Source: Azonexus sp. (GTDB lineage Bacteria > Pseudomonadota > Gammaproteobacteria > Burkholderiales > Rhodocyclaceae). Taken from it: a stretch of 64,000 bases of DNA. Made by a program: the position numbers and the translations under genes. Below are positions 1 through 64,000 of the stretch, piece by piece. Numbering within the stretch: the stretch's first letter is position 1; every line of letters starts with the position of its first letter. Below the pieces are notes generated by a model, which worked only from the letters and a program-made list of their open reading frames with translations, searched no databases and was not told where the DNA came from. The stretch covers positions 124,001-188,000 of the forward strand of contig NZ_JAKLLH010000011.1 in NCBI RefSeq assembly GCF_023150235.1. Reading direction: 5' to 3'.

Positions 1-1888
1 CGCGCGTCCGCTGCATCGGCGGCAGGCTCTGCCAGACCAGACGGCCATAGGGTTTTCCGGTCAGCCGCGGGTCGCAGATCATCAGCACGCCACGGTCGCT
101 TTCGTCGCGGATCAGGCGGCCTGCGCCCTGCTTGACGTTGATCACCGCGCGCGGCAACTGGTAGTCGATGAAGGCGTTGCGGCCTTCGCGCTTCATCTGC
201 TCAATCCGCGCCGAGAGCACCGGGTCGTCGGGCGGTGCGAACGGGATCTTGTCGATCACCACCAGCGACAGCGCCTCGCCGCGCACATCGACGCCTTCCC
301 AGAAACTCTGGCTGCCGACCAGCACCGCGTTGCCCAGCCGGCGGAAGCGTTCCAGCAACTCGGTCTTGCTCCCCTCGCCCTGGACCAGCAGCGGCAATTC
401 CAGCCCCTCGTCCTCCAGCCGGGCCTTGAGCAGTTCGTGCGTGCGGCGCATCGCACGCAGGCTGGTGCACAAGAAGAAGGCGCCGCCGCCGGCCGCCTTC
501 AGCGCCGGGAATGCGGCGTCGACGACGGCGTCGGTGTAGTTCCAGGCATTCGGGTCGGGCATGCCGAGCGGCGCGTAGAGCACCGCCTGCTTGCCGTAAT
601 CGAAAGGACTCTGCCAGCAGGCGCTGTCCGGCTTGCCGAGCCCGAGTTCGGCGCAGTAATGGACGAAACCGCCGCGCACCGCCAGCGTCGCCGAGGTGAA
701 AATCCAGGCACGCGGGTGGCCGCCCATCTGCTTGCGGAAGATGCTGGCGACGTCGAGCGGCGTCGAATTGAGTTGCAGCGACTGGGTGTAGGCCTCGGCC
801 CAGCGCACGTAGCCGGTATCGGTCAGGCTCTGCCAGGCAGCGAACATCTGCTGCAGTTCGAGCGCCCGCTGCCAGCATTTTTCCAGGCCTTCCGAACGCT
901 GCGCCTGGCCTTCGAGAATCTTTGCGAAAACCGCCAGTTCTTCGTCCAGCGTCTGCATCGCCGGCTCGAATTCGGCGTGTTCGAGCAGTTGACCGTGGGA
1001 GAAGCGCCCGGTATCGGCGCCAATCGCCAGGCGCAGGTCGCGGGCGACCTTTTCGACGCGCTTGCTGCCGTCCTGCAGGTCGAGGCAGTCGCGGGCGCTG
1101 AGCAGGCCCTCGGCGCGGGCATCGCGGGCCAGGTCGACGACTTGCGAAGTGGACACGCTGTCGCCGAAGAACAGCGTCGCCACCTCGGGCAACTGGTGGG
1201 CTTCGTCGAAGATCACCGTGTTGCACATCGGCAGCAGCTCGGCCATGCCTTCGTCGCGCAGCATCACGTCGGCAAAGAAGAGGTGGTGATTGACCACCAC
1301 CAGGTCGGCCTCCATCGCCTCGCGCCGCGCCTTGAGCACGAAGCAGTCCTTGTGGTTCGGGCAATCCTGGCCGAGGCAGTTGTCGCGGGTCGAGGTCACC
1401 TGCGACCACACCGGCGAATTTTCGTTGACCTCGATGCACTCGGCCTTGTCGCCGCTTTGCGTCGCCTTGGCGAAGGTCGAGATGCGGCGCGCGTCGGCGG
1501 CGTCCTCGCGGTTGAAGAAGCGGCCGTCGAGCAGCGCCCGCTCCAGGTGGTAAGGGCAGACGTAATTCGCCCGCCCCTTGAGCAAGGCGATCTGCACCGG
1601 CGCCTTGAGCACCTGGCGAACCAGCGGCAGATCCTTATTGAACAACTGGTCCTGCAGCGTCTTGGTCCCGGTCGAAACGATCACCTTGCCGCCCGAGAGC
1701 AAGGCCGGAACCAAGTAGGCAAAGGTCTTGCCGGTGCCGGTGCCAGCTTCGGCAATGAACACTTCCTGGCCCTTGATCGCCGTCGCAATGCGTTCGGCCA
1801 TCTCCAGCTGTTGCGGACGGATGCGGTAACCGCCGATGGCCTGGGCCAAGGGGCCGGCGGGCGAAAAGATGTCGGACAGGGAAGCCAA
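1..1888 (-). CDS. dinG: ATP-dependent DNA helicase DinG (C-terminus cut by window edge)
   Basis: XPD/DinG-family superfamily 2 helicase that unwinds DNA 5'-3', including R-loops. Reading the minus strand gives Walker A EAGTGTGKT, the DEAH box in FDEAHQL and a late QGAGRLIRDE motif. Four cysteines match the Fe-S cluster of the family: one in NYVCPYHLE and three in DNCLGQDCPNHKDC. The frame is open to the left edge, so the last residues are missing. No ATG is in frame near the N-terminus; TTG at 1888 gives MASLSDIFSP, and TTG at 1909 would add seven residues. The start is therefore uncertain, the identity is not. Confidence 0.93.
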   Translation of the reverse strand, partial: MASLSDIFSPAGPLAQAIGGYRIRPQQLEMAERIATAIKGQEVFIAEAGTGTGKTFAYLVPALLSGGKVIVSTGTKTLQDQLFNKDLPLVRQVLKAPVQIALLKGRANYVCPYHLERALLDGRFFNREDAADARRISTFAKATQSGDKAECIEVNENSPVWSQVTSTRDNCLGQDCPNHKDCFVLKARREAMEADLVVVNHHLFFADVMLRDEGMAELLPMCNTVIFDEAHQLPEVATLFFGDSVSTSQVVDLARDARAEGLLSARDCLDLQDGSKRVEKVARDLRLAIGADTGRFSHGQLLEHAEFEPAMQTLDEELAVFAKILEGQAQRSEGLEKCWQRALELQQMFAAWQSLTDTGYVRWAEAYTQSLQLNSTPLDVASIFRKQMGGHPRAWIFTSATLAVRGGFVHYCAELGLGKPDSACWQSPFDYGKQAVLYAPLGMPDPNAWNYTDAVVDAAFPALKAAGGGAFFLCTSLRAMRRTHELLKARLEDEGLELPLLVQGEGSKTELLERFRRLGNAVLVGSQSFWEGVDVRGEALSLVVIDKIPFAPPDDPVLSARIEQMKREGRNAFIDYQLPRAVINVKQGAGRLIRDESDRGVLMICDPRLTGKPYGRLVWQSLPPMQRTR

Positions 1889-1979
1889 GGTATCGGAAGA
1901 AACAGCCAATCAGAAAATGCGCCAAGGGAAAACAGCCCATCGCTTCCCCGCCAACGGCTGCGAGGAGCGGAGCTGTATC

Positions 1980-2292
1980 TGGTGCCCGAGGCCGGGATCG
2001 AACCGGCACGACTGTGAGGTCGAGGGATTTTCTTACCACTTCGGCTTTCGCCGCCAGCGTGCACGCTGTTCGTGGTCTGGAGCACGCCTTCACCATAGTC
2101 TCGCGACCGTAGGTGCCCGCCGTCTGCTCTCTACACCTTCCCCGGTTTCAACCGGGGCTTGGCTCGGCGTTGGCTCGGATACCGGGGGTACCCAGGGCGT
2201 TCGCCGAATTTGACGGGCTTCACCTCCAGGGTTTCCCCCAAAGGGCTCAAATTGTTCAAGTCCCTTGTGTCTACCGATTTCACCACTCGGGC
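1980..2292 (-). tRNA. tRNA-Leu(UAA) interrupted by a group I intron
   Basis: Exon 1 is 2258-2292 and exon 2 is 1980-2031, including an encoded CCA. Joined, they give an 87-nt leucine tRNA with a long variable arm. The acceptor strands GCCCGAG and CTCGGGC pair, and the anticodon stem AGGGA/TCCCT closes the loop CTTAAAA, so the anticodon is UAA. The two halves are separated by 226 nt inserted directly after the first anticodon base. This is the position used by the cyanobacterial tRNA-Leu(UAA) intron. It is the first of five tRNA genes on this strand. Confidence 0.93.
2032..2257 (-). ncRNA. group I self-splicing intron in tRNA-Leu(UAA)
   Basis: The 226-nt intron starts after a U and ends in G, as group I introns do. 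P1 forms between the exon end GGGACUU and the intron GAGCCC, with a U-G wobble at the 5' splice site. Core pairings are visible: P4 UCGGCG (intron nt 51-56) with CGCCGA (89-94), a P6 hairpin CCCCGGUU/AACCGGGG, P7 GAGCA (129-133) with UGCUC (174-178), and a P3 between about 40-46 and 134-143. There is no endonuclease frame. The arrangement resembles the small tRNA introns of cyanobacteria and Azoarcus. Splicing itself is inferred. Confidence 0.9.
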
Positions 2293-2374
2293 AGGATATA
2301 ACTCTGACAAGCAACAAACCGAAGCAGGCAAATAGCAAAAGAGGGAAAGCGCCAAGCACTTTCCCTCTTCCATC

Positions 2375-2450
2375 TGGAGCGGCAGAAGAGTCTCGAACTC
2401 TCGACCTATACCTTGGCAAGGTATCGCTCTACCAACTGAGCTACTGCCGC
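2375..2450 (-). tRNA. tRNA-Gly(GCC), copy 1
   Basis: A 76-nt cloverleaf with encoded CCA. The acceptor GCGGCAG pairs with CTGCCGC, and the anticodon stem-loop ATACCTTGCCAAGGTAT presents GCC. It is identical to the copy at 2586-2661. Confidence 0.96.
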
Positions 2451-2457
2451 ATGTTTC

Positions 2458-2531
2458 TGGAGGCGCGAGCCGGAGTCGAACCGACCTACACGGATTTGCA
2501 ATCCGGTGCATAACCGCTTTGCTATCGCGCC
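2458..2531 (-). tRNA. tRNA-Cys(GCA)
   Basis: A 74-nt cloverleaf with encoded CCA. The acceptor GGCGCGA pairs with TCGCGCC, and the anticodon stem-loop CCGGATTGCAAATCCG presents GCA. It lies between the two tRNA-Gly copies. Confidence 0.96.
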
Positions 2532-2585
2532 ATGCCTCAAACCTGCTTTTACTACCGGCAAAGCCACTGGCTTTGCCAAAAAACC

Positions 2586-2661
2586 TGGAGCGGCAGAAGA
2601 GTCTCGAACTCTCGACCTATACCTTGGCAAGGTATCGCTCTACCAACTGAGCTACTGCCGC
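2586..2661 (-). tRNA. tRNA-Gly(GCC), copy 2
   Basis: Same 76-nt sequence as the copy at 2375-2450, with anticodon GCC and encoded CCA. The Gly-Cys-Gly order with identical Gly copies points to a local duplication. Confidence 0.96.
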
Positions 2662-2879
2662 GCTGAACAGAGCGCGCATTATAGACAATCCACATCGGAC
2701 GTCAACACTTTTCAGCAGAAGTGCGGGAACGAATTGGCAATTTCCGCTTTCGACAAGGCTGGAATGTCCGCAGGGACGAGAGCGGAAGCAAAACGGAGAC
2801 AGCGAGCGCCGAAAGCAAGCGTAGAAAACCCCGGTTTCACGCACCAGCTTATTTTGCAAGCAACTGTTTTTAACATTCA

Positions 2880-2956
2880 TGGCGTGCCCGGAGGGACTCG
2901 AACCCCCGACCTGCTGCTTAGAAGGCAGCTGCTCTATCCAGTTGAGCTACGGGCAC
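2880..2956 (-). tRNA. tRNA-Arg(UCU)
   Basis: A 77-nt cloverleaf with encoded CCA. The acceptor GTGCCCG pairs with CGGGCAC, and the anticodon loop CTTCTAA presents UCU. The 218 bases between this gene and tRNA-Gly copy 2 show no other feature. Confidence 0.95.
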
Positions 2957-3001
2957 CGGATGTTCTCAGCCGTTGCGGCCAAGGCTTGCAGGCGGCGGAT
3001 T

Positions 3002-4342
3002 CTACCCGATATCGCCGGGGGCAGCCAGCGCCCGGCGGGCGGCGCGCAAGCCGCTGCGCACCGCGCCTTCGAGGGTGGCCGGGTAGTCGCTCCAGGTATG
3101 GTCGCCGGCAATGAAAAGACGAGGGTGTGAACTGGCGCAGTCCTGGCGGGGCTGGTCGGGGCGGCAGCTGAAAGTGGCGCGTTTTTCGCGGACGATCTGC
3201 AGGCAATCGGCGCTGGCCGGCAACTCCGGTACGGTCGCCAGTTCGCAGCAGACCGCCTGGTGGAGTTGGGCGTCGCTGAGACGGCACCAACCGCTTTCGC
3301 CGCTGAGGACTGCGACGATGATCCCCTGTTCTGCCGGATTGCGTGCCTGGCTACGGTCGACTGCCCAGAATGGACCGATTTGCTGCCCGGCAGCGCTGCG
3401 GCCGACGAGGCTGAGCAAGGGGTAGGGCAGGCGGGTTTTTGCCGGATAACGCAGGTAGACCGTGGCAATCGGCTCCCAGGCATCGGGGACGCAGATATCC
3501 GGCCAGAGTTTGGCCGCATGCTGGGCGGCCGTGGCGAGGATGGCCATATCGAAGGTCTCGGCATCGACCCGGATGCCTGCGCTGCCACCTTCAAGCTGGC
3601 GAACCCGCTGGCCGAGCCGGAGTTGCGCACCTTGTGCCTGCAGCCAGTGCGCCGCCGGTTCCGGCAGCAGTTGACCGAAGGGAACGCGCGGCAGCAGCAG
3701 GTCGGTGGCGCCGCGCTCGCTGCTGCCCAGGCTATCGCGCAGGACGTTGGCGAAAAGTTGCGCCGATGCGCGTTCGGGCGGGGTGTTCAGTGCGGCGAGA
3801 CAGAGCGGTTCCCACAGGTGCTGGCGCAGGCGGCCGTATTGGCCGGCCGCGTCGAGCCAGGCGGCGACGCTTTGCTCAGGGGCGACGCGAAAGCCGCGGA
3901 GCTGGACGCCGAGCATCCATCGCGCGGTATGCAACTTTTCGCCTGGACTGATCGGGCTGGCGCGGAGCAGTCCCCAGGCGGTGGCCAGTGTGGCCGGTAG
4001 CGGTGCCGGTAATTGCGGCAGGCGCAGCCGAAAGCCGGTGTTGTCGATGACCTGCAGCGGCTGGCGCTGCAGCAGTTGCTCGGGGTCGGCCCCGACCCGA
4101 CGCATCAGGGCCAGGGTGTCGCGGTAGGCGCCGAGCAGGATGTGCTGGCCGTTGTCGAGCGCCAGCTCGCCGTCGGCCGTGGCGAGCGGCAGCGTGCGGG
4201 CGCGGCCGCCGAGTGTGCGTCCGGCTTCGAACAGGGTGACTGCGGCGCCGGCGGCAGTGGCCTCGATGGCAGCGGCGAGGCCGGCCCAGCCGCCGCCGAT
4301 CACGGCGATACGCCGCGCAGCCGGACGGCCAGCTTTCGTCAC
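3002..4342 (-). CDS. hpnE: squalene-associated FAD-dependent desaturase HpnE
   Basis: Third enzyme of the bacterial route to squalene: with HpnC and HpnD it turns two farnesyl diphosphates into squalene, reducing hydroxysqualene. The 446-aa protein opens with a dinucleotide-binding motif IAVIGGGWAGLAAAIEA and a second FAD segment GGRARTLPL. It ends with FIAGDHTWSDYPATLEGAVRSG, typical of the amine oxidase/phytoene-desaturase fold. It directly follows hpnD without a gap, so the three genes form one operon. No hopene cyclase gene is in this window, so hopanoid synthesis itself is not shown here. Confidence 0.93.
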   Translation of the reverse strand: MTKAGRPAARRIAVIGGGWAGLAAAIEATAAGAAVTLFEAGRTLGGRARTLPLATADGELALDNGQHILLGAYRDTLALMRRVGADPEQLLQRQPLQVIDNTGFRLRLPQLPAPLPATLATAWGLLRASPISPGEKLHTARWMLGVQLRGFRVAPEQSVAAWLDAAGQYGRLRQHLWEPLCLAALNTPPERASAQLFANVLRDSLGSSERGATDLLLPRVPFGQLLPEPAAHWLQAQGAQLRLGQRVRQLEGGSAGIRVDAETFDMAILATAAQHAAKLWPDICVPDAWEPIATVYLRYPAKTRLPYPLLSLVGRSAAGQQIGPFWAVDRSQARNPAEQGIIVAVLSGESGWCRLSDAQLHQAVCCELATVPELPASADCLQIVREKRATFSCRPDQPRQDCASSHPRLFIAGDHTWSDYPATLEGAVRSGLRAARRALAAPGDIG

Positions 4343-5176
4343 TTAGCCCTTGATCCAGGTTTTGGCGGCCAGCCACAGCTTGCGCGTTGGCGGCAGCGAA
4401 ATCCGCTGGTGCAGGACCTGGAAGTTCTCGCGACGGATTTCGTCGAGCAGGGTGCGATAAATCGCCGCCATGATCAGGCCGGGGCGCTGGCTTTTACGGT
4501 CGACCTTGGGTAAATGCGAAAAAGCCTGCTCGTAATATTGCTCGGCGCGCTCGTACTGGAACTGCATCAGGGCGGTGAAATTGTCCGAATAGCGGCCGTT
4601 GAGGATGTCGGCGGCGGGGACATTGAACTGCTTGAGTTCATCCATCGGGATGTAGATGCGGCCGCGGCGCGCGTCCTCGCCGACGTCGCGGATGATGTTG
4701 GTGAGCTGGAAGGCCATGCCGAGATCGTGCGCGTATTTCTGCGTCTGCCGCTCGCTGTAGCCGAAGATCTGTGCGGCGAGCAGGCCGACCACGCTGGCGA
4801 CGCGGTAGCAGTAGAGCGACAGACCCTTGAAATCGAGGTAGCGCGATTGCAGCAGGTCCATCTCCATGCCGTCGATGATTTCCAGCAGTTGCTCGCTCGG
4901 TAGCGGAATGCTCCGATTCACCGCCTGCAAGGCCAGACCGACCGGATGCTGCGGCTGGCCATCGGCGACGCGAGCCACCTCCTGACGCCACCAGACCAGC
5001 TTGGTCGAGGCCAGCGCCGGGTCGTGGCATTCGTCGACCACGTCGTCGACCTCGCGGCAGAAGGCATACAGCGCCATGATCGCGCGCCGACGTTCGAGCG
5101 GCAGGAAGAGGAAGCTGTAGTAGAACGAGGAGCCGCTGGCGGCGCATTTATCCTGGCAGTACTGGTCGGGCGTCAT
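4343..5176 (-). CDS. hpnD: presqualene diphosphate synthase HpnD
   Basis: Trans-isoprenyl diphosphate synthase (squalene/phytoene synthase family) that condenses two farnesyl diphosphates to presqualene diphosphate. The 277-aa protein carries both aspartate-rich metal-binding motifs: the first in FCREVDDVVDE (about residues 39-49) and the second in QLTNIIRDVGEDARRGR (about 157-173). The start ATG lies 3 bases after the hpnC stop, and the stop abuts the hpnE start. This tight packing supports joint translation with hpnC and hpnE. Confidence 0.94.
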   Translation of the reverse strand: MTPDQYCQDKCAASGSSFYYSFLFLPLERRRAIMALYAFCREVDDVVDECHDPALASTKLVWWRQEVARVADGQPQHPVGLALQAVNRSIPLPSEQLLEIIDGMEMDLLQSRYLDFKGLSLYCYRVASVVGLLAAQIFGYSERQTQKYAHDLGMAFQLTNIIRDVGEDARRGRIYIPMDELKQFNVPAADILNGRYSDNFTALMQFQYERAEQYYEQAFSHLPKVDRKSQRPGLIMAAIYRTLLDEIRRENFQVLHQRISLPPTRKLWLAAKTWIKG

Positions 5177-5179
5177 GGC

Positions 5180-5989
5180 TTACATTCTGAAGGCGCGAAG
5201 GGCGATCACCAGCCAGTCGCGGGCGCCCAACTGGGGGCGTTGGGTGAAAACGTCGCCGCGCACGCGGCGGATGTGTTCGAGGATGCGCAGTCCGCCCTGG
5301 ATGGTCAGGCGGATTTCCCAGCCGAGGCGGCCGGGTAATGCATGCACCAGCGGCGAACCGCGCCGCATCAGCACCGTCGCACGGTCTATCTCGAAGTCGA
5401 GCAGCGCCGACCAGTCCGGCGAAACCCGACCGGCGGCGATGTCGGCCTCGCCGACGCGAAAATGCGGGAAGTCGGTCTGCGGGATGTAAACCCGCTCTTT
5501 TTGCCAGTCGACCGCGACGTCCTGCCAGAAGTTGATCAATTGCAAGGCGGTGCAGATGCAGTCCGACTGTTCGAGATGTTCCGGCTCGGTGCGACTGAAT
5601 AGATGCAGCACCAGGCGCCCGACCGGGTTGGCCGAGCGGCGGCAGTAATCGAGTAGCTCCGGGTAGTCGGCATAGCGTTTCTTGACCACGTCCTGGGCAA
5701 AGGCGTCGAGCAGGTCGCGGAAAAGCTGCAGCGGCAGTGAGAATTCGGCAATGACTTCGGCCAGGTCGCGAAACAGAGGCTTCTCCGGCGTTTGCCCGGC
5801 AACGATGCGGTCCAGTTCGGCCCGATAAACCGCCAGATCGCGCAGGCGCTCGTCGGCCGTCGCCTCGCCTTCGTCGGCGATATCGTCGGCGCTGCGGGCA
5901 AAGCGATAGATGACCTCGATCGGCCGGCGCAGACGCGCGGGTACCAGCAGCGAGGCAACGGGGAAGTTTTCGTAATGGTCAACCGGCAT
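5180..5989 (-). CDS. hpnC: hydroxysqualene synthase HpnC
   Basis: Squalene/phytoene-synthase family enzyme that converts presqualene diphosphate to hydroxysqualene. Metal-binding motifs are FARSADDIADEGE (about residues 27-39) and INFWQDVAVDWQKER. I place the start at ATG 5989 (MPVDHYENFPVAS), which matches the usual family N-terminus; a longer open frame runs to 6070 but enters the tRNA-Leu remnant. It is the first gene of the hpnC-D-E operon, and no promoter is obvious upstream of it. Confidence 0.92.
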   Translation of the reverse strand: MPVDHYENFPVASLLVPARLRRPIEVIYRFARSADDIADEGEATADERLRDLAVYRAELDRIVAGQTPEKPLFRDLAEVIAEFSLPLQLFRDLLDAFAQDVVKKRYADYPELLDYCRRSANPVGRLVLHLFSRTEPEHLEQSDCICTALQLINFWQDVAVDWQKERVYIPQTDFPHFRVGEADIAAGRVSPDWSALLDFEIDRATVLMRRGSPLVHALPGRLGWEIRLTIQGGLRILEHIRRVRGDVFTQRPQLGARDWLVIALRAFRM

Positions 5990-6042
5990 GGGCCGGCAAG
6001 TATAGAGGTGAAGCACGATCAGTGCTAGAATGCGCCCCGCTT

Positions 6043-6085
6043 GCCCAGGTGGCGAAATTGGTAGACGCACCAGATTTAGGTTCTG
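6043..6085 (+). pseudogene. truncated tRNA-Leu(UAG), 5' half only
   Basis: The first 43 bases match a leucine tRNA: GCCCAGG acceptor, D-arm with TGGTAGACGCA, and anticodon stem-loop CAGATTTAGGTTCTG with anticodon UAG. After the anticodon stem the sequence departs from any tRNA, with no variable arm, T-arm or 3' acceptor. An intact but different tRNA-Leu(UAG) starts 39 bases downstream. I read it as the leftover of a tRNA used as an insertion site. Confidence 0.8.
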
Positions 6086-6124
6086 AATGCGTTGAATATT
6101 TTGGGTTCATGGCGACGGTGTAAT

Positions 6125-6209
6125 GCCCGATTGGTGAAATTGGTAGACACGCGGGATTTAGGTTCCCGTGCCTTGCGGCGTGAGGGTTCGAGTCCCTTGT
6201 CGGGCACCA
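6125..6209 (+). tRNA. tRNA-Leu(UAG)
   Basis: A complete 85-nt leucine tRNA with encoded CCA. The acceptor GCCCGAT pairs with TCGGGC at the 3' side, the anticodon loop TTTAGGT presents UAG, there is a long variable arm, and the T-arm is AGGGTTCGAGTCCCT. Its acceptor and anticodon stems differ from those of the truncated copy just upstream, so it is not a simple tandem duplicate. Confidence 0.95.
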
Positions 6210-6336
6210 AAAAATGGCAAGTGGGAGCGGCTTTCGGTTCCATCCGTTCCAAGGTATTCCCAGCTATTTCCACCTATTTCTGAAGTCGAGTGCGGGAGAA
6301 AGTGCGGGAAGAATGAATGGCTGGGAATAGGTGGGA

Positions 6337-6879
6337 ATGGCAACAAACCTCGAACGACTCGACAGGATGTTCCCCGACGTGTTGGTGCTCAACCCAGAGC
6401 AGGTTGGCAAGGCTCTCGGATGGGACCGAAAAAAGATTTACCGTGCCATAGAGGCCAACTCGTTCCCATTCCCTGTCCTTCGCACCGGCAACCTCATCTC
6501 CATTCCCAAGATCGGTTTCGCGAAGTGGCTAGATGACGGCATGGCCGACGCATCCCCCGTGCCGCAGCCTGCTGCACCTGCCGTCACCGAGGAGCCCCAG
6601 AAACGCAAACGTGGCCGACCACGCAAGGCGCTCGCCGTTACCGCATTCCAACGAGAACTGATGCACGAGTTTGAGCGGCATATTCTCACCACTGCAATAT
6701 CAGAAGCCCTGGCGTCTATTCACCCGCGAGTGGATGACGGTGGCGAGGTTGAAGGCGTCAGAAGTGCTCTCGCGGATGCACTTGGTTCTGTGGCCGCGAT
6801 CCGGGAACGAGCCGAGTTGGATGCTGCCCCAGGAAAAACACGAAAGATCAGAAGGTTCGTAAATCCTTCCGCTTCTTAG
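6337..6879 (+). CDS. helix-turn-helix protein with AT-hook-like segment, unknown function
   Basis: A 180-aa protein I do not recognise by name. Residues about 15-60 (LNPEQVGKALGWDRKKIYRAIEAN...) look like an excisionase/MerR-type helix-turn-helix, ending in ISIPKIGFAKWLDD. A proline/alanine linker follows, then KRKRGRPRKAL, an AT-hook-like basic motif at about residues 90-100, and a helical C-terminus. The start ATG 6337 is preceded by AGGTGGGA; GTG 6331 is the alternative. Placed right after a tRNA gene beside a toxin-antitoxin pair, it may be an element-borne regulator or directionality factor. That role is inference. Confidence 0.65.
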   Translation: MATNLERLDRMFPDVLVLNPEQVGKALGWDRKKIYRAIEANSFPFPVLRTGNLISIPKIGFAKWLDDGMADASPVPQPAAPAVTEEPQKRKRGRPRKALAVTAFQRELMHEFERHILTTAISEALASIHPRVDDGGEVEGVRSALADALGSVAAIRERAELDAAPGKTRKIRRFVNPSAS

Positions 6880-7042
6880 GGGCCAAGTAAGAGCCTTTTC
6901 ACTAAGAATGTGGGCGCGTTCAACTGGCTACCCGAGCACTTTGCAAGCCGCTTGATGGCATACCAATAGCGAGCACCCTTGTCTTGGCACCATAAATCGA
7001 CCAAAATAAAGCACCTATTTTGGTTTGATTACGAGGCGCGCC

Positions 7043-7345
7043 ATGGAACAGGTTCTCGCATCCCGCTCTGTCAGTATTACCGAACTCAAACGCAGTCCAT
7101 CAGCAGTTCTTGAACAGGCCGGATCGGAGCCGGTGGCCGTGCTGAACCACAACCGGCCTGCCGCCTACCTTCTGCCCCCTCACGTCTATGAGGCCATGCT
7201 GGAACGGCTGAATGCTGATCTGCGCGTGGCGATTCAGGAAGGCATCGACAGCGGCCCGGCCATTGCCGCCGAGGACGTCTTTGCCGAACTGAATGCCCGA
7301 TATGCTGAACCCACCATCAAGACCAGCGGAAAGCGCTCGACTTGA
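7043..7345 (+). CDS. Phd/YefM-family antitoxin
   Basis: A 100-aa antitoxin that would bind the toxin encoded next to it and repress their shared promoter. The N-terminus MEQVLASRSVSITELKRSPSAVL has the Phd/YefM pattern, followed by EPVAVLNHNRPAAYLLPP, also typical. The start at ATG 7043 has GAGG upstream; an in-frame TTG at 7025 lacks support. The stop overlaps the toxin start in TGATG, as is usual in such pairs. Confidence 0.88.
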   Translation: MEQVLASRSVSITELKRSPSAVLEQAGSEPVAVLNHNRPAAYLLPPHVYEAMLERLNADLRVAIQEGIDSGPAIAAEDVFAELNARYAEPTIKTSGKRST

Positions 7346-7674
7346 TGGCAAAGGTCACCTTTTCCCCGAAGTCTCGGCAAGACCTTCTCGACATCGGTGA
7401 CTATATTGCCAAGGACAGCCGGGCAAATGCCCGGCGGTTTGTTGCCAAGCTGATCGAGCAATGCCAGCGTATCGGCACCTCCCCGATGGGCTATGTCGGC
7501 AGAGAAGATTTGACGCCCGGCTTGCGGATGGCAGCCTTGGGCCGCTATGTGATTTTCTTCCGTGTGCTTGATGGCCAGGTCCGTATTGAGCGCGTGCTAC
7601 ACGGCGCCAGGAATCTCCCCATCGTGCTCGAACATGACAACAAACAGCTTGCGGATGATGCAGCCTTTGATTGA
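7345..7674 (+). CDS. RelE/ParE-superfamily toxin
   Basis: A 109-aa toxin with the ParE/RelE fold: MAKVTFSPKSRQDLLDIGDYIA at the N-terminus, then GLRMAALGRYVIFFRVLDGQVRIERVLHGARNL at the C-terminal strand region. ParE members poison gyrase and RelE members cut mRNA on the ribosome; the RYVIFFRV...IERVLHGARNL pattern looks closer to ParE, but I cannot fix the target. It is translationally coupled to the antitoxin. Confidence 0.88.
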   Translation: MAKVTFSPKSRQDLLDIGDYIAKDSRANARRFVAKLIEQCQRIGTSPMGYVGREDLTPGLRMAALGRYVIFFRVLDGQVRIERVLHGARNLPIVLEHDNKQLADDAAFD

Positions 7675-7725
7675 ACCGTCATAAACGCGCTACCATCTGG
7701 GAAAAAGATCAATAACGGCAGGGAC

Positions 7726-7866
7726 ATGAACAAAAACGAAGCCTTTTCCCGCGTCCTGATCGACGCGATGCTGGCCGCACAAAGATGGACCGTTTCCGAC
7801 CCGAACGCCGTGCGTTTCGAGGTGGTGATGCCCGATGCCACCCGTGCCCCTCCAGGCCCGCCATGA
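7726..7866 (+). pseudogene. truncated type I restriction subunit HsdR (N-terminal stub)
   Basis: A 46-codon frame beginning MNKNEAFSRVLIDAMLAAQ and reaching RFEVVMPDATRAPPGPP. The first 40 residues resemble the N-terminus of type I restriction/DEAD-helicase HsdR proteins, which continue MPDGTRADYVL. Here the frame switches to Pro-rich codons and stops 3 bases before the stop of the convergent LysR gene. A GGGA lies before the ATG. The homology is from memory of the family and was not searched. Confidence 0.55.
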
Positions 7867-7869
7867 AGT

Positions 7870-8778
7870 TCACGCTTGGCGATTTGCCGGCACTTCGGGC
7901 GTCAACCATGCCGCCAGTTCGTCGACCAGCACCCGTACCCGGTGCGGCACCTGGCGATTGCCGGGAAAAACGGCATAGATCCCGAGCAGCGGGACGGGAT
8001 GGTCGCAGAGGATGGCTTCGAGACGGCCGCCGGCAAGCAGATCGGCGATGATGAAATCGGGCTGGCAGGTGATGCCCAGGCCCTGCGCCGCGGCTTCGGC
8101 CAGGACGTCGCCGTTGCTGGCGCTAAGCGTCGCCGGCAGGGTCAGTGTGCGCGCCTTGCCGGCTTCGCCGAACTGCCACGGCAGCAGGCTGCCGCCACTG
8201 GTGTAGCCAAGGCATTGGTGGCCGGGCAAATCTTCGGGTTTTTGCGGTCGACCGTGGCGGGCGAGATATTCCGGCGCCGCGACCACGCGCATCCGCTCGC
8301 TGCCGATCCGCCGCACCACGTCCTGCCCGGCCAGGCGGTGAGTGATGCGGATGGCGACATCGACGCCTTCTTCGATCAGGTTGATGCGGCGGTCGCTGTA
8401 ATCCATGTCGAGCACGACTTCCGGGTAGCGCCGGGCAAAGCCGAGCAGCCATGGCGCGAGCCGCTTGAGGCCGTAGCTGAGCGGCAGCCCGAGCCGGATC
8501 GGCCCGCGTAGCGCCTGCCGCTCTTCGGCGACGCCGGCCTCGGCGGAGTCGACCAGGTTGAGGATGACGCGGCATTTTTCCAGGTAGGCGCTACCGGCCG
8601 AGGTCAGCGTCAGTCGCCGCGTGCTGCGCGCCATCAGCTTGGCGCCGAGATGTTCTTCGAGCGCCGCGATCTGGCGGGTGACCACCGAGCGGGCGACGTT
8701 GAGCTGTTGCGCGACGGCGGCGAAGCTGCCGAGTTCGGCGACGCGTACGAACAGGTGCATGGCGGCGAGGCGATCCAT
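7870..8778 (-). CDS. LysR-family transcriptional regulator
   Basis: A 302-aa LysR-type regulator. Residues 1-60 form the winged helix-turn-helix (MDRLAAMHLFVRVAELGSF, AARSVVTRQIAALE-type recognition helix), followed by a substrate-binding effector domain. It resembles the CrgA/DmlR-like group with GDVLAEAAAQGLGITCQPDF. It is transcribed away from the dioxygenase gene at 8893. The shared 114-bp gap contains TTGCTTATCCAGCAA, an inverted T-N11-A type sequence suitable for LysR binding. It likely controls the dioxygenase/b561/YceI genes, an inference from position. Confidence 0.9.
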   Translation of the reverse strand: MDRLAAMHLFVRVAELGSFAAVAQQLNVARSVVTRQIAALEEHLGAKLMARSTRRLTLTSAGSAYLEKCRVILNLVDSAEAGVAEERQALRGPIRLGLPLSYGLKRLAPWLLGFARRYPEVVLDMDYSDRRINLIEEGVDVAIRITHRLAGQDVVRRIGSERMRVVAAPEYLARHGRPQKPEDLPGHQCLGYTSGGSLLPWQFGEAGKARTLTLPATLSASNGDVLAEAAAQGLGITCQPDFIIADLLAGGRLEAILCDHPVPLLGIYAVFPGNRQVPHRVRVLVDELAAWLTPEVPANRQA

Positions 8779-8892
8779 TGTTGCTTATCCAGCAATAATC
8801 ATTTGCATATTGTCAGCTATTTCGCACGACGATGCGCGCCTAAAGTACGCCCATCGCCGCACGCCGCGGCACACCGCCACCGAGGACACCCG

Positions 8893-9777
8893 ATGTCGCT
8901 TTCACCCGCCCCCCACGCTGCCGCCGCAGCCGCCTTGCCGACGCTGTTCGTGCCGCACGGCGCGCCGACCTTCGCGCTCAAGCCCGGTGCCGCCGGTGCG
9001 GCGATTGCCCGGCTCGACGGCAGCCTGCCCCGCCCCCGCGCGGTGATCATCGTCAGCGCCCACTGGCAGACGCCGGTGCCGACCGTCGGCAGCGCGACGC
9101 GGCTGGAAACGATTCACGATTTCTGGGGCTTCCCCGACGAACTCTATACCCTGCGCTATCCGGCCAGCGGCTGTCCGGAAGCCGCCGTCGAAGTCGCGGC
9201 CGCGCTGAGCGCTGCCGGCTTGCCGGCGGTTCTCGACGGCGAACGCGGCCTCGACCACGGCGCCTGGGTGCCGCTGCGCCTGCTCTACCCGGACGCCGAC
9301 GTCCCGGCGATCCCGCTCTCGCTGCCCCTTTCACACCCCCCTGGCGGCGGCCCGCAAGCCGCCTGGGAACTCGGCCGGGCGCTGGCACCGCTGGCGGCGC
9401 GCGGCTTCCTGATCGTCGGCTCGGGCAGCGTCACCCACAACCTGCGCGACTACCAACTGGCCTGGCGCAACGGCGGCCAGACCCCGGCCTACGTCCGCCA
9501 GTTCGCCGACTGGATCGACGCCCGTCTGCAGGCCGGCGACACCGCCGCGCTGCTCGATTACCGCCGCCAGGCGCCGGGCAGCGTACAAGCCCATCCCAGC
9601 GACGAACACCTGTTACCGCTGTTCGTCGCCTGGGGCGCGGCGACGGCCGCCGGAACCCCGCCCACCACCGCCCGCCTGCACGCCGGCATCGACGATTTCG
9701 TGATTGCGATGGATCTGTGGGCCTTCGGCAGCTCGCCGAGCGACCCACTGCAAGACGCCGCTTTTTTGCCGAACTAA
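8893..9777 (+). CDS. ygiD: DODA-type extradiol aromatic ring-opening dioxygenase (YgiD-like)
   Basis: A 294-aa member of the class III extradiol dioxygenase family that opens catechol-type rings; E. coli YgiD cleaves L-DOPA. Metal-ligand candidates are the histidines in TLFVPHGAPTF, IVSAHWQ and GSGSVTHNL, with the active-site segment DHGAWVPLRLLYP. The start ATG 8893 follows the divergent LysR gene. It is followed by cytochrome b561 and two YceI genes on the same strand, a common set in proteobacteria. The natural substrate cannot be told from sequence. Confidence 0.88.
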   Translation: MSLSPAPHAAAAAALPTLFVPHGAPTFALKPGAAGAAIARLDGSLPRPRAVIIVSAHWQTPVPTVGSATRLETIHDFWGFPDELYTLRYPASGCPEAAVEVAAALSAAGLPAVLDGERGLDHGAWVPLRLLYPDADVPAIPLSLPLSHPPGGGPQAAWELGRALAPLAARGFLIVGSGSVTHNLRDYQLAWRNGGQTPAYVRQFADWIDARLQAGDTAALLDYRRQAPGSVQAHPSDEHLLPLFVAWGAATAAGTPPTTARLHAGIDDFVIAMDLWAFGSSPSDPLQDAAFLPN

Positions 9778-9787
9778 GGAGTTGACC

Positions 9788-10360
9788 GTGAATCCGACAC
9801 TCACCCAGGTTTCCCCCGCACCGGCGGGCTACACCGCCACCGCCAAAGTCCTGCACTGGCTGCTCGCGCTGTTGCTCTTCGCCCTGATCGGCCTCGGTTT
9901 CTACATGCACGACCTGCCCTTGTCGCCGGAAAAGCTGCAGCTGTATTCCTGGCACAAATGGGCCGGCGTCAGCGCCTTTCTGCTGGCGGCGATCCGCCTT
10001 GGCTGGCGCCTCACCCACCGACCGCCGGCGCTGCCGGCGAGCATGTCGGCGGCACAACGCCTGGCGGCACACGTCGGCCACCTCGGGCTGTACGTGCTGA
10101 TGCTGGCGATCCCGCTGTCCGGCTGGCTGATGAGTTCGGCCAAGGGCTTCCAGACCGTGTGGTTCGGCATCCTGCCGCTGCCCGACCTGGTGGCCAAGGA
10201 CAAAGCGCTCGGCGAATTGCTGGCGACGCTGCACCTCGGCCTCAACCTGGCCCTGCTCGCCCTGCTCGCCGGCCACATCGGCGCCTCCCTCAAGCACCAC
10301 TTCATCGACCGCGACGACATCCTGACCCGGATGCTGCCCGACCGTCGCCCGCAAGCCTGA
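9788..10360 (+). CDS. cytochrome b561
   Basis: A 190-aa inner-membrane dihaem cytochrome b561 (CybB family) moving electrons from ubiquinol. Four membrane helices are visible, with haem-ligand histidines in KVLHWLLALLLF, SWHKWAGVSAF and HVGHLGLYVLM and in LAGHIGASLKHHFIDRDD near the end. GTG 9788 is chosen because AAGGAG sits 7 bases upstream, overlapping the end of the dioxygenase gene. It is followed by two YceI genes, and b561-YceI pairs are frequent. Confidence 0.92.
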   Translation: MNPTLTQVSPAPAGYTATAKVLHWLLALLLFALIGLGFYMHDLPLSPEKLQLYSWHKWAGVSAFLLAAIRLGWRLTHRPPALPASMSAAQRLAAHVGHLGLYVLMLAIPLSGWLMSSAKGFQTVWFGILPLPDLVAKDKALGELLATLHLGLNLALLALLAGHIGASLKHHFIDRDDILTRMLPDRRPQA

Positions 10361-10386
10361 TCTCTATCCCCCCACGGAGAAAACCC

Positions 10387-10983
10387 ATGAAAACCACCTT
10401 GATGGCCACCACCTTCGCCGCCACCCTCGCCGGCAGCCTGTTCCTCGCCCCGCTGGCACAGGCCGTCGAATACACCCAGGTCCAGGCCGATAAAAGCAGC
10501 GTTCAGTTCAACTACCAGCAGATGGGCGTCAAGATGGACGGCCGCTTCCGCAAGTTTTCCAGCCAGTTGAACTTCGACCCGGCCAAACCGACCGCTGCCC
10601 GCGCCAGCTTCGATATCGAATTGGCCAGCGTCGACACCGGCTCGTCCGAAGCCGACCAGGAAGTCGCCGGCAAGCCGTGGTTCAACAGCGCCGCCTTCCC
10701 GGTCGCCCGCTTCGTGTCGACCGGCGTCAAGCCGCTCGGCAACAACCGCTACGAGGTCGCCGGCAAGCTGACGATCAAGGGCAAGAGCCAGGACCTGAGC
10801 TTCCCGGCCAGCTTCGCCGCCCAGGGCGCAGGCGACAAGGGCGGTGTTGTGGGCGGCGTCTTTGAAGGCGGGTTCACACTGCGCCGCGCCGATTTTTCGA
10901 TCGGCGAAGGCAGCTGGGCCAAGTTCGACATCGTCGCCAACGACGTCGGCATCAAGTTCCGCATTGCCGTGCAAGGCAAGTGA
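10387..10983 (+). CDS. periplasmic YceI-family lipid-binding protein (first copy)
   Basis: A 198-aa lipocalin-like YceI protein that probably carries an isoprenoid quinone or similar lipid in the periplasm. A signal peptide is clear: positively charged MKTTLM, a hydrophobic core and a cleavage site after PLAQA. The mature part has the YceI signatures SSVQFNYQQMGVKMDGRF and VAGKLTIKGKSQDLSFP. GGAG lies before ATG 10387. It is followed by a second, divergent YceI gene, so the two are old paralogues rather than a recent duplication. Confidence 0.9.
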   Translation: MKTTLMATTFAATLAGSLFLAPLAQAVEYTQVQADKSSVQFNYQQMGVKMDGRFRKFSSQLNFDPAKPTAARASFDIELASVDTGSSEADQEVAGKPWFNSAAFPVARFVSTGVKPLGNNRYEVAGKLTIKGKSQDLSFPASFAAQGAGDKGGVVGGVFEGGFTLRRADFSIGEGSWAKFDIVANDVGIKFRIAVQGK

Positions 10984-11071
10984 TTTTTCTCAAGTCCGTT
11001 TCGCGCAGCCGTCCCGTTTTCCCTCTCGATTTTTCATCCACGCTTTACCCCCAACCCCCAGGAGTCAGACC

Positions 11072-11641
11072 ATGAACAAGCAGATCGCCACCCTCGTCCT
11101 CGCCCTCGCCGCCGCTGCCCCCGCCCTGGCCGCACCGGAAACCTACGTGGTCGAAGGCAGCCACACCTACCCGCGCTTCTCCTACAGCCACTTCGGTTAT
11201 TCGACCCAGCTCAGCCGCTTCAACAAGACCACCGGCAAGATCGTTTTCGATAAAGCCGCCAAGACCGGCAGCGTCGACATCGTGATCGACACCACCTCGG
11301 TCGACACCGGTTTCGCCACCTTCAACGAACACATTCAGGGCGACGATTTCCTCGCTACCGGCAAGTACCCGCAGGCGACCTTCAAGTCGACCAAGGTCAA
11401 TTTCGTCGGCGACAAGCCGTCGACCGTGGAAGGCAAGCTGACGCTCAAGGGCGTGACCAAGCCGGTGACGTTGACCGTCGAATCCTTCCAGGCGATGCCG
11501 CACCCGATGCTGAAGAAGGACGCGATCGGCGCCAACGCCTGGACCGTGGTCAAGCGCTCCGAGTTCAACGCCGGCAAGTACGCGCCTTACGTCGGCGACG
11601 AAGTGCGCATCGACATCGCCGTCGAAGCGATCAAGGAATAA
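11072..11641 (+). CDS. periplasmic YceI-family lipid-binding protein (second copy)
   Basis: A 189-aa YceI protein with a signal peptide cleaved after ALAA. Typical YceI stretches are GSHTYPRFSYSHFGYSTQ, FNEHIQGDDFLATGKYPQ and VEGKLTLKGVTKPVTLTVE. This copy fits the classical YceI family better than its neighbour. AGGAG lies 8 bases before ATG 11072. It closes the dioxygenase-b561-YceI-YceI group. Confidence 0.92.
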   Translation: MNKQIATLVLALAAAAPALAAPETYVVEGSHTYPRFSYSHFGYSTQLSRFNKTTGKIVFDKAAKTGSVDIVIDTTSVDTGFATFNEHIQGDDFLATGKYPQATFKSTKVNFVGDKPSTVEGKLTLKGVTKPVTLTVESFQAMPHPMLKKDAIGANAWTVVKRSEFNAGKYAPYVGDEVRIDIAVEAIKE

Positions 11642-11754
11642 GCCAGGATTCACGCCACGCCAGGCGGGCAGCACCAGCGAAGCGCGGCATCTCCCCAACC
11701 CCATGAATTCATTGAAATAATCGGCAATAACCGGGAATACCACCCAAGCGGCGG

Positions 11755-11798
11755 CCAAAAAAAAACCGAGGAAAGGCAAATAAGCTTTGCCTTTCCTC
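11755..11798 (-). terminator. intrinsic terminator pointing to the minus strand
   Basis: A perfect 14-bp stem (11766-11779 with 11785-11798) with a 5-base loop. On the minus strand the stem is followed by an uninterrupted T run, at 11755-11764. On the plus strand no T run follows. It sits in the 312-bp gap between the second YceI gene and cspA, both on the plus strand. The rest of the gap is the probable cspA promoter and long leader. Confidence 0.7.
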
Positions 11799-11953
11799 GC
11801 AATCCCGCGTATTGTGCACCGCAGCGAAAGTCAAGTACTCCTGTTTTCTTGTTGGTTTAGTTTCCGTACCTTATCTCTGCGGCGCCATTTCCATCCTGAG
11901 CTCGCCGTCTTGATCTCGCGCTTTTTCAATTTTTTCACCTGGAGATCCAAGAC

Positions 11954-12157
11954 ATGGCTACTGGTACCGTCAAATGGTTTAACGAATCCAAAGGCTTCGG
12001 CTTCATTTCGCCCGAAGGCGGCGGCGAAGACCTCTTCGCTCACTTCTCTGCCATCGCTGGCACGGGTTTCAAGACCCTCGCCGAAGGTCAGCGCGTCACG
12101 TTCGACGTGACCACCGGCCCCAAGGGCAAGCAAGCTTCAAACATCAAGCCGGCCTAA
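11954..12157 (+). CDS. cspA: cold-shock-domain protein CspA family
   Basis: A 67-aa single OB-fold nucleic-acid chaperone. Both RNA-binding motifs are present: [12 protein letters not shown] (RNP1) and [10 protein letters not shown] (RNP2). GGAG lies 11 bases before the ATG. The A/T-rich stretch upstream would give a long 5' leader, as in other csp genes, which may fold in a temperature-dependent way. infA follows 87 bases later, an arrangement also seen in other Rhodocyclales. Confidence 0.95.
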
Positions 12158-12244
12158 GTGCCCGCTGCGGCGCCTGGCGCCGCCCGTTGCCGGTCCGCGT
12201 TTGCCGGGCCGGCACCACTCCCCCCTCGTCAATCAGGAGGCCAC

Positions 12245-12505
12245 ATGGCCAAGGAAGAATTGCTGGAAATGCAAGGCGTTGTCACGGAAGTACTTCCCGA
12301 CTCCCGCTTTCTCGTCACCCTGGACAACGGACATTCGCTGATTGCCTACACCGCGGGCAAGATGCGCAAGCACCACATCCGCATCATCGCCGGCGACAAG
12401 GTTTCTCTCGAACTGTCTCCCTACGACCTGGACAAGGGTCGCATCACTTTCCGTCACATCGAAGGCCGGACGCCCATGGCACCCAGGCCGCCCCGCCGCC
12501 ATTGA
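12245..12505 (+). CDS. infA: translation initiation factor IF-1
   Basis: An 86-aa OB-fold protein. The N-terminal core [30 protein letters not shown] matches IF-1, as do [28 protein letters not shown] and RITFRH. It is longer than the usual 72 residues because of the tail [16 protein letters not shown]-1 binds the ribosomal A site during initiation. A strong AGGAGG precedes ATG 12245. Location next to cspA, outside a ribosomal-protein operon, suggests it may be a second copy induced in the cold; that is inference. Confidence 0.93.
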
Positions 12506-12525
12506 GCGGTTGAACAAGGAACTGA

Positions 12526-12702
12526 ATGAATTTGCAGCAACAACGGGCTCAAGCCCGACAAGAATGCGAGGACCATAAAATCGCGGTCCTCCCCTACGGC
12601 AATGCCTGGTGGCTGCTGGGTAACGGCATCAATCAGGTGGTCGGCGAACTGGCCGGCATTTCGCCCACGCAATTGCAGCGCTTCTCCTGCGCTCACCGCT
12701 AA
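12526..12702 (+). CDS. small hypothetical protein (58 aa)
   Basis: A 58-codon frame starting MNLQQQRAQARQEC and ending QRFSCAHR. The middle reads HKIAVLPYGNAWWLLGNGI, then NQVVGELAGISPTQLQRF, an orderly helix-strand pattern unlike random translation. AAGGA lies 5 bases before ATG 12526, and it starts 20 bases after infA, so it is probably in the same transcript. Similar short proteins seem familiar from Rhodocyclales, but I assign no function. Confidence 0.65.
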   Translation: MNLQQQRAQARQECEDHKIAVLPYGNAWWLLGNGINQVVGELAGISPTQLQRFSCAHR

Positions 12703-12801
12703 ACCCCCCTTTTTTGTCTTCGCCCCCGCCAGCCCTCTGCGGCCGGGGCAGTACGGCCGCTATAATTAGCCCATTCTGACTAATTCCGGCGCCCGCTCCC
12801 C

Positions 12802-14229
12802 ATGTTGAAAAGGCTTCTGCTCCTCTGCGCGTTCAGCCTCCACACGCTGGCAGGGCAAGCCGCACCGGAGAGTCCGCTGCTGACGGAAGCCGAGCGCGAC
12901 TATCTCGAACAGCTCGGCAGCATTTCCATGTGCGTGGACCCGGACTGGCCTCCTTTCGAGCAGATCAACGAAAAAGGCGAGCACGAGGGCATCGCGGCCG
13001 ACCTGATCCAGCGGGTTGCCGAGCGCATCGGCGTTCCCATCCGCCTGCACCCCTCGCGGCTATGGAGCGAAAGCCTGCTGGCCTCGCAGCGCGGCCGCTG
13101 CCAGATCATGAGTTTTCTCAACCAGACGCCGGCCCGCGACCGCTGGCTGCTGTTTACCGCGCCCATCTTTTCCGATCCGAACATCATCATCACGCGCGAA
13201 GAGCATGCCTTCATCCCCGACCTGCACGCCTTGCGCGGCAAGCGCGTGGCCCTGCCCGGCGGAACCATGGTCGAAGAACGCATCCGTCACGATTTTCCCG
13301 GCCTGAACGTGATCGTCACGCAAAGCGAGCGCGAAGCGGTGGCCATGGTCTCCGAACGCAAGGCCGATCTGACCGTGCGCACCCTGATCGGCGCCGCCTA
13401 CGCCATCCGCAAGGAAGGCCTGTTCAATCTCAAGATATCGGGCCAGATCCCGGAGTACACCAACCAGCTGCGCATTGGCGTACACAAGGATCATCCGCTG
13501 CTGCGCGACATTCTCGACAAGGGAGTGGCAACTTTGACGACGCAGGAAAAGGAAGTGATCTGGAACCGCCACGTGGCGATCAACGTTCAGCAGCAGATCG
13601 ACTACCGCCTGCTGTGGAAAATATTGCTGCTGGCGGCACTGGTCCTGGGGGCCTTTACCTACTGGAATCGCAAGCTGCAACGCCTCAACCGCGAGCTGGA
13701 ACGCCTGTCGATCACCGACCGCCTGACCGGGCTTTACAACCGGATGCGCCTCGACGAAACCTTCGACCGTGAAATACGCCGCACCCAGCGTTACGGCCAG
13801 TGCTTCAGCATCATCCTGCTCGACATCGACCACTTCAAGTCGATCAACGACACGCATGGGCATCAAGCGGGGGACCGGGTGCTGATTGCCGTCGCCGGCA
13901 TCCTGCGCGACCACATCCGCCGTACCGACGAAATCGGCCGCTGGGGTGGCGAGGAATTCATGATCCTCTGCCCGGAAACCGATCTCGACGGCGCCCTGAC
14001 GCTGGCCGAGAACCTGCGGCGACAGTTGGCGGCAACCCCGATGCCGCCAGCCGACAACGTGACCGCCAGCTTCGGTGTCGCCTGCCATGTCGAAGGCGAC
14101 GAACCGCAGGACATGGTCAGCCGCGCCGACCGGGCGCTCTATGCCGCCAAACGCGCCGGTCGCAACCGGGTCGCGGGCCAGCCGGCAAGCAGCGCGGCCC
14201 CCGCTCCCACCTCAAAGCCGCAGGCTTAG
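12802..14229 (+). CDS. diguanylate cyclase with periplasmic solute-binding sensor domain
   Basis: A 475-aa membrane protein making c-di-GMP. Order: signal peptide (1-21), a type 3 solute-binding-protein domain (about 35-265, SMCVDPDWPPFEQINEKG), one membrane helix (about 273-290, LLWKILLLAALVLGAFTYW), then a GGDEF domain (about 305-455). The active site is GGEEF, with an inhibitory RxxD site (RRTD) five residues before it, so the enzyme is probably active and product-inhibited. The sensor likely binds a small amino-acid-like ligand. The 3' end overlaps the convergent TonB receptor gene by 18 bases. Confidence 0.93.
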   Translation: MLKRLLLLCAFSLHTLAGQAAPESPLLTEAERDYLEQLGSISMCVDPDWPPFEQINEKGEHEGIAADLIQRVAERIGVPIRLHPSRLWSESLLASQRGRCQIMSFLNQTPARDRWLLFTAPIFSDPNIIITREEHAFIPDLHALRGKRVALPGGTMVEERIRHDFPGLNVIVTQSEREAVAMVSERKADLTVRTLIGAAYAIRKEGLFNLKISGQIPEYTNQLRIGVHKDHPLLRDILDKGVATLTTQEKEVIWNRHVAINVQQQIDYRLLWKILLLAALVLGAFTYWNRKLQRLNRELERLSITDRLTGLYNRMRLDETFDREIRRTQRYGQCFSIILLDIDHFKSINDTHGHQAGDRVLIAVAGILRDHIRRTDEIGRWGGEEFMILCPETDLDGALTLAENLRRQLAATPMPPADNVTASFGVACHVEGDEPQDMVSRADRALYAAKRAGRNRVAGQPASSAAPAPTSKPQA

Positions 14230-16500
14230 CGTCACGAATATCTGCCGTGGCGGCCCGACCTGCAGGGTCTGGTAGTCGCCGCTGGCGGTATAACCGCTGG
14301 TACCCACGGTCGACACGTATTTCCGGTCAAAAAGGTTGAGCACGTCGAACTGCAGCGCGGCCTGACCGACACCGGCGATCCGGCCGAGGGCGACGCCGCC
14401 GCCGAGCTTGAACAGCCAGCGGCCGGGGACTGACTGGTCGTTGCTGTAGGTATAGAAGCGCGCCGACTGGTAATCAGCCTGCAGATGCAGGTGATACGGC
14501 CCGCGGCGATAGGCCAGCTCGCTCTTGTAGAGCCAGCGCGGCGCATCGACCACCGTCTTGCCAGCAGTGGCGATACGCTCGCCGCCGCTGAAGTAATCGT
14601 CGTCGTAAGTGGCCCGGTTGTAGCTCATCGACTGCTGCCAGCGCCAGTTTTGTCCGAAGCGCAGGGTGCCGGCCAGTTCGATGCCGTTCATCGTCACGCC
14701 GCCGACGTTGGCCAGCACCGCCGCACCGGAAGTGGCGGCGAGCAGCGAACCGCCGGGCGAAACGTTGAGCAGGCGGTTGCTGAACTGCACGTGGTACACG
14801 CTCAACGCCCCTTGGTACGCTTGCAGCAGGGCTCCGTCGAGCTCGCCGCCGAAGCGGTAGCCGGCCTCGTAGGTCCAGGCGGTTTCCGGCTTGAGCCGCG
14901 ACTTGGCGAGATCGAACGCGGCCTGGTTGCGCACCGCCCACGGCGACTGGCCGATCCCGAAGCCGCCCAACTGATAATTGCGCAAGGTCTTCGCGAGATC
15001 GAAAAATAGCTCGTTGCGCCCGCCCAGCGACCACTTCAACCCCAACTGCGGCAGGAAACCGCCGAGTACGGCAAGGCTGCCTTGCGGCAAGGCCAGGCCG
15101 CCCAGCTGGTCGACCGTCGGCCGCCCCTCGCTACGGTGGTAAGACGATTTGAAACCGGCGAGCAGGCTCAAGCGTTCGTTGGCCTGCCAGGCATCCTGCA
15201 GGTGGTACTGCAAGGTCTGGCTATCAAACCGGTAAGCCCACTGGGTAAACGAGGCGCTGTCGGGCTCGGGGAAGCGGTACGGCGACCAGGCCGGACCGCT
15301 ACGGTCGACCGGGAAAAACAGGCGTTTCTGTGTCGCCTCAAGGTATTCGTACCACAGGCCGGTAGACAGCCGGTGGGCTCCCAGCGCACCGCTCAGGGAG
15401 AGCAGGCCACCAACCCGCTGCGAATCGTAGGCCAGCACCCGCTCGGATAGCGGCGAGCCGGCCGCCCCGGGCGTCGCCCGGTGCGGGGTGTACCAGATGC
15501 TGGCGCCCCGGTAGTCATGGGCATAAACGCTGGCTTTCCACTCGCCAGCCAAACCCGCCCCACCTTGCAGCGTGGCGTAGCCGAAATGGTCCCGGCGAAC
15601 CCCGGCAGCGGCGTAATAAGCCGCGTCGATCGGGCTCTCGACCGCCTGCGCGCCCTTCACCGGTACCCCGCTCGGAGCGGTCTGGGCGGCATTGGCGATC
15701 GCTGCCGGCAGGTCCGGCCAGTAGTTGTTCCAGCGGTAGCCCAACTGGTCGATCCAGGCCCGCGTCAAATCCTGGTAATCCATCTCCTGGCGGTCGGAGA
15801 AGTTGTAATAAACGCTCAAGTGCCGGTCGTCGAACAACTGCGTGTATTTCAGATTGACCTGGTCGTAACTCTGGTGGCCGCTGCCTTTCCACAAATCGCT
15901 GCTCTGGTGCACCGCGGCAACGTAGAACTTGCCGTCGTTGTCGAGCCGCCCGCTGTCGGCGCGCAGCCAGGTGCGCTGGCTGGCTTGACTGCCCAGGGTC
16001 TGCGCCAGTTGCGCGCCGCGCTGCTCGGCCGGGTCCTGCGAGTAGAACTGCAGGGTGCCGCCGAGGTTGCTGCCGGCCGCCGTATCGAGCGCACCGCTGC
16101 CTTGCGAGATGCGCATCCGGGCCAGGTTCTCGCCGATCAATGCGCGTCCGATATAAAGCCCGTTCAGGGTCGAGTAGTACATCTCGCCGAGCGGGATATC
16201 GTCGAGGGTAAAACCGAGTTGCGCGGCACTGAACCCGCGTACCGAGATCCGCGTTGCCCATTCGTAGGCACCAAAGGGGTCGGCCGCCTGGAAACTGACC
16301 CCGGCCAACCGGTTCAGCGACTTGAGCGGGGTTTCGCCGGGCAGTGCCGGCGCATCGAGCGGCGGTCGCCAGCTTTGCACCTGGCGGAACTCGCCGTGAC
16401 CATAAACCGCGACCTCGGGCAAGCGCGGCACCCCCTCATCGGCAAGACTGGCGCGCTGAAGGCAAGAGCAAAGTAACAAGACAGCCAGGCGGAAAGACAA
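14212..16500 (-). CDS. TonB-dependent outer-membrane receptor, substrate unknown
   Basis: About 762 aa. A hydrophobic signal sequence (FRLAVLLLCSCLQRASLA) precedes the plug domain (PLKSLNRLAGVSF, ISVRGFSAAQLGFTLDDIPLG, GSGALDTAAGSNLGGTL), then a long beta-barrel ending in VTLSLRL. It imports a chelate or small nutrient using TonB energy. No ATG fits the signal peptide; TTG 16500 is the best start, and longer frames read through the GGTCGACC palindrome at 16525. The substrate cannot be deduced and no transporter genes adjoin. Confidence 0.85.
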   Translation of the reverse strand: MSFRLAVLLLCSCLQRASLADEGVPRLPEVAVYGHGEFRQVQSWRPPLDAPALPGETPLKSLNRLAGVSFQAADPFGAYEWATRISVRGFSAAQLGFTLDDIPLGEMYYSTLNGLYIGRALIGENLARMRISQGSGALDTAAGSNLGGTLQFYSQDPAEQRGAQLAQTLGSQASQRTWLRADSGRLDNDGKFYVAAVHQSSDLWKGSGHQSYDQVNLKYTQLFDDRHLSVYYNFSDRQEMDYQDLTRAWIDQLGYRWNNYWPDLPAAIANAAQTAPSGVPVKGAQAVESPIDAAYYAAAGVRRDHFGYATLQGGAGLAGEWKASVYAHDYRGASIWYTPHRATPGAAGSPLSERVLAYDSQRVGGLLSLSGALGAHRLSTGLWYEYLEATQKRLFFPVDRSGPAWSPYRFPEPDSASFTQWAYRFDSQTLQYHLQDAWQANERLSLLAGFKSSYHRSEGRPTVDQLGGLALPQGSLAVLGGFLPQLGLKWSLGGRNELFFDLAKTLRNYQLGGFGIGQSPWAVRNQAAFDLAKSRLKPETAWTYEAGYRFGGELDGALLQAYQGALSVYHVQFSNRLLNVSPGGSLLAATSGAAVLANVGGVTMNGIELAGTLRFGQNWRWQQSMSYNRATYDDDYFSGGERIATAGKTVVDAPRWLYKSELAYRRGPYHLHLQADYQSARFYTYSNDQSVPGRWLFKLGGGVALGRIAGVGQAALQFDVLNLFDRKYVSTVGTSGYTASGDYQTLQVGPPRQIFVTLSLRL

Positions 16501-17034
16501 AATCGGATTTATCCAAAAAATTCGGGTCGACCGTGAAAAAGGCGGAAAAACACCCTGAAACCATGAAGCGGAAGAAGCAGAACCCGGCCAACAAGCCACT
16601 CCCAAAGCCGGCACGGAACGCCGGATTTTATCTGCATTTTCCGTACCAGCCTCGCCAACATGGCCTTCTCGGGCGCACGGCCCGGGTAAGCGGCGGCAAG
16701 CCCAGCCAGACACGCCGCTCTCGCATTTCCGCATTCCATGAAAGCGCCGCCTTGTGCTTCCGTGTGTCTTTGGTTCAGCGTATTCGTACGCGCCATGACG
16801 ATAGCCAATGCAAAAGAACTACCATTCTGGGTAACAATGTGTAACCATCGCGAAAGAACAGTGAGTTACAAAACAAGCGAGAGAGAGACAACCCCTTTTC
16901 ATGCGCGCCCGCCCCACCCGGAAGCTTGAGTTCCATCTAATGAAACCCGCCCCTGCGCTTGCCCTCGTGGCATTTGCCCGGGGAGGTTCTCATTCGCGCG
17001 CCTTGACCCAGCCAATTCGCGGGGCCTCGATTTT
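16501..17034. other. 534-bp gap without a supported gene
   Basis: This stretch precedes the minus-strand TonB receptor and the plus-strand secreted-protein operon. It contains one GGTCGACC palindrome (16525-16532). Open frames here show no family pattern and no convincing ribosome site. It presumably holds the receptor promoter, which I could not pinpoint. Confidence 0.5.
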
Positions 17035-17078
<44 letters not shown>

Positions 17079-17110
17079 ACCAAGCTAGCGCGTCTTCCCT
17101 CTTCTTTTTC

Positions 17111-17163
17111 AAAAAAATTGCCCTTGCCGTCCTGACTTTCAGGGCCGCAAGGGCAAATTTTTT
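17111..17163 (+). terminator. terminator or attenuator hairpin before the secreted-protein operon
   Basis: The arms ATTGCCCTTGC and GCAAGGGCAAAT pair around a 19-base loop that can fold further. The stem is flanked by an A run on the left and ATTTTTT on the right, so it can terminate in both directions. It lies between the CTGC repeat and the 17226 gene, only 60 bases before the latter's start. Confidence 0.7.
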
Positions 17164-17225
17164 GCGCCCGAAATTTGCTCCATACGGCGGCGGCGTTGTA
17201 GCGGTTTAACGATCTGGAGGCCTTT

Positions 17226-17762
17226 ATGAAAAAGCAATTGGCAAAGATTTTCTTGTGCGGCTTGGGCTTGGTGGCAACAGGTGCTTATGCACAAGTCACA
17301 CCGGTGACATTTGAAGCAATCAAAGGCGACAACGCCGATGCCTGCCCCACGGGGAGTGCGGTGGTCAGCGCCAATGTGGGTTTCAATTACAAGGCGGAAG
17401 TTTGTCGTGCCATCGGCGAAAACCCCAGCGCCCGCTTGGGGGATGGCGCTTCAATGAGCAACGCCGCCGCGGGTTGCCGGGTTTCGCTCAAGGACAGCAA
17501 GCCCCAGCCGGTGACGATATGCGAAACCATCTCCTTCAAGGTGAATTCCGGTGACGGCACATGCCCTTCCGGGATGCGGTTGGCAACGGTGAAGGAAGCC
17601 GCGCTTTTTAACGTCGAGGCTTGCAAGGCACTTGCTAGCAACCAGTGGTACATCGCCCGTCTGGCCAATGGCGGGTCGATTGGGGGTTCCGGCTATAGCT
17701 GTGGTGTGACGATGGAAAACCCGGACAAGCTGGGTGATTCCTTATGTGTTTCAGGCAAATAA
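17226..17762 (+). CDS. secreted Cys-rich protein with two internal repeats
   Basis: A 178-aa exported protein not recognised as a named family. Signal peptide MKKQLAKIFLCGLGLVATGAYA is cleaved before QVTPV. The mature part is two copies of one unit (about residues 35-100 and 108-176), each with CP-[ST]-G, then [AE]-C-[RK]-A, then ARL-x-[DN]-G-x-S, then C-x-V and a final C. Eight cysteines could form four disulfides. GGAGG precedes ATG 17226. It heads a likely operon with the collar protein and the giant protein and may be a surface subunit or partner. Confidence 0.75.
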   Translation: MKKQLAKIFLCGLGLVATGAYAQVTPVTFEAIKGDNADACPTGSAVVSANVGFNYKAEVCRAIGENPSARLGDGASMSNAAAGCRVSLKDSKPQPVTICETISFKVNSGDGTCPSGMRLATVKEAALFNVEACKALASNQWYIARLANGGSIGGSGYSCGVTMENPDKLGDSLCVSGK

Positions 17763-17795
17763 GCCAGCTGTTCATCCATTTGCAAGGAGTTCGAC

Positions 17796-18635
17796 ATGAT
17801 TCGCAAACTTTATCGTTACACCCAATACGCCGCCATCGCGACCGGTTTGGCTGCTGTACCAATGGTGGGGCAAGCCTGCCCCTCTGACCCGCTGGTTGGA
17901 TCAGTTTGTTTCACCGCCATCAATTTCTGCCCCTATGGATATTTTTCGGCTTCCGGACAAACGGTGAATATCCAGAGCTACGCGGCGCTGTATTCCCTGC
18001 TTGGAACCAAGTTCGGCGGCGACGGTAAGACCACTTTCGGGCTGCCCGATCTGCGGGGACGCGCGCCCATCGGTGCCAACGACCAGAAAATCTCCTCCGG
18101 CGGGGTCATGATTTCCCCCACCCCATTGGCAACCCTGCGCGGACAGGAAAGCGTGGTACTCGCCACCAGCCAGGTGCCGCTGCAACCACATACCCATCCG
18201 GCCACCTTTACCGCCACCACGGGGCAACAGCAGGTCACCATTCCTTCTACCACGGGCGCGAATCTCACGTTGTCTGGCAATCTTAGCGCCGTGCCAGCCC
18301 AAGCCGCCGGCACCGGCAACAACTTCACGCCAGCCGCCGGCGCGACCTATCGCTTGGCAGGCGCCAAGGGGGTGGGTACAAGTGCCATCACCGGCCCATA
18401 TTCCACCGATGCCTTGCCCGCCACCCCGGCCCTGGTTTCAGGTATCAGCGTCGATGCTTCGGCCATGACACCCAACATCCCGGCCAAGAACGTGAACATC
18501 ACCACAGTAACGGGCGGCACCGTGGCGGTCGGTGCCGCCGGTGCACCGGCAACCGCACCGGTACCGCTGGTCTCGCCGCAGCAGGCGCTGACCGCGTGTA
18601 TCGCCGTAAATGGCATATTCCCCACACGCCCTTGA
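17796..18635 (+). CDS. secreted phage tail-collar domain protein (microcystin-dependent-protein-like)
   Basis: A 279-aa protein with a signal-like N-terminus ending GMVGQA-type (VPMVGQACP). Residues about 30-85 are a tail-collar domain: GSVCFTAINFCPYGYFSASGQ, LYSLLGTKFGGDGKTTFGLPDLRGRAPIG. A collagen-poor, Thr/Ala/Gly-rich region follows, including QPHTHPATF, typical of these proteins. The family was named from cyanobacterial and phage proteins; its role in bacteria is unclear, with surface fibre or assembly functions proposed. AAGGAG precedes the ATG. It starts 33 bases after the Cys-rich gene. Confidence 0.82.
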   Translation: MIRKLYRYTQYAAIATGLAAVPMVGQACPSDPLVGSVCFTAINFCPYGYFSASGQTVNIQSYAALYSLLGTKFGGDGKTTFGLPDLRGRAPIGANDQKISSGGVMISPTPLATLRGQESVVLATSQVPLQPHTHPATFTATTGQQQVTIPSTTGANLTLSGNLSAVPAQAAGTGNNFTPAAGATYRLAGAKGVGTSAITGPYSTDALPATPALVSGISVDASAMTPNIPAKNVNITTVTGGTVAVGAAGAPATAPVPLVSPQQALTACIAVNGIFPTRP

Positions 18636-18713
18636 TGTGAATTATCGAAAGAATGGCGCGCGATGTTTTGCGTGCCCGTTTTTATGTAGCACAGAAACAC
18701 GAGGTAACCCACC

Positions 18714-21700
18714 ATGAACCACGACAGCACCCCTAACTCTCTCGAAACTAGCCTGGCGCCGGCGATACGCAAGGAAGTCGCCTTTGTCGATACCGGCGTC
18801 ACCGACTGGCAGACGCTGGCGGACGGCGTGCGTCCCGGCATCGAGGTGGTGCTGATCGATTCCAGCCAAGGCGGGCTGGCGCGGATGGTCGAATGGGCGC
18901 AAAGCCACAGTGACTACGACGCGATCCATGTCCTGTCGCACGGCTCGGAAGGGGCGTTGCGCCTGGGGCGGGATACCCTCACCTGGGCCAGTTTGGCGGA
19001 TGCCGGCGTGCAAGCCGAATGGGCACGGCTCGGTCAATCGCTGACGGCGGACGGCGATTTGCTGATCTACGGCTGCTCGGTGGCGGCGGGAGAAACGGGG
19101 CGGGCGTTCATCGCCAATCTCGCGGCAACCACCGGGGCCGACGTGGCGGCATCGGATAACCGCACGGGGCCGGCAACATTCAATGGAGACTGGGGTCTTG
19201 AAGTCGCATCGGGAGAAATTGAAGCCACCCTGCTTGAATCGCCATCCTTCGCGGGCATATTGGCCCAAGTTTCGTTTACGGGCGATACGGGGACAGTAAC
19301 CGATGCGACTTATGGAGGTGGGAGTGGGCCTGGTCCAACAAGCCCCATCACCATGACGATAGGCAGTGACACGCTCCGCATCGTCAGCACGGGTAGCACG
19401 ATGTACCTGGATAACGAAACCAACCTGGGAGACGGGCCTACCGGGATGTCCGGCAAATACATCAAGACTGATGTGAATAACTGGACAACTTCGATTACCT
19501 TAAGCGTTGATGGTGGGAAAATTTTCGACTTCGTGTCGATGTCCTTGCAAGAATCCAACGGTGATGCTGATACGTTCAAATTCATTCCCAATGGAAATGC
19601 TGCCAATGCCGTTACGTCAAGCTATGCAGGAGTGCAACAAAAGCTGATTGACCTCAGCGGCAATGCTAATTTCGACAACCTTACCAGCCTGACGATTACA
19701 ACGAATGACGCACAGTTTCAGGTAAACCTCGATAGTATTATTCTCGATAACATTCATTTACCCGGCCCCACCGTCACCAGCGTCACCTCATCGACCGCCA
19801 ACAACAGCTACAACGCCGGCGACGTCATCAGCATCCAGGTGACCTTCAGCGAGTCGGTCACGGTTACCGGCACCCCGCAACTGACGCTGGAAACCGGCGA
19901 CACCGACCGCACGGTCGATTACGTCAGTGGCAGTCCGGGTACGACGCTGACCTTCAACTACACCGTGCAGGCGGGCGACACCAGCGCCGATCTGGACTAC
20001 GTTGCCACCACCTCATTGGCCCTCAACAGCGGCACCATCAACGCCACCACGGGCGGCGCGGCGGCCACCCTGACGCTCGCCAGCCCCGGCGCGGCCAACT
20101 CGCTGGGCAACGGCAATGCCATCGTCATCGACACCAGCGCTCCCAGTGCGCCCAGCGTCCCCGACATGACCGCCGGCACCGACAGTGGCACATCAAGCAC
20201 CGACAACACCACCAGCGACACCACACCCACCTTCGAAGGCACCGCCGAATCCGGCAGCACCATCACCCTCTACGACACCGACGGCACCACCAGCCTCGGC
20301 AGTGCCACCGCCACCGGCGGCGCCTGGTCAATCACCGCCTCGACACTGTCCGCCGGTGCGCACACGGTCACCGCCAAGGCCGCCGACGCTGCCGGCAACG
20401 TCAGCGTGGCTTCCAGCGGCCTGAGCATCACTATCGACGCCAGCGCCCCCAGCGCTCCCGGCACGCCCGACATGACCGTCGGCACGGACAGCGGCACCTC
20501 AAGCACCGACAACACCACCAGCGACACCACGCCCACCTTCGAAGGCACCGCCGAAGCGGGAAGCACCGTCACCCTCTACGACACCGACGGCACCACCAGC
20601 CTCGGCAGCGCCACCGCCACCGGCGGCACCTGGTCGATCACCGCCTCCACGCTGTCCGCCGGCGCGCATACCCTCACCGCCAAGGCCACCGACACCGCCG
20701 GCAACACCGGCAGCGCCTCCAGCGGTCTAAGCGTGACCATCGACGCCAGCGGCCCCGCCATCACCTTCAGCGCCCTGAGCTTTTCCGCCGACACCGGCAG
20801 CAGTTCCACCGACTTCATCACCAAAACCGCCGCGCAAACCATCGGCACCACCCTGAGCGGCAGCTTGAGCGGCGGCGACATCGTCTACGGCTCGCTCGAC
20901 AACGGCGGCAACTGGACCGACATCACCAGCAAGGTCAGCGGCACCACGCTGACCTGGGACGGCGTCACTCTCAGCGCCAGCAATACCCTCAAGCTCAAGG
21001 TCACCGACAGCGCGGGCAACGACGGCACCGTCGCCAGCCAGGCTTACACCCTCGACGCCACGGCTCCCGTCGTCAGTGCCGTCAGCATCCCCAACTCCGC
21101 CATGAAAGTCGGCGACACCGTCACCGCGACCATCACCGTCGCCGACGACGGCGGCGTCACCTACACCCTGGGCAGCAGCACCATCGGCGGCTTCACGCTG
21201 GGTGGCCTCGCCCGCACCAACAGCACCACCTACACCGCCAGTTTTACCGTCACCGAAGGCGGCACCGACGTGGCGGCGGGCAGCGGCATTCCGGTCAGCG
21301 TCGTCCTCACCGACAACGCCGGCAACAGCAACAGCGCCTACACCACCGCCATCAGCCAGGCGAGCGACGCCATCAACGCCCATACCCCCACCGACATCGC
21401 CTTGAGCAACAACAGCGTCGCCACCATCAGCGGCGCCAATGCCGTGGTCGGCGCGTTGTCGTCGACCGACGCCAGCAGCGGCGACACCTTCACCTACAGC
21501 CTGGTGGCAGGCGCCGGGGACGCCCACAACGCCAGCTTCAACATCAGCGGCAGCAACCTGCGTGCCAACGACGCCAGCACGCTCACCGCCGGCAACAGCT
21601 ACAGCGTGCGGGTGCGTACCACCGACGCTGCCGGCAACACCTATGACGAAGCCTTCACCGTCAACGCCGTGGTCGGCCCCGCCATCGCCAGCGCCACCTA

Positions 21701-24700
21701 CGACGCATCCAGCGGCGTGCTGGTCGTCACCGGCTCGCTGATGGAAGCCAACGGCGGCGGCATGGACATCGCCGTCAACAAGCTCACCCTGACCGGCGAA
21801 GGCGGCGCATCCTACCTGCTGACCAGCGGTGACGTGGAAATCACCTCCGCCACCGAATTCAGCGTCACCCTCAACGCCACCGACCAGGCGGCACTCGGCC
21901 AGATACTCAACAAGAACGGCACCGCCTCGACCAGCGCGACAACCTTCAACCTGGCCGCCGCCGACGACTGGAACACCTACGTCACCACCGGCAACACCAG
22001 TGATGCAACGAATGCCGTCACCGTCTCCAACGTCGCCGTTCCCGCCATCACCAGCGCCGCTTACGACTATTCCAGCAACATCTTGGTCGTCACCGGTACC
22101 GGCCTCTTCAAGAAGAGCGGCGCCAACAACGACATCGACATCAGCAAGCTGACCTTCACCGGTGAAGGCGGTGCCACCTACACGCTGACCAGTGCCTCCG
22201 ACGTGGAAATTACTTCGGCGACCAGTTTCAGCGTCACGCTTTCCGGCGCCGATCTCACCAACGTCGAGGCCCTGCTCAGCGCCAACGGCACCAGCGCCGC
22301 GAGCACCACCCCTTACAACCTGGCCGCCGCCGAAGACTGGGCGGCGGGTGCCGATGCCGCCGTCAACGTGGCCGACCTCACGGGTAATGGCATCACCGTC
22401 TCCAACTGGGCCGCCCCCACCGTGACCAGTGCCACCTACGACTGGACGAGCGGCCAACTGGTACTCACCGGCACCGATTTCGTCAACGCCAGCGGCGCCG
22501 CCAACGACCTCGTCGCCAACCTGCTGACCCTCACCGGCGAAGGCGGCAGCTACACGCTGACCGACAGCGCCAACGTCGAAATCACCTCGGCGACCAGCGC
22601 CACCGTCACGCTATCGGCCACCGACCAGTTGAACGTCCACGGCCTGCTGAACAAGAACGGCCTCACTTCCGGCGGCACCGTCACCTACAACGTGGCCGCC
22701 GCCGACAACTGGATGGCCGGCAGCCCGGCGGCTTCCGACATTGCCGACGCGACCGGCAACGGCGTCACGGTTTCCAATGTCCAGACGCCGACCATCACCA
22801 GCGCCACCTACGATTCCGACAGCGGTGTCCTGTCCGTCACCGGCACCAACCTGTTCAAGAAAGTGGGGGTGACCAACGACGTCGATATTTCCACGCTGAC
22901 CTTCACCGGCGGCACCGCCAATGCCACCTACACCCTGACCAGCGCCAGCGACGTGGAAATCACCAGCGCCACCAGCTTCAGCGTTACCCTTTCCGGCGCC
23001 GACAAAACCAGTGTCGATGCCCTGCTCGACCAGTTGGGCACCACCTCGTCCGGCGGTTCCATCTACAACCTGGCCGCCGCCGACGACTGGCTGGCCGGCG
23101 CGGATGCCGCCGTCAACATCGCCGACGCCAGCAATGCCGTGACGGTGTCGATCTCCCCGAAAATCACCTCCGCCACCTACAACGCCGCCACCGGCGTGCT
23201 GGTGGTCACCGGCACCAACATGCAGGCCAACGGCAGCGGCTCGGACATCGATGCCTCCAAGTTCACGCTGACCGGCGAAGGCGGTGTCACTTACGCTCTG
23301 ACGGATACGGCAGATGTCGAGCGTGACTCCGGCACCCAGTTCACTCTGACGCTCTCCGCCACCGACAAGACGGCATTGAACCAGATCATGAACAAGAGCG
23401 GCACCAGTTCAACCGGTTCCAGCGCCTTCAATATTGCCGCTGCCGATGATTGGTGCACCAACGTCACCGCAGGCGATACCGGCGACGCCACGAATGCGGT
23501 GACGGTCAGCAACCCGGATACGCCGACGATCACCACCGCTACTTACGACGCCAGCACGGGCACGCTGGTCGTGACGGGAACAGGTTTCCTGAAGCGGAGC
23601 GGGGGTACGAACGACATTGTGGCGAACAAGTTCACGCTGACCGGCGAAGGGGGGAGTACCTACGCCCTGACGGACACGGTCAACGTCGAAATCAGCTCAA
23701 ATACCAGCTTTACCTTGACCTTGAGCAGTACGGACAAGGCGGCGTTGAACCAGATCATCAACAAGAACGGCGAAACGTCGACCAGCAACACGACGTATAA
23801 CCTGGCGGCAGCGGAAGGCTGGGCGGCGGGTTCGGCGGCAACGCACGCGGATTTGACCGGTAACGGGGTTACGACGAGCAATGTGGCGACCCCGACGATT
23901 ACCTCCGCTACTTACGATGCCAGCACCGGGGCGCTGGTGGTGACGGGAACGGGTTTTCTCAAGCTGAGCGGTGCCACCAACGACATCGATGTGAGCAAGC
24001 TGAGCTTGAGCGGCGATTCGACGCCTTACACCCTCACTTCCAGTAGCGTGGAAATCACCAGCGGCACGAGTTTCACGGTCAACCTCAATGGCAGCGATAA
24101 AACGGAAGTGGCCAGCCGCCTGAACAAATCGGGAACAAGCTCTACCGGCAGCGTGGCCTATGACCTGTCCGCTGCGGAAGACTGGGCCGGCGGCGCGGAC
24201 GCGGCCCTGAACGTTGCCGATACCAGCGGCAATGCGATTCTGGTGACCTTGCCCGCACCGACCTCTCCTCCTGGACCTGGACCTAGCCCGACTCCCGAGC
24301 CAACCCCGGCACCAACCCCCGCACCGACACCTGCACCGACACCTGCACCGACACCTGCACCGACACCTGCACCAACCCCCGCACCAACGCCAGACCCAAC
24401 GCCAGACCCAACGCCTGCGCCGACTCCCGCACCAACCCCGGCGCCAACGCCTGACCCGGTCCCGAACCCAACGCCCGCGCCGACGCCAGACCCGACGCCG
24501 GTCGTGACCTCCGGCCCGGTGCCGAGCGATGTTCCGGTCGGCACTTACGATGGGGTGACCATTACCGGGGGGACGACGACAGCGCAGGACGGGACACGGG
24601 TAACGACGGTGACGGTGCCGATTGTCGAGCCGACGCGGGTGGATCAACCGGGAACGCTGCTCAACACGCACGCGGACATACCGATTGCGCAGAATGCGGC

Positions 24701-26270
24701 CGGTGAAATGCTGATCGAGGTCAGTATTCCGACCGGGATCGGCCTGACGGCGCAGACCGTGCAGAACAGTCAGAAGACCCTGCGCGAAATCCTGATCGAG
24801 GCATCGCAGCCGCGCGTCGAGCAACAGGATACTTTCAGCGAGCTTCTGGAGACCGGGATAGACAGTTATGTACCGGGCGTGCTCGATCAACAGCAGGTCG
24901 CGGTCAGGACCGTCACGCTGACCAGCAGCAGCGGCAGCGCGGCGCCGAGCCAGCCCATCATCATTTCCGGGGCCGAGGGTACGGGCGAAGGCAGCCAGGA
25001 ACATCCGTTGCGCCAGGAGGCGCTGGTCATCGACGCCCGGCAATTGCCCTCGGGAAGCATCCTGCAATTGAACAATGTCGAATTCGCGCTGGTCATCGGC
25101 GCCAGCCGGGTGATCGGCGGCGAAGGGCGCAACTTTGCCGTTGGCGACAATGCGGTGCAATACATCGTGCTCGGCGCCGACGACGACATGCTGCGCGGCG
25201 GCGGTGGCGACGATACGGTCGGCTCGCGGGGTGGCAACGATCAACTTTATGGTGATGAAGGCAATGACCGGGTCTTTGGCGGCATTGGCGACGACAGCCT
25301 GGAAGGCGGAGACGGCGACGATCTCCTGCAGGGAGGCAGCGCCGATGCCGGCAAATGGCGCATGGCCCTGGACCAGGAAGGGCTGATGCACTTGAGTTTC
25401 GTGGCCGACGATCCGACGCTGGCCGAAGTGCTACATACCGAAGCGGTGTGGAACTGGAGCCGGCCCGCGACGGACCGGGGGCGTGTCGATGGGCGGGTCT
25501 CGATCCTGGAACAGGACTACACCCGCCTGTCGGAATTCGCCCTTTTGTACCGCGCGGTGACCGGAGAACGCCCGGATGCCGCCTGGCTCGAAGAAGCCGC
25601 CGCCGGCCACTGGAACAGCGACAGCCTGGCTCAGGCCGCGTATCAGTATTACGCCGAGCGGCAGGGAATACAGCCCCAGGCGCTGGAAATCCAGGTACGC
25701 CGGCTGATCGAGCAAGTCTGGGGCAGCGCGAGCGACGAGGAAGTCAGCCTCGGGGTGAACTACTTCCAGAACGGCGGCACCTGGGATCAGGGGTTGAAGT
25801 TCCTGGCCCTCAACGACAAGGCCAAGGCCCTGCTGCGCGATGGCTCGGGCCACCTGGAGCTGACCAAGCCGCTGGCCTTGGGAGAGGTGGGCTGGGCTCC
25901 GGCCTCAGGTAACGACCAACTCCTTGGCGGCGCCGGTTCGGACCTGCTCATCGGCGGGGGCGGCAACGACCTGCTGGACGGCGGTAGCGGGCGGGACATG
26001 GCGGCATTCGTGGGTGCCATTCACGATTACCAGCTGGGTTTGAGGGAAAGCACGGCGGGGGTTGTCGACCTGGTGCTGCGCAATGTGGTCAGCGGCGAGG
26101 AGGATATTCTCAGGAATATCGAACTGGCCCGCTTCGGCGACCTGGTGTATCGCGGCAAGGCGGTACAGCCGCCCCTGCAATTGAATGCCTTCGCCGCCGC
26201 CAGCGACTACGTCGAAGTCATCGGCAGTGCCGAGTTGCAGCAAATGGGCCTTCCCGCAAGCTGGCTCTGA
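18714..26270 (+). CDS. giant repeat protein: DUF4347, Ig-like and tandem repeats, Pro-Thr linker, RTX, DUF4214
   Basis: A 2518-aa surface or secreted adhesin-like protein. Order: DUF4347 (about 22-184, IHVLSHGSEGALRLG, LLIYGCSVAAGETG); Ig-like domains (about 350-980), two of them nearly identical (20160-20445 and 20463-20750); seven copies of a ~120-aa repeat starting ITSATYDASTGVLVVTG (about 988-1848); a PTPAPTPDP linker (about 1860-1930); a first RTX block (about 2150-2210, GGNDQLYGDEGNDRV-type); a DUF4214-like helical domain (about 2275-2370); a second RTX block (about 2400-2430). RTX ends imply calcium binding and type I secretion; no transporter is in the window. GAGG precedes ATG 18714. 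Confidence 0.92.
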   Translation: MNHDSTPNSLETSLAPAIRKEVAFVDTGVTDWQTLADGVRPGIEVVLIDSSQGGLARMVEWAQSHSDYDAIHVLSHGSEGALRLGRDTLTWASLADAGVQAEWARLGQSLTADGDLLIYGCSVAAGETGRAFIANLAATTGADVAASDNRTGPATFNGDWGLEVASGEIEATLLESPSFAGILAQVSFTGDTGTVTDATYGGGSGPGPTSPITMTIGSDTLRIVSTGSTMYLDNETNLGDGPTGMSGKYIKTDVNNWTTSITLSVDGGKIFDFVSMSLQESNGDADTFKFIPNGNAANAVTSSYAGVQQKLIDLSGNANFDNLTSLTITTNDAQFQVNLDSIILDNIHLPGPTVTSVTSSTANNSYNAGDVISIQVTFSESVTVTGTPQLTLETGDTDRTVDYVSGSPGTTLTFNYTVQAGDTSADLDYVATTSLALNSGTINATTGGAAATLTLASPGAANSLGNGNAIVIDTSAPSAPSVPDMTAGTDSGTSSTDNTTSDTTPTFEGTAESGSTITLYDTDGTTSLGSATATGGAWSITASTLSAGAHTVTAKAADAAGNVSVASSGLSITIDASAPSAPGTPDMTVGTDSGTSSTDNTTSDTTPTFEGTAEAGSTVTLYDTDGTTSLGSATATGGTWSITASTLSAGAHTLTAKATDTAGNTGSASSGLSVTIDASGPAITFSALSFSADTGSSSTDFITKTAAQTIGTTLSGSLSGGDIVYGSLDNGGNWTDITSKVSGTTLTWDGVTLSASNTLKLKVTDSAGNDGTVASQAYTLDATAPVVSAVSIPNSAMKVGDTVTATITVADDGGVTYTLGSSTIGGFTLGGLARTNSTTYTASFTVTEGGTDVAAGSGIPVSVVLTDNAGNSNSAYTTAISQASDAINAHTPTDIALSNNSVATISGANAVVGALSSTDASSGDTFTYSLVAGAGDAHNASFNISGSNLRANDASTLTAGNSYSVRVRTTDAAGNTYDEAFTVNAVVGPAIASATYDASSGVLVVTGSLMEANGGGMDIAVNKLTLTGEGGASYLLTSGDVEITSATEFSVTLNATDQAALGQILNKNGTASTSATTFNLAAADDWNTYVTTGNTSDATNAVTVSNVAVPAITSAAYDYSSNILVVTGTGLFKKSGANNDIDISKLTFTGEGGATYTLTSASDVEITSATSFSVTLSGADLTNVEALLSANGTSAASTTPYNLAAAEDWAAGADAAVNVADLTGNGITVSNWAAPTVTSATYDWTSGQLVLTGTDFVNASGAANDLVANLLTLTGEGGSYTLTDSANVEITSATSATVTLSATDQLNVHGLLNKNGLTSGGTVTYNVAAADNWMAGSPAASDIADATGNGVTVSNVQTPTITSATYDSDSGVLSVTGTNLFKKVGVTNDVDISTLTFTGGTANATYTLTSASDVEITSATSFSVTLSGADKTSVDALLDQLGTTSSGGSIYNLAAADDWLAGADAAVNIADASNAVTVSISPKITSATYNAATGVLVVTGTNMQANGSGSDIDASKFTLTGEGGVTYALTDTADVERDSGTQFTLTLSATDKTALNQIMNKSGTSSTGSSAFNIAAADDWCTNVTAGDTGDATNAVTVSNPDTPTITTATYDASTGTLVVTGTGFLKRSGGTNDIVANKFTLTGEGGSTYALTDTVNVEISSNTSFTLTLSSTDKAALNQIINKNGETSTSNTTYNLAAAEGWAAGSAATHADLTGNGVTTSNVATPTITSATYDASTGALVVTGTGFLKLSGATNDIDVSKLSLSGDSTPYTLTSSSVEITSGTSFTVNLNGSDKTEVASRLNKSGTSSTGSVAYDLSAAEDWAGGADAALNVADTSGNAILVTLPAPTSPPGPGPSPTPEPTPAPTPAPTPAPTPAPTPAPTPAPTPAPTPDPTPDPTPAPTPAPTPAPTPDPVPNPTPAPTPDPTPVVTSGPVPSDVPVGTYDGVTITGGTTTAQDGTRVTTVTVPIVEPTRVDQPGTLLNTHADIPIAQNAAGEMLIEVSIPTGIGLTAQTVQNSQKTLREILIEASQPRVEQQDTFSELLETGIDSYVPGVLDQQQVAVRTVTLTSSSGSAAPSQPIIISGAEGTGEGSQEHPLRQEALVIDARQLPSGSILQLNNVEFALVIGASRVIGGEGRNFAVGDNAVQYIVLGADDDMLRGGGGDDTVGSRGGNDQLYGDEGNDRVFGGIGDDSLEGGDGDDLLQGGSADAGKWRMALDQEGLMHLSFVADDPTLAEVLHTEAVWNWSRPATDRGRVDGRVSILEQDYTRLSEFALLYRAVTGERPDAAWLEEAAAGHWNSDSLAQAAYQYYAERQGIQPQALEIQVRRLIEQVWGSASDEEVSLGVNYFQNGGTWDQGLKFLALNDKAKALLRDGSGHLELTKPLALGEVGWAPASGNDQLLGGAGSDLLIGGGGNDLLDGGSGRDMAAFVGAIHDYQLGLRESTAGVVDLVLRNVVSGEEDILRNIELARFGDLVYRGKAVQPPLQLNAFAAASDYVEVIGSAELQQMGLPASWL
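19740..24250 (+). repeat. intragenic repeat domains of the giant protein
   Basis: Two near-identical ~290-bp Ig-like units (20160-20445, 20463-20750) are followed by seven diverged ~365-bp units starting near 21688, 22051, 22423, 22795, 23161, 23530 and 23899. Each of the seven carries [IV]TSATYD, LVVTGT, LTGEGG, YTLT, VEITS, NKNGT and YNLAAA-DDW. The DNA similarity allows copy-number change by recombination. Confidence 0.85.
24286..24508 (+). repeat. Pro-Thr-Ala/Asp coding repeat
   Basis: About 220 bases encoding repeated PTPAPTPAPTPDP units that separate the tandem-repeat region from the RTX half. Such linkers often span the cell wall or act as stalks. Because the unit is short and repeated at the DNA level, the length can change in frame. 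Confidence 0.85.
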
Positions 26271-26280
26271 GCGGAGGCTG

Positions 26281-26311
26281 GGCGGAGGGTGCCGACAGTG
26301 GCACCTCCGCC
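26281..26311 (+). terminator. hairpin after the giant gene
   Basis: GGCGGAGGGTGCC pairs with GGCACCTCCGCC, with one bulged G and a 6-base loop, 11 bases after the stop codon. There is no T run, so it may be a Rho-dependent end or an mRNA-stabilising hairpin. Confidence 0.45.
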
Positions 26312-26395
26312 CGCGGGCTGGCGGGTCGCCGGCGGCGATACCCGCTTCAGCTGCCGTCGCGACAAGGCGGGGAACGGCTGGCGGTCGGCCCCCCG

Positions 26396-26572
26396 CTGTC
26401 TTTCCGCTGTCTTTCCGCTGTCTTTCCGCTGTCTTTCCGCTGTCTTTCCGCTGTCTTTCCGCTGTCTTTCCGCTGTCTTTCCGCTGTCTTTCCGCTGTCT
26501 TTCCGCTGTCTTTCCGCTGTCTTTCCGCTCTGTCTTCCCGCCGTCTTCCCGCCGTCTTTCCGCCGTCTTTCC
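26396..26572. repeat. 11-bp tandem repeat (CTGTCTTTCCG), 12 perfect copies plus degenerate tail
   Basis: Twelve exact 11-base units fill 26396-26527, followed by four degenerate units up to 26572. The 360-bp gap between the giant gene and nudC consists mostly of this array and the hairpin before it. An 11-base unit is close to one helical turn. Frames through it translate to an LSFRCLSAVFP repeat and are unlikely to be genes. The array ends 58 bases before nudC. Confidence 0.93.
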
Positions 26573-26630
26573 ACGCCGGAATCTGGCGTAAACTCCCTGC
26601 CCTTCTCCTTCTCCCGCTTCGTTACCACCG

Positions 26631-27407
26631 ATGACCGCCCTAGCCCACGCCTACTGGATTCTGCGCCACGAACAACGGCTACTGATCTGTTGCGCCGATC
26701 CGCAAGCCCCTTTTCCGCTGCTGCCGCCGAGCACGGCCGATGCTGCCTCGGCCCCGCCGCTGGCGGTTGGCGAATGGCAGGGCCGGCCCTGCTACGCCGC
26801 CGAGCTGAAGATTTTTCCCGAACACCCGGATTTGCAGCCGCTGCCGCTACGCGCCCTGTTCGCCCAGTCCGGGCCGGAGGCCTTCGCCCTCGCCGGACGC
26901 GCCGTGCAGTTGCTCGACTGGCAGGCCCAGCACCGTTTTTGCGGTCGCTGCGGCACGCCGACCGTGGCTCAGTCCGATGAATTCGCGATGCGCTGTCCGG
27001 TCTGCGGCCTGTTCGCCTACCCTCGCCTGTCGCCGGCGATCATGGTCCTGGTCCGCGATGGCGAACGTCTGCTGCTGGCGCGCAGCCCACACTTCAAGCC
27101 GGGCATCTACAGCGCCCTGGCCGGCTTCGTCGAACCCGGCGAAACCTTGGAGCAATGCGCGATGCGCGAAGTGCGCGAGGAGGTCGGGATCGAGATTGCC
27201 AATCTGCGCTATTTCGCCAGCCAGCCCTGGCCCTTCCCCAATTCGCTGATGCTGGCCTTCTTTGCCGACTACGCGGGTGGCGTCATCAACCCGGCCCCCG
27301 GCGAAATCGAGGCCGCCGACTGGTTCGCCCCGGATCGGCTGCCGCTGCTGCCGGAGCCGATCAGTATTTCGCGCCGCTTGATCGACGCCGCGCTCGCCGG
27401 TGCTTGA
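26631..27407 (+). CDS. nudC: NADH pyrophosphatase / NAD-capped RNA decapping enzyme NudC
   Basis: A 258-aa Nudix hydrolase that cleaves NADH and removes NAD caps from RNA. The zinc ribbon is [11 protein letters not shown] with [13 protein letters not shown] (four Cys, about residues 103-125). The Nudix box is [22 protein letters not shown] (about 165-186 in two parts), followed by the NudC signature [12 protein letters not shown]. Length fits the E. coli enzyme. The 11-bp repeat array lies just upstream, so its promoter must sit within or before that array. Confidence 0.94.
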
Positions 27408-27434
27408 TGACCGGAGCGGCTGACGCCGCTGTCG

Positions 27435-27486
27435 GGCAAAAAATGGGGATTTTCACGGTCGACCGTGAAAATCCCCATTTTTTGCC
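27435..27486. terminator. perfect 52-bp inverted repeat between convergent genes
   Basis: Positions 27435-27460 are exactly complementary to 27461-27486 with no spacer. The centre is the recurring palindrome TTTCACGGTCGACCGTGAAA, and each outer arm reads GGCAAAAAATGGGG. It lies between nudC (plus) and a cyclase gene (minus). The T-rich right arm on either strand makes it suitable as a bidirectional terminator. Confidence 0.75.
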
Positions 27487-27501
27487 GGCCGCAACCCTCG
27501 C

Positions 27502-28653
27502 TCACCGCGCCAGCACCGCCCGCAGTTCGTCGGCAATCGCAAAATCACCCTTGCCGCAGCTCTTGACCCGGTACATCGCTTCGTCGGCACGGTGAATGAG
27601 CCCGGAAACGCTCATGCCGTCGTAGGGGAACAGGCAGAGGCCGATGCTGGTCCCGAGTGGCAAGTCGGCGGGTAGACCCGGCATCGGCGCCGCAACCAGA
27701 TCGAGCAATTTGCGCGCGAGCGCGCAGGCCGTTTCGCGGTCGCCAATATCGAGCGCCAGCACGAAAAATTCGTCGCCGCCGATCCGGGCTACCGTATCGC
27801 TGGCTCTCACCGCCGAGCGCAAGCGGCGTGCCACTTCGCGCAGCACCTCGTCGCCCGCTTCGTGCCCCAGCCGGTCATTCACCGCCTTGAAACCATCGAG
27901 ATCGAGAAAATAGCCGCAGTGCAACTCGCCGGCCCGCTGCGCCTCGGCCATGGCATGCCCGATCCGGTCGAACAACAGGTCACGATTCGGCAAGCCGGTC
28001 AGCGGGTCGTGCAAGGAGCGGATCAAATGCCTCTGCCGCTCCTCTTCGAGTTCGCTTTCGTGCAGGAAGAGAAGCCGGCGCTGTCTTTCGGCAAGATAAC
28101 CGGCGGCCCCACCGATGAGATTGGCCGAAACGAAGAAGAAATCGTGCGCCACCAGCAAATGCGGCGGATATTCGAGAAGCACGCCGAAAATCAGGTTGTA
28201 GCCGAGAAAGAGGCTCACATCGACCAGCAGGGCATGGATGAAGCGCGCACCGATGAAGTTGTAGGTGTAAAAAGTCACCAGCACGAGCATCGGGTAGTAG
28301 TGGTTGGAAATCTCGACCGGCAAAGCCACCTGCATGGCAATCACCCCCAGCCCGGCGGCTAGCCCGACCAAGGCCAGCAGAAGATCGTGCGCACGCGCGA
28401 ACCACGGCGAAAACGCCAGCACCAGCACCAAGGCCGGAACGCAGAGCACGGTCAGGCGAATACGCCACAATTCCTGCGCCATTTCCGGCGGCACGAACCA
28501 GTGGTCGAGCACGCCGCCGAGAAGATAGACGAACATGCCCACCGCAATCGCCGCCACGCCCTGCACCCGCACCCGCGCCACGGACGCCGCCGCGAATGCC
28601 TCTTCCCGCCGCGCATCGCGAAAACCCAGGCTCAAGGGATGAATCGAGGACAT
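27502..28653 (-). CDS. membrane diguanylate cyclase (GGDEF)
   Basis: A 383-aa protein. About six membrane helices (residues 30-190, including VAAIAVGMFVYLLGG and LALVGLAAGLGVIAM) form an uncharacterised sensor, followed by a coiled linker and a GGDEF domain (about 215-375). The catalytic motif is GGDEF in VARIGGDEFFVLA, with the inhibitory RASD site five residues earlier, so c-di-GMP synthesis with product inhibition is expected. Other landmarks are DPLTGLPNRDLLFDRI and DLDGFKAVNDRLGHEAGD. It is convergent with nudC. Confidence 0.93.
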   Translation of the reverse strand: MSSIHPLSLGFRDARREEAFAAASVARVRVQGVAAIAVGMFVYLLGGVLDHWFVPPEMAQELWRIRLTVLCVPALVLVLAFSPWFARAHDLLLALVGLAAGLGVIAMQVALPVEISNHYYPMLVLVTFYTYNFIGARFIHALLVDVSLFLGYNLIFGVLLEYPPHLLVAHDFFFVSANLIGGAAGYLAERQRRLLFLHESELEEERQRHLIRSLHDPLTGLPNRDLLFDRIGHAMAEAQRAGELHCGYFLDLDGFKAVNDRLGHEAGDEVLREVARRLRSAVRASDTVARIGGDEFFVLALDIGDRETACALARKLLDLVAAPMPGLPADLPLGTSIGLCLFPYDGMSVSGLIHRADEAMYRVKSCGKGDFAIADELRAVLAR

Positions 28654-28849
28654 GGCTGCAACTCCCGGCGACCGGTCCTGGCCGGCGCCTACTTATGACT
28701 TAATTTCACCTCCACTTAAGGATAGGCCACACCCACTGAAAGAACCAGCCCCCCCCCACCGGAATGGGGTGAGGGAAGACGGTCTCACCGTGGAAATCGG
28801 CCCTTGCCGCAGGCGACCAAGCCGGGGACAAGCGTCGGTCGATGCTTGC

Positions 28850-29386
28850 CTACGGCGATGCAAGCGCCACACAGGCCGGGCAAACGGCGCTGATCTCGAC
28901 TTCCGGGCTATCGAGCCGATGGCCGGAGGATTCAAGCGCCTGCAACAAGGCTTGCAGCGCGGCATCGGCATAAAGCTCGCTGATGCCGCCGCAGCTGGGG
29001 CAAAGCAGGAACAATCCGGGCAAACGGTGCGAAGCATGGCGGCAGGCGACAAAGACATTGCCGCGCCCAATCTTGTGCGCAAGCCCCTGGCCGGTCAGGA
29101 AATCGAGCGCCCGATATACCGTCGGCGGCGTCGCATTCGAGCGTTCCTGGCGCACCAGCGCCAGCAGATCGTAGGCTTTGAGACCACTGGGGTGGCGATA
29201 CAGCAGGCCGAGCACCAGACGCCTGATGGTCGTCAGCGAAACGCCCTGCTCCTTGCAGCGCGTGGCGGCGCCTTCAAGAAAAATCTCCTGGTCATCAAGG
29301 GAACTCAGGCTTGCTTCCGTCCCGGGGTAAAGAGCGTCTGGAATATTAGAATGCGATGTTATAACATCGCATTCCGGCGCCGCCAT
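28850..29386 (-). CDS. zur: Fur-family zinc-responsive regulator (Zur)
   Basis: A 178-aa Fur-superfamily repressor. The winged-helix core is VSLTTIRRLVLGLLYRHPSG with the recognition part TPPTVYRALDFLTGQGL; structural zinc is bound by two CxxC pairs, LLCPSCGG and AVCPACVA. HASHR provides a possible sensing site. The neighbourhood of zinc genes and the adjacent operator support Zur over Fur. The start is ATG 29386, with AGGAGA upstream; the operator 29349-29374 then lies inside codons 5-13. Strong in identity, moderate in start. Confidence 0.85.
   Translation of the reverse strand: MAAPECDVITSHSNIPDALYPGTEASLSSLDDQEIFLEGAATRCKEQGVSLTTIRRLVLGLLYRHPSGLKAYDLLALVRQERSNATPPTVYRALDFLTGQGLAHKIGRGNVFVACRHASHRLPGLFLLCPSCGGISELYADAALQALLQALESSGHRLDSPEVEISAVCPACVALASP
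29349..29374. promoter_or_regulatory. Zur operator (perfect 26-bp palindrome)
   Basis: GAATGCGATGTTA is followed immediately by its exact complement. The core ATGTTATAACAT matches the known proteobacterial Zur-box pattern (GTTATA...TATAAC). It lies between zur and the divergent Spy-like gene and overlaps the start of zur, so it could control both. Confidence 0.8.
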
Positions 29387-29451
29387 TGAAGTCTCTCCTG
29401 CTTTATCCAATCCCATCTGATCCCCTTTTATTCCGAAATATTGACAAAATC

Positions 29452-29955
29452 ATGCCGAAATTCAAACCTGCTCGCACTCTCCTGATCGTTCTGCTGACCA
29501 TGACGGGAGCAATAAACACCGCCCATGCCGACCAAGCGCATAGCGAATCCCATGAAGAATCTCACGCCCGCCCCGGCAGATCGCCCCAAACCGTCGATTA
29601 CGCCCTGATTCTTCCTGCCAATCTGCCGCACATTTTACGTTTCGCCGCCGAGAATTCCTCAGCATTGGAGCTCAGCGCCGAACAACTTGCAGAAATCCGG
29701 GAACTGGTCAAAGCCGCACCGGAAAGAGTGCTCAAGCGTCTGGCTCAGGCGGAAGCGCTGGAAGATGAAATAGCCCGGGCCGTCCTCGAAAAAGGAGAAA
29801 AACTGGCTGACTTGCAGGAAAAAATCGCGCAATTGGTCGCGCTCAAACGCGGGGCCACCGAAGCACAAATCAACACGCTCAACCGCCTGCAAACCTTGCT
29901 CACGCCTCGGCAGTTCAAGATGACCGTCCAGTTTGCACGCCAGGAGGCCCAATGA
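29452..29955 (+). CDS. Spy/CpxP-like periplasmic protein with His-rich N-terminus
   Basis: A 167-aa exported protein. Signal peptide FKPARTLLIVLLTMTGAINTAHA is followed by DQAHSESHEESHARPG, rich in His and Glu and suited to metal binding. The rest is helical with the LTPRQF motif typical of LTxxQ (Spy/CpxP/CnrX-type) proteins, which sense metal or act as periplasmic chaperones. ATG 29452 is chosen as the start because it begins the signal peptide. The Zur operator lies about 80 bases upstream. The stop overlaps the start of the broken receptor gene in ATGA. Confidence 0.75.
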   Translation: MPKFKPARTLLIVLLTMTGAINTAHADQAHSESHEESHARPGRSPQTVDYALILPANLPHILRFAAENSSALELSAEQLAEIRELVKAAPERVLKRLAQAEALEDEIARAVLEKGEKLADLQEKIAQLVALKRGATEAQINTLNRLQTLLTPRQFKMTVQFARQEAQ

Positions 29956-30177
29956 AACCCCCTACCCGCACCCTGGTGCTGGGGCTGGCGCTGCTTCCCT
30001 CGATCTGCCTTGGGCGCACGCAATGGACAAAAAATATTTCTTCGCGGCCTGGAAGACATCAATCTGAACATCCAGATCGATGGTGCCCGTCAGGGTAGCA
30101 ACAATTTTCATCACCAGGGGCGGCTGAGTGTCGCCCCTTTCCTGCGTCGCAAAGTGACTGTTGGGATCGGCCCCTAG
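29952..30177 (+). pseudogene. 5' remnant of a TonB-dependent receptor gene
   Basis: It begins with a signal peptide (MKPPTRTLVLGLALLPSICLG). After a frame break the sequence reads NGQKIFLRGLEDINL, then IQIDGARQGSNNFHHQGRLSV, a segment found in the plug domain of TonB receptors. It stops at TAG 30175, exactly where the GNAT gene of the opposite strand ends. The rest of the plug and most of the barrel are missing; a barrel end appears at 31042-31521. The gene was probably a Zur-controlled metal receptor. Confidence 0.75.
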
Positions 30178-30671
30178 GTCAATGAGTGCCTTGCGTCCTT
30201 CAGGAGCAGCAGCAATTGCTGTTCGCTCAGCGGCGAAGCGATGAAACCGAAGCGGGTGTAGAAGCTCGATGCCTCATCGTCAATGGGGTGAGTCAGCATC
30301 GCACGGATTCCGGCCTGCTCGGCAATGAGGAGCGTGCGTCGAATCGCATCCTGAAGCATGCCAAAGCCAATGCCTTTCTTCTGATCCTGAATGGAAACTG
30401 CCAAGCGAGCCAGGATGACTACCGGGATCGGGTACCGACCCATCCCTTTACGGATGCGCTCAGGCGCTTCCAACGTATCGACCTGGCCAACGGTCAGGCT
30501 GAAGTAGCCGACTACACGATCATCGTCTGCAACGACAAACGTCTTGGCCGATCCGCTGCCTTGTGCTTGCCGGGCGTGCCGATGCAACCATTCGTTAAGG
30601 GCAGGCTTGCCGCAATCAAAGTCTTCAAGTCGATGCCGCACCCCAAGGGAATCTGGGCCGCGTAGGCTCAT
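30174..30671 (-). CDS. GNAT-family acetyltransferase toxin
   Basis: A 165-aa GNAT protein of the TacT/AtaT type, which acetylates aminoacyl-tRNA and blocks translation. Recognised stretches are CGKPALNEWLHRHARQAQGSGSAKTFVV, split by DDDRVVGYFSL, then ILARLAVSIQDQKKGIGFGMLQDAI with the acetyl-CoA-binding loop, and SSFYTRFGFIASPL near the end. Its ATG overlaps the stop of the antitoxin gene in ATGA. It is antisense to the receptor it interrupts. Confidence 0.9.
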   Translation of the reverse strand: MSLRGPDSLGVRHRLEDFDCGKPALNEWLHRHARQAQGSGSAKTFVVADDDRVVGYFSLTVGQVDTLEAPERIRKGMGRYPIPVVILARLAVSIQDQKKGIGFGMLQDAIRRTLLIAEQAGIRAMLTHPIDDEASSFYTRFGFIASPLSEQQLLLLLKDARHSLT

Positions 30672-30961
30672 TCGGTATCCCAGGGAGCCTTGCGGGAGAA
30701 CAGATCTCGCAAACCATCATTGGACTGCGCAGGACGCTCAAGCAACTCCATTAGCGCCTGACATTGACTGCCAGAAACCACAAACAGACGTTGATCCAGC
30801 AGGGTTTGCTCGGCAGCTAGGCACGCGCTATCCAAAATGAAATCGGTCAGTGATTTGTGTGCCACATCGGCAGCTCGACGCAGGACGGCTTCCTGTTCTG
30901 GCGTGGCTCGCAGCCCTAAACGGGCAGAGCGTGCAGCAGGTGAGGTTGCAATAGCGGGCAT
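30668..30961 (-). CDS. DUF1778-family antitoxin
   Basis: A 97-aa ribbon-helix-helix antitoxin partner of the GNAT toxin. SARLGLRATPEQEAVLRRAADV and KSLTDFILDSACLAAEQTL are the DUF1778 DNA-binding part; the C-terminus LMELLERPAQSNDGLRDLFSRKAPW wraps the toxin. It overlaps the toxin gene by four bases. Transcription starts in the stretch 30962-31041, which carries no other gene. Confidence 0.9.
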   Translation of the reverse strand: MPAIATSPAARSARLGLRATPEQEAVLRRAADVAHKSLTDFILDSACLAAEQTLLDQRLFVVSGSQCQALMELLERPAQSNDGLRDLFSRKAPWDTE

Positions 30962-31041
30962 GGCATTCCCTTCTCGGTTATTTGATCAATCCCCGCATGT
31001 TAGTACAAGTGACGCACAGCATCAAATCTCAACCAGCTTTT

Positions 31042-31521
31042 GCACGGAACGGAGAGATCAGCACGCGCGGCTACGAGATACGCCCACACTGGAGCACCCA
31101 GCATCTTCTGTTCAATCTGGCCTTCAGCCGCAGCACTAGTCGTGACTACAACGGTCAGCCCCTCGATACCACCGGCGATTCCGCCCGTATCGGTGCATCG
31201 GTGGATGACCGCCTGCTTGCAGGTATTGAATGGCGCATCCGGCACAACATGGCTGCTCGCTACACGCTGGAAGCCGTCAGGAAACTGGAAGATGTTCCCA
31301 ACGGTCACCCCGTCAAACCCGCGTATGGCGTCCACGGAATCCGGCTGCAGTGGCATCCCCAAGGTAAGGAAAACCTGGCACTCACCATTGCTGTCGACAA
31401 TTTGCTCGACGAAAAATATGCGATGCACTCCACGGTTCGGACTTACTACGCTGGACAGGAAGTTGCGAACTGGGAAAGTGGGCGCAATGTCAAGCTAGGG
31501 CTGGACTGGAAAATTCAATAG
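31042..31521 (+). pseudogene. 3' remnant of the TonB-dependent receptor gene
   Basis: About 160 codons of a receptor beta-barrel end: GEISTRGYEIRPHWSTQHLL, NLAFSRSTSRDYNGQPLDTT, then TIAVDNLLDEKYAMHSTV and a C-terminal NVKLGLDWKIQ. The TonB-receptor signature NLLDEKY is clear. There is no signal peptide or plug, so no functional receptor can be made. It pairs with the 5' remnant at 29952-30177 as the two ends of one gene. Confidence 0.8.
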
Positions 31522-31603
31522 CCAGCCCCTGCCAGCACAGCAGGTCCCTGTTGAGCCATTCAATGGGGGCCTGCGAGTTGAGGCCTTGAATCACCGTGGA
31601 AAT

Positions 31604-31625
31604 GAAATGTTATAATGTTACATCT
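31604..31625. promoter_or_regulatory. probable Zur operator before the COG0523/cysS/thrS operon
   Basis: GAAATGTTATAATGTTACAT is an imperfect palindrome sharing ATGTTATA with the perfect operator at 29349-29374. It lies about 100 bases upstream of the GTPase start. Binding by Zur would shut the operon off when zinc is ample. The match is by eye. Confidence 0.68.
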
Positions 31626-31725
31626 TCGACCACGAACTTGGCTTGCCGTACAGAACGACAGCTCCTGAAAGTGCCTCTGGCACGGCCACTTCTCTCTTCA
31701 GACCCCAAGACAAACAAGCACACGC

Positions 31726-32832
31726 ATGAACGAACCCGATATCGACCGCCGCATCCCGGTCACCCTGCTCACAGGCTTTCTCGGCGCCGGCAAGACGACG
31801 CTGCTCAATCACCTGCTCAGCCAGCCGGAAATGGCCAACGCAGCGGTGTTGATCAATGAATTCGGCAGTGTTGCGGTCGACCACCACCTGGTGAGCAAAA
31901 TCGACGAAGACCTGATCCTGCTCGACGCGGGCTGCATCTGCTGCACGGTGCGCGGCGACTTGACGCGCAGCTTGACCGATCTGTTCATGAAGAGCCTGCA
32001 GCGCAAGATCGCGCCGATCAATCGCGTGGTGATCGAAACCACCGGCCTGGCCGACCCGGCCCCGGTGATCTTCACGCTGATGGAGGATTTTTTCATTGCC
32101 GAGCGCTTCCGTATCGATGGCGTCGTCACCGTGGTCGACGCGACACATGCGGCCGGGCAACTGGCGCAGCACCCCGAAGCGGTCAAGCAGGTGGCGATGG
32201 CCGACCGCTTGCTGCTCAGCAAGTGCGACCTGGTGGAAGGGCCGGGAATCGACATGCTCAGTCAGACCTTGCGCCGGATCAACCCGGCGGCCGCGCAGAT
32301 TTATGTGCGCCGTGGCGAGATCGCGCTGGCTTCGATTACCGGCTGCGGCCTCTACGACCCAGGCAGCAAGACCCCGGATGTCGCCGGCTGGCTGGCCGAG
32401 GAAAAAGTGCGCGAGGAAAGACGCAAGGCGCCTGGGCATCACCATCATCATCACGACGTGGACCGTCACGATGCCGAGGTTTACAGCTTTGCGCTGACCT
32501 TCGACCAACCCTTGCAATGGGTCTGCTTCGTCGACGCCGTGAGCCTGTTGCTGCAGGGCATGGGCGACCGCATCCTGCGCATCAAGGGCCTGCTCAATGT
32601 GATCGGTGATGACAAGCCACGCGTCGTGCAATGCGTCCAGCACACCAACTATCCCTACGCCCGCCTCGACGAGTGGCCGGCCGAAGCGCCCTACAACGAC
32701 CGCAAGAGCCGCCTGGTCTTCATCGTGCGTGGCCTCGATCAGCTGCTGATCGAAAAAGCCTTCGCCATGTTCTGCGGCGTGCTCGACGACGAGCGCCGGG
32801 AGGCGCTGGTGGCCGAAGGGCGAATGCCATGA
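31726..32832 (+). CDS. COG0523 (CobW/ZNG1-type) GTPase metallochaperone
   Basis: A 368-aa GTPase. Walker [16 protein letters not shown] (about 17-31), the metal-binding CxCC motif in [13 protein letters not shown], Walker [12 protein letters not shown] and the guanine-specificity motif [10 protein letters not shown] are all present. A natural [12 protein letters not shown] loop (about 240-251) and the CobW C-terminal domain follow. Members of this subgroup deliver zinc to client enzymes under starvation; others act on cobalt or iron. The Zur box and neighbouring zinc-enzyme paralogues favour zinc. Its stop overlaps the cysS start in ATGA. Confidence 0.88.
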
Positions 32833-34229
32833 ACATCCGCCTGCACAACACGCTGAGCCGGCGGAAGGAAATCTTCGTGCCGGCCGATCCGCAGCGCGTC
32901 ACGATGTATGTCTGCGGCCCGACCGTCTATAACTACGTGCATATCGGCAACGCCCGCCCGGTGGTCGTTTTCGACGTGCTCTACCGGCTGCTGTCGCGGC
33001 ATTTCCCGCAGGTGGTCTACGCCCGCAACATCACCGACGTGGACGACAAGATCAACGCCGCCGCAGCCGCCAACGATGAGCCGATTCGCGTGCTGGCTGA
33101 ACGTTACGCCACGGCCTACCGTGCCGACATGGCGCAACTGAACGCACTGGCACCGAGTATCGAACCTTGGGCGACCGAGCATGTGCCGCAGATGATCGCC
33201 TTGATCGAGCGCCTGATCGAACGCGGCCACGCCTATGCCGCCGAAGGCCACGTGCTTTTCCATGTGCCATCGCTGCCGGATTACGGCAAGCTCTCGGGCC
33301 GCAACCGCGAGGACATGATTGCCGGAGCGCGGGTCGAAGTCGCGCCCTACAAGCGCGATCCGGCCGATTTCGTGCTTTGGAAGCCGTCGACCGTGGCGCA
33401 ACCGGGCTGGGAAAGCCCCTGGGCCGTCGGTCGCCCGGGCTGGCACATCGAATGCACGGCGATGATCCATACCCACCTCGGGCCGTCGATCGACATTCAC
33501 GGCGGTGGCCAGGACCTGATCTTTCCCCACCATGAAAACGAGATCGCCCAGGGCGAAGGAGCCCATGGTGGCCAGTACTGCCGCTACTGGCTGCACAACG
33601 GCTATGTCACGGTCGACGGCGAAAAGATGTCGAAATCGCTGGGCAACTTCCGCACCGTGCGCGACCTGTTGCAGCATTACCCGGGCGAAGTCATCCGCTA
33701 CGCCTTGCTCGCTGGTCACTACCGCAAGCCGCTCGACTTTTCGCTGACCGCACTCGATCAGGCCCGGGCAGCGCTCGACCGCCTGTACGCCAGCCTGCCG
33801 GCCACCGGCAGCCCGCCCCCCAAGGTGCGTGCCGAAGCCGTCGAAGCGGCGCTGGCCGATGACCTGAACACCCCGCTGGCGCTCGCCTGTCTGCACGAAA
33901 CCGCCAGCGCCCTGCGCAAATGTACGGACCCGGACGAGCAATCCCGTCTACTCGCCGTGCTGCGTGATGGCGCCGATTTGCTCGGTCTGTTGCAAGCCGA
34001 CCCGGCTCAGTGGCGGCAGCAACGGGGTATGGCGGCGGCCGGACAAGCCAGCGGCCCAACTCCCGAACAGATTGAAACCCTGATTACCGCGCGGCAAGCC
34101 GCCCGTGCGGCGCGTGATTTCGCCCGCGCCGATGCCCTGCGCCAGGAACTCGCCGCCCAGGGCATCGGTATCGAAGACAGCGCAACCGGCACAACCTGGC
34201 ATCGCCTGCACGCGGAGCCCGTGGCATGA
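32829..34229 (+). CDS. cysS: cysteinyl-tRNA synthetase, probable zinc-limitation paralogue
   Basis: A 466-aa class I synthetase charging tRNA-Cys. HIGH-like motif in [13 protein letters not shown] and KMSKS in [12 protein letters not shown]. The zinc ligands of CysRS are all kept: Cys in MYVCGPT, Cys in GWHIECTAM, and His/Glu in FPHHENE. ATG 32829 overlaps the stop of the GTPase gene, so translation is coupled. Zur-controlled duplicates of CysRS and ThrRS are known next to COG0523 genes; that this is a second copy cannot be checked without the genome. Confidence 0.93.
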
Positions 34230-34489
34230 CACGCCTGCTGACCCGTGGCATCCAGCTAATCATTCGCGGCTATCAGTTGTTCATCAGCCCGCTGCTCGGC
34301 CCGCGCTGCCGGTTTCATCCGAGTTGCTCCCACTACGCCCAGGAGGCGCTGCAAGTCCACGGCTTGCGCCGTGGCGGCTGGCTGGCCCTGCGCCGCATCG
34401 GCCGTTGCCACCCCTGGCATCCCGGCGGGGTCGATCCCGTTCCGCCAGCCAGCACGGGCACCCCCACTGACAACACCGAGAGACCCTGA
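34226..34489 (+). CDS. yidD: membrane protein insertion efficiency factor YidD
   Basis: An 87-aa YidD protein, an amphipathic helper of YidC-dependent membrane insertion. The family pattern is unmistakable: [19 protein letters not shown], then [19 protein letters not shown] and [17 protein letters not shown]. Three cysteines and several histidines are conserved. YidD usually sits between rnpA and yidC; here it lies between cysS and thrS, overlapping cysS by four bases. It may be an extra copy that came with the zinc operon. Confidence 0.93.
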
Positions 34490-34492
34490 AAC

Positions 34493-36430
34493 ATGCCCTG
34501 CATCACGCTGCCCGACGGTAGCCAACGACATTTTCCGCAAGCAGTCAGCATCGCCGAACTGGCTGCCGACATCGGCCCCGGTCTGGCCAAGGCCGCCCTG
34601 GCTGGCCGGATCGATGGTCGCAGTGGTGTTCAACTCGTCGATACCGCCTTCCTTCTCGAACAAGACGCCAACGTCAGCCTGATCACCGCCCGCGACCCGG
34701 AAGGGCTGGAAATCCTCCGCCACTCCTGCGCCCACTTGCTGGCCATGGCCGTCAAGCAGCTCTATCCGAGCGCGCAGGTCACCATTGGCCCAGTCATCGA
34801 GGATGGCTTTTTCTACGACTTCGCCTTCGAGCGTCCTTTTACGCCCGACGATCTGGCGCAGATCGAAGCCCGCATGCAGGCACTGGCCGCTGCCGACCTG
34901 CCGCTCAGCCGGCGCGAACTGCTGCGCGACGAGGCCATCGCCTATTTCGAGCAACGTGGCGAGTCCTACAAGGCCGAACTGATCCGCGCCATTCCCGAGG
35001 GCGAAACCTTGTCGCTGTACCGCCAGGGCGATTTTGAAGACCTCTGCCGCGGCCCGCACGTGCCGAGCACCGGCAAGCTGCAGGCCTTCAAGCTGACCAA
35101 GGTGGCCGGTGCTTATTGGCGCGGCGATGCCAAGAACGCCATGCTGCAGCGCATCTACGGCACCTGCTGGCCGGATGCCAAGGCGCTCAAGGGCTATCTG
35201 ACCCGCCTCGAAGAAGCCGGCAAGCGCGATCACCGCAAGCTCGGCGCCCAGCTCGACCTCTTCCATTTCGACGACTGTGCGCCCGGTTCGGTGTTCTGGC
35301 ACCCGAAAGGCTGGACCCTGTTCCAGCAACTGATCGGCTACATGCGCACCCAGCAGGAGCGCGCCGATTATGTCGAGATCAATACCCCGGACGTGATGGA
35401 TCGTGGCCTGTGGGAAACCTCCGGCCACTGGTTCAACTACCGCGAGGCGATGTTTACGACGACGACCGAGGACGAGCGCGTCTTTGCGCTGAAGCCGATG
35501 AACTGCCCGGGCGCCGTTTCCCTCTTTGCCCAGGGCCTGAAAAGCTACCGCGACCTGCCGCTGCGCATGGCCGAGTTCGGCAAGGTGCATCGCTACGACC
35601 CCTCCGGTGCATTGCACGGCCTGTTGCGCGTGCGCCATTTCACCCAGGACGACGCGCACATCTTCTGCACGCCGGCCCGGATGCAGGACGAATGCGCCCG
35701 CACCATCGCCCTGGTCTTCGCCATCTACCGCGATTTCGGCTTCGAGGATGTCGCCGTCAAGCTATCCACCCGACCGGTCAACCGCATCGGCAGCAACGAC
35801 ACCTGGGACCAGCTCGAAGGCGCGCTGTCCGGGGCGCTCGACCGGATGGACATCGCTTACCGGATCAACCCCGGCGAAGGCGCCTTCTACGGCCCGAAGC
35901 TGGAATTCGTGCTGCGCGATGCCATCGGCCGCGACTGGCAATGCGGCACGCTGCAGGTCGACCTCAACCTGCCCGAGCGCTTCGACATCGGCTACATCAA
36001 CGAACAAGGCGAACGCGAACGGCCGGTCATGCTGCACCGGGCCTTGTTCGGCTCGCTGGAGCGCTTCACCGGCATCCTGATCGAACACTACAGCGGTCTT
36101 TTCCCGCTCTGGCTGGCACCGCAACAGGCGGTCGTGCTCAATATCAGCGAAGCTCAGACCGACTATGCGCAAAGCGTTCTGAAAGCCTTGAAAAAGGCCG
36201 GGCTGCGCGCCGCTGTCGATCTGCGCAACGAGAAGATCGGCTACAAGATTCGCGAATACACGCTGCAGAAAGTGCCTTACCTGCTCGTCGTCGGCGACAG
36301 GGAAAAAGCCGAACGGCGCATTGCCTTGCGCTCACGGGCTGGCGAAGATTTCGGCAGCCTGCCGCTCGATGAAGTCATCGCCCGTTTGCGCCAGGAAGCA
36401 CAGCCCCCCGGTAGCGAGGGATCATGCTGA
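34493..36430 (+). CDS. thrS: threonyl-tRNA synthetase, probable zinc-limitation paralogue
   Basis: A 645-aa class II synthetase. Order: TGS domain (1-62), editing domain with [16 protein letters not shown] (about 78-93), catalytic core, anticodon-binding domain. Zinc ligands of ThrRS are retained (Cys in KPMNCPGAV, His in [10 protein letters not shown], His in [10 protein letters not shown]). It stands apart from infC-rpmI-rplT, where the housekeeping thrS usually lies, and follows cysS and yidD behind a Zur box. This supports, without proving, a second starvation-induced copy. Confidence 0.93.
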
Positions 36431-36519
36431 TCCGCAAGCTGTTCAAGTTCGAGAACGCCCACATCGTGCGCGGTAAGGCAGTTGATTCTGTTGACGCTGA
36501 ATCGAACAAAACGAAATGA
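36424..36519 (+). pseudogene. truncated queD-like gene (6-carboxytetrahydropterin synthase N-terminus)
   Basis: A 31-codon frame whose first 16 residues, [16 protein letters not shown], match the N-terminus of QueD proteins with the catalytic-site histidine. After that the residues (GKAVDSVDAESNKTK) are unrelated and a stop follows. The ATG overlaps the thrS stop, as expected for an operon gene. QueD2 is a known member of Zur-controlled COG0523 clusters. I read this as the stub of a lost queD copy. Confidence 0.65.
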
Positions 36520-36656
36520 AAAATGACAAATTGCTCGATTCCCTGTCGAGACGTATCATCCACCCCTGCTGGTGCGGCGACCTCGCTACACCAGCTGCCG
36601 AAATAGCCGATTCAGGCCCTGACACCGCCCGGCTGAAGTTTTTCGTGTCACCCCTT

Positions 36657-36890
36657 GCATCAGGTGCCTGTTTCGGCGACGAAACGGGTGAAACGGGAAC
36701 GAGGTGCGCAACCTGCAACGGTTGCAATTCCTCGGCTGCCCCCGCAACGGTAAGCCAGTGCGGCTGCATCACGGTGAAATCTGGATTCACCAGCCACTGC
36801 GACATGACGTGGCGTCCGACCGGACGTGCGCGGATGACGTGGGAAGGCGATGCGGCAAAACTGGCAAGCCCGGAGACCGGCCTGCTGCAT
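36657..36890 (+). promoter_or_regulatory. cobalamin (adenosylcobalamin) riboswitch
   Basis: The leader contains the conserved blocks in order: AGGTGCC (36662), GTGAAACGGGAACGAGGTGC, the B12 box GCTGCCCCCGCAACGGTAAG (36735-36754), and GCAAGCCCGGAGACCGGCC (about 36864-36882). These define the class. It precedes a BtuB-like receptor by about 140 bases. Cobalamin binding would block expression. The stretch 36520-36656 before it shows no gene. Confidence 0.95.
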
Positions 36891-37027
36891 TCGTGCTGCC
36901 CGAGCAATCGGCGCAGCGTATGCAATGGATCGTCTGCGGGGTTGCGGATGATGACAGCGATGCGTCGACCACGGGTCGGCGCCGGTCATCTTTGCGCGTG
37001 CAGACGGTCAAGTTTGAGGATTTGACC

Positions 37028-39208
37028 ATGCAAAGATATCTCCCTCGGGCAGCAGGTACCGGCTTTCAACAGCGCAAGTTGACGGCTGCCGTGCTTGGCA
37101 CCTTGGCCTTATTGGCCTCGCAAGGCGTAGTGGCAGAAATGGCGGCAGATGTGGCAGCCCCCGCACACGCCAAGGAAACCTCCCCCGAAATGGCGCAAGC
37201 GGAGCGCGAGGCCGAGCTCCCCGTAATCACCGTCAGCGCCGGCCAGAGCGAGATCAAGCGAGTTTCTCCGGAAGACCTTGATTCCCGTTCAGTTGCCAAT
37301 GTACAAACGATTCTTGACGAAATTCCCGGTGTTTCCTACGCCCGCTCCGGCGGCCTGGGCGGGCAGATCGTGATGCGCGGCTTCAACTCGAATACGCCAA
37401 GAACCTTGCTGTTGGTCGATGGCGAACGCTTTCGGGGGCGCAACACCCTGGAATTCAACCTGATCGACCCTAACCAGATTGAGCGAATTGAAGTGCTGCG
37501 CGGCCCCGGCTCATCGATCTATGGGCCGGATGCCATGGTGGGCGTGGTCAATGTCATCACGCGCAAGGCCAAGGGCGATGTGAACGGCCCGATGACCTTC
37601 ACCCCGCTTGTGCGTGCCCTGGAGTACAACAGCGCCAGCGACATGACCTCCATTCGCCTCGAAGGGCAGGCGGTCGGCAATGGCCTGGACATGCTGGTCG
37701 GGGCGAGCTATCGATCCGCCAACAATTATTCCTCGCCGGACGGCGCTGTTCCCAATAGCGACTTCACGGTCGGCCAGTTCGATCTACGGGCCGGTTATCA
37801 GCTTCAACCCGGCCATCGGCTGGAACTGACGCTCAAGGCAGCGGATACCGAGAGTGGCCGGGCCGGCGGAATCGGGGGGGTTCCCGGCTGGCCGCTGGTT
37901 GTCCAACGCGAAGACCCGCTGCGCGAGCGTTATGCTCGCCTGGCTTACTCCGGTCGCCTGGAAAGCTGGGGCGTGGAGCAGTTGCAGGCCAGTGTCTATG
38001 TGCGCAGCCTTTACTCTCGCCTCACAACGGAAAACCGGACGCAGACCAACAAGTTGACCCTATCCGAGAACATCGTCGATGGGCCTGTTGTCTATGGCGG
38101 CAAAGTCTCTGCGCTGCTGCCGATGGGGCAGCACCTGCTGACCGTGGGAACAGATTTCTTCCATGAAATGCGCAAGGGCGCTCAGTCCGGATCGGCGGTG
38201 ACGACCCTGAGTACCGGCAAAACGGTGATTACCCCGGTAAGCCAGAATTCGCCAGATGCACAGCAAACCGATGTGGGCCTGTTTGCTCAACTTGATTATG
38301 TATTCTCCGACCGCTGGTCGGCCAAGTTCGGGGGGCGTCTGGATTACGTCAAGAGCCAAACCGAAACCAGCCCGATCATCTCTCCGGCCTTGCAGCCGGC
38401 CTATGACCGCAATCGCGAACGAACCGACCGGCCAGTGACCGGCCAGTTCAGTCTGGCCTATCGCTGGAACGACAAGCTGACCCTGTGGGGCGGGGCCGGC
38501 ACCTCCTTCCGGGTGCCGTCGACGATCGAGAGCTTCGGATCGAGCCGCCAGGGAACCGGGTATAACGTCCCGAATCCCGAACTGCGGCCAGAGGAAGGCA
38601 AAACGCTGGAAATCGGCTCCCGCTACAACAGCGAACGCACGCATCTGGATATCACGCTGTTTGACAGCCGCTATACCGATTTCATCGTTCGTACACCGAT
38701 CACCTTCAATGGACTGGCCTCGTATCAAAACCAGAACGTCGGTAGTGCTCGGGTTCGCGGTATTGAGTTCGATGGCAGCCAGAAGATCACTTCTATGCTG
38801 CGGGCCTATTTCAACCTTGCCTATGTGCATGGCACGGACACCCAGACCGACCGACCGCTCGCCTACCTGCCGCCACTTAATGGCCGCCTTGGTCTGCGTG
38901 CCGATCTGGGTAACAGCGGCCGGTTCGAGCCGGCCTTGCGCTGGGCGAAAGGCAAGCACCGTCTCGATACGGCATCGGAACGTTCTACCGTCGGCTATGC
39001 GGTTCTTGACCTTTACTGGAGCAAGGATGTTGGCCGCTGGTTTGATCGCGCAGGGCGGACCACCCTGAGTGTTGGCATCAGCAACGTATTCGATCAGCGC
39101 TATCGCCTGGCGACAACGGTTGAAGACATTCGCTACCCGACCTCGACGACCAACCCCTTGCTGGAAACCGGGCGTGCTTTCTCCGTCTCGCTGAAATCGG
39201 ATTTCTGA
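37028..39208 (+). CDS. TonB-dependent receptor for cobalamin or related corrinoid (BtuB-like)
   Basis: A 726-aa outer-membrane receptor. A long signal region (KLTAAVLGTLALLASQGVVA) is followed by a TonB box-like LPVITVSA, the plug (VQTILDEIPGVSYARSGG, IVMRGFNSNTPRTLLLVDG, IEVLRGPGSSIYG) and a beta-barrel ending GRAFSVSLKSDF with terminal Phe. The cobalamin riboswitch upstream points to B12, cobinamide or a cobalt chelate as substrate. ATG 37028 has TGAGGA upstream. It heads an operon with a permease and an IspH-like gene. Confidence 0.9.
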   Translation: MQRYLPRAAGTGFQQRKLTAAVLGTLALLASQGVVAEMAADVAAPAHAKETSPEMAQAEREAELPVITVSAGQSEIKRVSPEDLDSRSVANVQTILDEIPGVSYARSGGLGGQIVMRGFNSNTPRTLLLVDGERFRGRNTLEFNLIDPNQIERIEVLRGPGSSIYGPDAMVGVVNVITRKAKGDVNGPMTFTPLVRALEYNSASDMTSIRLEGQAVGNGLDMLVGASYRSANNYSSPDGAVPNSDFTVGQFDLRAGYQLQPGHRLELTLKAADTESGRAGGIGGVPGWPLVVQREDPLRERYARLAYSGRLESWGVEQLQASVYVRSLYSRLTTENRTQTNKLTLSENIVDGPVVYGGKVSALLPMGQHLLTVGTDFFHEMRKGAQSGSAVTTLSTGKTVITPVSQNSPDAQQTDVGLFAQLDYVFSDRWSAKFGGRLDYVKSQTETSPIISPALQPAYDRNRERTDRPVTGQFSLAYRWNDKLTLWGGAGTSFRVPSTIESFGSSRQGTGYNVPNPELRPEEGKTLEIGSRYNSERTHLDITLFDSRYTDFIVRTPITFNGLASYQNQNVGSARVRGIEFDGSQKITSMLRAYFNLAYVHGTDTQTDRPLAYLPPLNGRLGLRADLGNSGRFEPALRWAKGKHRLDTASERSTVGYAVLDLYWSKDVGRWFDRAGRTTLSVGISNVFDQRYRLATTVEDIRYPTSTTNPLLETGRAFSVSLKSDF

Positions 39209-39212
39209 TGCC

Positions 39213-39710
39213 ATGAAACCCGTTCTTTTCATTCTCGGTGGCATTGCATTGATCCTGGCGTGGGTTGCCTGGCGTCGCGAGCCCGGCCTTGTCGGTGCCG
39301 GTTTGTTGCAAGGGGGGCGTAGTGCGCTTGAAGTCCTGCCCGTCATGCTGCTGACCTTCGTCATTGCCGGATTTTTCACGCAACTTGTCCCCAAGGATGT
39401 GGTTTTGGCGTGGATAGGCAACGAATCCGGCTGGCGGGGAATTGCCTTGGGTTGTCTTGCCGGTGTGCTGGCGCCGGGAGGGCCGCTCACCATGTTCCCC
39501 CTGGTCGGGCTCATCCAGCAAGCCGGTGCAGGCATCGGCACGCTGGTTGCCTTGGTCACGGCCTGGTCGATGTGGGGAGTCCGCATGATCTTGCTCGAAT
39601 CAGCCTTGATCAGTCCGCGTTTTGCCCTTTTCAAATTCCTGAGTTGCTTCTTCGTGCCTTTGCTGGCGGGCGGAATTGCCCATCTGGCCTACGGACGCTT
39701 CTGGAAATGA
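39213..39710 (+). CDS. small permease (ArsP/DUF318-like half protein)
   Basis: A 165-aa integral membrane protein with about five helices, for example PVLFILGGIALILAWVAW and VLPVMLLTFVIAGFFTQLVP. The APGGPLTMFPLVGLI motif with paired glycines and prolines resembles the predicted-permease family PF03773, but the protein is about half the usual length and may act as a dimer. It starts 4 bases after the receptor stop. In this operon it may move a cobalt species or corrinoid across the inner membrane; that is inference. Confidence 0.65.
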   Translation: MKPVLFILGGIALILAWVAWRREPGLVGAGLLQGGRSALEVLPVMLLTFVIAGFFTQLVPKDVVLAWIGNESGWRGIALGCLAGVLAPGGPLTMFPLVGLIQQAGAGIGTLVALVTAWSMWGVRMILLESALISPRFALFKFLSCFFVPLLAGGIAHLAYGRFWK

Positions 39711-39737
39711 AAGCAACTTGATTCACGAGGAAAACAA

Positions 39738-40682
39738 ATGAACGAACCCATTGAAACACCGCACGGTGCCGCCCCGCTGGATATCCAGGTCGCCACCATT
39801 GCCTACTGCTGGGGCATTGATCTCGCCATGAAGCGGATCGCCGATTCTTCCGGCGAAGGCGAGTTACAGGCGACCCACCGCTGGTCGCCCAAGCCAGAGG
39901 CCCGGCGCTGGGATCCGCTGGAGTTGGTTCGCAGGCAGGATCCCGATCTGCTCGCGCGCTATCCCGGACTGGAACGGGTGAAAGTGGTCGACAAGCTGAG
40001 CGACGTTACGGCCAGTCGTCTTGCGCTCGGACACCACGGAACGGTCGAACCCTTGCCGGAAGCCGGCGGGGCGACGGTTCACGACTTCACCTGCCCGTTT
40101 ATCGCCAACAGCGAGCACCGCGCCCATGTACTCGCCGAAGCAGGCTTCGACCTGATTCTTTTTGGCAAACCCGGCAACCATCACTGCGAGTACGCCAAAT
40201 CAGCTGCCGAAGCCAAGGGCCGAACCGGCATCATCGGCGAAGCAGTGGCCGATTTGCTCCCGCAAATTCGCCAGGCGGATCGCAACTGGGCGTGCCTGGG
40301 TCAAGTCACCGCCAATATCGAACGCTGGGCGGCATTCAAAAACGACCTGCAAGGATTGGATATTCCGGTGCACATCGTCGATACCGTGTGCAGCGACAGT
40401 TTCGATCGACAAAACGAGGGCTTGAAACTGGCGCGCGCTTGCGATGTCGTCATTCTGGTCAATGACCATGGCGGCTCTACGCTCAGCCTTTACGAAGTGT
40501 GCCGCGCCGCCAATCCAAATACCTACCGCCACGATCATCTGGCGAACGAGGGAATCAAGCCTGAATGGCTGGCAGGCGCTCGCTCCGTGGCAATACTTGG
40601 CGGGATTCATGTGCCGAAATGGATTCTCGATGAGGTTGGGGCAGGAATTTCACGGCTACACAGGATGGAGATTCAGCCGTGA
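39738..40682 (+). CDS. IspH/LytB-like iron-sulfur protein in a cobalamin-regulated operon
   Basis: A 314-aa protein related to IspH (HMBPP reductase). Three cysteines sit where IspH binds its Fe-S cluster: AYCWGIDLAMKR, HDFTCPFIANSEHRA and DTVCSDSFDRQ. IspH's catalytic H-x-E appears as HCE in GNHHCEYAKS. The substrate-pocket segments differ from true IspH, and the protein belongs to a permease/receptor operon under a B12 riboswitch. It probably reduces something other than HMBPP, perhaps a corrinoid; that is inference. GAGGAAA precedes ATG 39738. Confidence 0.75.
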   Translation: MNEPIETPHGAAPLDIQVATIAYCWGIDLAMKRIADSSGEGELQATHRWSPKPEARRWDPLELVRRQDPDLLARYPGLERVKVVDKLSDVTASRLALGHHGTVEPLPEAGGATVHDFTCPFIANSEHRAHVLAEAGFDLILFGKPGNHHCEYAKSAAEAKGRTGIIGEAVADLLPQIRQADRNWACLGQVTANIERWAAFKNDLQGLDIPVHIVDTVCSDSFDRQNEGLKLARACDVVILVNDHGGSTLSLYEVCRAANPNTYRHDHLANEGIKPEWLAGARSVAILGGIHVPKWILDEVGAGISRLHRMEIQP

Positions 40683-40725
40683 TCAATTCCCCCAACTGCT
40701 CACCAAGCGAACACAGAGGAACGCC

Positions 40726-40842
40726 ATGATCCGCAAGAACCCGCGCGGCGACCTGGAGCCAATCCACATCCATGCCGATACCAACGTCCTGGAAGGTGTC
40801 GTCATACACATCCAAAAATATCACCCCATCAAATACGAATAG
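40726..40842 (+). CDS. 38-aa His-rich small protein
   Basis: A short frame: MIRKNPRGDLEPIHIHADTN, then VLEGVVIHIQKYHPIKYE. It has four histidines in IHIH, VIHI and YHP, suited to metal or haem contact. AGAGGA lies 5 bases before the ATG, better than for many larger genes. It is 43 bases after the IspH-like gene and so probably the last gene of the B12 operon. No known family recognised. Confidence 0.6.
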   Translation: MIRKNPRGDLEPIHIHADTNVLEGVVIHIQKYHPIKYE

Positions 40843-40873
40843 CTATCATTTGATACAATTTGCAGTTCCCCAG
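40843..40873. promoter_or_regulatory. possible iron-type operator/promoter before the siderophore receptor
   Basis: GCTATCATTTGATACAATTT contains the palindrome TATCATTTGATA and is A/T-rich against a GC-rich background. It is 90-120 bases before the receptor gene. The likeness to a Fur box is only partial, so it may simply be the promoter. Confidence 0.35.
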
Positions 40874-40962
40874 GTAACTCCCCGGAGTGCCGGCCCCTCC
40901 AACTTCCACGGCCGGCGCTGCTCCGAAAAACTGGCCCCCAGCCCCATTTCACAGAGAAAATC

Positions 40963-43080
40963 ATGTACAGATTTCATCCGAAACACGCCCCCCTCCCAAT
41001 CGCCTTGCTGGCTTTTTGTGCTCTCCCCGCCCAGGCGCAAGACCGGGAATTGAGAGAGATACAGGTTGTCGGTCGAGGTGAAGGTCAGCACTATTACAGC
41101 GACGAAGCCGGTGTCGCCCGCGCCGAAACCCCCTTGCGCGAGGTACCGCAGGCCGTGCGTATCGTGCCGCGCCAAGCCATTGACGACATTGGCGCGGTAC
41201 GTCTGGAAGAGGCTTACGACTATGTGAGCGGGGTGAACCGTCAGAACAGCTTTGGCGGTCTGTGGGATAACTTCTCGATCAGGGGCTTTGCTGGCGACCC
41301 CAATACCGGCGCCAATTTTCTCCGCAATGGCTTTGCCGGCAATCGTGGCTACAACGCACCGCGCGACATGGCCAATGTGGAACGCCTGGAAGTGATCAAG
41401 GGGCCGGCTTCGGCCTTGTATGGCGGCAGCGAGCCGGGGGGCATCCTCAATATCGTGACCAAGAAACCGCAATTCAAGGCGGGCCATGCGGTTGAGGTCT
41501 ACGCCGGGAGCTACGACACTTACCGGACGAATATTGACTCGACGGCAGCCATAACCGACACGCTGGCCTATCGTCTGAACATGGCTTACGAGGACAAGGG
41601 TAGCTTCCGCGAGCATATCGACAGCCAGCGCTACCTGTTTGCCCCTTCCTTGACCTGGCTGCTGACGCCGGCCACGGTGGTGAATTACGACTTTGAAGCC
41701 TTGCGCCAGCGAACACCGATGGATCGCGGCGTGATCGCCATCGATGGAAAACCCGGCAGTATCCCGCGCAGCCGCTTTCTCGGCGAGCCGAATGACGGAA
41801 ATATCACCCTCGACAACAAGACCCACAATCTGACCGTCGAGCACGAGTTTTCCAGCGACTGGAAGGCCAAGGCCGGCCTGGCCTACCGGACGACCAGCCT
41901 GGAGGGTTACTCGACCGAGGCCAGCCCGCGCACCGCGGGTAGTATCCGCTGGACCACGGCCGGCTCGCCGGTTATCGAGCGTGAGCGTCGCTATCGTGAT
42001 TTCAGCTCCAACGAGCTTGCCTTCCAGAGTGAAATCCACGGCAAGTTTGTTACCGGGCAACTTAAACACGAGTTGCTGGCGGGCATGGACAGCTACCGCT
42101 TCGAGCTGGACCAATTGATGACACGCGGCCGCTCGACGACGAGTTACGGCCTGAACATCGACAACCCCGTTTATGGTCAGACTCCGCTGGCACTCAACAC
42201 GACCCCGACCAATACCCGCGAGACCCAGTACAACACGGGTCTCTTCCTGCAGGATCAGTTGACCGTGGCCGAAGACTGGCGTCTCCTGATCGGATTGCGC
42301 CACGATCGTTTCCGCCAGGAGATCGACAACCGCAATACTCGTGTGCGTAGCGAGCAAGAACACCATGTGACGACACCACGTATCGGCCTGAGCTGGTTGG
42401 CGACGCCAAGCCTGACGGTTTACGCCCTGGCCAGCGAATCCTTCCGTGCCAACAACGGCATCGATGCCGCCGGCAATGCCTTCAAGCCCGAGCGTGGGCA
42501 GTCCAGGGAAATCGGCTTCAAGTACGAGGCTCCGAACAAACGCTACGGCGGCACCTTGTCGCTCTTCCAGATCGAGAAGAAGAACGTACTGGCCAATGAC
42601 CCTGCCAACGCCGGTTTCTCCATTGCGGCGGGAGAAGCGCGCAGCCGGGGCATCGAATTCGATTTCTCCGGGCAGATTACGGAAAAAATCCGCGTTCTCG
42701 CCAATTACGCTTTCATCGATGCCGAAATCACCAAGGACAGCGCTGCAAACCTGGTGGGAGCACGCCTCACCAATGTGCCGAAACATAGCGGCAGCGTTCT
42801 GGCAATGTACGAGGACAGTCTTGCGCAGGGGCGCTACGGCATGGGTGCCGGAGCGACCTACGTTGGCAAACGTTCCGGCAATAGCATCGACAGCTTTGAG
42901 CTGCCGGGCTACACCACGGTACGCACGATGGCTTACTGGAAGCCGAACAAGACCCTGCGCTTCTCGCTGGATATCGACAACCTGCTGGACAAGAAGTACT
43001 ACGCCAGTTCCTATGATGTTTATTGGGTCACGCCGGGAGCTCCGCGCACCGTCACCCTGGGCATGCAGGCAAGGTTCTGA
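40963..43080 (+). CDS. TonB-dependent siderophore-type receptor
   Basis: A 705-aa receptor of the FhuE/FpvA/FoxA class. Signal peptide ends ALPAQAQ; then the plug with PLREVPQAVRIVPRQAIDD, DNFSIRGFAGDPNTG, RLEVIKGPASALYGGSEPGG and VTKKPQ, typical of ferric-siderophore receptors; the barrel ends RTVTLGMQARF. It is followed by a membrane acyltransferase gene (overlap of one base) and a ZrgA-type metal system on the same strand, so zinc or another chelated metal is also possible. Confidence 0.9.
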   Translation: MYRFHPKHAPLPIALLAFCALPAQAQDRELREIQVVGRGEGQHYYSDEAGVARAETPLREVPQAVRIVPRQAIDDIGAVRLEEAYDYVSGVNRQNSFGGLWDNFSIRGFAGDPNTGANFLRNGFAGNRGYNAPRDMANVERLEVIKGPASALYGGSEPGGILNIVTKKPQFKAGHAVEVYAGSYDTYRTNIDSTAAITDTLAYRLNMAYEDKGSFREHIDSQRYLFAPSLTWLLTPATVVNYDFEALRQRTPMDRGVIAIDGKPGSIPRSRFLGEPNDGNITLDNKTHNLTVEHEFSSDWKAKAGLAYRTTSLEGYSTEASPRTAGSIRWTTAGSPVIERERRYRDFSSNELAFQSEIHGKFVTGQLKHELLAGMDSYRFELDQLMTRGRSTTSYGLNIDNPVYGQTPLALNTTPTNTRETQYNTGLFLQDQLTVAEDWRLLIGLRHDRFRQEIDNRNTRVRSEQEHHVTTPRIGLSWLATPSLTVYALASESFRANNGIDAAGNAFKPERGQSREIGFKYEAPNKRYGGTLSLFQIEKKNVLANDPANAGFSIAAGEARSRGIEFDFSGQITEKIRVLANYAFIDAEITKDSAANLVGARLTNVPKHSGSVLAMYEDSLAQGRYGMGAGATYVGKRSGNSIDSFELPGYTTVRTMAYWKPNKTLRFSLDIDNLLDKKYYASSYDVYWVTPGAPRTVTLGMQARF

Positions 43081-44243
43081 TGTCGTCGCCCGCTACCGGA
43101 CAACGTATCGCCGCCATCGATACCCTGCGCGGCTTGGCAATGGCGCTGATGCTCATTGATCATGTTCGCGAGTATTTCTACCTGCACCAGCAGGTCGGCG
43201 ATCCGATGAACCTGGACAGCACTTCGCCGGCCCTGTTTTTTACTCGCCTCGCCAGCCATTTCTGCGCACCGGTCTTCGTTTTTCTTACCGGACTCGGTGC
43301 CTGGTGCCACGGACAGAAATTTGTCACGCAATCTAGCGATGGCCGACGGCAGACCAGCATTTATCTCGCCAAACGCGGGCTGTTCCTGATTTTGCTCGAG
43401 CTAACGCTGATCAACCTGGCATGGTCCTTTCCCGCACTGCCCAAGATGATCTATCTGCAGGTCATCTGGGCAATTGGCTTGAGCATGCTGGCGCTATCCC
43501 TGCTCCTCTGGCTCCCGCGTGGCGGTCAACTCGCAACAGCGGCCGTGATCATTGCCGGCCACCATCTACTCGATGGAATACATTTCACCAGCGATCAGCT
43601 GGCCTTCCCGATCTGGGCGATTCTCCATGACCGTTCGATCATCGAACTGGACTGGCTGGCGGCAGGTTTGAAGGCGCGCACATCCTATCCGGTATTGCCG
43701 TGGATAGGCGTCATCCTGCTCGGCCATGCGATTGCTCCTTTATATGGGCGGAGCATCGATGCCGGTCAACGCCAGCAACGCGTGATGTGGATGGGGGTCG
43801 GCATGCTTGCCGTGTTCGCACTGCTGCGTGCGCTGAATGTCTATGGCGATCATCCGCGACCGCCCTCTGCCGATTTTGGCGGCGAGCTCATGTCCTGGCT
43901 GAACGTCAGCAAATATCCCCCTTCCCTTCTTTTCCTGCTCCTTACTCTTGGCCTCGGCCTGATTGTCCTTGCCCAACTGGAAAAATACCCGCCTCGGCGC
44001 ATGCTGCTCGACCTGGGACGGGTCCCGATGTTTTTCTATATTCTCCATCTCTATGTTCTGCGCGGACTTTACCTCTTGCTGAGCGCGGCCTTCGGTAGTA
44101 CGCAAGGAGCGCGTTACGGCTTCAATTCGGTCTGGCAGATCTGGCTGCTGGCTGCATTACTCCTGCCAACCCTCTATCCGCTCTGTCGTCGCTTTGCCGA
44201 TTTCAAGCGACAGCGGGCGGGAGGCTGGACTTCCTATTTTTGA
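43080..44243 (+). CDS. DUF1624-type polytopic membrane protein (acyltransferase-like)
   Basis: A 387-aa inner-membrane protein with about ten helices. The N-terminus RIAAIDTLRGLAMALMLIDHVREYFYLHQ has the arginine/aspartate/histidine pattern of the heparan-alpha-glucosaminide N-acetyltransferase/DUF1624 group. LPWIGVILLGHAI and RVPMFFYILHLYVLRG are further family stretches. The substrate is unknown; a role in modifying a chelator or envelope sugar could explain its place. ATG 43080 shares its A with the stop of the receptor gene. Confidence 0.82.
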   Translation: MSSPATGQRIAAIDTLRGLAMALMLIDHVREYFYLHQQVGDPMNLDSTSPALFFTRLASHFCAPVFVFLTGLGAWCHGQKFVTQSSDGRRQTSIYLAKRGLFLILLELTLINLAWSFPALPKMIYLQVIWAIGLSMLALSLLLWLPRGGQLATAAVIIAGHHLLDGIHFTSDQLAFPIWAILHDRSIIELDWLAAGLKARTSYPVLPWIGVILLGHAIAPLYGRSIDAGQRQQRVMWMGVGMLAVFALLRALNVYGDHPRPPSADFGGELMSWLNVSKYPPSLLFLLLTLGLGLIVLAQLEKYPPRRMLLDLGRVPMFFYILHLYVLRGLYLLLSAAFGSTQGARYGFNSVWQIWLLAALLLPTLYPLCRRFADFKRQRAGGWTSYF

Positions 44244-44274
44244 AGAAACCCTCGGCCAAAACAGCACAAGGCAC

Positions 44275-44805
44275 ATGATGCACTTTCCAAGCCCTCTCTC
44301 CCGACGCCTGGTATCGCGCCAATTTTTCCCCTGGCTGTTTCTGGCTTACTTGCCAGCCAGCGTCCAGGCTCATGTCCATGGCGAGGCCCGGCTGGAAATC
44401 GGGCTCGCCGGCAATACGCTGGAACTACGCCTGGAAGTGCCGCAGGAGGCCCTGCTCGGCTTCGAGCGGGCGCCGCAAAGCGCCTCCGAGCGAGAGGCCT
44501 GGCGCCTACTGCAGGCGAGGCTGGCCAACCCGGCCGCTCTCTTCAGCCTGCCCGCTGCCGCCGATTGCCAGGCCGCCAACGGCCCCGACCCCGAGCACCT
44601 GCGCCCGCTGTCAGCGGGCGACGGGCACCGCGACCTGATCCTGGCCTACCGCTGGCACTGCCGCCAGCCGGAGCGCTTGCGGGCACTCGACAGCCAGTTG
44701 TTCAGCGAATTTCCCCGCCTGCAACGGATCCGGGTCGACTTTGCCGGGCCGAGCGGGCAGAAATCCGGCCGCCTGAGCGCCCGCCAAGCGCGTTTTACCT
44801 GGTGA
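44275..44805 (+). CDS. DUF2796 (ZrgA-like) zinc-binding periplasmic protein
   Basis: A 176-aa exported protein. After a signal sequence (WLFLAYLPASVQA) the mature N-terminus HVHGEARLEIGLAGNTLELRLEVP matches DUF2796/ZrgA, a zinc-regulated protein of the Vibrio ZrgABCDE uptake system. Later conserved parts are PQEALLGFERAP, CQAANG and AYRWHC, and two His near the N-terminus could bind metal. Family members usually have a His-rich middle, which is missing here. Its stop overlaps the ATPase start (GTG 44802). Confidence 0.8.
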   Translation: MMHFPSPLSRRLVSRQFFPWLFLAYLPASVQAHVHGEARLEIGLAGNTLELRLEVPQEALLGFERAPQSASEREAWRLLQARLANPAALFSLPAAADCQAANGPDPEHLRPLSAGDGHRDLILAYRWHCRQPERLRALDSQLFSEFPRLQRIRVDFAGPSGQKSGRLSARQARFTW

Positions 44806-45482
44806 TCGCGAACCCCTCCCTACCGGCGCTGGCGGTTCGCGCCCTCCGCTACCAATGGCCGGGCAACCCGGAGTTCACGCTGAATTTGCCCGATTTCACG
44901 GTCGACCGTGAACACAGCCTGTTTTTGCACGGCCCCAGCGGCAGCGGCAAAACCACCCTGCTCAATCTGCTGGGGGGCGTGCTGCGCCCGCAGGCCGGCG
45001 AGATCGAACTGCTCGGACAGCCCTTTTCGGCGTGGCCGGCCCGCCGCCGGGATGCCTTTCGCGCTGACCACATCGGTTTCATCTTCCAGCAGTTCAACCT
45101 GATCCCCTATCTCTCGGTCCTCGACAATGTGCTGCTGCCCTGCCGCTTCTCGCCCCTGCGCGCGCGCCGGGCCGGCGACCCGGCAGCGAGCGCACGGACC
45201 CTGCTGGCAGCGCTCGAAATCGGCGGCGAATTGCTGGCACGGCCCGCCCATGCGCTGTCGGTCGGCCAGCAGCAGCGAGTCGCTGCCGCCCGGGCGCTGA
45301 TCGGCGGCCCGGAAATCCTGATCGCCGACGAACCGACCTCGGCCCTCGACGCCGGCCGCCAAAGCGCCTTTGTCGAGCTGTTGCTGGCACAGGCACGACA
45401 ACACCGCAGCAGCGTTGTCTTCGTCAGCCACGACCTGCGCCTGGCCAGCCGCTTCACCGCCGTCCGCGAGTTGCCGTCATGA
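44802..45482 (+). CDS. ABC transporter ATP-binding protein (LolD/MacB-type, ZrgB-like context)
   Basis: A 226-aa ATPase. Walker A GPSGSGKTTLLN (about 40-51), Q-loop FQQFNLIPYLSV, ABC signature LSVGQQQRVAAAR, Walker B ILIADEP and the switch His in VSHDL are complete. It energises the MacB-fold permease gene that follows. The start GTG 44802 overlaps the DUF2796 stop in GTGA. A GGTCGACC palindrome lies inside the coding region (44900-44907), reading TVDRE. Confidence 0.9.
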   Translation: MIANPSLPALAVRALRYQWPGNPEFTLNLPDFTVDREHSLFLHGPSGSGKTTLLNLLGGVLRPQAGEIELLGQPFSAWPARRRDAFRADHIGFIFQQFNLIPYLSVLDNVLLPCRFSPLRARRAGDPAASARTLLAALEIGGELLARPAHALSVGQQQRVAAARALIGGPEILIADEPTSALDAGRQSAFVELLLAQARQHRSSVVFVSHDLRLASRFTAVRELPS

Positions 45483-45634
45483 GTCCGCAGCCGTCCCTCG
45501 CGCTGTCGGTCGCTCATCCGCCGGCACTGCCTTCACGATGCGCCAGGCATTCGGCCTCCCACCCGGCCGATCAGCGCCTCAGCGCGGTAGCGCAAGCGCT
45601 GCATTGCCCCTGGCAGCCGAGGTTCCCGCAATGA
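45479..45634 (+). CDS. possible 51-aa coupling ORF between ATPase and permease
   Basis: A frame that starts in the ATPase stop (ATGA at 45479) and ends in the permease start (ATGA at 45631). It reads MSPQPSLALSVAHPPALPS, then RCARHSASHPADQRLSAV. Four His and two Cys are present. The double overlap suggests a relay for translation even if the peptide is unimportant. The permease could instead start in its own frame at ATG 45538. Confidence 0.35.
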   Translation: MSPQPSLALSVAHPPALPSRCARHSASHPADQRLSAVAQALHCPWQPRFPQ

Positions 45635-46914
45635 GCCGCTGGCGCTTTCTGCTGCCGCTGGCCGCCGCCAGCGCCTGGAACCGGCGTGCCACCCTGGGCC
45701 TGACCCTGCTCGCGGTCATCCTCGCCAGTACCCTGCTGCTCGCCGCCGAGCGCCTGCGCCACGATGCCCGCCACAGCTTCGCCCAGGCCGTCGCCGGCAG
45801 CGACCTGATCGTCGGCGCCCGGGGCAGCCCGCTGCAACTGGTCCTGCATGCGCTGTTCCGGGTTGGCGAGGCGAGCGGCCCGATCAGCTGGCGCAGCTAC
45901 CGGCAGATCGCCGCCGATCCGGCGGTCGCCTGGAGCATTCCGCTGGCGCTCGGCGACTCGCATCGCGGCTACCCGGTGATCGGCACCAACGGCGATTACT
46001 TCCGGCATTTCCGGCACGGCCCGGGCATCCCGCTGCAATTTTCCGCCGGGCGGGCCTTTGCCGAGACCGGCCCGGGCCTCTTCGAAGCCGTGCTCGGTGC
46101 CGAGGCTGCCCGCCAGCTTGGCTATCGACCGGGCAGCCAACTCACCGTCAGCCATGGCAGCGGCCCGCTGCCCAGCGCCAGCCACCAGGACAAACCGCTG
46201 ACTGTGGTCGGCGTCCTCGCCGCGACCGGCACCCCGGTTGATCGCGGCATCCACGTCCCCCTGGCTGCATTCACCGCGCTCCATCTCGACTGGCAAGGCG
46301 GCCAGCCCTTGCCCGGCCTGCAGATTCCCGCCGAACACGTCGCCAAGTTCGACCTGACGCCGCATGAGATCGACGCCTTCCTGCTCGGGCTGCACCAGCG
46401 CAGCACGGTCTTTTCGCTGCAGCGGCGGATTGCCGCCTTCCGCGACGAGCCGCTGCAGGCCGCCCTGCCCGGTATCGTCCTCGATCAGCTCTGGCACAGC
46501 CTGGCTTTTGGCGAACGCCTGCTGCGCGGACTATCCTGGCTGATTCTGGCGCTCAGCCTGTGCGGCATGCTGGCGGTGATGCTCGCCGGGCTCGGCGAGC
46601 GCCGGCGCGAACTGGCGATCCTGCGCGCCGTCGGCGCCGGGATGCCGCAGATTGCCGCCTTGCTGCTGCTCGAAAGCCTGCTCCTCGGCCTGCTCGGCAC
46701 CGCCGCCAGCGTGCTGCTGCTGGCCGGGCTGACCAGCCAGTGCGCCCCCTGGCTGGCCACCCACTGGGGTATCGTCGGGCAATCGCCGTGGCCGCAAGGC
46801 GATGAATTGCCCCTGCTCGCGGCCATCCTGGCCACCGCGCTGCTCGCCGGCCTGTTGCCGGCCTGGCGCGCCAGCCGGCTGGCCCTGGCCGACGGCTTGA
46901 CCCCACGCTTGTAA
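45631..46914 (+). CDS. ABC transporter permease (FtsX/MacB fold)
   Basis: A 427-aa protein with one N-terminal helix (TLGLTLLAVILASTLLLAA), a large periplasmic domain (about 45-300) and three C-terminal helices including LSWLILALSLCGMLAVMLAGLG and LLLESLLLGLLGTAASVLLLAGL, the FtsX-like layout. The coupling segment is GERRRELAILRAVGAG. With the preceding ATPase it forms a MacB-type mechanotransmitting transporter rather than a channel importer. Together with DUF2796 and DUF3299 proteins it resembles the Zrg system. Confidence 0.88.
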   Translation: MSRWRFLLPLAAASAWNRRATLGLTLLAVILASTLLLAAERLRHDARHSFAQAVAGSDLIVGARGSPLQLVLHALFRVGEASGPISWRSYRQIAADPAVAWSIPLALGDSHRGYPVIGTNGDYFRHFRHGPGIPLQFSAGRAFAETGPGLFEAVLGAEAARQLGYRPGSQLTVSHGSGPLPSASHQDKPLTVVGVLAATGTPVDRGIHVPLAAFTALHLDWQGGQPLPGLQIPAEHVAKFDLTPHEIDAFLLGLHQRSTVFSLQRRIAAFRDEPLQAALPGIVLDQLWHSLAFGERLLRGLSWLILALSLCGMLAVMLAGLGERRRELAILRAVGAGMPQIAALLLLESLLLGLLGTAASVLLLAGLTSQCAPWLATHWGIVGQSPWPQGDELPLLAAILATALLAGLLPAWRASRLALADGLTPRL

Positions 46915-46925
46915 ACCACACCCCC

Positions 46926-47696
46926 ATGCACCAGGCTGCCCGCTTCCCCTTCCCGCCACCGCAAGCAGCACAGCGTCGGCCCCTGAACCGGCCCTCAACC
47001 CGGCCCTCAACCCGACGCCACCGCTGCCTTGCTGCAGCTTTTGGCTGCCACCTGGTCGACCTCCTGATCCGCCTTCCTATCCGCCTGCTGGCCCCGCTGC
47101 TGGCGCTATGGCTCGCCGCGCCTGCGCTCGCCGCCACCCCGGGCGAAGCGGCCGGCCCGCAACGCCTGCAAGCCGTCACCCCGGCCAAACCGGGTCTGCG
47201 CCACAGCTACCGGGAACTGCGCTGGGAGGAACTGCAACCCCGGGACTGGGACCCGGCGGCCAGCTTCAAGAAGCTTGACCTGAGCAAGCTCAAGGACAGC
47301 GACCCGCGCGCCATCGCAGCGCTGCAGGAATTGCGCAGCGCCTGGGACCGGGCGCCGGTGCGCAAGGAAATCGATGGCTGGCAGGTACGCATCGCCGGCT
47401 ACGTGATTCCGCTCGAACGGCGCGGCGAGCGGGTCAGCGAATTGCTGCTGGTGCCGTATTTCGGCGCCTGCATCCACAGCCCGCCACCGCCGGCAAACCA
47501 GACCATTCATGTCGTGCTGAACAAACCCCAGGCCGGCATCCAGACCATGGATACCTTCTGGATCAACGGCCAGCTCAGCGTGGGCCGTGGCGACAGCGGC
47601 CTCGGCGTCTACGCCTACCGCATCCGTGCCGAGCGGCTCGATCCCTTCGCCATCCCGCGCGCTCAGGGGACCAGCCAGACCGCGAGCGGACGATAG
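46926..47696 (+). CDS. DUF3299 periplasmic protein
   Basis: A 256-aa protein with an unusually long basic leader before the hydrophobic signal part (RLLAPLLALWLAAPALAA, about residues 55-72), so a start further in is possible. The mature domain has the DUF3299 pattern: RIAGYVIPLER, LLLVPYFGACIHSPPPPANQ and TFWINGQLSV. DUF3299 proteins accompany ZrgA-type transporters. It is the last gene of this operon; its 3' end overlaps the convergent thpR gene by 34 bases. Confidence 0.82.
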   Translation: MHQAARFPFPPPQAAQRRPLNRPSTRPSTRRHRCLAAAFGCHLVDLLIRLPIRLLAPLLALWLAAPALAATPGEAAGPQRLQAVTPAKPGLRHSYRELRWEELQPRDWDPAASFKKLDLSKLKDSDPRAIAALQELRSAWDRAPVRKEIDGWQVRIAGYVIPLERRGERVSELLLVPYFGACIHSPPPPANQTIHVVLNKPQAGIQTMDTFWINGQLSVGRGDSGLGVYAYRIRAERLDPFAIPRAQGTSQTASGR

Positions 47697-48217
47697 CTGG
47701 CGCCGGCGGCAGTCCGCGTCGACGCCAGCAGTGCGAAGCCACTCACCGGCCAGGCCGGCAGAGTCAGCGATAGCCCATCCGGTGGCGTTCGTCCCGGTTT
47801 GCGCAGCAGCGTGAGATGCGGAAAAAACGCTCGCCCGGCGTCGCCGATGGAAAAACCGGCCTTTTCCACGGTCGACCGTAAATAAGCCGAAAAATCGCTC
47901 AATTCCGGCGCTGCCTGCTGCAGGCCGGCCCACAGCAACTGCTGGCGAGGCCAGTAGCCGAGCCGGTCGAGTTGCAGCGTGAATGGGCGCCAGGCGGCAG
48001 CAGCGCTGCTGGCGGCAAGGTTCAAGACAGGCAAGCGGGCAGCGCCAACATCGCCGAGGAAAAGCAGGGTCAGGTGGAGATTGGCGGCCGGCAGCGCGCG
48101 GCCACCGTAGTCGCGGGCCAGCCCTGCGGCCCGCCCGGCCAGGGCTGCTGCCAATTGCGGCGGCGGCAGCAGCGCGAAAAAAAGGCGCAGCCGTTCGTCG
48201 GCTGCGCCTTGGCTCAA
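47663..48217 (-). CDS. thpR: RNA 2',3'-cyclic phosphodiesterase (LigT/ThpR)
   Basis: A 184-aa 2H-family phosphodiesterase acting on 2',3'-cyclic RNA ends. Both HxT motifs are present: LHLTLLFLG and PHLTLLRKP, and LRLFFALLPP is the usual N-terminus. TTG 48217 (LSQGAADERLRLF) is the best start; open frame beyond it lies inside iscX. It follows iscX at 10 bases and is probably cotranscribed with the isc genes. A GGTCGACC palindrome occurs inside (47870-47877). Confidence 0.87.
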   Translation of the reverse strand: MSQGAADERLRLFFALLPPPQLAAALAGRAAGLARDYGGRALPAANLHLTLLFLGDVGAARLPVLNLAASSAAAAWRPFTLQLDRLGYWPRQQLLWAGLQQAAPELSDFSAYLRSTVEKAGFSIGDAGRAFFPHLTLLRKPGRTPPDGLSLTLPAWPVSGFALLASTRTAAGASYRPLAVWLVP

Positions 48218-48227
48218 GCATTCAGCC

Positions 48228-48422
48228 TCAGGCGACTTCGTCGATCCAGGCCTGCTGGATGGCTTCGAGGATTTTTTCGCCACAATGCTTGGGATCATCG
48301 TTGAAGCCCGGCAGCGCCATCACCCAGTCGCGCAGGTCGACAAAATTGATGCGCAGCGGGTCCTGGTCGGGATGGGCCTCGGACAACTCGATGGCGATGT
48401 CGTTGATATCGGTCCATTTCAT
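48228..48422 (-). CDS. iscX: Fe-S assembly protein IscX
   Basis: A 64-aa acidic protein ([22 protein letters not shown], then LRDWVMALPGF, ending EAIQQAWIDEVA), an adaptor that binds IscS and may donate or sense iron. Length matches the family. Its start overlaps the ferredoxin stop, the standard end of an isc operon. Confidence 0.95.
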   Translation of the reverse strand: MKWTDINDIAIELSEAHPDQDPLRINFVDLRDWVMALPGFNDDPKHCGEKILEAIQQAWIDEVA

Positions 48423-48763
48423 TTGCGGTGCCCCTCCTTGGCCATGTTGATGCTGTACTTGGGAATCTCGACCACCAGCGGCGTGCTGCCGACGATGGCC
48501 TGGCAGCCCAGGCGCGAATTCGGCTCCAGGCCCCAGGCCTTGTCGAGCAGGTCTTCCTCGATTTCCTCGGCAGCCTCAAGCGAATTGAAGCCTTCACGAA
48601 CGATCACATGGCAGGTGGTGCAGGCGCAGGACATTTCGCAGGCATGGTCGAGCGGAATGTCGTTCTGCAGCAGGTTTTCGCAGATCGACTTGCCGACTTC
48701 GGCCTCGATCACCGCCCCGTCCGGGCACAGTTCCACATGCGGCAATACGATCATCTGGGTCAT
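48419..48763 (-). CDS. fdx: [2Fe-2S] ferredoxin, isc type
   Basis: A 114-aa adrenodoxin-type ferredoxin giving electrons for cluster assembly. The ligands are the cysteines in [18 protein letters not shown] and SRLGCQAIV, in the spacing C-x5-C-x2-C...C. Start overlaps the hscA stop by four bases. Confidence 0.95.
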
Positions 48764-50652
48764 TTTTCTTCTCCGTGCGGCGTCAGCGCCTGCAATTCAT
48801 CGACCGAGCGCCCGGCCAGCGCGCGCTTGATACTCTGGTCCATGCGGCGATGGGCGAATTCCTGGGTTTCGTAGCCCAAGTCGTCCATCGCGATATTGAT
48901 CAGGCGGCGGTTGTCACCGGCCACGGTTTCGCGCAGCTTGGCGATGGTCGCCTTGATTTTCTCGGTTTCGGCCGCCGACAGCAGGTGCGGGTCTTCGGCC
49001 AGCGCCGCCTCGGTCGCCTCGATCATCCGCTCGGCTTCGACCTGCGCCTCGCGCAGCGCCCGCGTCATCGCATCGTCCTTGGCGTGGGTCATCGAGGCTT
49101 TGAGCATCTCGGCGATTTCGTCGTCGGACAGGCCATATGAGGGCTTGACCGTGATGCTCGCCTCGGTCCCCGAGGTCTGTTCGCGCGCGGTGACCGACAG
49201 CAGGCCGTCGGCATCGACCTGGAAGGTGACGCGGATACGCGGCGCGCCAGCGACCATCGGCGGAATCCCGCGCAGCTCGAAACGCGCCAGCGAACGGCAA
49301 TCGGCAACCATTTCGCGCTCGCCCTGGACGACCTGGATCGCCATCGCCGTCTGCCCGTCCTTGTAGGTGGTGAATTCCTGAGCGCGCGCGGTGGGGATCG
49401 TCGAATTGCGCGGAATCACCTTTTCGACCAGGCCGCCCATGGTTTCCAGACCCAGCGACAGCGGGATCACGTCGAGCAGCAGCCAGTCGTCCTTGCCCGT
49501 CTTGTTGCCGGCCAGCAGGTTGGCCTGGGTCGCGGCGCCGAGCGCCACCACCTTGTCCGGATCGAGGTTGGTCAGCGGCTCCTGGCGGAAGAAATCGCCG
49601 ACCGCCTTCTGCACCTGCGGCATCCGCGTTGCGCCGCCAACCATCACCACGCCCTTGACGTCGTCGACGCGCAAACCGGCGTCGCGCAAGGCCTTCTTGA
49701 CCGGCTGCAGGGTCTTGGAAATCAGCGTCTGGGTGATTTCGGCAAAGCTCGCGACGTCGAGCTTGACGTCGACCAGCTCGCCCGAATTGAGGCGGGCAGT
49801 GATCGGCGCCTCGGGGTTCAGGGTCAGGAATTCCTTGGCCTCGCGGCAGCGCATCATCAGCAGCCGCGCGTCTTCCGGCGACAAGGGCTGCAGGCGTGCC
49901 TGCTCGATCACCCAGCAGAAGATGCGGTGGTCGAAATCGTCGCCACCCAGTGCCGAATCGCCACCGGTCGCCAGGACCTCGAAGACGCCCTTGGTCAGCT
50001 TGAGGATGGAAATATCGAAAGTGCCACCGCCCAGATCGTAGACCGCATACACGCCTTCGGCGGCGTTATCGAGACCATAGGCAATCGCAGCGGCAGTCGG
50101 TTCGTTGAGCAGGCGCAGCACATTGAGACCGGCGAGGCGCGCCGCGTCCTTGGTCGCCTGGCGCTGGGCATCGTCGAAATAGGCGGGCACGGTGATCACC
50201 GCGCCGACCAGCTCGCCGCCGAGTGCGGCTTCGGCGCGGAGCTTGAGGTTTTTCAGGATGTCGGCCGAGACCTCGACCGGGCTCTTGATCCCGGTGATCG
50301 TCTTCAGCTTGACCATGCCCGGCGCTTCGATGAAGTCGTAAGGCATGGATTCAAGGTGAGCGATGTCCTTCAGGCCGCGGCCCATGAAGCGCTTGACCGA
50401 AACAATGGTGTTCTTCGGGTCGAGCGCCTGCTGCTTCTGCGCGTCGTAGCCGGCTTCATAGCTGCCGTCGGCATGGTAGCGAACCACCGAAGGCAGCAAG
50501 GGACGGCCCTGGTCATCGTTGAGGCAGACCGCGAGGCCGCTGCGGACCGTCGCAACCAGGGAATTGGTCGTGCCGAGGTCGATACCGACCGCCAGTTTGT
50601 GTTCGTGCGGAGCTGCGGATTCGCCGGGTTCGGCGATCTGGAACAGAGCCAT
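48760..50652 (-). CDS. hscA: Fe-S chaperone HscA (Hsp70 family)
   Basis: A 630-aa specialised Hsp70 that, with HscB, transfers clusters from IscU. ATPase signatures: [31 protein letters not shown] and [15 protein letters not shown] substrate-binding domain with [16 protein letters not shown] and an alpha-helical lid follow. Length fits HscA (about 616-620) rather than DnaK. It lies 14 bases after hscB and overlaps fdx. Confidence 0.95.
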
Positions 50653-50666
50653 AGACGCTTTCTTTC

Positions 50667-51194
50667 TCAGTCGTCGAGCGACGCCAGCGCGTCGTCGATC
50701 TCATGCAACAATTTTTCGAGGAACATCAGCCGGCGCACCCGGTCGGTGGCCAGCGGGTAATCGTGGCACTCGTCGAGCAGTTCGCCCAATTCGTCGTAAC
50801 GGCCGCGCAGATCGCCGGCAAGGCGCTGGTGGAGGTGCTCCAGCTCGTGGTGATCGCCGCCGGTGCGCGCCTCGGCCACGGCTTCCCGCCACTCCATCTG
50901 CTCGATCAGGAAATCGGCCGGCATCGCGGTATTGCTCTCGGCCTGCAGGTCGTGGCCGGCGAGTTCGAGCAGATATTTGGCGCGTTCCAGCGGCTTCTTC
51001 AGCGTCTGGTAAGCCTCGTTGGCTCGCGTCGCCCACTGCATCGACAAACGCCGCTCAAGCTCGGAGCCGTGCGCAAAGCGGTCGGGGTGCACCTGTGCCT
51101 GGACATCGCGGTAACGCGAGTCCAGTTCCGACAGATTGAGCCGAAACGACTTCGGCAGTTCAAACAGGGAGAAGAAATCGGCAGTCAGGTCCAT
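50667..51194 (-). CDS. hscB: Fe-S co-chaperone HscB
   Basis: A 175-aa J-protein. N-terminal J domain with the HPD motif in [15 protein letters not shown] (about residues 31-45), then a three-helix domain binding IscU ([12 protein letters not shown]). It stimulates HscA ATPase. In this genome it is separated from iscA by a nucleotidyltransferase/HEPN pair, with 27 bases between the HEPN stop and hscB. Confidence 0.94.
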
Positions 51195-51221
51195 TCAGTC
51201 CACTATCCTGCAAGCAGGTCA

Positions 51222-51593
51222 TCAACATGTTGCCAAAGCAGCCGCGCATCCGATTGATGCCTGCGCACGATCCAGGGGATCGTCAGCACACAGCAGGCCT
51301 TCCTCATAGCGTGTCTGCACCGAATAGATGGAATACTCCATCAAGGGCCAGAAAGTAAGGACATCGGCACCCTGCTCTTCCAGCAAACGCAAGAGGCGAC
51401 GCAGATCGTGCGTTCTCGGGCAATCGACGCCGCAGCGAAGCAACCATGCTTTCAGGGTCTTCTCGATACTTTGCCGAACATGAAAACCAAAGATCGAATC
51501 TGCAAAAGCCGGATTACTCCCCATTCCGACCAGGGCATCGAGGTCCAGCCTTGCCATCCGGATCATGGATCGGGCTGCTTCAATGCCTGGCAT
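51222..51593 (-). CDS. HEPN-domain protein (partner of the MNT gene)
   Basis: A 123-aa all-helical HEPN protein: MPGIEAARSMIRMARLDLDA, then FHVRQSIEKTLKAWLLRCGV and CPRTHDLRRLLRLLEEQG. HEPN proteins paired with minimal nucleotidyltransferases act as RNase toxins silenced by the partner; the classical RxxxxH is replaced by the variant seen in HDLRRLL-type proteins. ATG 51593 overlaps the end of the MNT gene by 14 bases. It sits inside the isc operon. Confidence 0.82.
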   Translation of the reverse strand: MPGIEAARSMIRMARLDLDALVGMGSNPAFADSIFGFHVRQSIEKTLKAWLLRCGVDCPRTHDLRRLLRLLEEQGADVLTFWPLMEYSIYSVQTRYEEGLLCADDPLDRAQASIGCAAALATC

Positions 51594-51927
51594 ACAGCAC
51601 TTTTCCTTCACGACAAACCTGGGCCAGGAGCGGACTGATCCTCTGTCCGGCTAGCAGTTCATCGCTACTGTAAAGAAGGATGTCCGCCGCCAGCGCACAC
51701 TCACGAATGGCCATATTGACGCGCAGCAACTCCTTGCGCCGGCTTCTCTCCAGAGAAAAAGGCTCCTTTTCGACCACCAGCAGATCGACATCCGAATCGT
51801 CCGTCGGTGTTCCCCATGCCTGGGAGCCGAAAAGGATCACTTTCTCGGGCTTGGCCACCGCGACGATGCGATCGACCATCTGCCTGATCCGCTCATCGAT
51901 AGTCGGCATCACTAACTCCGCAGTCAT
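51580..51927 (-). CDS. minimal nucleotidyltransferase (MNT) of a HEPN/MNT pair
   Basis: A 115-aa nucleotidyltransferase with the catalytic motif VILFGSQAWGTPTDDSDVDLLVV (in two parts, about residues 30-52: GSQAWG and SDVDL) and a C-terminal SPLLAQVCREGKVLYAR. MNT antitoxins AMPylate the HEPN toxin. It begins 12 bases after iscA, so it would be transcribed with the isc genes. Confidence 0.87.
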   Translation of the reverse strand: MTAELVMPTIDERIRQMVDRIVAVAKPEKVILFGSQAWGTPTDDSDVDLLVVEKEPFSLERSRRKELLRVNMAIRECALAADILLYSSDELLAGQRISPLLAQVCREGKVLYARH

Positions 51928-51939
51928 ATCCCTTCACCT

Positions 51940-52263
51940 TCAGACGTTGAAGGACTCGCCGCAGCCGCACTGATCCTTGACGTTCGGGTTATTGAACTTG
52001 AAGCCTTCGTTCAAGCCTTCGCGGGTGTAGTCAAGTTCCATACCGTCCAGGTAAGGCAGGCTCTTGGCGTCGACAAAGACCTTGACGCCGTGAGCCTCGA
52101 AGACATGATCCTCTTCGTTCGTCTCATCGACGAATTCGAGCTTGTAGGCCATGCCGGAACAGCCGCTGGTGCGCACCCCGAGGCGCAGGCCGATGCCTTT
52201 GCCCCGCTTGGCAAGAAAGTTGGCGACATGCTGGGCTGCCTTATCACTCAAGGTGACCGCCAT
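51940..52263 (-). CDS. iscA: Fe-S assembly A-type carrier IscA
   Basis: A 107-aa HesB-fold carrier. The three essential cysteines are in [14 protein letters not shown] and [11 protein letters not shown]. Length matches IscA. It begins 2 bases after iscU. Confidence 0.95.
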
Positions 52264-52265
52264 GC

Positions 52266-52649
52266 TTATTCTCCGTGCTTCTTCTTGTAATCGGCCACGG
52301 CTGCCTTGATCGCATCCTCGGCCAGAATCGAACAGTGGATTTTAACTGGCGGCAGGGCCAGCTCCTCGGCGATTTCGGTATTCTTGATTTCCAGTGCCTG
52401 ATCCACGGTCTTGCCCTTGACCCATTCGGTCACCAGCGAAGACGAGGCAATCGCCGAACCGCAACCGTAGGTCTTGAACTTGGCATCCTCGATCACGCCG
52501 GCCTTGTTCACCTTGATCTGCAATTTCATCACGTCGCCGCAAGCCGGCGCACCGACCATACCGGTACCGACACCGTCGTCTTCCTTGCCGAAAGAACCGA
52601 CGTTGCGCGGGTTTTCATAGTGATCGATGACTTTGACGCTATAGCTCAT
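52266..52649 (-). CDS. iscU: Fe-S cluster scaffold IscU
   Basis: A 127-aa scaffold on which [2Fe-2S] clusters form. Ligands are Cys in [12 protein letters not shown], Cys in [11 protein letters not shown] and Cys/His in [14 protein letters not shown]; the LPPVK motif recognised by HscA is present. Start ATG 52649 ([18 protein letters not shown]), with AGGAGA upstream; the open frame above it is not part of the protein. Confidence 0.96.
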
Positions 52650-52685
52650 GTTGTTTCTCCTAAATTCAGTAGCAATTGTTAGCCA

Positions 52686-52733
52686 CCAGGATCGAGAGCC
52701 CGAAAAAGACTCCAACCCGCCCCTCGATCCTCG
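52686..52733 (-). other. hairpin in the iscS-iscU gap
   Basis: AGGATCGAG (52688-52696) pairs with CTCGATCCT (52723-52731) around a 26-base loop within the 101-bp gap. It has no T run. It could cause partial termination, act as a processing site or slow decay of the downstream mRNA. Confidence 0.4.
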
Positions 52734-52750
52734 ATCCTAAATCCCAATAA

Positions 52751-53968
52751 TCAGTGTGCAGCCCACTGCACCGTGCGGAGGTCGACACCGTCCTGCACCA
52801 TTTCCCACAGCGGCGACAGTTCGCGCAGCTTGCTGACCTTGGATTTCAACAGATCCACGGCATAGTCGACTTCCTCCTCGGTGGTGAAACGGCCAATCGA
52901 GAAACGGATCGAGCTGTGCGCCAGTTCGTCGTCGCGACCGAGAGCGCGCAGGACGTAGGACGGCTCCAGGCTGGCCGAGGTGCAGGCCGAACCGGAAGAC
53001 ACGGCCAGATCCTTGATCGCCATGATCATCGATTCACCTTCGATGTAGGCGAAGCTCATGTTCAGGTTGTGCGGCACGCGCTGTTCGAGGTCGCCGTTCA
53101 CGTAGGTGTGTTCGATCTGCTGCAGCCCGGTGAGCAGCCTGTCGCGCAGGCGGCGGATGCGGGTGTTTTCCTCGACCATTTCTTCCTGCGCCAGGCGGAA
53201 GGCTTCGCCCATGCCGACGATCTGGTGCGTCGCCAGGGTGCCCGAGCGGAAACCGCGCTCGTGGCCGCCGCCGTGCATCTGCGCTTCCAGACGGACACGC
53301 GGCTTACGGCGGATGTAGAGGGCGCCGATGCCCTTGGGACCGTAGGTCTTGTGGGCCGAAAAGCTCATCAGGTCGACCTTGAGCTTGGCCAGGTCGATGT
53401 CGACCTTGCCGGTGGCCTGCGCGGCGTCGACGTGGAAGACCACGCCCTTCTCGCGGCAGATCTCGCCCATCTGCTCGATCGGCTGGACCACACCGACTTC
53501 ATTATTGACGAACATCACCGACGCCAGCACGGTATCGGGGCGGATCGCCGCCTTGAAGACTTCGAGATCGACCAGGCCGTTTTCCTGTACGTCGAGATAG
53601 GTCGCCTCGAAGCCCTGGCGTTCGAGTTCGCGCACGGTGTCGAGCACCGCCTTGTGTTCGGTCTTGACCGTGATCAGGTGCTTGCCCTTGGTCCCGGCGT
53701 AGAAATTGGCTGCGCCCTTGATCGCGAGGTTGTTGGATTCGGTCGCGCCGGAGGTCCAGACGATTTCCTTCGGATCAGCATTGACCAAGGCCGCAACCTG
53801 CGCCCGAGCCACTTCGACCGCTTCGTCGGCTTCCCAGCCGAAGGCGTGGGAACGCGAAGCGGGGTTACCGAACTTCTCGACCAGGTAGGGGATCATTTTT
53901 TCGGCGACACGCGGGTCGACCGGGGTCGTTGCCGAGTAATCCAGATAGATGGGGAGTTTCATCGTCAT
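52751..53968 (-). CDS. iscS: cysteine desulfurase IscS
   Basis: A 405-aa PLP enzyme giving sulfur to Isc[19 protein letters not shown] at the N-terminus, PLP lysine in [17 protein letters not shown] and the catalytic cysteine loop [21 protein letters not shown] match the housekeeping IscS. ATG 53968 (MTMKLPIYL) has GAG upstream; starting two codons later would equal the E. coli protein. It follows a second desulfurase gene by 28 bases. Confidence 0.96.
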
Positions 53969-53996
53969 TCTCGCTCAGGTCGGTTTCGGGTTTTGC

Positions 53997-55157
53997 TCAA
54001 GCGGCACGAATGGCCGCCAGTCCCTGCAGGCTTCCGACAGTGACCCGCAAGGCGTTGATGAATTGTTCGATTTCGGTCTCGCTGTTGCCAACACCCAGGC
54101 TGACTCGCAACGCACCCCGGGCGATTTCCGGTGCCACGCCCATCGCCTGCAATACATGCGAAGGCTCGGGGTTGGCGCTGGAACACGCTGCGCCACTGGC
54201 GACGGCAAAACCGGCCCGGTCAAGCTTGCCGACCAGTGTTTCGCCATCGATACCGGGAAAGGCGAAGTAGCTGGTATTGGGCAATCGGTGGCTGTCGACC
54301 GCAAAAATGCTTGCCCCCAGCGCCGCCAAGCCGAACTCGAGATTGTCGCGCAATTTGCGCATGCGTGCCGGCGTTTCGGCAAGTTTGCGCCGTGCAAGTT
54401 CCGCAGCCAGGCCAAAACCGACAATCGCCGCAACATTTTCCGTTCCCGAACGCAGGCCGCGCTCATGGCCACCACCGGCAATCAAGGGCTGCAATTCGAT
54501 CCGCTTGTCGAGGACCAAGGCGGCGGCCCCCTTGGGACCGCCGGCCTTGTGCGCCGACACGGTCAACGCGCCGACACCGGCAAAATTGAGGTCGCGAAAC
54601 GACAGCGGCAACTTGCCCAGCGCCTGAACGGCATCGCTGTGGAACCAGGCACCGCTCCCCTTCGCCTCGCTGGCGAAGCTGGCCACGTCCTGCAGGGCGC
54701 CGGTCTCGTTGTTTGCCAGCATGATCGAGAGCAGGCTCGGGCGCTGCGCCAACAGGGCCGTATAGGCGACTGGCTCCAGCCGCCCCCCGGCATCGACCGG
54801 CAAATAGCGTACTTCCCAACCCTGGCGGGCCAGTTGCGCCGCCGGCTTGAGCACGCAGGGATGCTCAATGGCGGAGACAGCGATCAAACCCGGGCGCAGA
54901 CTGGCTGCGGCCCCCTTCAGGAAGAGGTTGTTGGCTTCGGAGCCACCGCTGACGAAAATCACCTCGGTCGGGTGCGCATCCAGCGCCAAGGCCACCTGCT
55001 GCCGGGCCTCGTCGACCGCCCGACGCGCGGCACGCCCGTACTCGTGACGGCTCGACGGATTGCCGAACTGCGTCCGCAGCCAAGGCGACATCGCGTCGAA
55101 AACTTCCGGCAGCAGCGGGGTCGTCGCGTTGTGATCGAGGTAGACCGGGGCGAACAT
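53997..55157 (-). CDS. second cysteine desulfurase (NifS/IscS-like) in the isc operon
   Basis: A 386-aa class V aminotransferase: YLDHNATTPLLPEVFDAM, the PLP lysine in TVSAHKAGGPKGAAALV and the cysteine loop ASGAACSSANPEPSHVLQAMG. It is shorter and diverged from the iscS product that follows, nearer to NifS-like enzymes. It lies between iscR and iscS, an order I associate with some Rhodocyclales. Distinct partner or stress use is likely but not shown. Confidence 0.92.
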   Translation of the reverse strand: MFAPVYLDHNATTPLLPEVFDAMSPWLRTQFGNPSSRHEYGRAARRAVDEARQQVALALDAHPTEVIFVSGGSEANNLFLKGAAASLRPGLIAVSAIEHPCVLKPAAQLARQGWEVRYLPVDAGGRLEPVAYTALLAQRPSLLSIMLANNETGALQDVASFASEAKGSGAWFHSDAVQALGKLPLSFRDLNFAGVGALTVSAHKAGGPKGAAALVLDKRIELQPLIAGGGHERGLRSGTENVAAIVGFGLAAELARRKLAETPARMRKLRDNLEFGLAALGASIFAVDSHRLPNTSYFAFPGIDGETLVGKLDRAGFAVASGAACSSANPEPSHVLQAMGVAPEIARGALRVSLGVGNSETEIEQFINALRVTVGSLQGLAAIRAA

Positions 55158-55173
55158 CGGTGTGACCTTCCGC

Positions 55174-55671
55174 TCAGGCTGCCAGGGGTTTTTCTGCCTT
55201 GCCGCGACGAGGCTGCGGCCCCAGGCGTTGATCGGCCAGTACCGCGACCTCGGGAGGCGCCATCTTGTGCTTCTGGCTATTGACCAGATCGGCCAGGGAT
55301 ACCGAGGAAAGGTATTCGTACATCTTGACGTTGAGGGTGGACCACAGATCGTGCGTCATGCAGCGATGTTCGTCGTGGCAGTTTTCCCGGCCACCGCACT
55401 GGGTGGCATCCAGCTGCTCGTCGACGGCGCGGATGATGTCCGCCACCGTCAGCTCGCTCATCGGCTTGGCGATGCAGTAACCGCCGCCGGGACCGCGCAC
55501 GCTATCCACCAGCTGGTAGCGACGCAGCTTGCCGAACAACTGCTCGAGATAGGACAAGGAAATCTGTTGCCGCTCGCTGATGCTGGCCAGCGCGACCGGT
55601 CCGTTGTTGCTGCGCAGCGCCAGATCGATCATTGCGGTTACCGCGAAGCGGCCCTTGGTGGTTAAGCGCAT
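55174..55671 (-). CDS. iscR: Fe-S-sensing transcriptional regulator IscR
   Basis: A 165-aa Rrf2 regulator. The winged helix occupies residues 1-60 (MRLTTKGRFAVTAMIDLAL, ISLSYLEQLFGKLRRY); the [2Fe-2S] ligands are three Cys in QCGGRENCHDEHRCMTH (C-x5-C-x5-C). Holo-IscR represses its own operon. A matching site lies just upstream, 55688-55712. Confidence 0.96.
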   Translation of the reverse strand: MRLTTKGRFAVTAMIDLALRSNNGPVALASISERQQISLSYLEQLFGKLRRYQLVDSVRGPGGGYCIAKPMSELTVADIIRAVDEQLDATQCGGRENCHDEHRCMTHDLWSTLNVKMYEYLSSVSLADLVNSQKHKMAPPEVAVLADQRLGPQPRRGKAEKPLAA

Positions 55672-55687
55672 CTCGACTCCCTGAGTA

Positions 55688-55712
55688 ATAACCTAGTATT
55701 GCGGTCAACTAT
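55688..55712 (-). promoter_or_regulatory. IscR type 1 binding site
   Basis: On the minus strand the 25-mer begins ATAGTTGACC and ends CTAGGTTAT, fitting the type 1 IscR pattern ATASYYGACT...AGTCRRSTAT with few mismatches. A second half-site ATAGTTGACTA occupies 55731-55741, overlapping the cysE stop. Both lie within 75 bases of iscR. Confidence 0.75.
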
Positions 55713-55729
55713 ACCCAAGACCGAAAAAA

Positions 55730-56479
55730 TTAGTCAACTATTTTACTCAGGTATTTTGGATCAAAATGATCGGCCGGCTGAACTTCCTGGTCGCATTTGA
55801 CGCCTTGCGCATCCAGCTCGCGCAACAGGCTGGCCAGACGCCGATCCGTTTCGGCGGCATGGTCGAGCAGGCCGTGAATGGCCCTGGCCAGGGGGTCGTC
55901 CTGATCGCGGGCCACGGCATAAGCGGAAAAACCCATCTTCTCGGCCTGCGCCTCGCGCTCGCGGCTCTCGCGGTCGATGATCCGGGCCGGATTGCCGACC
56001 GCGGTCGCCCCCGCCGGCACCGGCTTGGTGACTACCGCATTCGAGCCGACCTTGGCGCCGGCGGCAATCACGATCGGCCCGAGCACCTTGGCCCCGGCAC
56101 CGACGACGACGCCGTCCTCCAGGGTCGGATGGCGCTTGCCCTTGTTCCACGACGTTCCGCCCAACGTTACCCCGTGATAGAGCGTCACATCGTTGCCGAT
56201 CTCCGCCGTTTCGCCGATCACCACGCCCATGCCGTGATCGATGAAGAAGCGGCGCCCGATCGTTGCGCCGGGGTGGATCTCGATCCCGGTCAGCATGCGC
56301 GAGAGATGGGCGGTGAAACGCGCCAACCAGCGCAGGCGATGCCCCCACAACCAGTGCGCGACGCGGTGCATGATCAGAGCATGAATGCCGGGGTAACAGG
56401 TAAGGATTTCCCAAGTCGAACGTGCCGCCGGGTCGCGGTCGAAAACCGCACGAACATCCTCACGCAAATGCCGGAACAT
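55730..56479 (-). CDS. cysE: serine O-acetyltransferase CysE
   Basis: A 249-aa enzyme making O-acetylserine for cysteine synthesis. The left-handed beta-helix hexapeptide repeats are clear ([20 protein letters not shown], then [20 protein letters not shown]), with the catalytic DH pair in FIDHGMG. It lies just before iscR on the same strand, supplying the substrate of the desulfurases; its last codons contain part of the isc promoter/operator. Confidence 0.94.
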
Positions 56480-56562
56480 GGGGGCGAATCCCTTGAGAGA
56501 GCAAAGCGGGATTCTAAAATACTCGACTGAATCTGTCAGCTATTGTCGAGGATGCCCAGTGT

Positions 56563-56760
56563 TCAGAATACCGGGCCGGCAAACACTTCGTGAAACCAGG
56601 CCTCACCATCGACAATCGCCGGCCAGGGCGACGGCTGCTGCGCCGCAGCATAAGGGGATTCAGGTTGGGCGGAGGCAAATACCTCGTCGTAGCTGAGGGC
56701 TTCCGTCGCTTTAAACCCCGGTTTTACCAGGCTGTGAACGAGAAAATCGAGAATATTCAC
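56563..56760 (-). CDS. small hypothetical protein (65 aa)
   Basis: Starts at GTG 56760 (MNILDFLVHSLVKPGFKATE) and ends HEVFAGPVF. AGGAG lies 8 bases before this start; the spacer is TGTCGACC, part of the recurrent palindrome. The N-terminus is an amphipathic helix, the C-terminus has WPAIVDGEAWFHEVF. No family recognised. It diverges from the LysR gene at 56940, which might control it. Confidence 0.5.
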   Translation of the reverse strand: MNILDFLVHSLVKPGFKATEALSYDEVFASAQPESPYAAAQQPSPWPAIVDGEAWFHEVFAGPVF

Positions 56761-56939
56761 GGTCGACACTCCTTTTTTTGAAAAATTGAAGACAAAAAAA
56801 GTCTAGTCTTTTTGCTGCACTGCACAAAGCAATGTTTTATGATCGCCCCGACAAGTTTTTCTTACCCCTCCCATTTCCCCCTCTTTTCCACCCCCTGCTC
56901 CAGCGCCGCCCCCGCCTTCGCGCCGCAGCTTCAATCTCC

Positions 56940-57899
56940 ATGCCCAAGCGTCTTCCGCCACTCAACGCCTTGCGTAGCTTCCTGGTCGCCGCCGAACAGC
57001 TCAATTTCCGCCGGGCAGCGCTGGAGCTGCACGTCACTCCGGCGGCGATCAGCCAGCAAATACGAAGCCTGGAAGCGCATCTGGGAAGCCAGCTTTTCAT
57101 CCGCGATGCACGCGGCCTGCGCCTGACGGCGGCGGGAGAAGCCCTGTTGCCGCAAACGCGCGAAGGTTTTGCCTGTCTTGAGCGGGCGCAGGCGGCGCTG
57201 ATCGCCGGCAAGCCGCAAGCCGTGCTGCGCATCGGCGCTCCGGCAGCCTTTGCCAGTCGCTGGCTGGTGGCACAACTGGGCGATTTCAGCGCCCGCCATC
57301 CACAAATCGCGCTGCATCTCGGCAGTTCGGCCGATTACATCGATAGCGACGACAAGGCACAGCTCAAGCTGCCCCCGGACATCGATGTCCTCATCCGCTA
57401 CGGCAGCGGCGACTACGCCAGCGCGCAGGCCAGCCGGCTGCTGGCCGAAGACTACCGGGCAATCGGCCAGCCCGCGCTGTTCCGGCAAAGCCAGCCTTTT
57501 GCCGAATGGCTGGCGGACCAGACGCTCTTGCACGACGACTCGCTACCGGAGGCCGGCCCACGCCCGAGTTGGAGCGACTGGTGCCGCCTGGCGGCGGTGA
57601 GCGGTATCGATTGCCAGCGCGGGCCACGCTTTTCCAATACCGTGCTGGTCCGCGAAGCGGCACTCGCCGGCCAGGGCATTGCACTCCTGCAAAAAATGCA
57701 CATTGCCGACGATCTTGCCGCCGGCCGCCTGATGCTCGTTCATCCACGGGGACTGCCGTCACCCTGCGCCTATCACCTGCTACTGCGCGATGCCGGACAT
57801 CCTCATGCGCTTGCCTTTGCCAATTGGCTGCGCGAGCTGTGCGCGCGGAGAGAGGAAAATCAGGCACCGGCAGCGGCCAGCGGCGGCAGACCGCAGTAG
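56940..57899 (+). CDS. LysR-family regulator (GcvA-like)
   Basis: A 319-aa LysR regulator. HTH LPPLNALRSFLVAAEQLNF, then RRAALELHVTPAAISQQIRS, with the GcvA subgroup features (LEAHLGSQLFIRDARGLRLTAAGEALLP). The effector domain carries RFSNTVLVREAALAGQGIAL near its end. ATG 56940 is chosen because it begins the conserved domain. The likely target is unknown; the divergent small gene is a candidate. Its 3' end overlaps the convergent YkgJ gene by 40 bases. Confidence 0.9.
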   Translation: MPKRLPPLNALRSFLVAAEQLNFRRAALELHVTPAAISQQIRSLEAHLGSQLFIRDARGLRLTAAGEALLPQTREGFACLERAQAALIAGKPQAVLRIGAPAAFASRWLVAQLGDFSARHPQIALHLGSSADYIDSDDKAQLKLPPDIDVLIRYGSGDYASAQASRLLAEDYRAIGQPALFRQSQPFAEWLADQTLLHDDSLPEAGPRPSWSDWCRLAAVSGIDCQRGPRFSNTVLVREAALAGQGIALLQKMHIADDLAAGRLMLVHPRGLPSPCAYHLLLRDAGHPHALAFANWLRELCARREENQAPAAASGGRPQ

Positions 57900-58207
57900 C
57901 GGCGAGCGCGGTTGCAGGCCGGATGCTCGATATCGAATTCGCGGCATGGCGACGGTCGACCGTGGTAAATGCCGCAAGCGACGGCGACGCCGATTTCACC
58001 CTGCAGCGCAACGCAGCGGGTCGCCTCGCCGGTCGCGTCGGTGCCGCGCATGCGCACCAGCGCCGGGGTCAGCGGCACGGTCATCGCCAGCGGCACCCCT
58101 TCGCCCCAGGCAAAGGCGCCGCCGGCCAGCTCGGCCGGATGAAAATCGACGCGCAGGCTGGCGCAGCAGGCACCGCAACTCTGGCAGGGGCTGCTGGTGG
58201 CGCTCAT
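57860..58207 (-). CDS. YkgJ-family cysteine-cluster protein
   Basis: A 115-aa protein with the CxxCxxCC cluster in SPCQSCGACCASLRVDF and further cysteines in RCVALQ, VACGIYHGRPSPCREFD and HPACNRAR, the zinc- or iron-chelating CxxCxxCC family (PF03692). ATG 58207 begins MSATSSPCQ and overlaps the methyltransferase stop by four bases. A GGTCGACC palindrome lies inside (57954-57961). Its biochemical role is not known. Confidence 0.88.
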   Translation of the reverse strand: MSATSSPCQSCGACCASLRVDFHPAELAGGAFAWGEGVPLAMTVPLTPALVRMRGTDATGEATRCVALQGEIGVAVACGIYHGRPSPCREFDIEHPACNRARRYCGLPPLAAAGA

Positions 58208-59055
58208 TGGTGCTGATCCACGGTCGACGCCGGATTTTGCTGAAAATCGAGGGAAAAACCGGCGGCACATCCGACGGCTGCAGCGCCGCCCTGGTCAGGC
58301 GCAGCCGCCGCCGCAAAATCGACGACGCAACGCCACAGGCCGTGGCCCGAAGCCAGGTATTTTTTCTCGAACGGCGTCATCGGCTGCCCGCCCGGCGGCA
58401 AGGCATAGGCCTCGGCCGCCACCGGCTGGCCGCTCAGGCGGCTCAAGGCGAGCGCCATTTCGGCAATGTAGATCGACCAGTTGCTGCGGCACTCGACCAC
58501 GCCGCCGAGTTCGCGCCACACCGGGAACACCGCGTGCCCGTGCCAGCGCCGCGCCAGGTGGCCGATCTTGGGCCAGGGATTGGGGTAGAGGTTGTAATGT
58601 CGCGCCAGGCGGATGCCCTCGCCGGCCAGCAGGCGCCAGAAATCGACCAGGTCGGCGCGCAGCAGCAAGGCGTTGGCCGGTAACGGCAGCGGCTTGGCGC
58701 GTTGCAGGCGGTCGAGCGACTGATCGACGCCGAGCACGAAATGATCGGGATACTGCGCGGCAATCGCCAGCGTGCTCCAGCCAACGCCGCAGCCGGCGTC
58801 GAGGATCAGCGGTGCCGCCGGATTCCAGTCCCGCCAGGCGGCCAGCGCCGTCGCCAGCGCCGCCCGGTTGTAGTCGAGCACCGGCTTGCGGAAGGGATGC
58901 GCGAGGTGGCGTTCGAGCAGGCCCGGCAGATCGCGGTGCGGCCCGTCCTGGGCGCTGGCGATGAAGCGGGAATTGCCCTCGGCGGCGGCGCCTTCCTCGT
59001 CCGCAAGCGCGGACGCTGTGTCCTGCTCGGCAGACCAGCCGGAATCGCGGCTCAT
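58204..59055 (-). CDS. TrmB-like tRNA (guanine-N7)-methyltransferase family protein
   Basis: A 283-aa SAM methyltransferase. The SAM motif is PLILDAGCGVGWSTLAIAAQYP (in two parts), followed by LGVDQSLDRLQRA and the TrmB signature YNLYPNPWPKIGHLARRWHG. It is longer than TrmB at the N-terminus and lacks the usual DPW...KKRH wording, so it is a divergent member. ATG 59055 overlaps the dusC stop. With dusC it forms a tRNA-modification pair. Confidence 0.8.
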   Translation of the reverse strand: MSRDSGWSAEQDTASALADEEGAAAEGNSRFIASAQDGPHRDLPGLLERHLAHPFRKPVLDYNRAALATALAAWRDWNPAAPLILDAGCGVGWSTLAIAAQYPDHFVLGVDQSLDRLQRAKPLPLPANALLLRADLVDFWRLLAGEGIRLARHYNLYPNPWPKIGHLARRWHGHAVFPVWRELGGVVECRSNWSIYIAEMALALSRLSGQPVAAEAYALPPGGQPMTPFEKKYLASGHGLWRCVVDFAAAAAPDQGGAAAVGCAAGFSLDFQQNPASTVDQHQ

Positions 59056-60038
59056 GGATGCACCTCGTTCGGCAAATGCGGCAGGATGCCGCGTTCGAGC
59101 AGCAAGCGGTCGATTGCCTCGGCCTCCTTGACCGGGCGCAGCAAGGCATAGAGTTCTTCGGCCACCCGGTAATGGCGGCGCAGCAGCATCAGCCACTGCT
59201 TGATCCGGCCGCCGGCATGCACCGGCCGCACCCGCAGGCGCACGCCCAGCCAGAACTCGGCCAGCGCCGGCACCAGCATGGGCCATAAAGCCTCGTTGGC
59301 CGCGCTTTCGGGCGGCAGTTCGCCGCGAATCCGGCGCGGCAAGAGTGGGTCGGCGAGCGCGCCGCGCCCGAGCATGACGTCGGCGCAACCCGATTGCAGC
59401 TGGCAGTTGCGGAAGTCGTCCACGGTCCACACCTCGCCGTTGGCAATCAGCGGCAGTTGCACCGCCCGCCGCACTTCGTCGATCAGGTGCCAGCGCGCCG
59501 GCGGCTTGTAGCCGTCGACCTTGGTCCGCCCATGCACGATCAGTTCGTCGGCGCCGCCGGCTTCAATCGCCTGGGCGCAGGCGATGGCCAGCGAGTGGTC
59601 CTTGATCCCCAGCCGCATCTTGGCGGTGAACGGAATCTCGCGCGGCACCTCGGCGCGGATCGCGCTGACGATGGCGTGCAGCAGTTCCGGTTCACCGAGC
59701 AGCGCCGAGCCGCCGCGATGGCGGAATACTGTCGGCGCCGGGCAGCCGAAATTGATGTCAACCCCGGCCGGACGGTGCTTGACCAAACGGCGGGCATTGG
59801 CCGCCAGATAATGCGGATCGGAGCCGAGCAGCTGGACGCGGATCGGCGTGCCGGCGTCGGTACGGCTGCCCTGGGTCAATTCCGGACAGGTACGGAGGAA
59901 GGTGCGATTCGGCAGCACGCTCTCGGTAACGCGGACGAATTCGCAGATTCCCCAGTCGTAGCCGCCAACGGCGGTCAGGATTTGGCGCATCAGGGGATCG
60001 GCGAGCCCCTCCATCGGGGCGAGAAGAATACGGGACAT
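59052..60038 (-). CDS. dusC: tRNA-dihydrouridine16 synthase DusC
   Basis: A 328-aa FMN enzyme reducing U16 in tRNA. LAPMEGLADPLMRQILTAVG, the catalytic cysteine in VDINFGCPAPTV, MRLGIKD, and the FMN-binding ANGEVWTVDDF and MLGRGALADPLL are present. SAM-independent. The start ATG 60038 begins the conserved MSRILLAPMEG. Coupled to the TrmB-like gene. Confidence 0.93.
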   Translation of the reverse strand: MSRILLAPMEGLADPLMRQILTAVGGYDWGICEFVRVTESVLPNRTFLRTCPELTQGSRTDAGTPIRVQLLGSDPHYLAANARRLVKHRPAGVDINFGCPAPTVFRHRGGSALLGEPELLHAIVSAIRAEVPREIPFTAKMRLGIKDHSLAIACAQAIEAGGADELIVHGRTKVDGYKPPARWHLIDEVRRAVQLPLIANGEVWTVDDFRNCQLQSGCADVMLGRGALADPLLPRRIRGELPPESAANEALWPMLVPALAEFWLGVRLRVRPVHAGGRIKQWLMLLRRHYRVAEELYALLRPVKEAEAIDRLLLERGILPHLPNEVHP

Positions 60039-60184
60039 CGAGCAGGACTCAGGCAGCGGAGCGGGCGGGAAAGCAGACAGTTAAGCGGATGGAAGCAGCG
60101 AAGACCAACGAGGACCGGCCAGCGATCCACCGAGAGAATAGGCTCCAGCCACGCAAAAACGGGGGACGCATTATAATCCGCGCC

Positions 60185-60613
60185 ATGCTGCGTCTTGTTC
60201 TCGATACCAACGTCGTCCTCGATCTTTTCCACTGGGCCAATACCGATGCCGTGCCGATCATGGCCGCGCTCGAAGCCGGGCAGATCGAATGCCTGGCCGA
60301 CGCCCGCACCCTCGACGAATTGCAACGGGTGCTGACCTACCCGCAGCTCAAGCTGACGCCGGAAATGATCGCCGAACGCTGGGCCCGCTACACCGCCCGC
60401 GTCACCGTCGTCGCCGACGGCGAGGCGCCGCCGCTGCCACGCTGCCAGGACAAGGACGACCAGAAGTTCCTCGAACTCGCCGCCCGCAGCGGTGCCGACA
60501 TCCTGGTCAGCAAGGACAAGGCGCTGCTCAAGCTGCGCGGGCGCAGCAAGCTGGCCTTCCAGATTCTCGCCCCGGTCCGCCTCGCCCCCCACCTGGGCAA
60601 GGCCACGGCCTGA
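60185..60613 (+). CDS. PIN-domain protein (COG1569-type putative toxin)
   Basis: A 142-aa PIN nuclease. Acidic residues of the active site: Asp in [15 protein letters not shown], Glu/Asp in [11 protein letters not shown], Asp in [17 protein letters not shown] and in [11 protein letters not shown]. No antitoxin-like gene adjoins, so it may be an orphan or a housekeeping RNase. ATG 60185 begins the conserved core. Confidence 0.88.
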
Positions 60614-60855
60614 TCCGTCGGGCCGGCCGACGCCGGTCACGGTCGACGGCAAAAAATAGCAAAAACCACAAAAATGTCGCCTGGCTGACATACAGCCAGC
60701 GCCCTTGCGCGCAAGCTATTTACCAATGCGCAACTACGTGCTGTCCACAATGTCCGATACGACAGCACCACGGCAGAATGAAAAAACAACAAAAACGACA
60801 GCCGGCAAGAATCGTCAGGCCGGCTGGAGATTCACCCACACCTGGAGTCGAAACC

Positions 60856-62874
60856 ATGCTGTTCATTTTCGAGCCGGCAGTGCAGTTGATGAACCGACTG
60901 CGCTTTGCCTATCGTTTTGCGCTGATCGGTGCCGCCGGCGGCGTCCTCATCGCCGGTCTGCTCTGGCAGTTCCTCGGCAGTGTCGGCAACCAGTTGAGCG
61001 CCACCCGCAACGAGATCGCCGGCGCCCGCATGATCGTGCCGATCCGCAGCCTGACCGAAGCCCTGCAGGAGCAGGCCACGGCGCTGACCTTGCTCTCGGC
61101 CGGCGCCAGCGACAAGGAAATCGCCAGCCGCGCCCAGGCCGCCGCCCAGCGCTTCGACGAATTGCTCAAGCAGGGGCTGGCCGGCGACGACCCGCGTTGG
61201 CAATTGGCCGCCAGCTGGGAAAAGCTGGCCAAGGACTGGCAAACCGCAAAGAGCGTGCTGCCCGCCTCCTCGACGCCGGAAATCCGCCAGATCGCCGAAC
61301 AGATGGAGGCCTCGCTGGCGTCGCACGCGCGCAACGTCGCCGACCGCACCCAGCTGACGCTCGACGGCGAAGTCGAAACCTATTACCTCAACGACGTGCT
61401 GATCGCCCACCTGCCGCAACTCGCCGCGACGCTGTCGCAAACCCGGCTGAAAGCCGCCTACATCGCCGAGGTGCAGATGATCGACGCCGGCGACAAAGGC
61501 CGCCTCGACAAGCTGGTCGGCGACGCGCTGCTGCAACTGGCACGCGTCCGCGAAAGTCTCGGCCGGGCCTTGGCCGCCAGCGGCACGCCGCCGGCCGTCG
61601 CGACCGCGCTCGACAAGCTCGACAAGGACATCCAGGGCCTGCGCCGCTTCGTCGAGGATCAACTGATCTTCAAGAGCGACATCGACGCCACCCCGAGCGC
61701 GGTGCTGAGCAGCACCAGCGCCCCGCTCGCCAGCGTCGGCGCGCTCGCTGCCAGCGTCGAGCGGCAACTGGCCGAGTCGCTCGCCGAGCGCGAAGCGCGC
61801 CTGCTGAGGCAGCGCAACCTCTATCTGCTGCTGGCGGCGCTCGGCCTGGGCATCGCCGGCTATCTTTCGATGGGTTCCTACCTGTCGCTGGCGCGCGGCA
61901 GCCAGCAGCTGATCCAGGGCGGCCGGGCGCTGGCCGACGGCGACCTGCAATACAAAGTGGCGCTCGACTCCAGCGACGAGTACGCCGATATCGCCGACAG
62001 CTTCAACCGCATGGCCGCGTCGTTCCAGGAAGTCATCCGTTCGCTGCAGCACAGCGCCGGCAGCCTCGGCAACGCCGCCCACGCGCTGGCCGACAGCACC
62101 GGCGAGATCGCCAGCAGCTCGGCAACCCAGGAAACCCTGGCCCGCCAGGCCAGCGACGCGGTGACCTCGATTTCGCAAAGCATCGACGACGTCTCGCAGC
62201 GGGCCGGCGAAGTCGACGCGATTGCCCGCCATAGCCGCGAGAAAACCACCCTCGGCCAGAACAATCTGGAAACCATGGTGCGCGATATCGATATCGTCGA
62301 AAACGCCGTGCAGGACATCGCCACCACGGTCCAGGCCTTCGTGGCGACAACGCTGGAAATCTGCCAGATGACGGCGCAGGTACGCGACATCGCCGAACAG
62401 ACCAACCTGCTCGCACTCAACGCCGCCATCGAAGCCGCGCGCGCCGGCGAAGCCGGGCGCGGTTTCGCCGTGGTCGCCGACGAAGTGCGCAAGCTGGCGG
62501 AAAAATCGGCGCAGTCGGCCAGCGCCATCGACACCCTGACCCAGAACGTGCGCAGCCGCACCGACAGCGTCGAAAACGCCATCGGCCGCGGTACCCATGC
62601 CCTGCACGAAAGCGTGCAACAGGCGCGCGCGGTCAAAACCGCGCTGCAGGAAGCCGGGCATTCGGTGCAGAGCACCACCGACGGGATCACCGCAATCGGC
62701 GTAGCGGTCAATGCCCAGACCGGTTTCAGTCACCGGATCAGCGACAACGTCGAGGAAATCGCCCAGATGGCGACCCGCAACAATGCCGCCGTCCGCCGTG
62801 CCGCCGATGCGGCGCGCGGGTTGGAGATGCTGGCCGAACAGCTGTTGCAGGCGGTCGGCCGTTTTCGTGCCTGA
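60856..62874 (+). CDS. methyl-accepting chemotaxis protein
   Basis: A 672-aa chemoreceptor. One helix (about 22-43), a large periplasmic helical sensor (about 44-320), a second helix ([21 protein letters not shown]), HAMP domain, and a signalling coiled coil with the conserved tip [19 protein letters not shown] (about residues 514-532) plus [23 protein letters not shown] lies 8 bases before ATG 60856. The ligand is not known. It is followed by the palindrome at 62878-62889 and then modB. Confidence 0.93.
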
Positions 62875-62877
62875 AGC

Positions 62878-62889
62878 ACGGTCGACCGT
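62878..62889. repeat. representative copy of the iterated palindrome ACGGTCGACCGT
   Basis: Exact 12-mers occur at 27455-27466, 44898-44909, 47868-47879, 57952-57963 and here. The inner 8-mer GGTCGACC also occurs at 4498, 8246, 15108, 15303, 16525, 31875, 47054, 53371 and 53914. Best extended form TTTCACGGTCGACCGTGAAA. Confidence 0.85.
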
Positions 62890-62967
62890 GTCAAACCGGG
62901 GAAAGCATTTCACTACCGGCGCCGGGCTGTGTAAACTGCCGTTTTTCCCTATCGGCATGGACTGTTC

Positions 62968-63657
62968 ATGGCCCCGGATGATCTCGCCGCGATCTGGCTG
63001 ACACTGAAGCTGGCGACCGTCGTCACGCTCTTGCTGCTCTTGCTCGGCACGCCGCTGGCCTGGTGGCTGGCGCGTACCCGTTCGCGGCTGAAGCCGGCCA
63101 TCGGCGCCGTCGTCGCGCTGCCGCTGGTGCTGCCACCGACCGTGCTCGGTTTTTACCTGCTGCTGGCGATGGGGCCGCAAGGCTGGGTCGGACGGATGAC
63201 CCAGAGTCTCGGGCTGGGTCTGCTGCCCTTCACCTTCGGCGGTCTGGTCGTGGCCTCGGTGTTCTATTCGCTGCCCTTCATGGTCCAGCCATTACAGAAC
63301 GCCTTTGAAGCCATCGGCGAACACCCCCTGGAAGCGGCGGCCAGCTTGCGCGCCAGCCCCTGGGATACTTTCTGGTCGGTCGTCGTACCGCTGGCCAGAC
63401 CGGGCTTCCTCTCCGGCGCGGTCCTGGCATTTGCCCATACCGTCGGCGAATTCGGCGTCATCCTGATGATCGGCGGCAACATTCCGGAGAAAACACGCGT
63501 GGTGTCGGTGCAGATCTACGATCGCGTGGAGGCCATGGAGTACGGCGAAGCCCATGTCCTGGCAGCCTGCATGATGTTCTTCAGCTTCCTGGTCCTGCTC
63601 ACGCTGTACACCCTCAACCGCCGGCAAAGCGGTAAAGGCAGGGCAGCAAGAAATTAG
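62968..63657 (+). CDS. modB: molybdate ABC transporter permease ModB
   Basis: A 229-aa permease with five helices and the inner-membrane coupling motif EAAASLRASPWDTFWSVVVPLAR. LPPTVLGFYLLLAMGPQG and FAHTVGEFGVILMIGGNIP are typical of ModB. modC follows after a 120-bp gap; no modA is seen just upstream, where the chemoreceptor lies. Confidence 0.93.
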   Translation: MAPDDLAAIWLTLKLATVVTLLLLLLGTPLAWWLARTRSRLKPAIGAVVALPLVLPPTVLGFYLLLAMGPQGWVGRMTQSLGLGLLPFTFGGLVVASVFYSLPFMVQPLQNAFEAIGEHPLEAAASLRASPWDTFWSVVVPLARPGFLSGAVLAFAHTVGEFGVILMIGGNIPEKTRVVSVQIYDRVEAMEYGEAHVLAACMMFFSFLVLLTLYTLNRRQSGKGRAARN

Positions 63658-63757
63658 CGACAGGCATTCATGCCTGTCGCTCAAACATGTTTTGGAAGGG
63701 GTTTGCATCCCCTCCCAAAACGGTCGCCTGAAATCCCGGCCTTCAGGCCGGGGTTTC
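63657..63757. repeat. three consecutive hairpins between modB and modC
   Basis: Hairpin 1: GCGACAGGCA/TGCCTGTCGC (63657-63680, perfect). Hairpin 2: GTTTTGGAAGGGG with TCCCCTCCCAAAAC (63689-63721, near-perfect). Hairpin 3: GAAATCCCGGCC/GGCCGGGGTTTC (63730-63757, one wobble). Such clusters resemble REP-like or IS200/IS605-type terminal hairpins. They fill the gap inside an operon. Confidence 0.7.
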
Positions 63758-63777
63758 AAACCGGAGTTAGTCTTACG

Positions 63778-64000
63778 ATGAATCCAATTCGAGCCATTTT
63801 CCACGTCGACCGTGGCGATTTCTGTCTCGATGTCGATCTCACCCTGCCAGGGCGGGGAGTCAGCGCCCTCTTCGGCCACTCGGGCTCGGGCAAGACGACC
63901 ATACTGCGCGCCATGGCCGGTCTGGAACACGCCCCCGGCGGGTACCTGGCCCTGGGAGACACGGTCTGGCAGGATGACGCCCAAGGAATTTTCGTCCCCA
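63778..64000 (+). CDS. modC: molybdate ABC transporter ATP-binding protein ModC (N-terminal part)
   Basis: The first 74 codons before the window edge: [20 protein letters not shown], then Walker [20 protein letters not shown] and a ModC-like [18 protein letters not shown]. It partners ModB. A palindrome variant (CGTCGACCGTGG) lies within codons 8-13. Confidence 0.92.

Follow-up and report, generated by a model that had tools for sequence, protein, structure and literature searches.

A cobalamin-riboswitch-led gene block with a divergent LytB/IspH-like protein in Azonexus sp.: a possible metal-acquisition module among zinc-starvation genes

Introduction

We know of no function other than that of HMBPP reductase in the IspH (LytB) family, to which E. 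coli IspH and the A. aeolicus protein (3dnf) belong. Among the residue roles given in the accessible part of PMC8837944, H41, S225, N227, and S269 are the diphosphate ligands of IspH. Uptake operons led by a B12 riboswitch, such as those for BtuB/BtuFCD and CbiMNQO, combine the riboswitch with a TonB receptor and an inner-membrane protein. Cobalt uptake is a zinc-starvation response in Pseudomonas; according to the accessible parts of PMC11481552 and PMC13083405, a ZrgA/MacB-type gene set and a Zur-regulated TonB receptor of P. aeruginosa move pyochelin-cobalt under zinc starvation. The Zur-linked genes listed in PMC2770081, a paper in which 'LytB' occurs nowhere, include CysRS, ThrRS, QueD, Cam, and COG0523.

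Here we describe a block of genes (36645–43080) in a 64,000-nucleotide stretch of Azonexus sp. DNA, the whole of which is called the window; coordinates are those of the window and refer to the plus strand unless noted. We tentatively read the block as a cobalamin-riboswitch-controlled metal-acquisition module, with cobalt the most likely metal, lying inside a zinc-starvation gene cluster. In the literature searched, no paper was found that links a cobalamin riboswitch with LytB, IspH, or the Zur regulon, or a B12 riboswitch with zinc-starvation cobalt uptake.

Riboswitch and leader

The block opens with a cobalamin riboswitch aptamer (RF00174; 36645–36899), which scored 93.8 bits in cmscan (gathering score, 31.5; E, 5.1e-22); the covariance model thus bears out the sequence-only reading, which had placed such a riboswitch ahead of the operon. 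Its counterpart in G1067, the second genome found to carry the block, likewise scored 93.8 bits against the gathering score of 31.5. The two aptamers are identical in 226 of 255 columns, and the leader from the aptamer to the AUG matches at 121 of 128 positions; synonymous sites of the downstream genes differ at 61–67%. A hairpin (GGUCAA-loop-UUGACC; 37006–37027) adjoins the AUG of the first receptor gene with a likely ribosome-binding site in its loop, and is probably the expression platform. The fold of 36990–37040 had an energy of -15.3 kcal/mol (z, -2.38), with 8 of 200 shuffles folding as well or better. Scans for promoters and terminators gave nothing above chance level, and the absence of a sigma-70-type promoter upstream of the riboswitch in the promoter scan counts against the metal-acquisition reading.

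Receptors and permease

Downstream of the leader, the genes for TonB-dependent receptor 1 (37028–39208; Pfam PF00593/PF07715), a half-size ArsP_1-type permease of 165 aa (39213–39710), and the LytB/IspH-like protein of 314 aa (39738–40682) follow one another on one strand, with gaps of 4 and 27 bases and all frames open. A receptor and a half-size permease had both been proposed from sequence alone, and the profiles agree, with the permease covering the C-terminal part of ArsP_1 (profile 176–290 of 294) barely above the cut-off (PF03773; 32.4 versus 32.3 bits). TonB-dependent receptor 2 of the siderophore type (40963–43080; TIGR01783, 368.5 bits; cut-off, 223.5), which the earlier reading did not include, accompanies the block in both genomes. 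The LytB-like gene and the other block genes are under purifying selection, as seen in the comparison of the window with G1067: receptor 1 is 80% identical (dN/dS, 0.096), the permease 82% (0.068), the LytB-like protein 69% (0.142), and receptor 2 84% (0.081). In comparison with BtuB/BtuFCD and CbiMNQO, the block lacks a BtuB-like receptor and an ABC permease, and has instead the half ArsP_1-type permease and the LytB-like enzyme.

The best models for receptor 1 are of the heme/hemoglobin type (TIGR01786, 238.6 bits; TIGR01785, 230.6 bits; both under cut-off). This closeness to tetrapyrrole receptors, together with the riboswitch in both genomes, would suit corrinoid handling, in which receptor 1 imports a corrinoid and the LytB-like Fe-S protein reduces this corrinoid or strips off an upper ligand, thereby allowing adenosylation. 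On the B12-receptor model TIGR01779, however, receptor 1 scored 107.9 bits (cut-off, 599.7) and is not BtuB-like, whereas a riboswitch-led receptor on contig C29 of the same genome, followed by FecCD and ABC genes, scored 400.4 bits, also under the cut-off of 599.7. B12 synthesis genes are already present in the genome, under riboswitches of their own, and corrinoid handling leaves the zinc-starvation neighbours of the block unexplained; we regard it as doubtful. Of the corrinoid-related or metal-handling role that had been suggested for the LytB-like protein, metal handling gains from the zinc and cobalt surroundings, and the corrinoid substrate is weakened by these receptor scores and by the separately riboswitched B12 synthesis. 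The metal-acquisition reading has points against it as well: CbiM/CbiQ-type cobalt uptake is present elsewhere in the genome, led by another riboswitch, and no cobalamin riboswitch accompanies the nearest relatives of the receptor (n = 4) or of the permease (n = 2) that were retrieved.

The direction of transport bears on a further alternative, namely export, with a permease that pumps out a metal or organometal and a LytB-like protein that detoxifies it. The permease weakly resembles the SO_0444 Cu/Zn efflux protein and SaoE, both matches being far under cut-off, and related ArsP_1-type proteins carry efflux-transporter names, which counts against import. TonB receptors, on the other hand, import, and the riboswitch turns the operon on at low B12, which fits acquisition rather than export. 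Metal export thus seems unlikely.

The LytB/IspH-like protein

The LytB/IspH-like protein matched PF02401 with 88.9 bits (cut-off, 24.5; profile 66–264 of 267) and by profile shares the fold family of E. coli IspH and A. aeolicus 3dnf, but it fell under the cut-off of all seven NCBIfam IspH models matched (best, 90.2 versus 276 bits). The cysteines of the [4Fe-4S] cluster (C12, C96, and C197), present in 22 of 22 canonical proteins, are kept as C24, C119, and C218 in both copies; the catalytic H124 and E126 are kept as H149 and E151, with one or two residues inserted ahead of them, and the alignment also retains H74, Q166, and T168. By contrast, H41, T167, S225, N227, and S269, each invariant in the 22 canonical IspHs aligned, are missing in both copies. 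At the pocket positions both have R for H41, G for S225, a gap or S for N227, and H for S269, the H41 and N227 columns being loosely aligned. The protein differs from IspH further in an insertion of 20-odd residues, with QATHRWSPKPEARRWDPLELVRR in it the same in both copies, in additional His and Cys residues that are likewise invariant between the two (H99, H148, C150, H244, and H291), and in its B12 riboswitch. The alignment therefore agrees with the sequence-only reading that the three cluster cysteines and an H-x-E are kept, and the profiles and the five lost residues agree with its description of an IspH-like protein that otherwise differs.

Because it belongs to the same family and keeps the cluster ligands, H124, and E126, the protein might be an IspH paralog that has diverged but whose substrate is still HMBPP or a different isoprenoid diphosphate. 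Against this stand its scores, far under every IspH equivalog cut-off, and the loss in both copies of five otherwise invariant residues, four of them diphosphate ligands in the accessible part of PMC8837944; the active site, as it appears in the alignment, argues against HMBPP as the substrate. Canonical ispH is also present in both genomes, that of the window genome (G000:C47:29822-30652) scoring 336 bits, so that the LytB-like gene as the sole ispH is ruled out. An IspH paralog of this kind appears improbable. A tree groups the two copies together (100/100) and sets them apart from the 22 canonical rows by a branch of 9.65 changes per column; with branches this long, the position of the pair is unsure. 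A single-sequence AlphaFold2 model of the protein had a mean pLDDT of 36.1 and was set aside.

Distribution

The LytB-like protein is present in 2 of 76 genomes of the genus, the window genome (G000) and G1067, and both known copies stand behind a cobalamin riboswitch; a single ispH was found in each of the 13 other genomes of the genus tested. At strict thresholds, no relative outside the genus was found among 297 family, 300 order, 369 class, and 398 phylum genomes, in which the window genome alone was recovered; these samples and that of the genus overlap, and the family sample missed G1067. At an E-value of 1e-5, 266 genomes of the family sample matched, all except the window genome with at most 56.3 bits; 15 of the matches were aligned, and the rest were taken as IspH. 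Scans of contigs yielded no relative, whether by a single-protein search (29 stretches of genome contigs and 13 of viral contigs), by two alignments, A1 and A2, against viral contigs (32 and 15 stretches), or by a DNA pattern (2 viral and 10 genome stretches; best tblastn E, 0.36); the reach of these scans is limited, as G1067 carries one search peptide and the DNA pattern yet did not surface. Plasmids gave nine matching records of about 25% identity, and the five of them retrieved look like ordinary IspH.

Zinc-starvation neighbourhood

The block is surrounded by a zinc-starvation gene cluster that the earlier reading did not mention. Upstream lies a Zur-like regulator of the FUR family (28850–29416, minus strand; PF01475 over cut-off; NCBIfam Zur, 91.5 bits; cut-off, 167). 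A site ATGTTATAACAT at 29356–29367 (within 29352–29371) exactly matches what we take to be the Zur-box consensus, and a second site with two mismatches (31607–31618, within 31607–31622) is located upstream of a gene for a COG0523/CobW-type GTPase (31726–32832; PF02492, 161.6 bits; PF07683, 63.2 bits). Two sites with at most two mismatches were thus found in the window, versus 0.21 expected; none was found inside the block (36645–43080), which is a point against the metal-acquisition reading and makes any zinc control of the block hypothetical. Next come cysS (32829–34229; TIGR00435, 477.3 bits; cut-off, 340), the second thrS of the genome (34493–36430; TIGR00418, 704.3 bits), which is 59% identical to the other copy (G000:C24:7251-9143), and, directly upstream of the block, the truncated start of a queD-like gene (36424–36519), whose first 17 residues are identical to those of a 198-codon gene of G1067 (PTPS PF01242, 74.4 bits). 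A yidD gene is also found near the block, among these neighbours. Downstream lie the genes for a ZrgA-like protein, an ABC ATPase, a MacB/FtsX-type permease, and a DUF3299 protein (44260–47696), the same set of genes as PA4063-PA4066 in P. aeruginosa, with PA4066 presumably being the DUF3299 protein. In G1067, read by eye, this set is not downstream of the block, which counts against the metal-acquisition reading.

The accessible part of PMC2770081 describes Zur-linked COG0523/paralog clusters with COG0523, cysS, thrS, queD, and gamma-carbonic anhydrase, all in common with the present neighbourhood, whereas here a block that is led by a B12 riboswitch and includes a LytB-like gene sits among them. 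The Zur-controlled PA2911-2914 and PA4063-4066 of P. aeruginosa, which in the accessible accounts of them import and export pyochelin-cobalt, share with this locus a TonB receptor, the ZrgA/MacB-type set, and the zinc-starvation setting; the block differs in being led by a B12 riboswitch, in having no Zur-box-like site found, and in its LytB-like protein, which those accounts do not mention. Between the window and G1067, dS is 0.17–0.42 in the left flank and 1.2–1.6 in the block. The flank has diverged much less, and the block and the zinc cluster may therefore have different histories, a further point against the metal-acquisition reading.

The adjoining queD-like gene invites another explanation, in which the LytB-like protein would be a B12-independent stand-in, on when B12 is short, for a B12-dependent reductase such as QueG in epoxyqueuosine reduction. 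That reaction would be akin to the reductive dehydroxylation of IspH, and QueG is encoded in both block genomes, as a stand-in would require; it is, however, encoded in all eight genomes of the genus tested, so that its presence is nothing special. The queD flank, moreover, has a different divergence history from the block, and two receptors and a permease are left unexplained. We consider a QueG stand-in very unlikely.

Proposed function

The metal-acquisition reading is backed by the riboswitch, the gene order, the conservation in two species, the kept cluster ligands, the lost diphosphate ligands, and the zinc-starvation neighbours. The LytB-like protein probably helps in acquiring a metal such as cobalt or in making it accessible to the cell, and we favour an Fe-S reductase with a putative new substrate as its part in the module; the metal, its complex, the transport direction, and the reaction set out here are those that we infer. 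Judging from the hairpin, low adenosylcobalamin would free the ribosome-binding site before receptor 1. Receptor 1, and probably receptor 2, would deliver to the periplasm a metal complex, either with a metallophore or of a tetrapyrrole kind. Passage of the metal or its ligand through the inner membrane would fall to the half permease, which presumably works as a dimer. The LytB-like [4Fe-4S] reductase with its predicted IspH fold may reduce the complex, or strip oxygen from the ligand, to release the metal. Cobalt so obtained could feed B12 synthesis and could replace zinc.

It is possible, although we would not count on it, that the protein is a new LytB-family enzyme in which the cluster chemistry of IspH is applied to a cobalt complex or its ligand, the diphosphate pocket is replaced by a His/Cys-rich site, and the block ties a B12 riboswitch to zinc-starvation physiology. 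If so, the Fe-S fold of IspH would be extended to a new substrate by a conserved, selected paralog without the diphosphate pocket, and this paralog, with its cobalamin-tied expression and zinc-tied neighbours, would be a genetic handle on the trade between cobalt and zinc.

One possible user of the cobalt is the gamma-carbonic anhydrase encoded where the operon is intact. In G1067, an open gamma-carbonic-anhydrase-like gene of 186 codons (CcmM, 138.5 bits; carb_anhyd, 121.6 bits; both under cut-off; with a Hexapep match) occupies the place that in the window holds a remnant of 38 codons (40726–40842), recognised by alignment with the G1067 gene, with the identical start MIRKNPRGDL and with internal and terminal deletions. 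The sequence-only reading had taken this remnant for a His-rich peptide of the operon; a His-rich metal-binding peptide is ruled out, and what remains in the window is a decayed copy of the gene that is intact in G1067.

Organization and conservation of the riboswitch block

The Cobalamin riboswitch (36645–36899, + strand; 93.8 bits) is followed on the same strand by genes for a TonB-type receptor (receptor 1, 37028–39208), a half permease (39213–39710), and the LytB-like protein (39738–40682), in agreement with the sequence-only reading, and by a second receptor gene (receptor 2, 40963–43080). Fold prediction places a short hairpin immediately 5′ of the receptor 1 AUG, with its loop exposing a likely ribosome-binding site.

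The second thrS on the left flank (34493–36430; 59% identical to the copy at 7251–9143 of contig C24) occurs in just one other of 30 genus genomes searched (G1067; 93% identical), which led us to compare the two neighborhoods. They align across the riboswitch (226/255 columns identical), receptor 1 (80% identity), permease (82%), LytB-like gene (69%), and receptor 2 (84%), and the leader is identical at 121 of 128 positions. The dN/dS values from a Nei–Gojobori script are 0.096, 0.068, 0.142, and 0.081 for the four genes, respectively, with dS (1.2–1.6) close to saturation. The conservation and low dN/dS indicate that the block is real and under selection. The His-rich peptide, previously taken as a component, is discarded as a gene of its own: G1067 has at its place an open 186-codon frame for a γ-carbonic-anhydrase-like protein, of which the window retains a remnant. 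After receptor 2, the window encodes an HGSNAT/acyltransferase-like membrane protein (43083–44243); in G1067 this position lacks such a gene, and receptor 2 is followed by ABC-type genes.

The LytB-like gene was found in 2 of 76 genus genomes (the present one and G1067). Overlapping samples from the family (297 genomes), class (369), phylum (398), and order (300), searched at differing thresholds, yielded it in the present genome only. No relative came up in the genome_contigs and viral_contigs scans, although these also missed G1067, which carries the pattern. The permease was detected in 1 of 297 genomes (E 1e-10) and receptor 1 in 2 of 150 (E 1e-60). The rarity of the block and its lower G+C content (59–60% vs 63.1% for the window) suggest horizontal arrival.

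Comparison of the LytB-like protein with canonical IspH

The LytB-like protein is a PF02401 member by profile match but misses the cut-off of all seven IspH equivalog models. When aligned with 22 canonical IspH sequences (E. coli, this genome's own, 15 from family genomes, and 5 from plasmid records), both LytB-like copies keep Cys12, Cys96, Cys197, His74, His124, Glu126, Gln166, and Thr168, confirming the three cluster cysteines and H-x-E noticed earlier, and lack His41, Thr167, Ser225, Asn227, and Ser269, each present in 22/22 canonical proteins. The diphosphate pocket of IspH is reported to comprise His41, His74, His124, Ser225, Ser269, Thr168, Asn227, and Gln166, with Glu126 and His124 as the proton source (PMC8837944). 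As canonical ispH was found in both genomes, the LytB-like gene is not the sole ispH, a point that the sequence-only reading had raised; together with the lost pocket residues, this makes HMBPP an unlikely substrate. The Ser269 position is His in both copies, and His99, His148, Cys150, and His244, close to motif residues, are also invariant; these five residues may line one pocket.

Zinc-starvation and B12 setting

Located 5′ of the block are genes for a Zur-like regulator and a COG0523 protein, cysS, yidD, the second thrS, and a shortened queD, with two Zur-box-like sites (0.21 expected). CysRS, ThrRS, QueD, Cam, and COG0523 are described as Zur-linked in PMC2770081, the sole paper found to treat B12 riboswitches, zinc limitation, and Zur together; "LytB" occurs 0 times there. 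No paper joining a cobalamin riboswitch with LytB, IspH, or the Zur regulon was found in literature that excluded most subscription papers. Homology of the queD-like gene start (36424–36519) ends after ~17 codons; since the G1067 version is complete (198 codons), the window copy has lost its 3′ part. An apparently truncated C-terminal piece of a hemoglobin/heme-type TonB receptor (30982–31521) lies beside the second Zur-box-like site.

Downstream, genes for ZrgA-like, ABC ATPase, MacB/FtsX-type permease, and DUF3299 proteins (44260–47696) resemble P. aeruginosa PA4063–4066 (ZrgA homologue and MacB-type exporter), which, like PA2911–2914 (TonB receptor and ABC importer), is reported to move pyochelin-cobalt under zinc starvation (PMC11481552); replacement of zinc by cobalt is presented as an extension of these findings (PMC13083405), and cobalt is reportedly usable by zinc-starved Cupriavidus (PMC11340326).

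The genome has five Cobalamin riboswitches, and the neighbors of the other four (CbiM/CbiQ/CbiX/CbiC/CbiD genes on C25; a receptor gene accompanied by FecCD and ABC genes on C29; a nitroreductase-family gene with CbiB, and separately CobS, on C15) indicate that B12 synthesis, cobalt uptake, and a BtuB-like receptor are encoded apart from the block. Receptor 1 scored 107.9 bits against the B12 receptor model vs 400.4 for the C29 receptor, both below the cut-off (599.7), and no Cobalamin riboswitch was found at four receptor 1 relatives and two permease relatives from other organisms. A corrinoid role for the block, ranking next after metal acquisition, is considered unlikely. In family genome G146, a receptor 1 relative (38% identical) at locus L068, without a Cobalamin riboswitch, lies 5′ of substrate-binding-protein-like and permease-like frames.

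Metal acquisition is the simplest account of a riboswitch, receptors, permease, Fe–S reductase, and γ-carbonic anhydrase in a zinc-starvation cluster. The TonB receptors and permease would acquire the metal under B12 riboswitch control; the metal may be cobalt, since it is common to both stresses, and the LytB-like protein, as an Fe–S reductase, could reduce the metal complex or its ligand. We hold this reading tentatively, because no Zur-box-like site was found within the block, divergence from G1067 differs between flank and block, the ZrgA set does not adjoin the block in G1067, and we infer the metal itself.

Elsewhere in the window, a repeat-rich open frame of 2518 residues (18714–26270) contains a long TPAPTPAP stretch.
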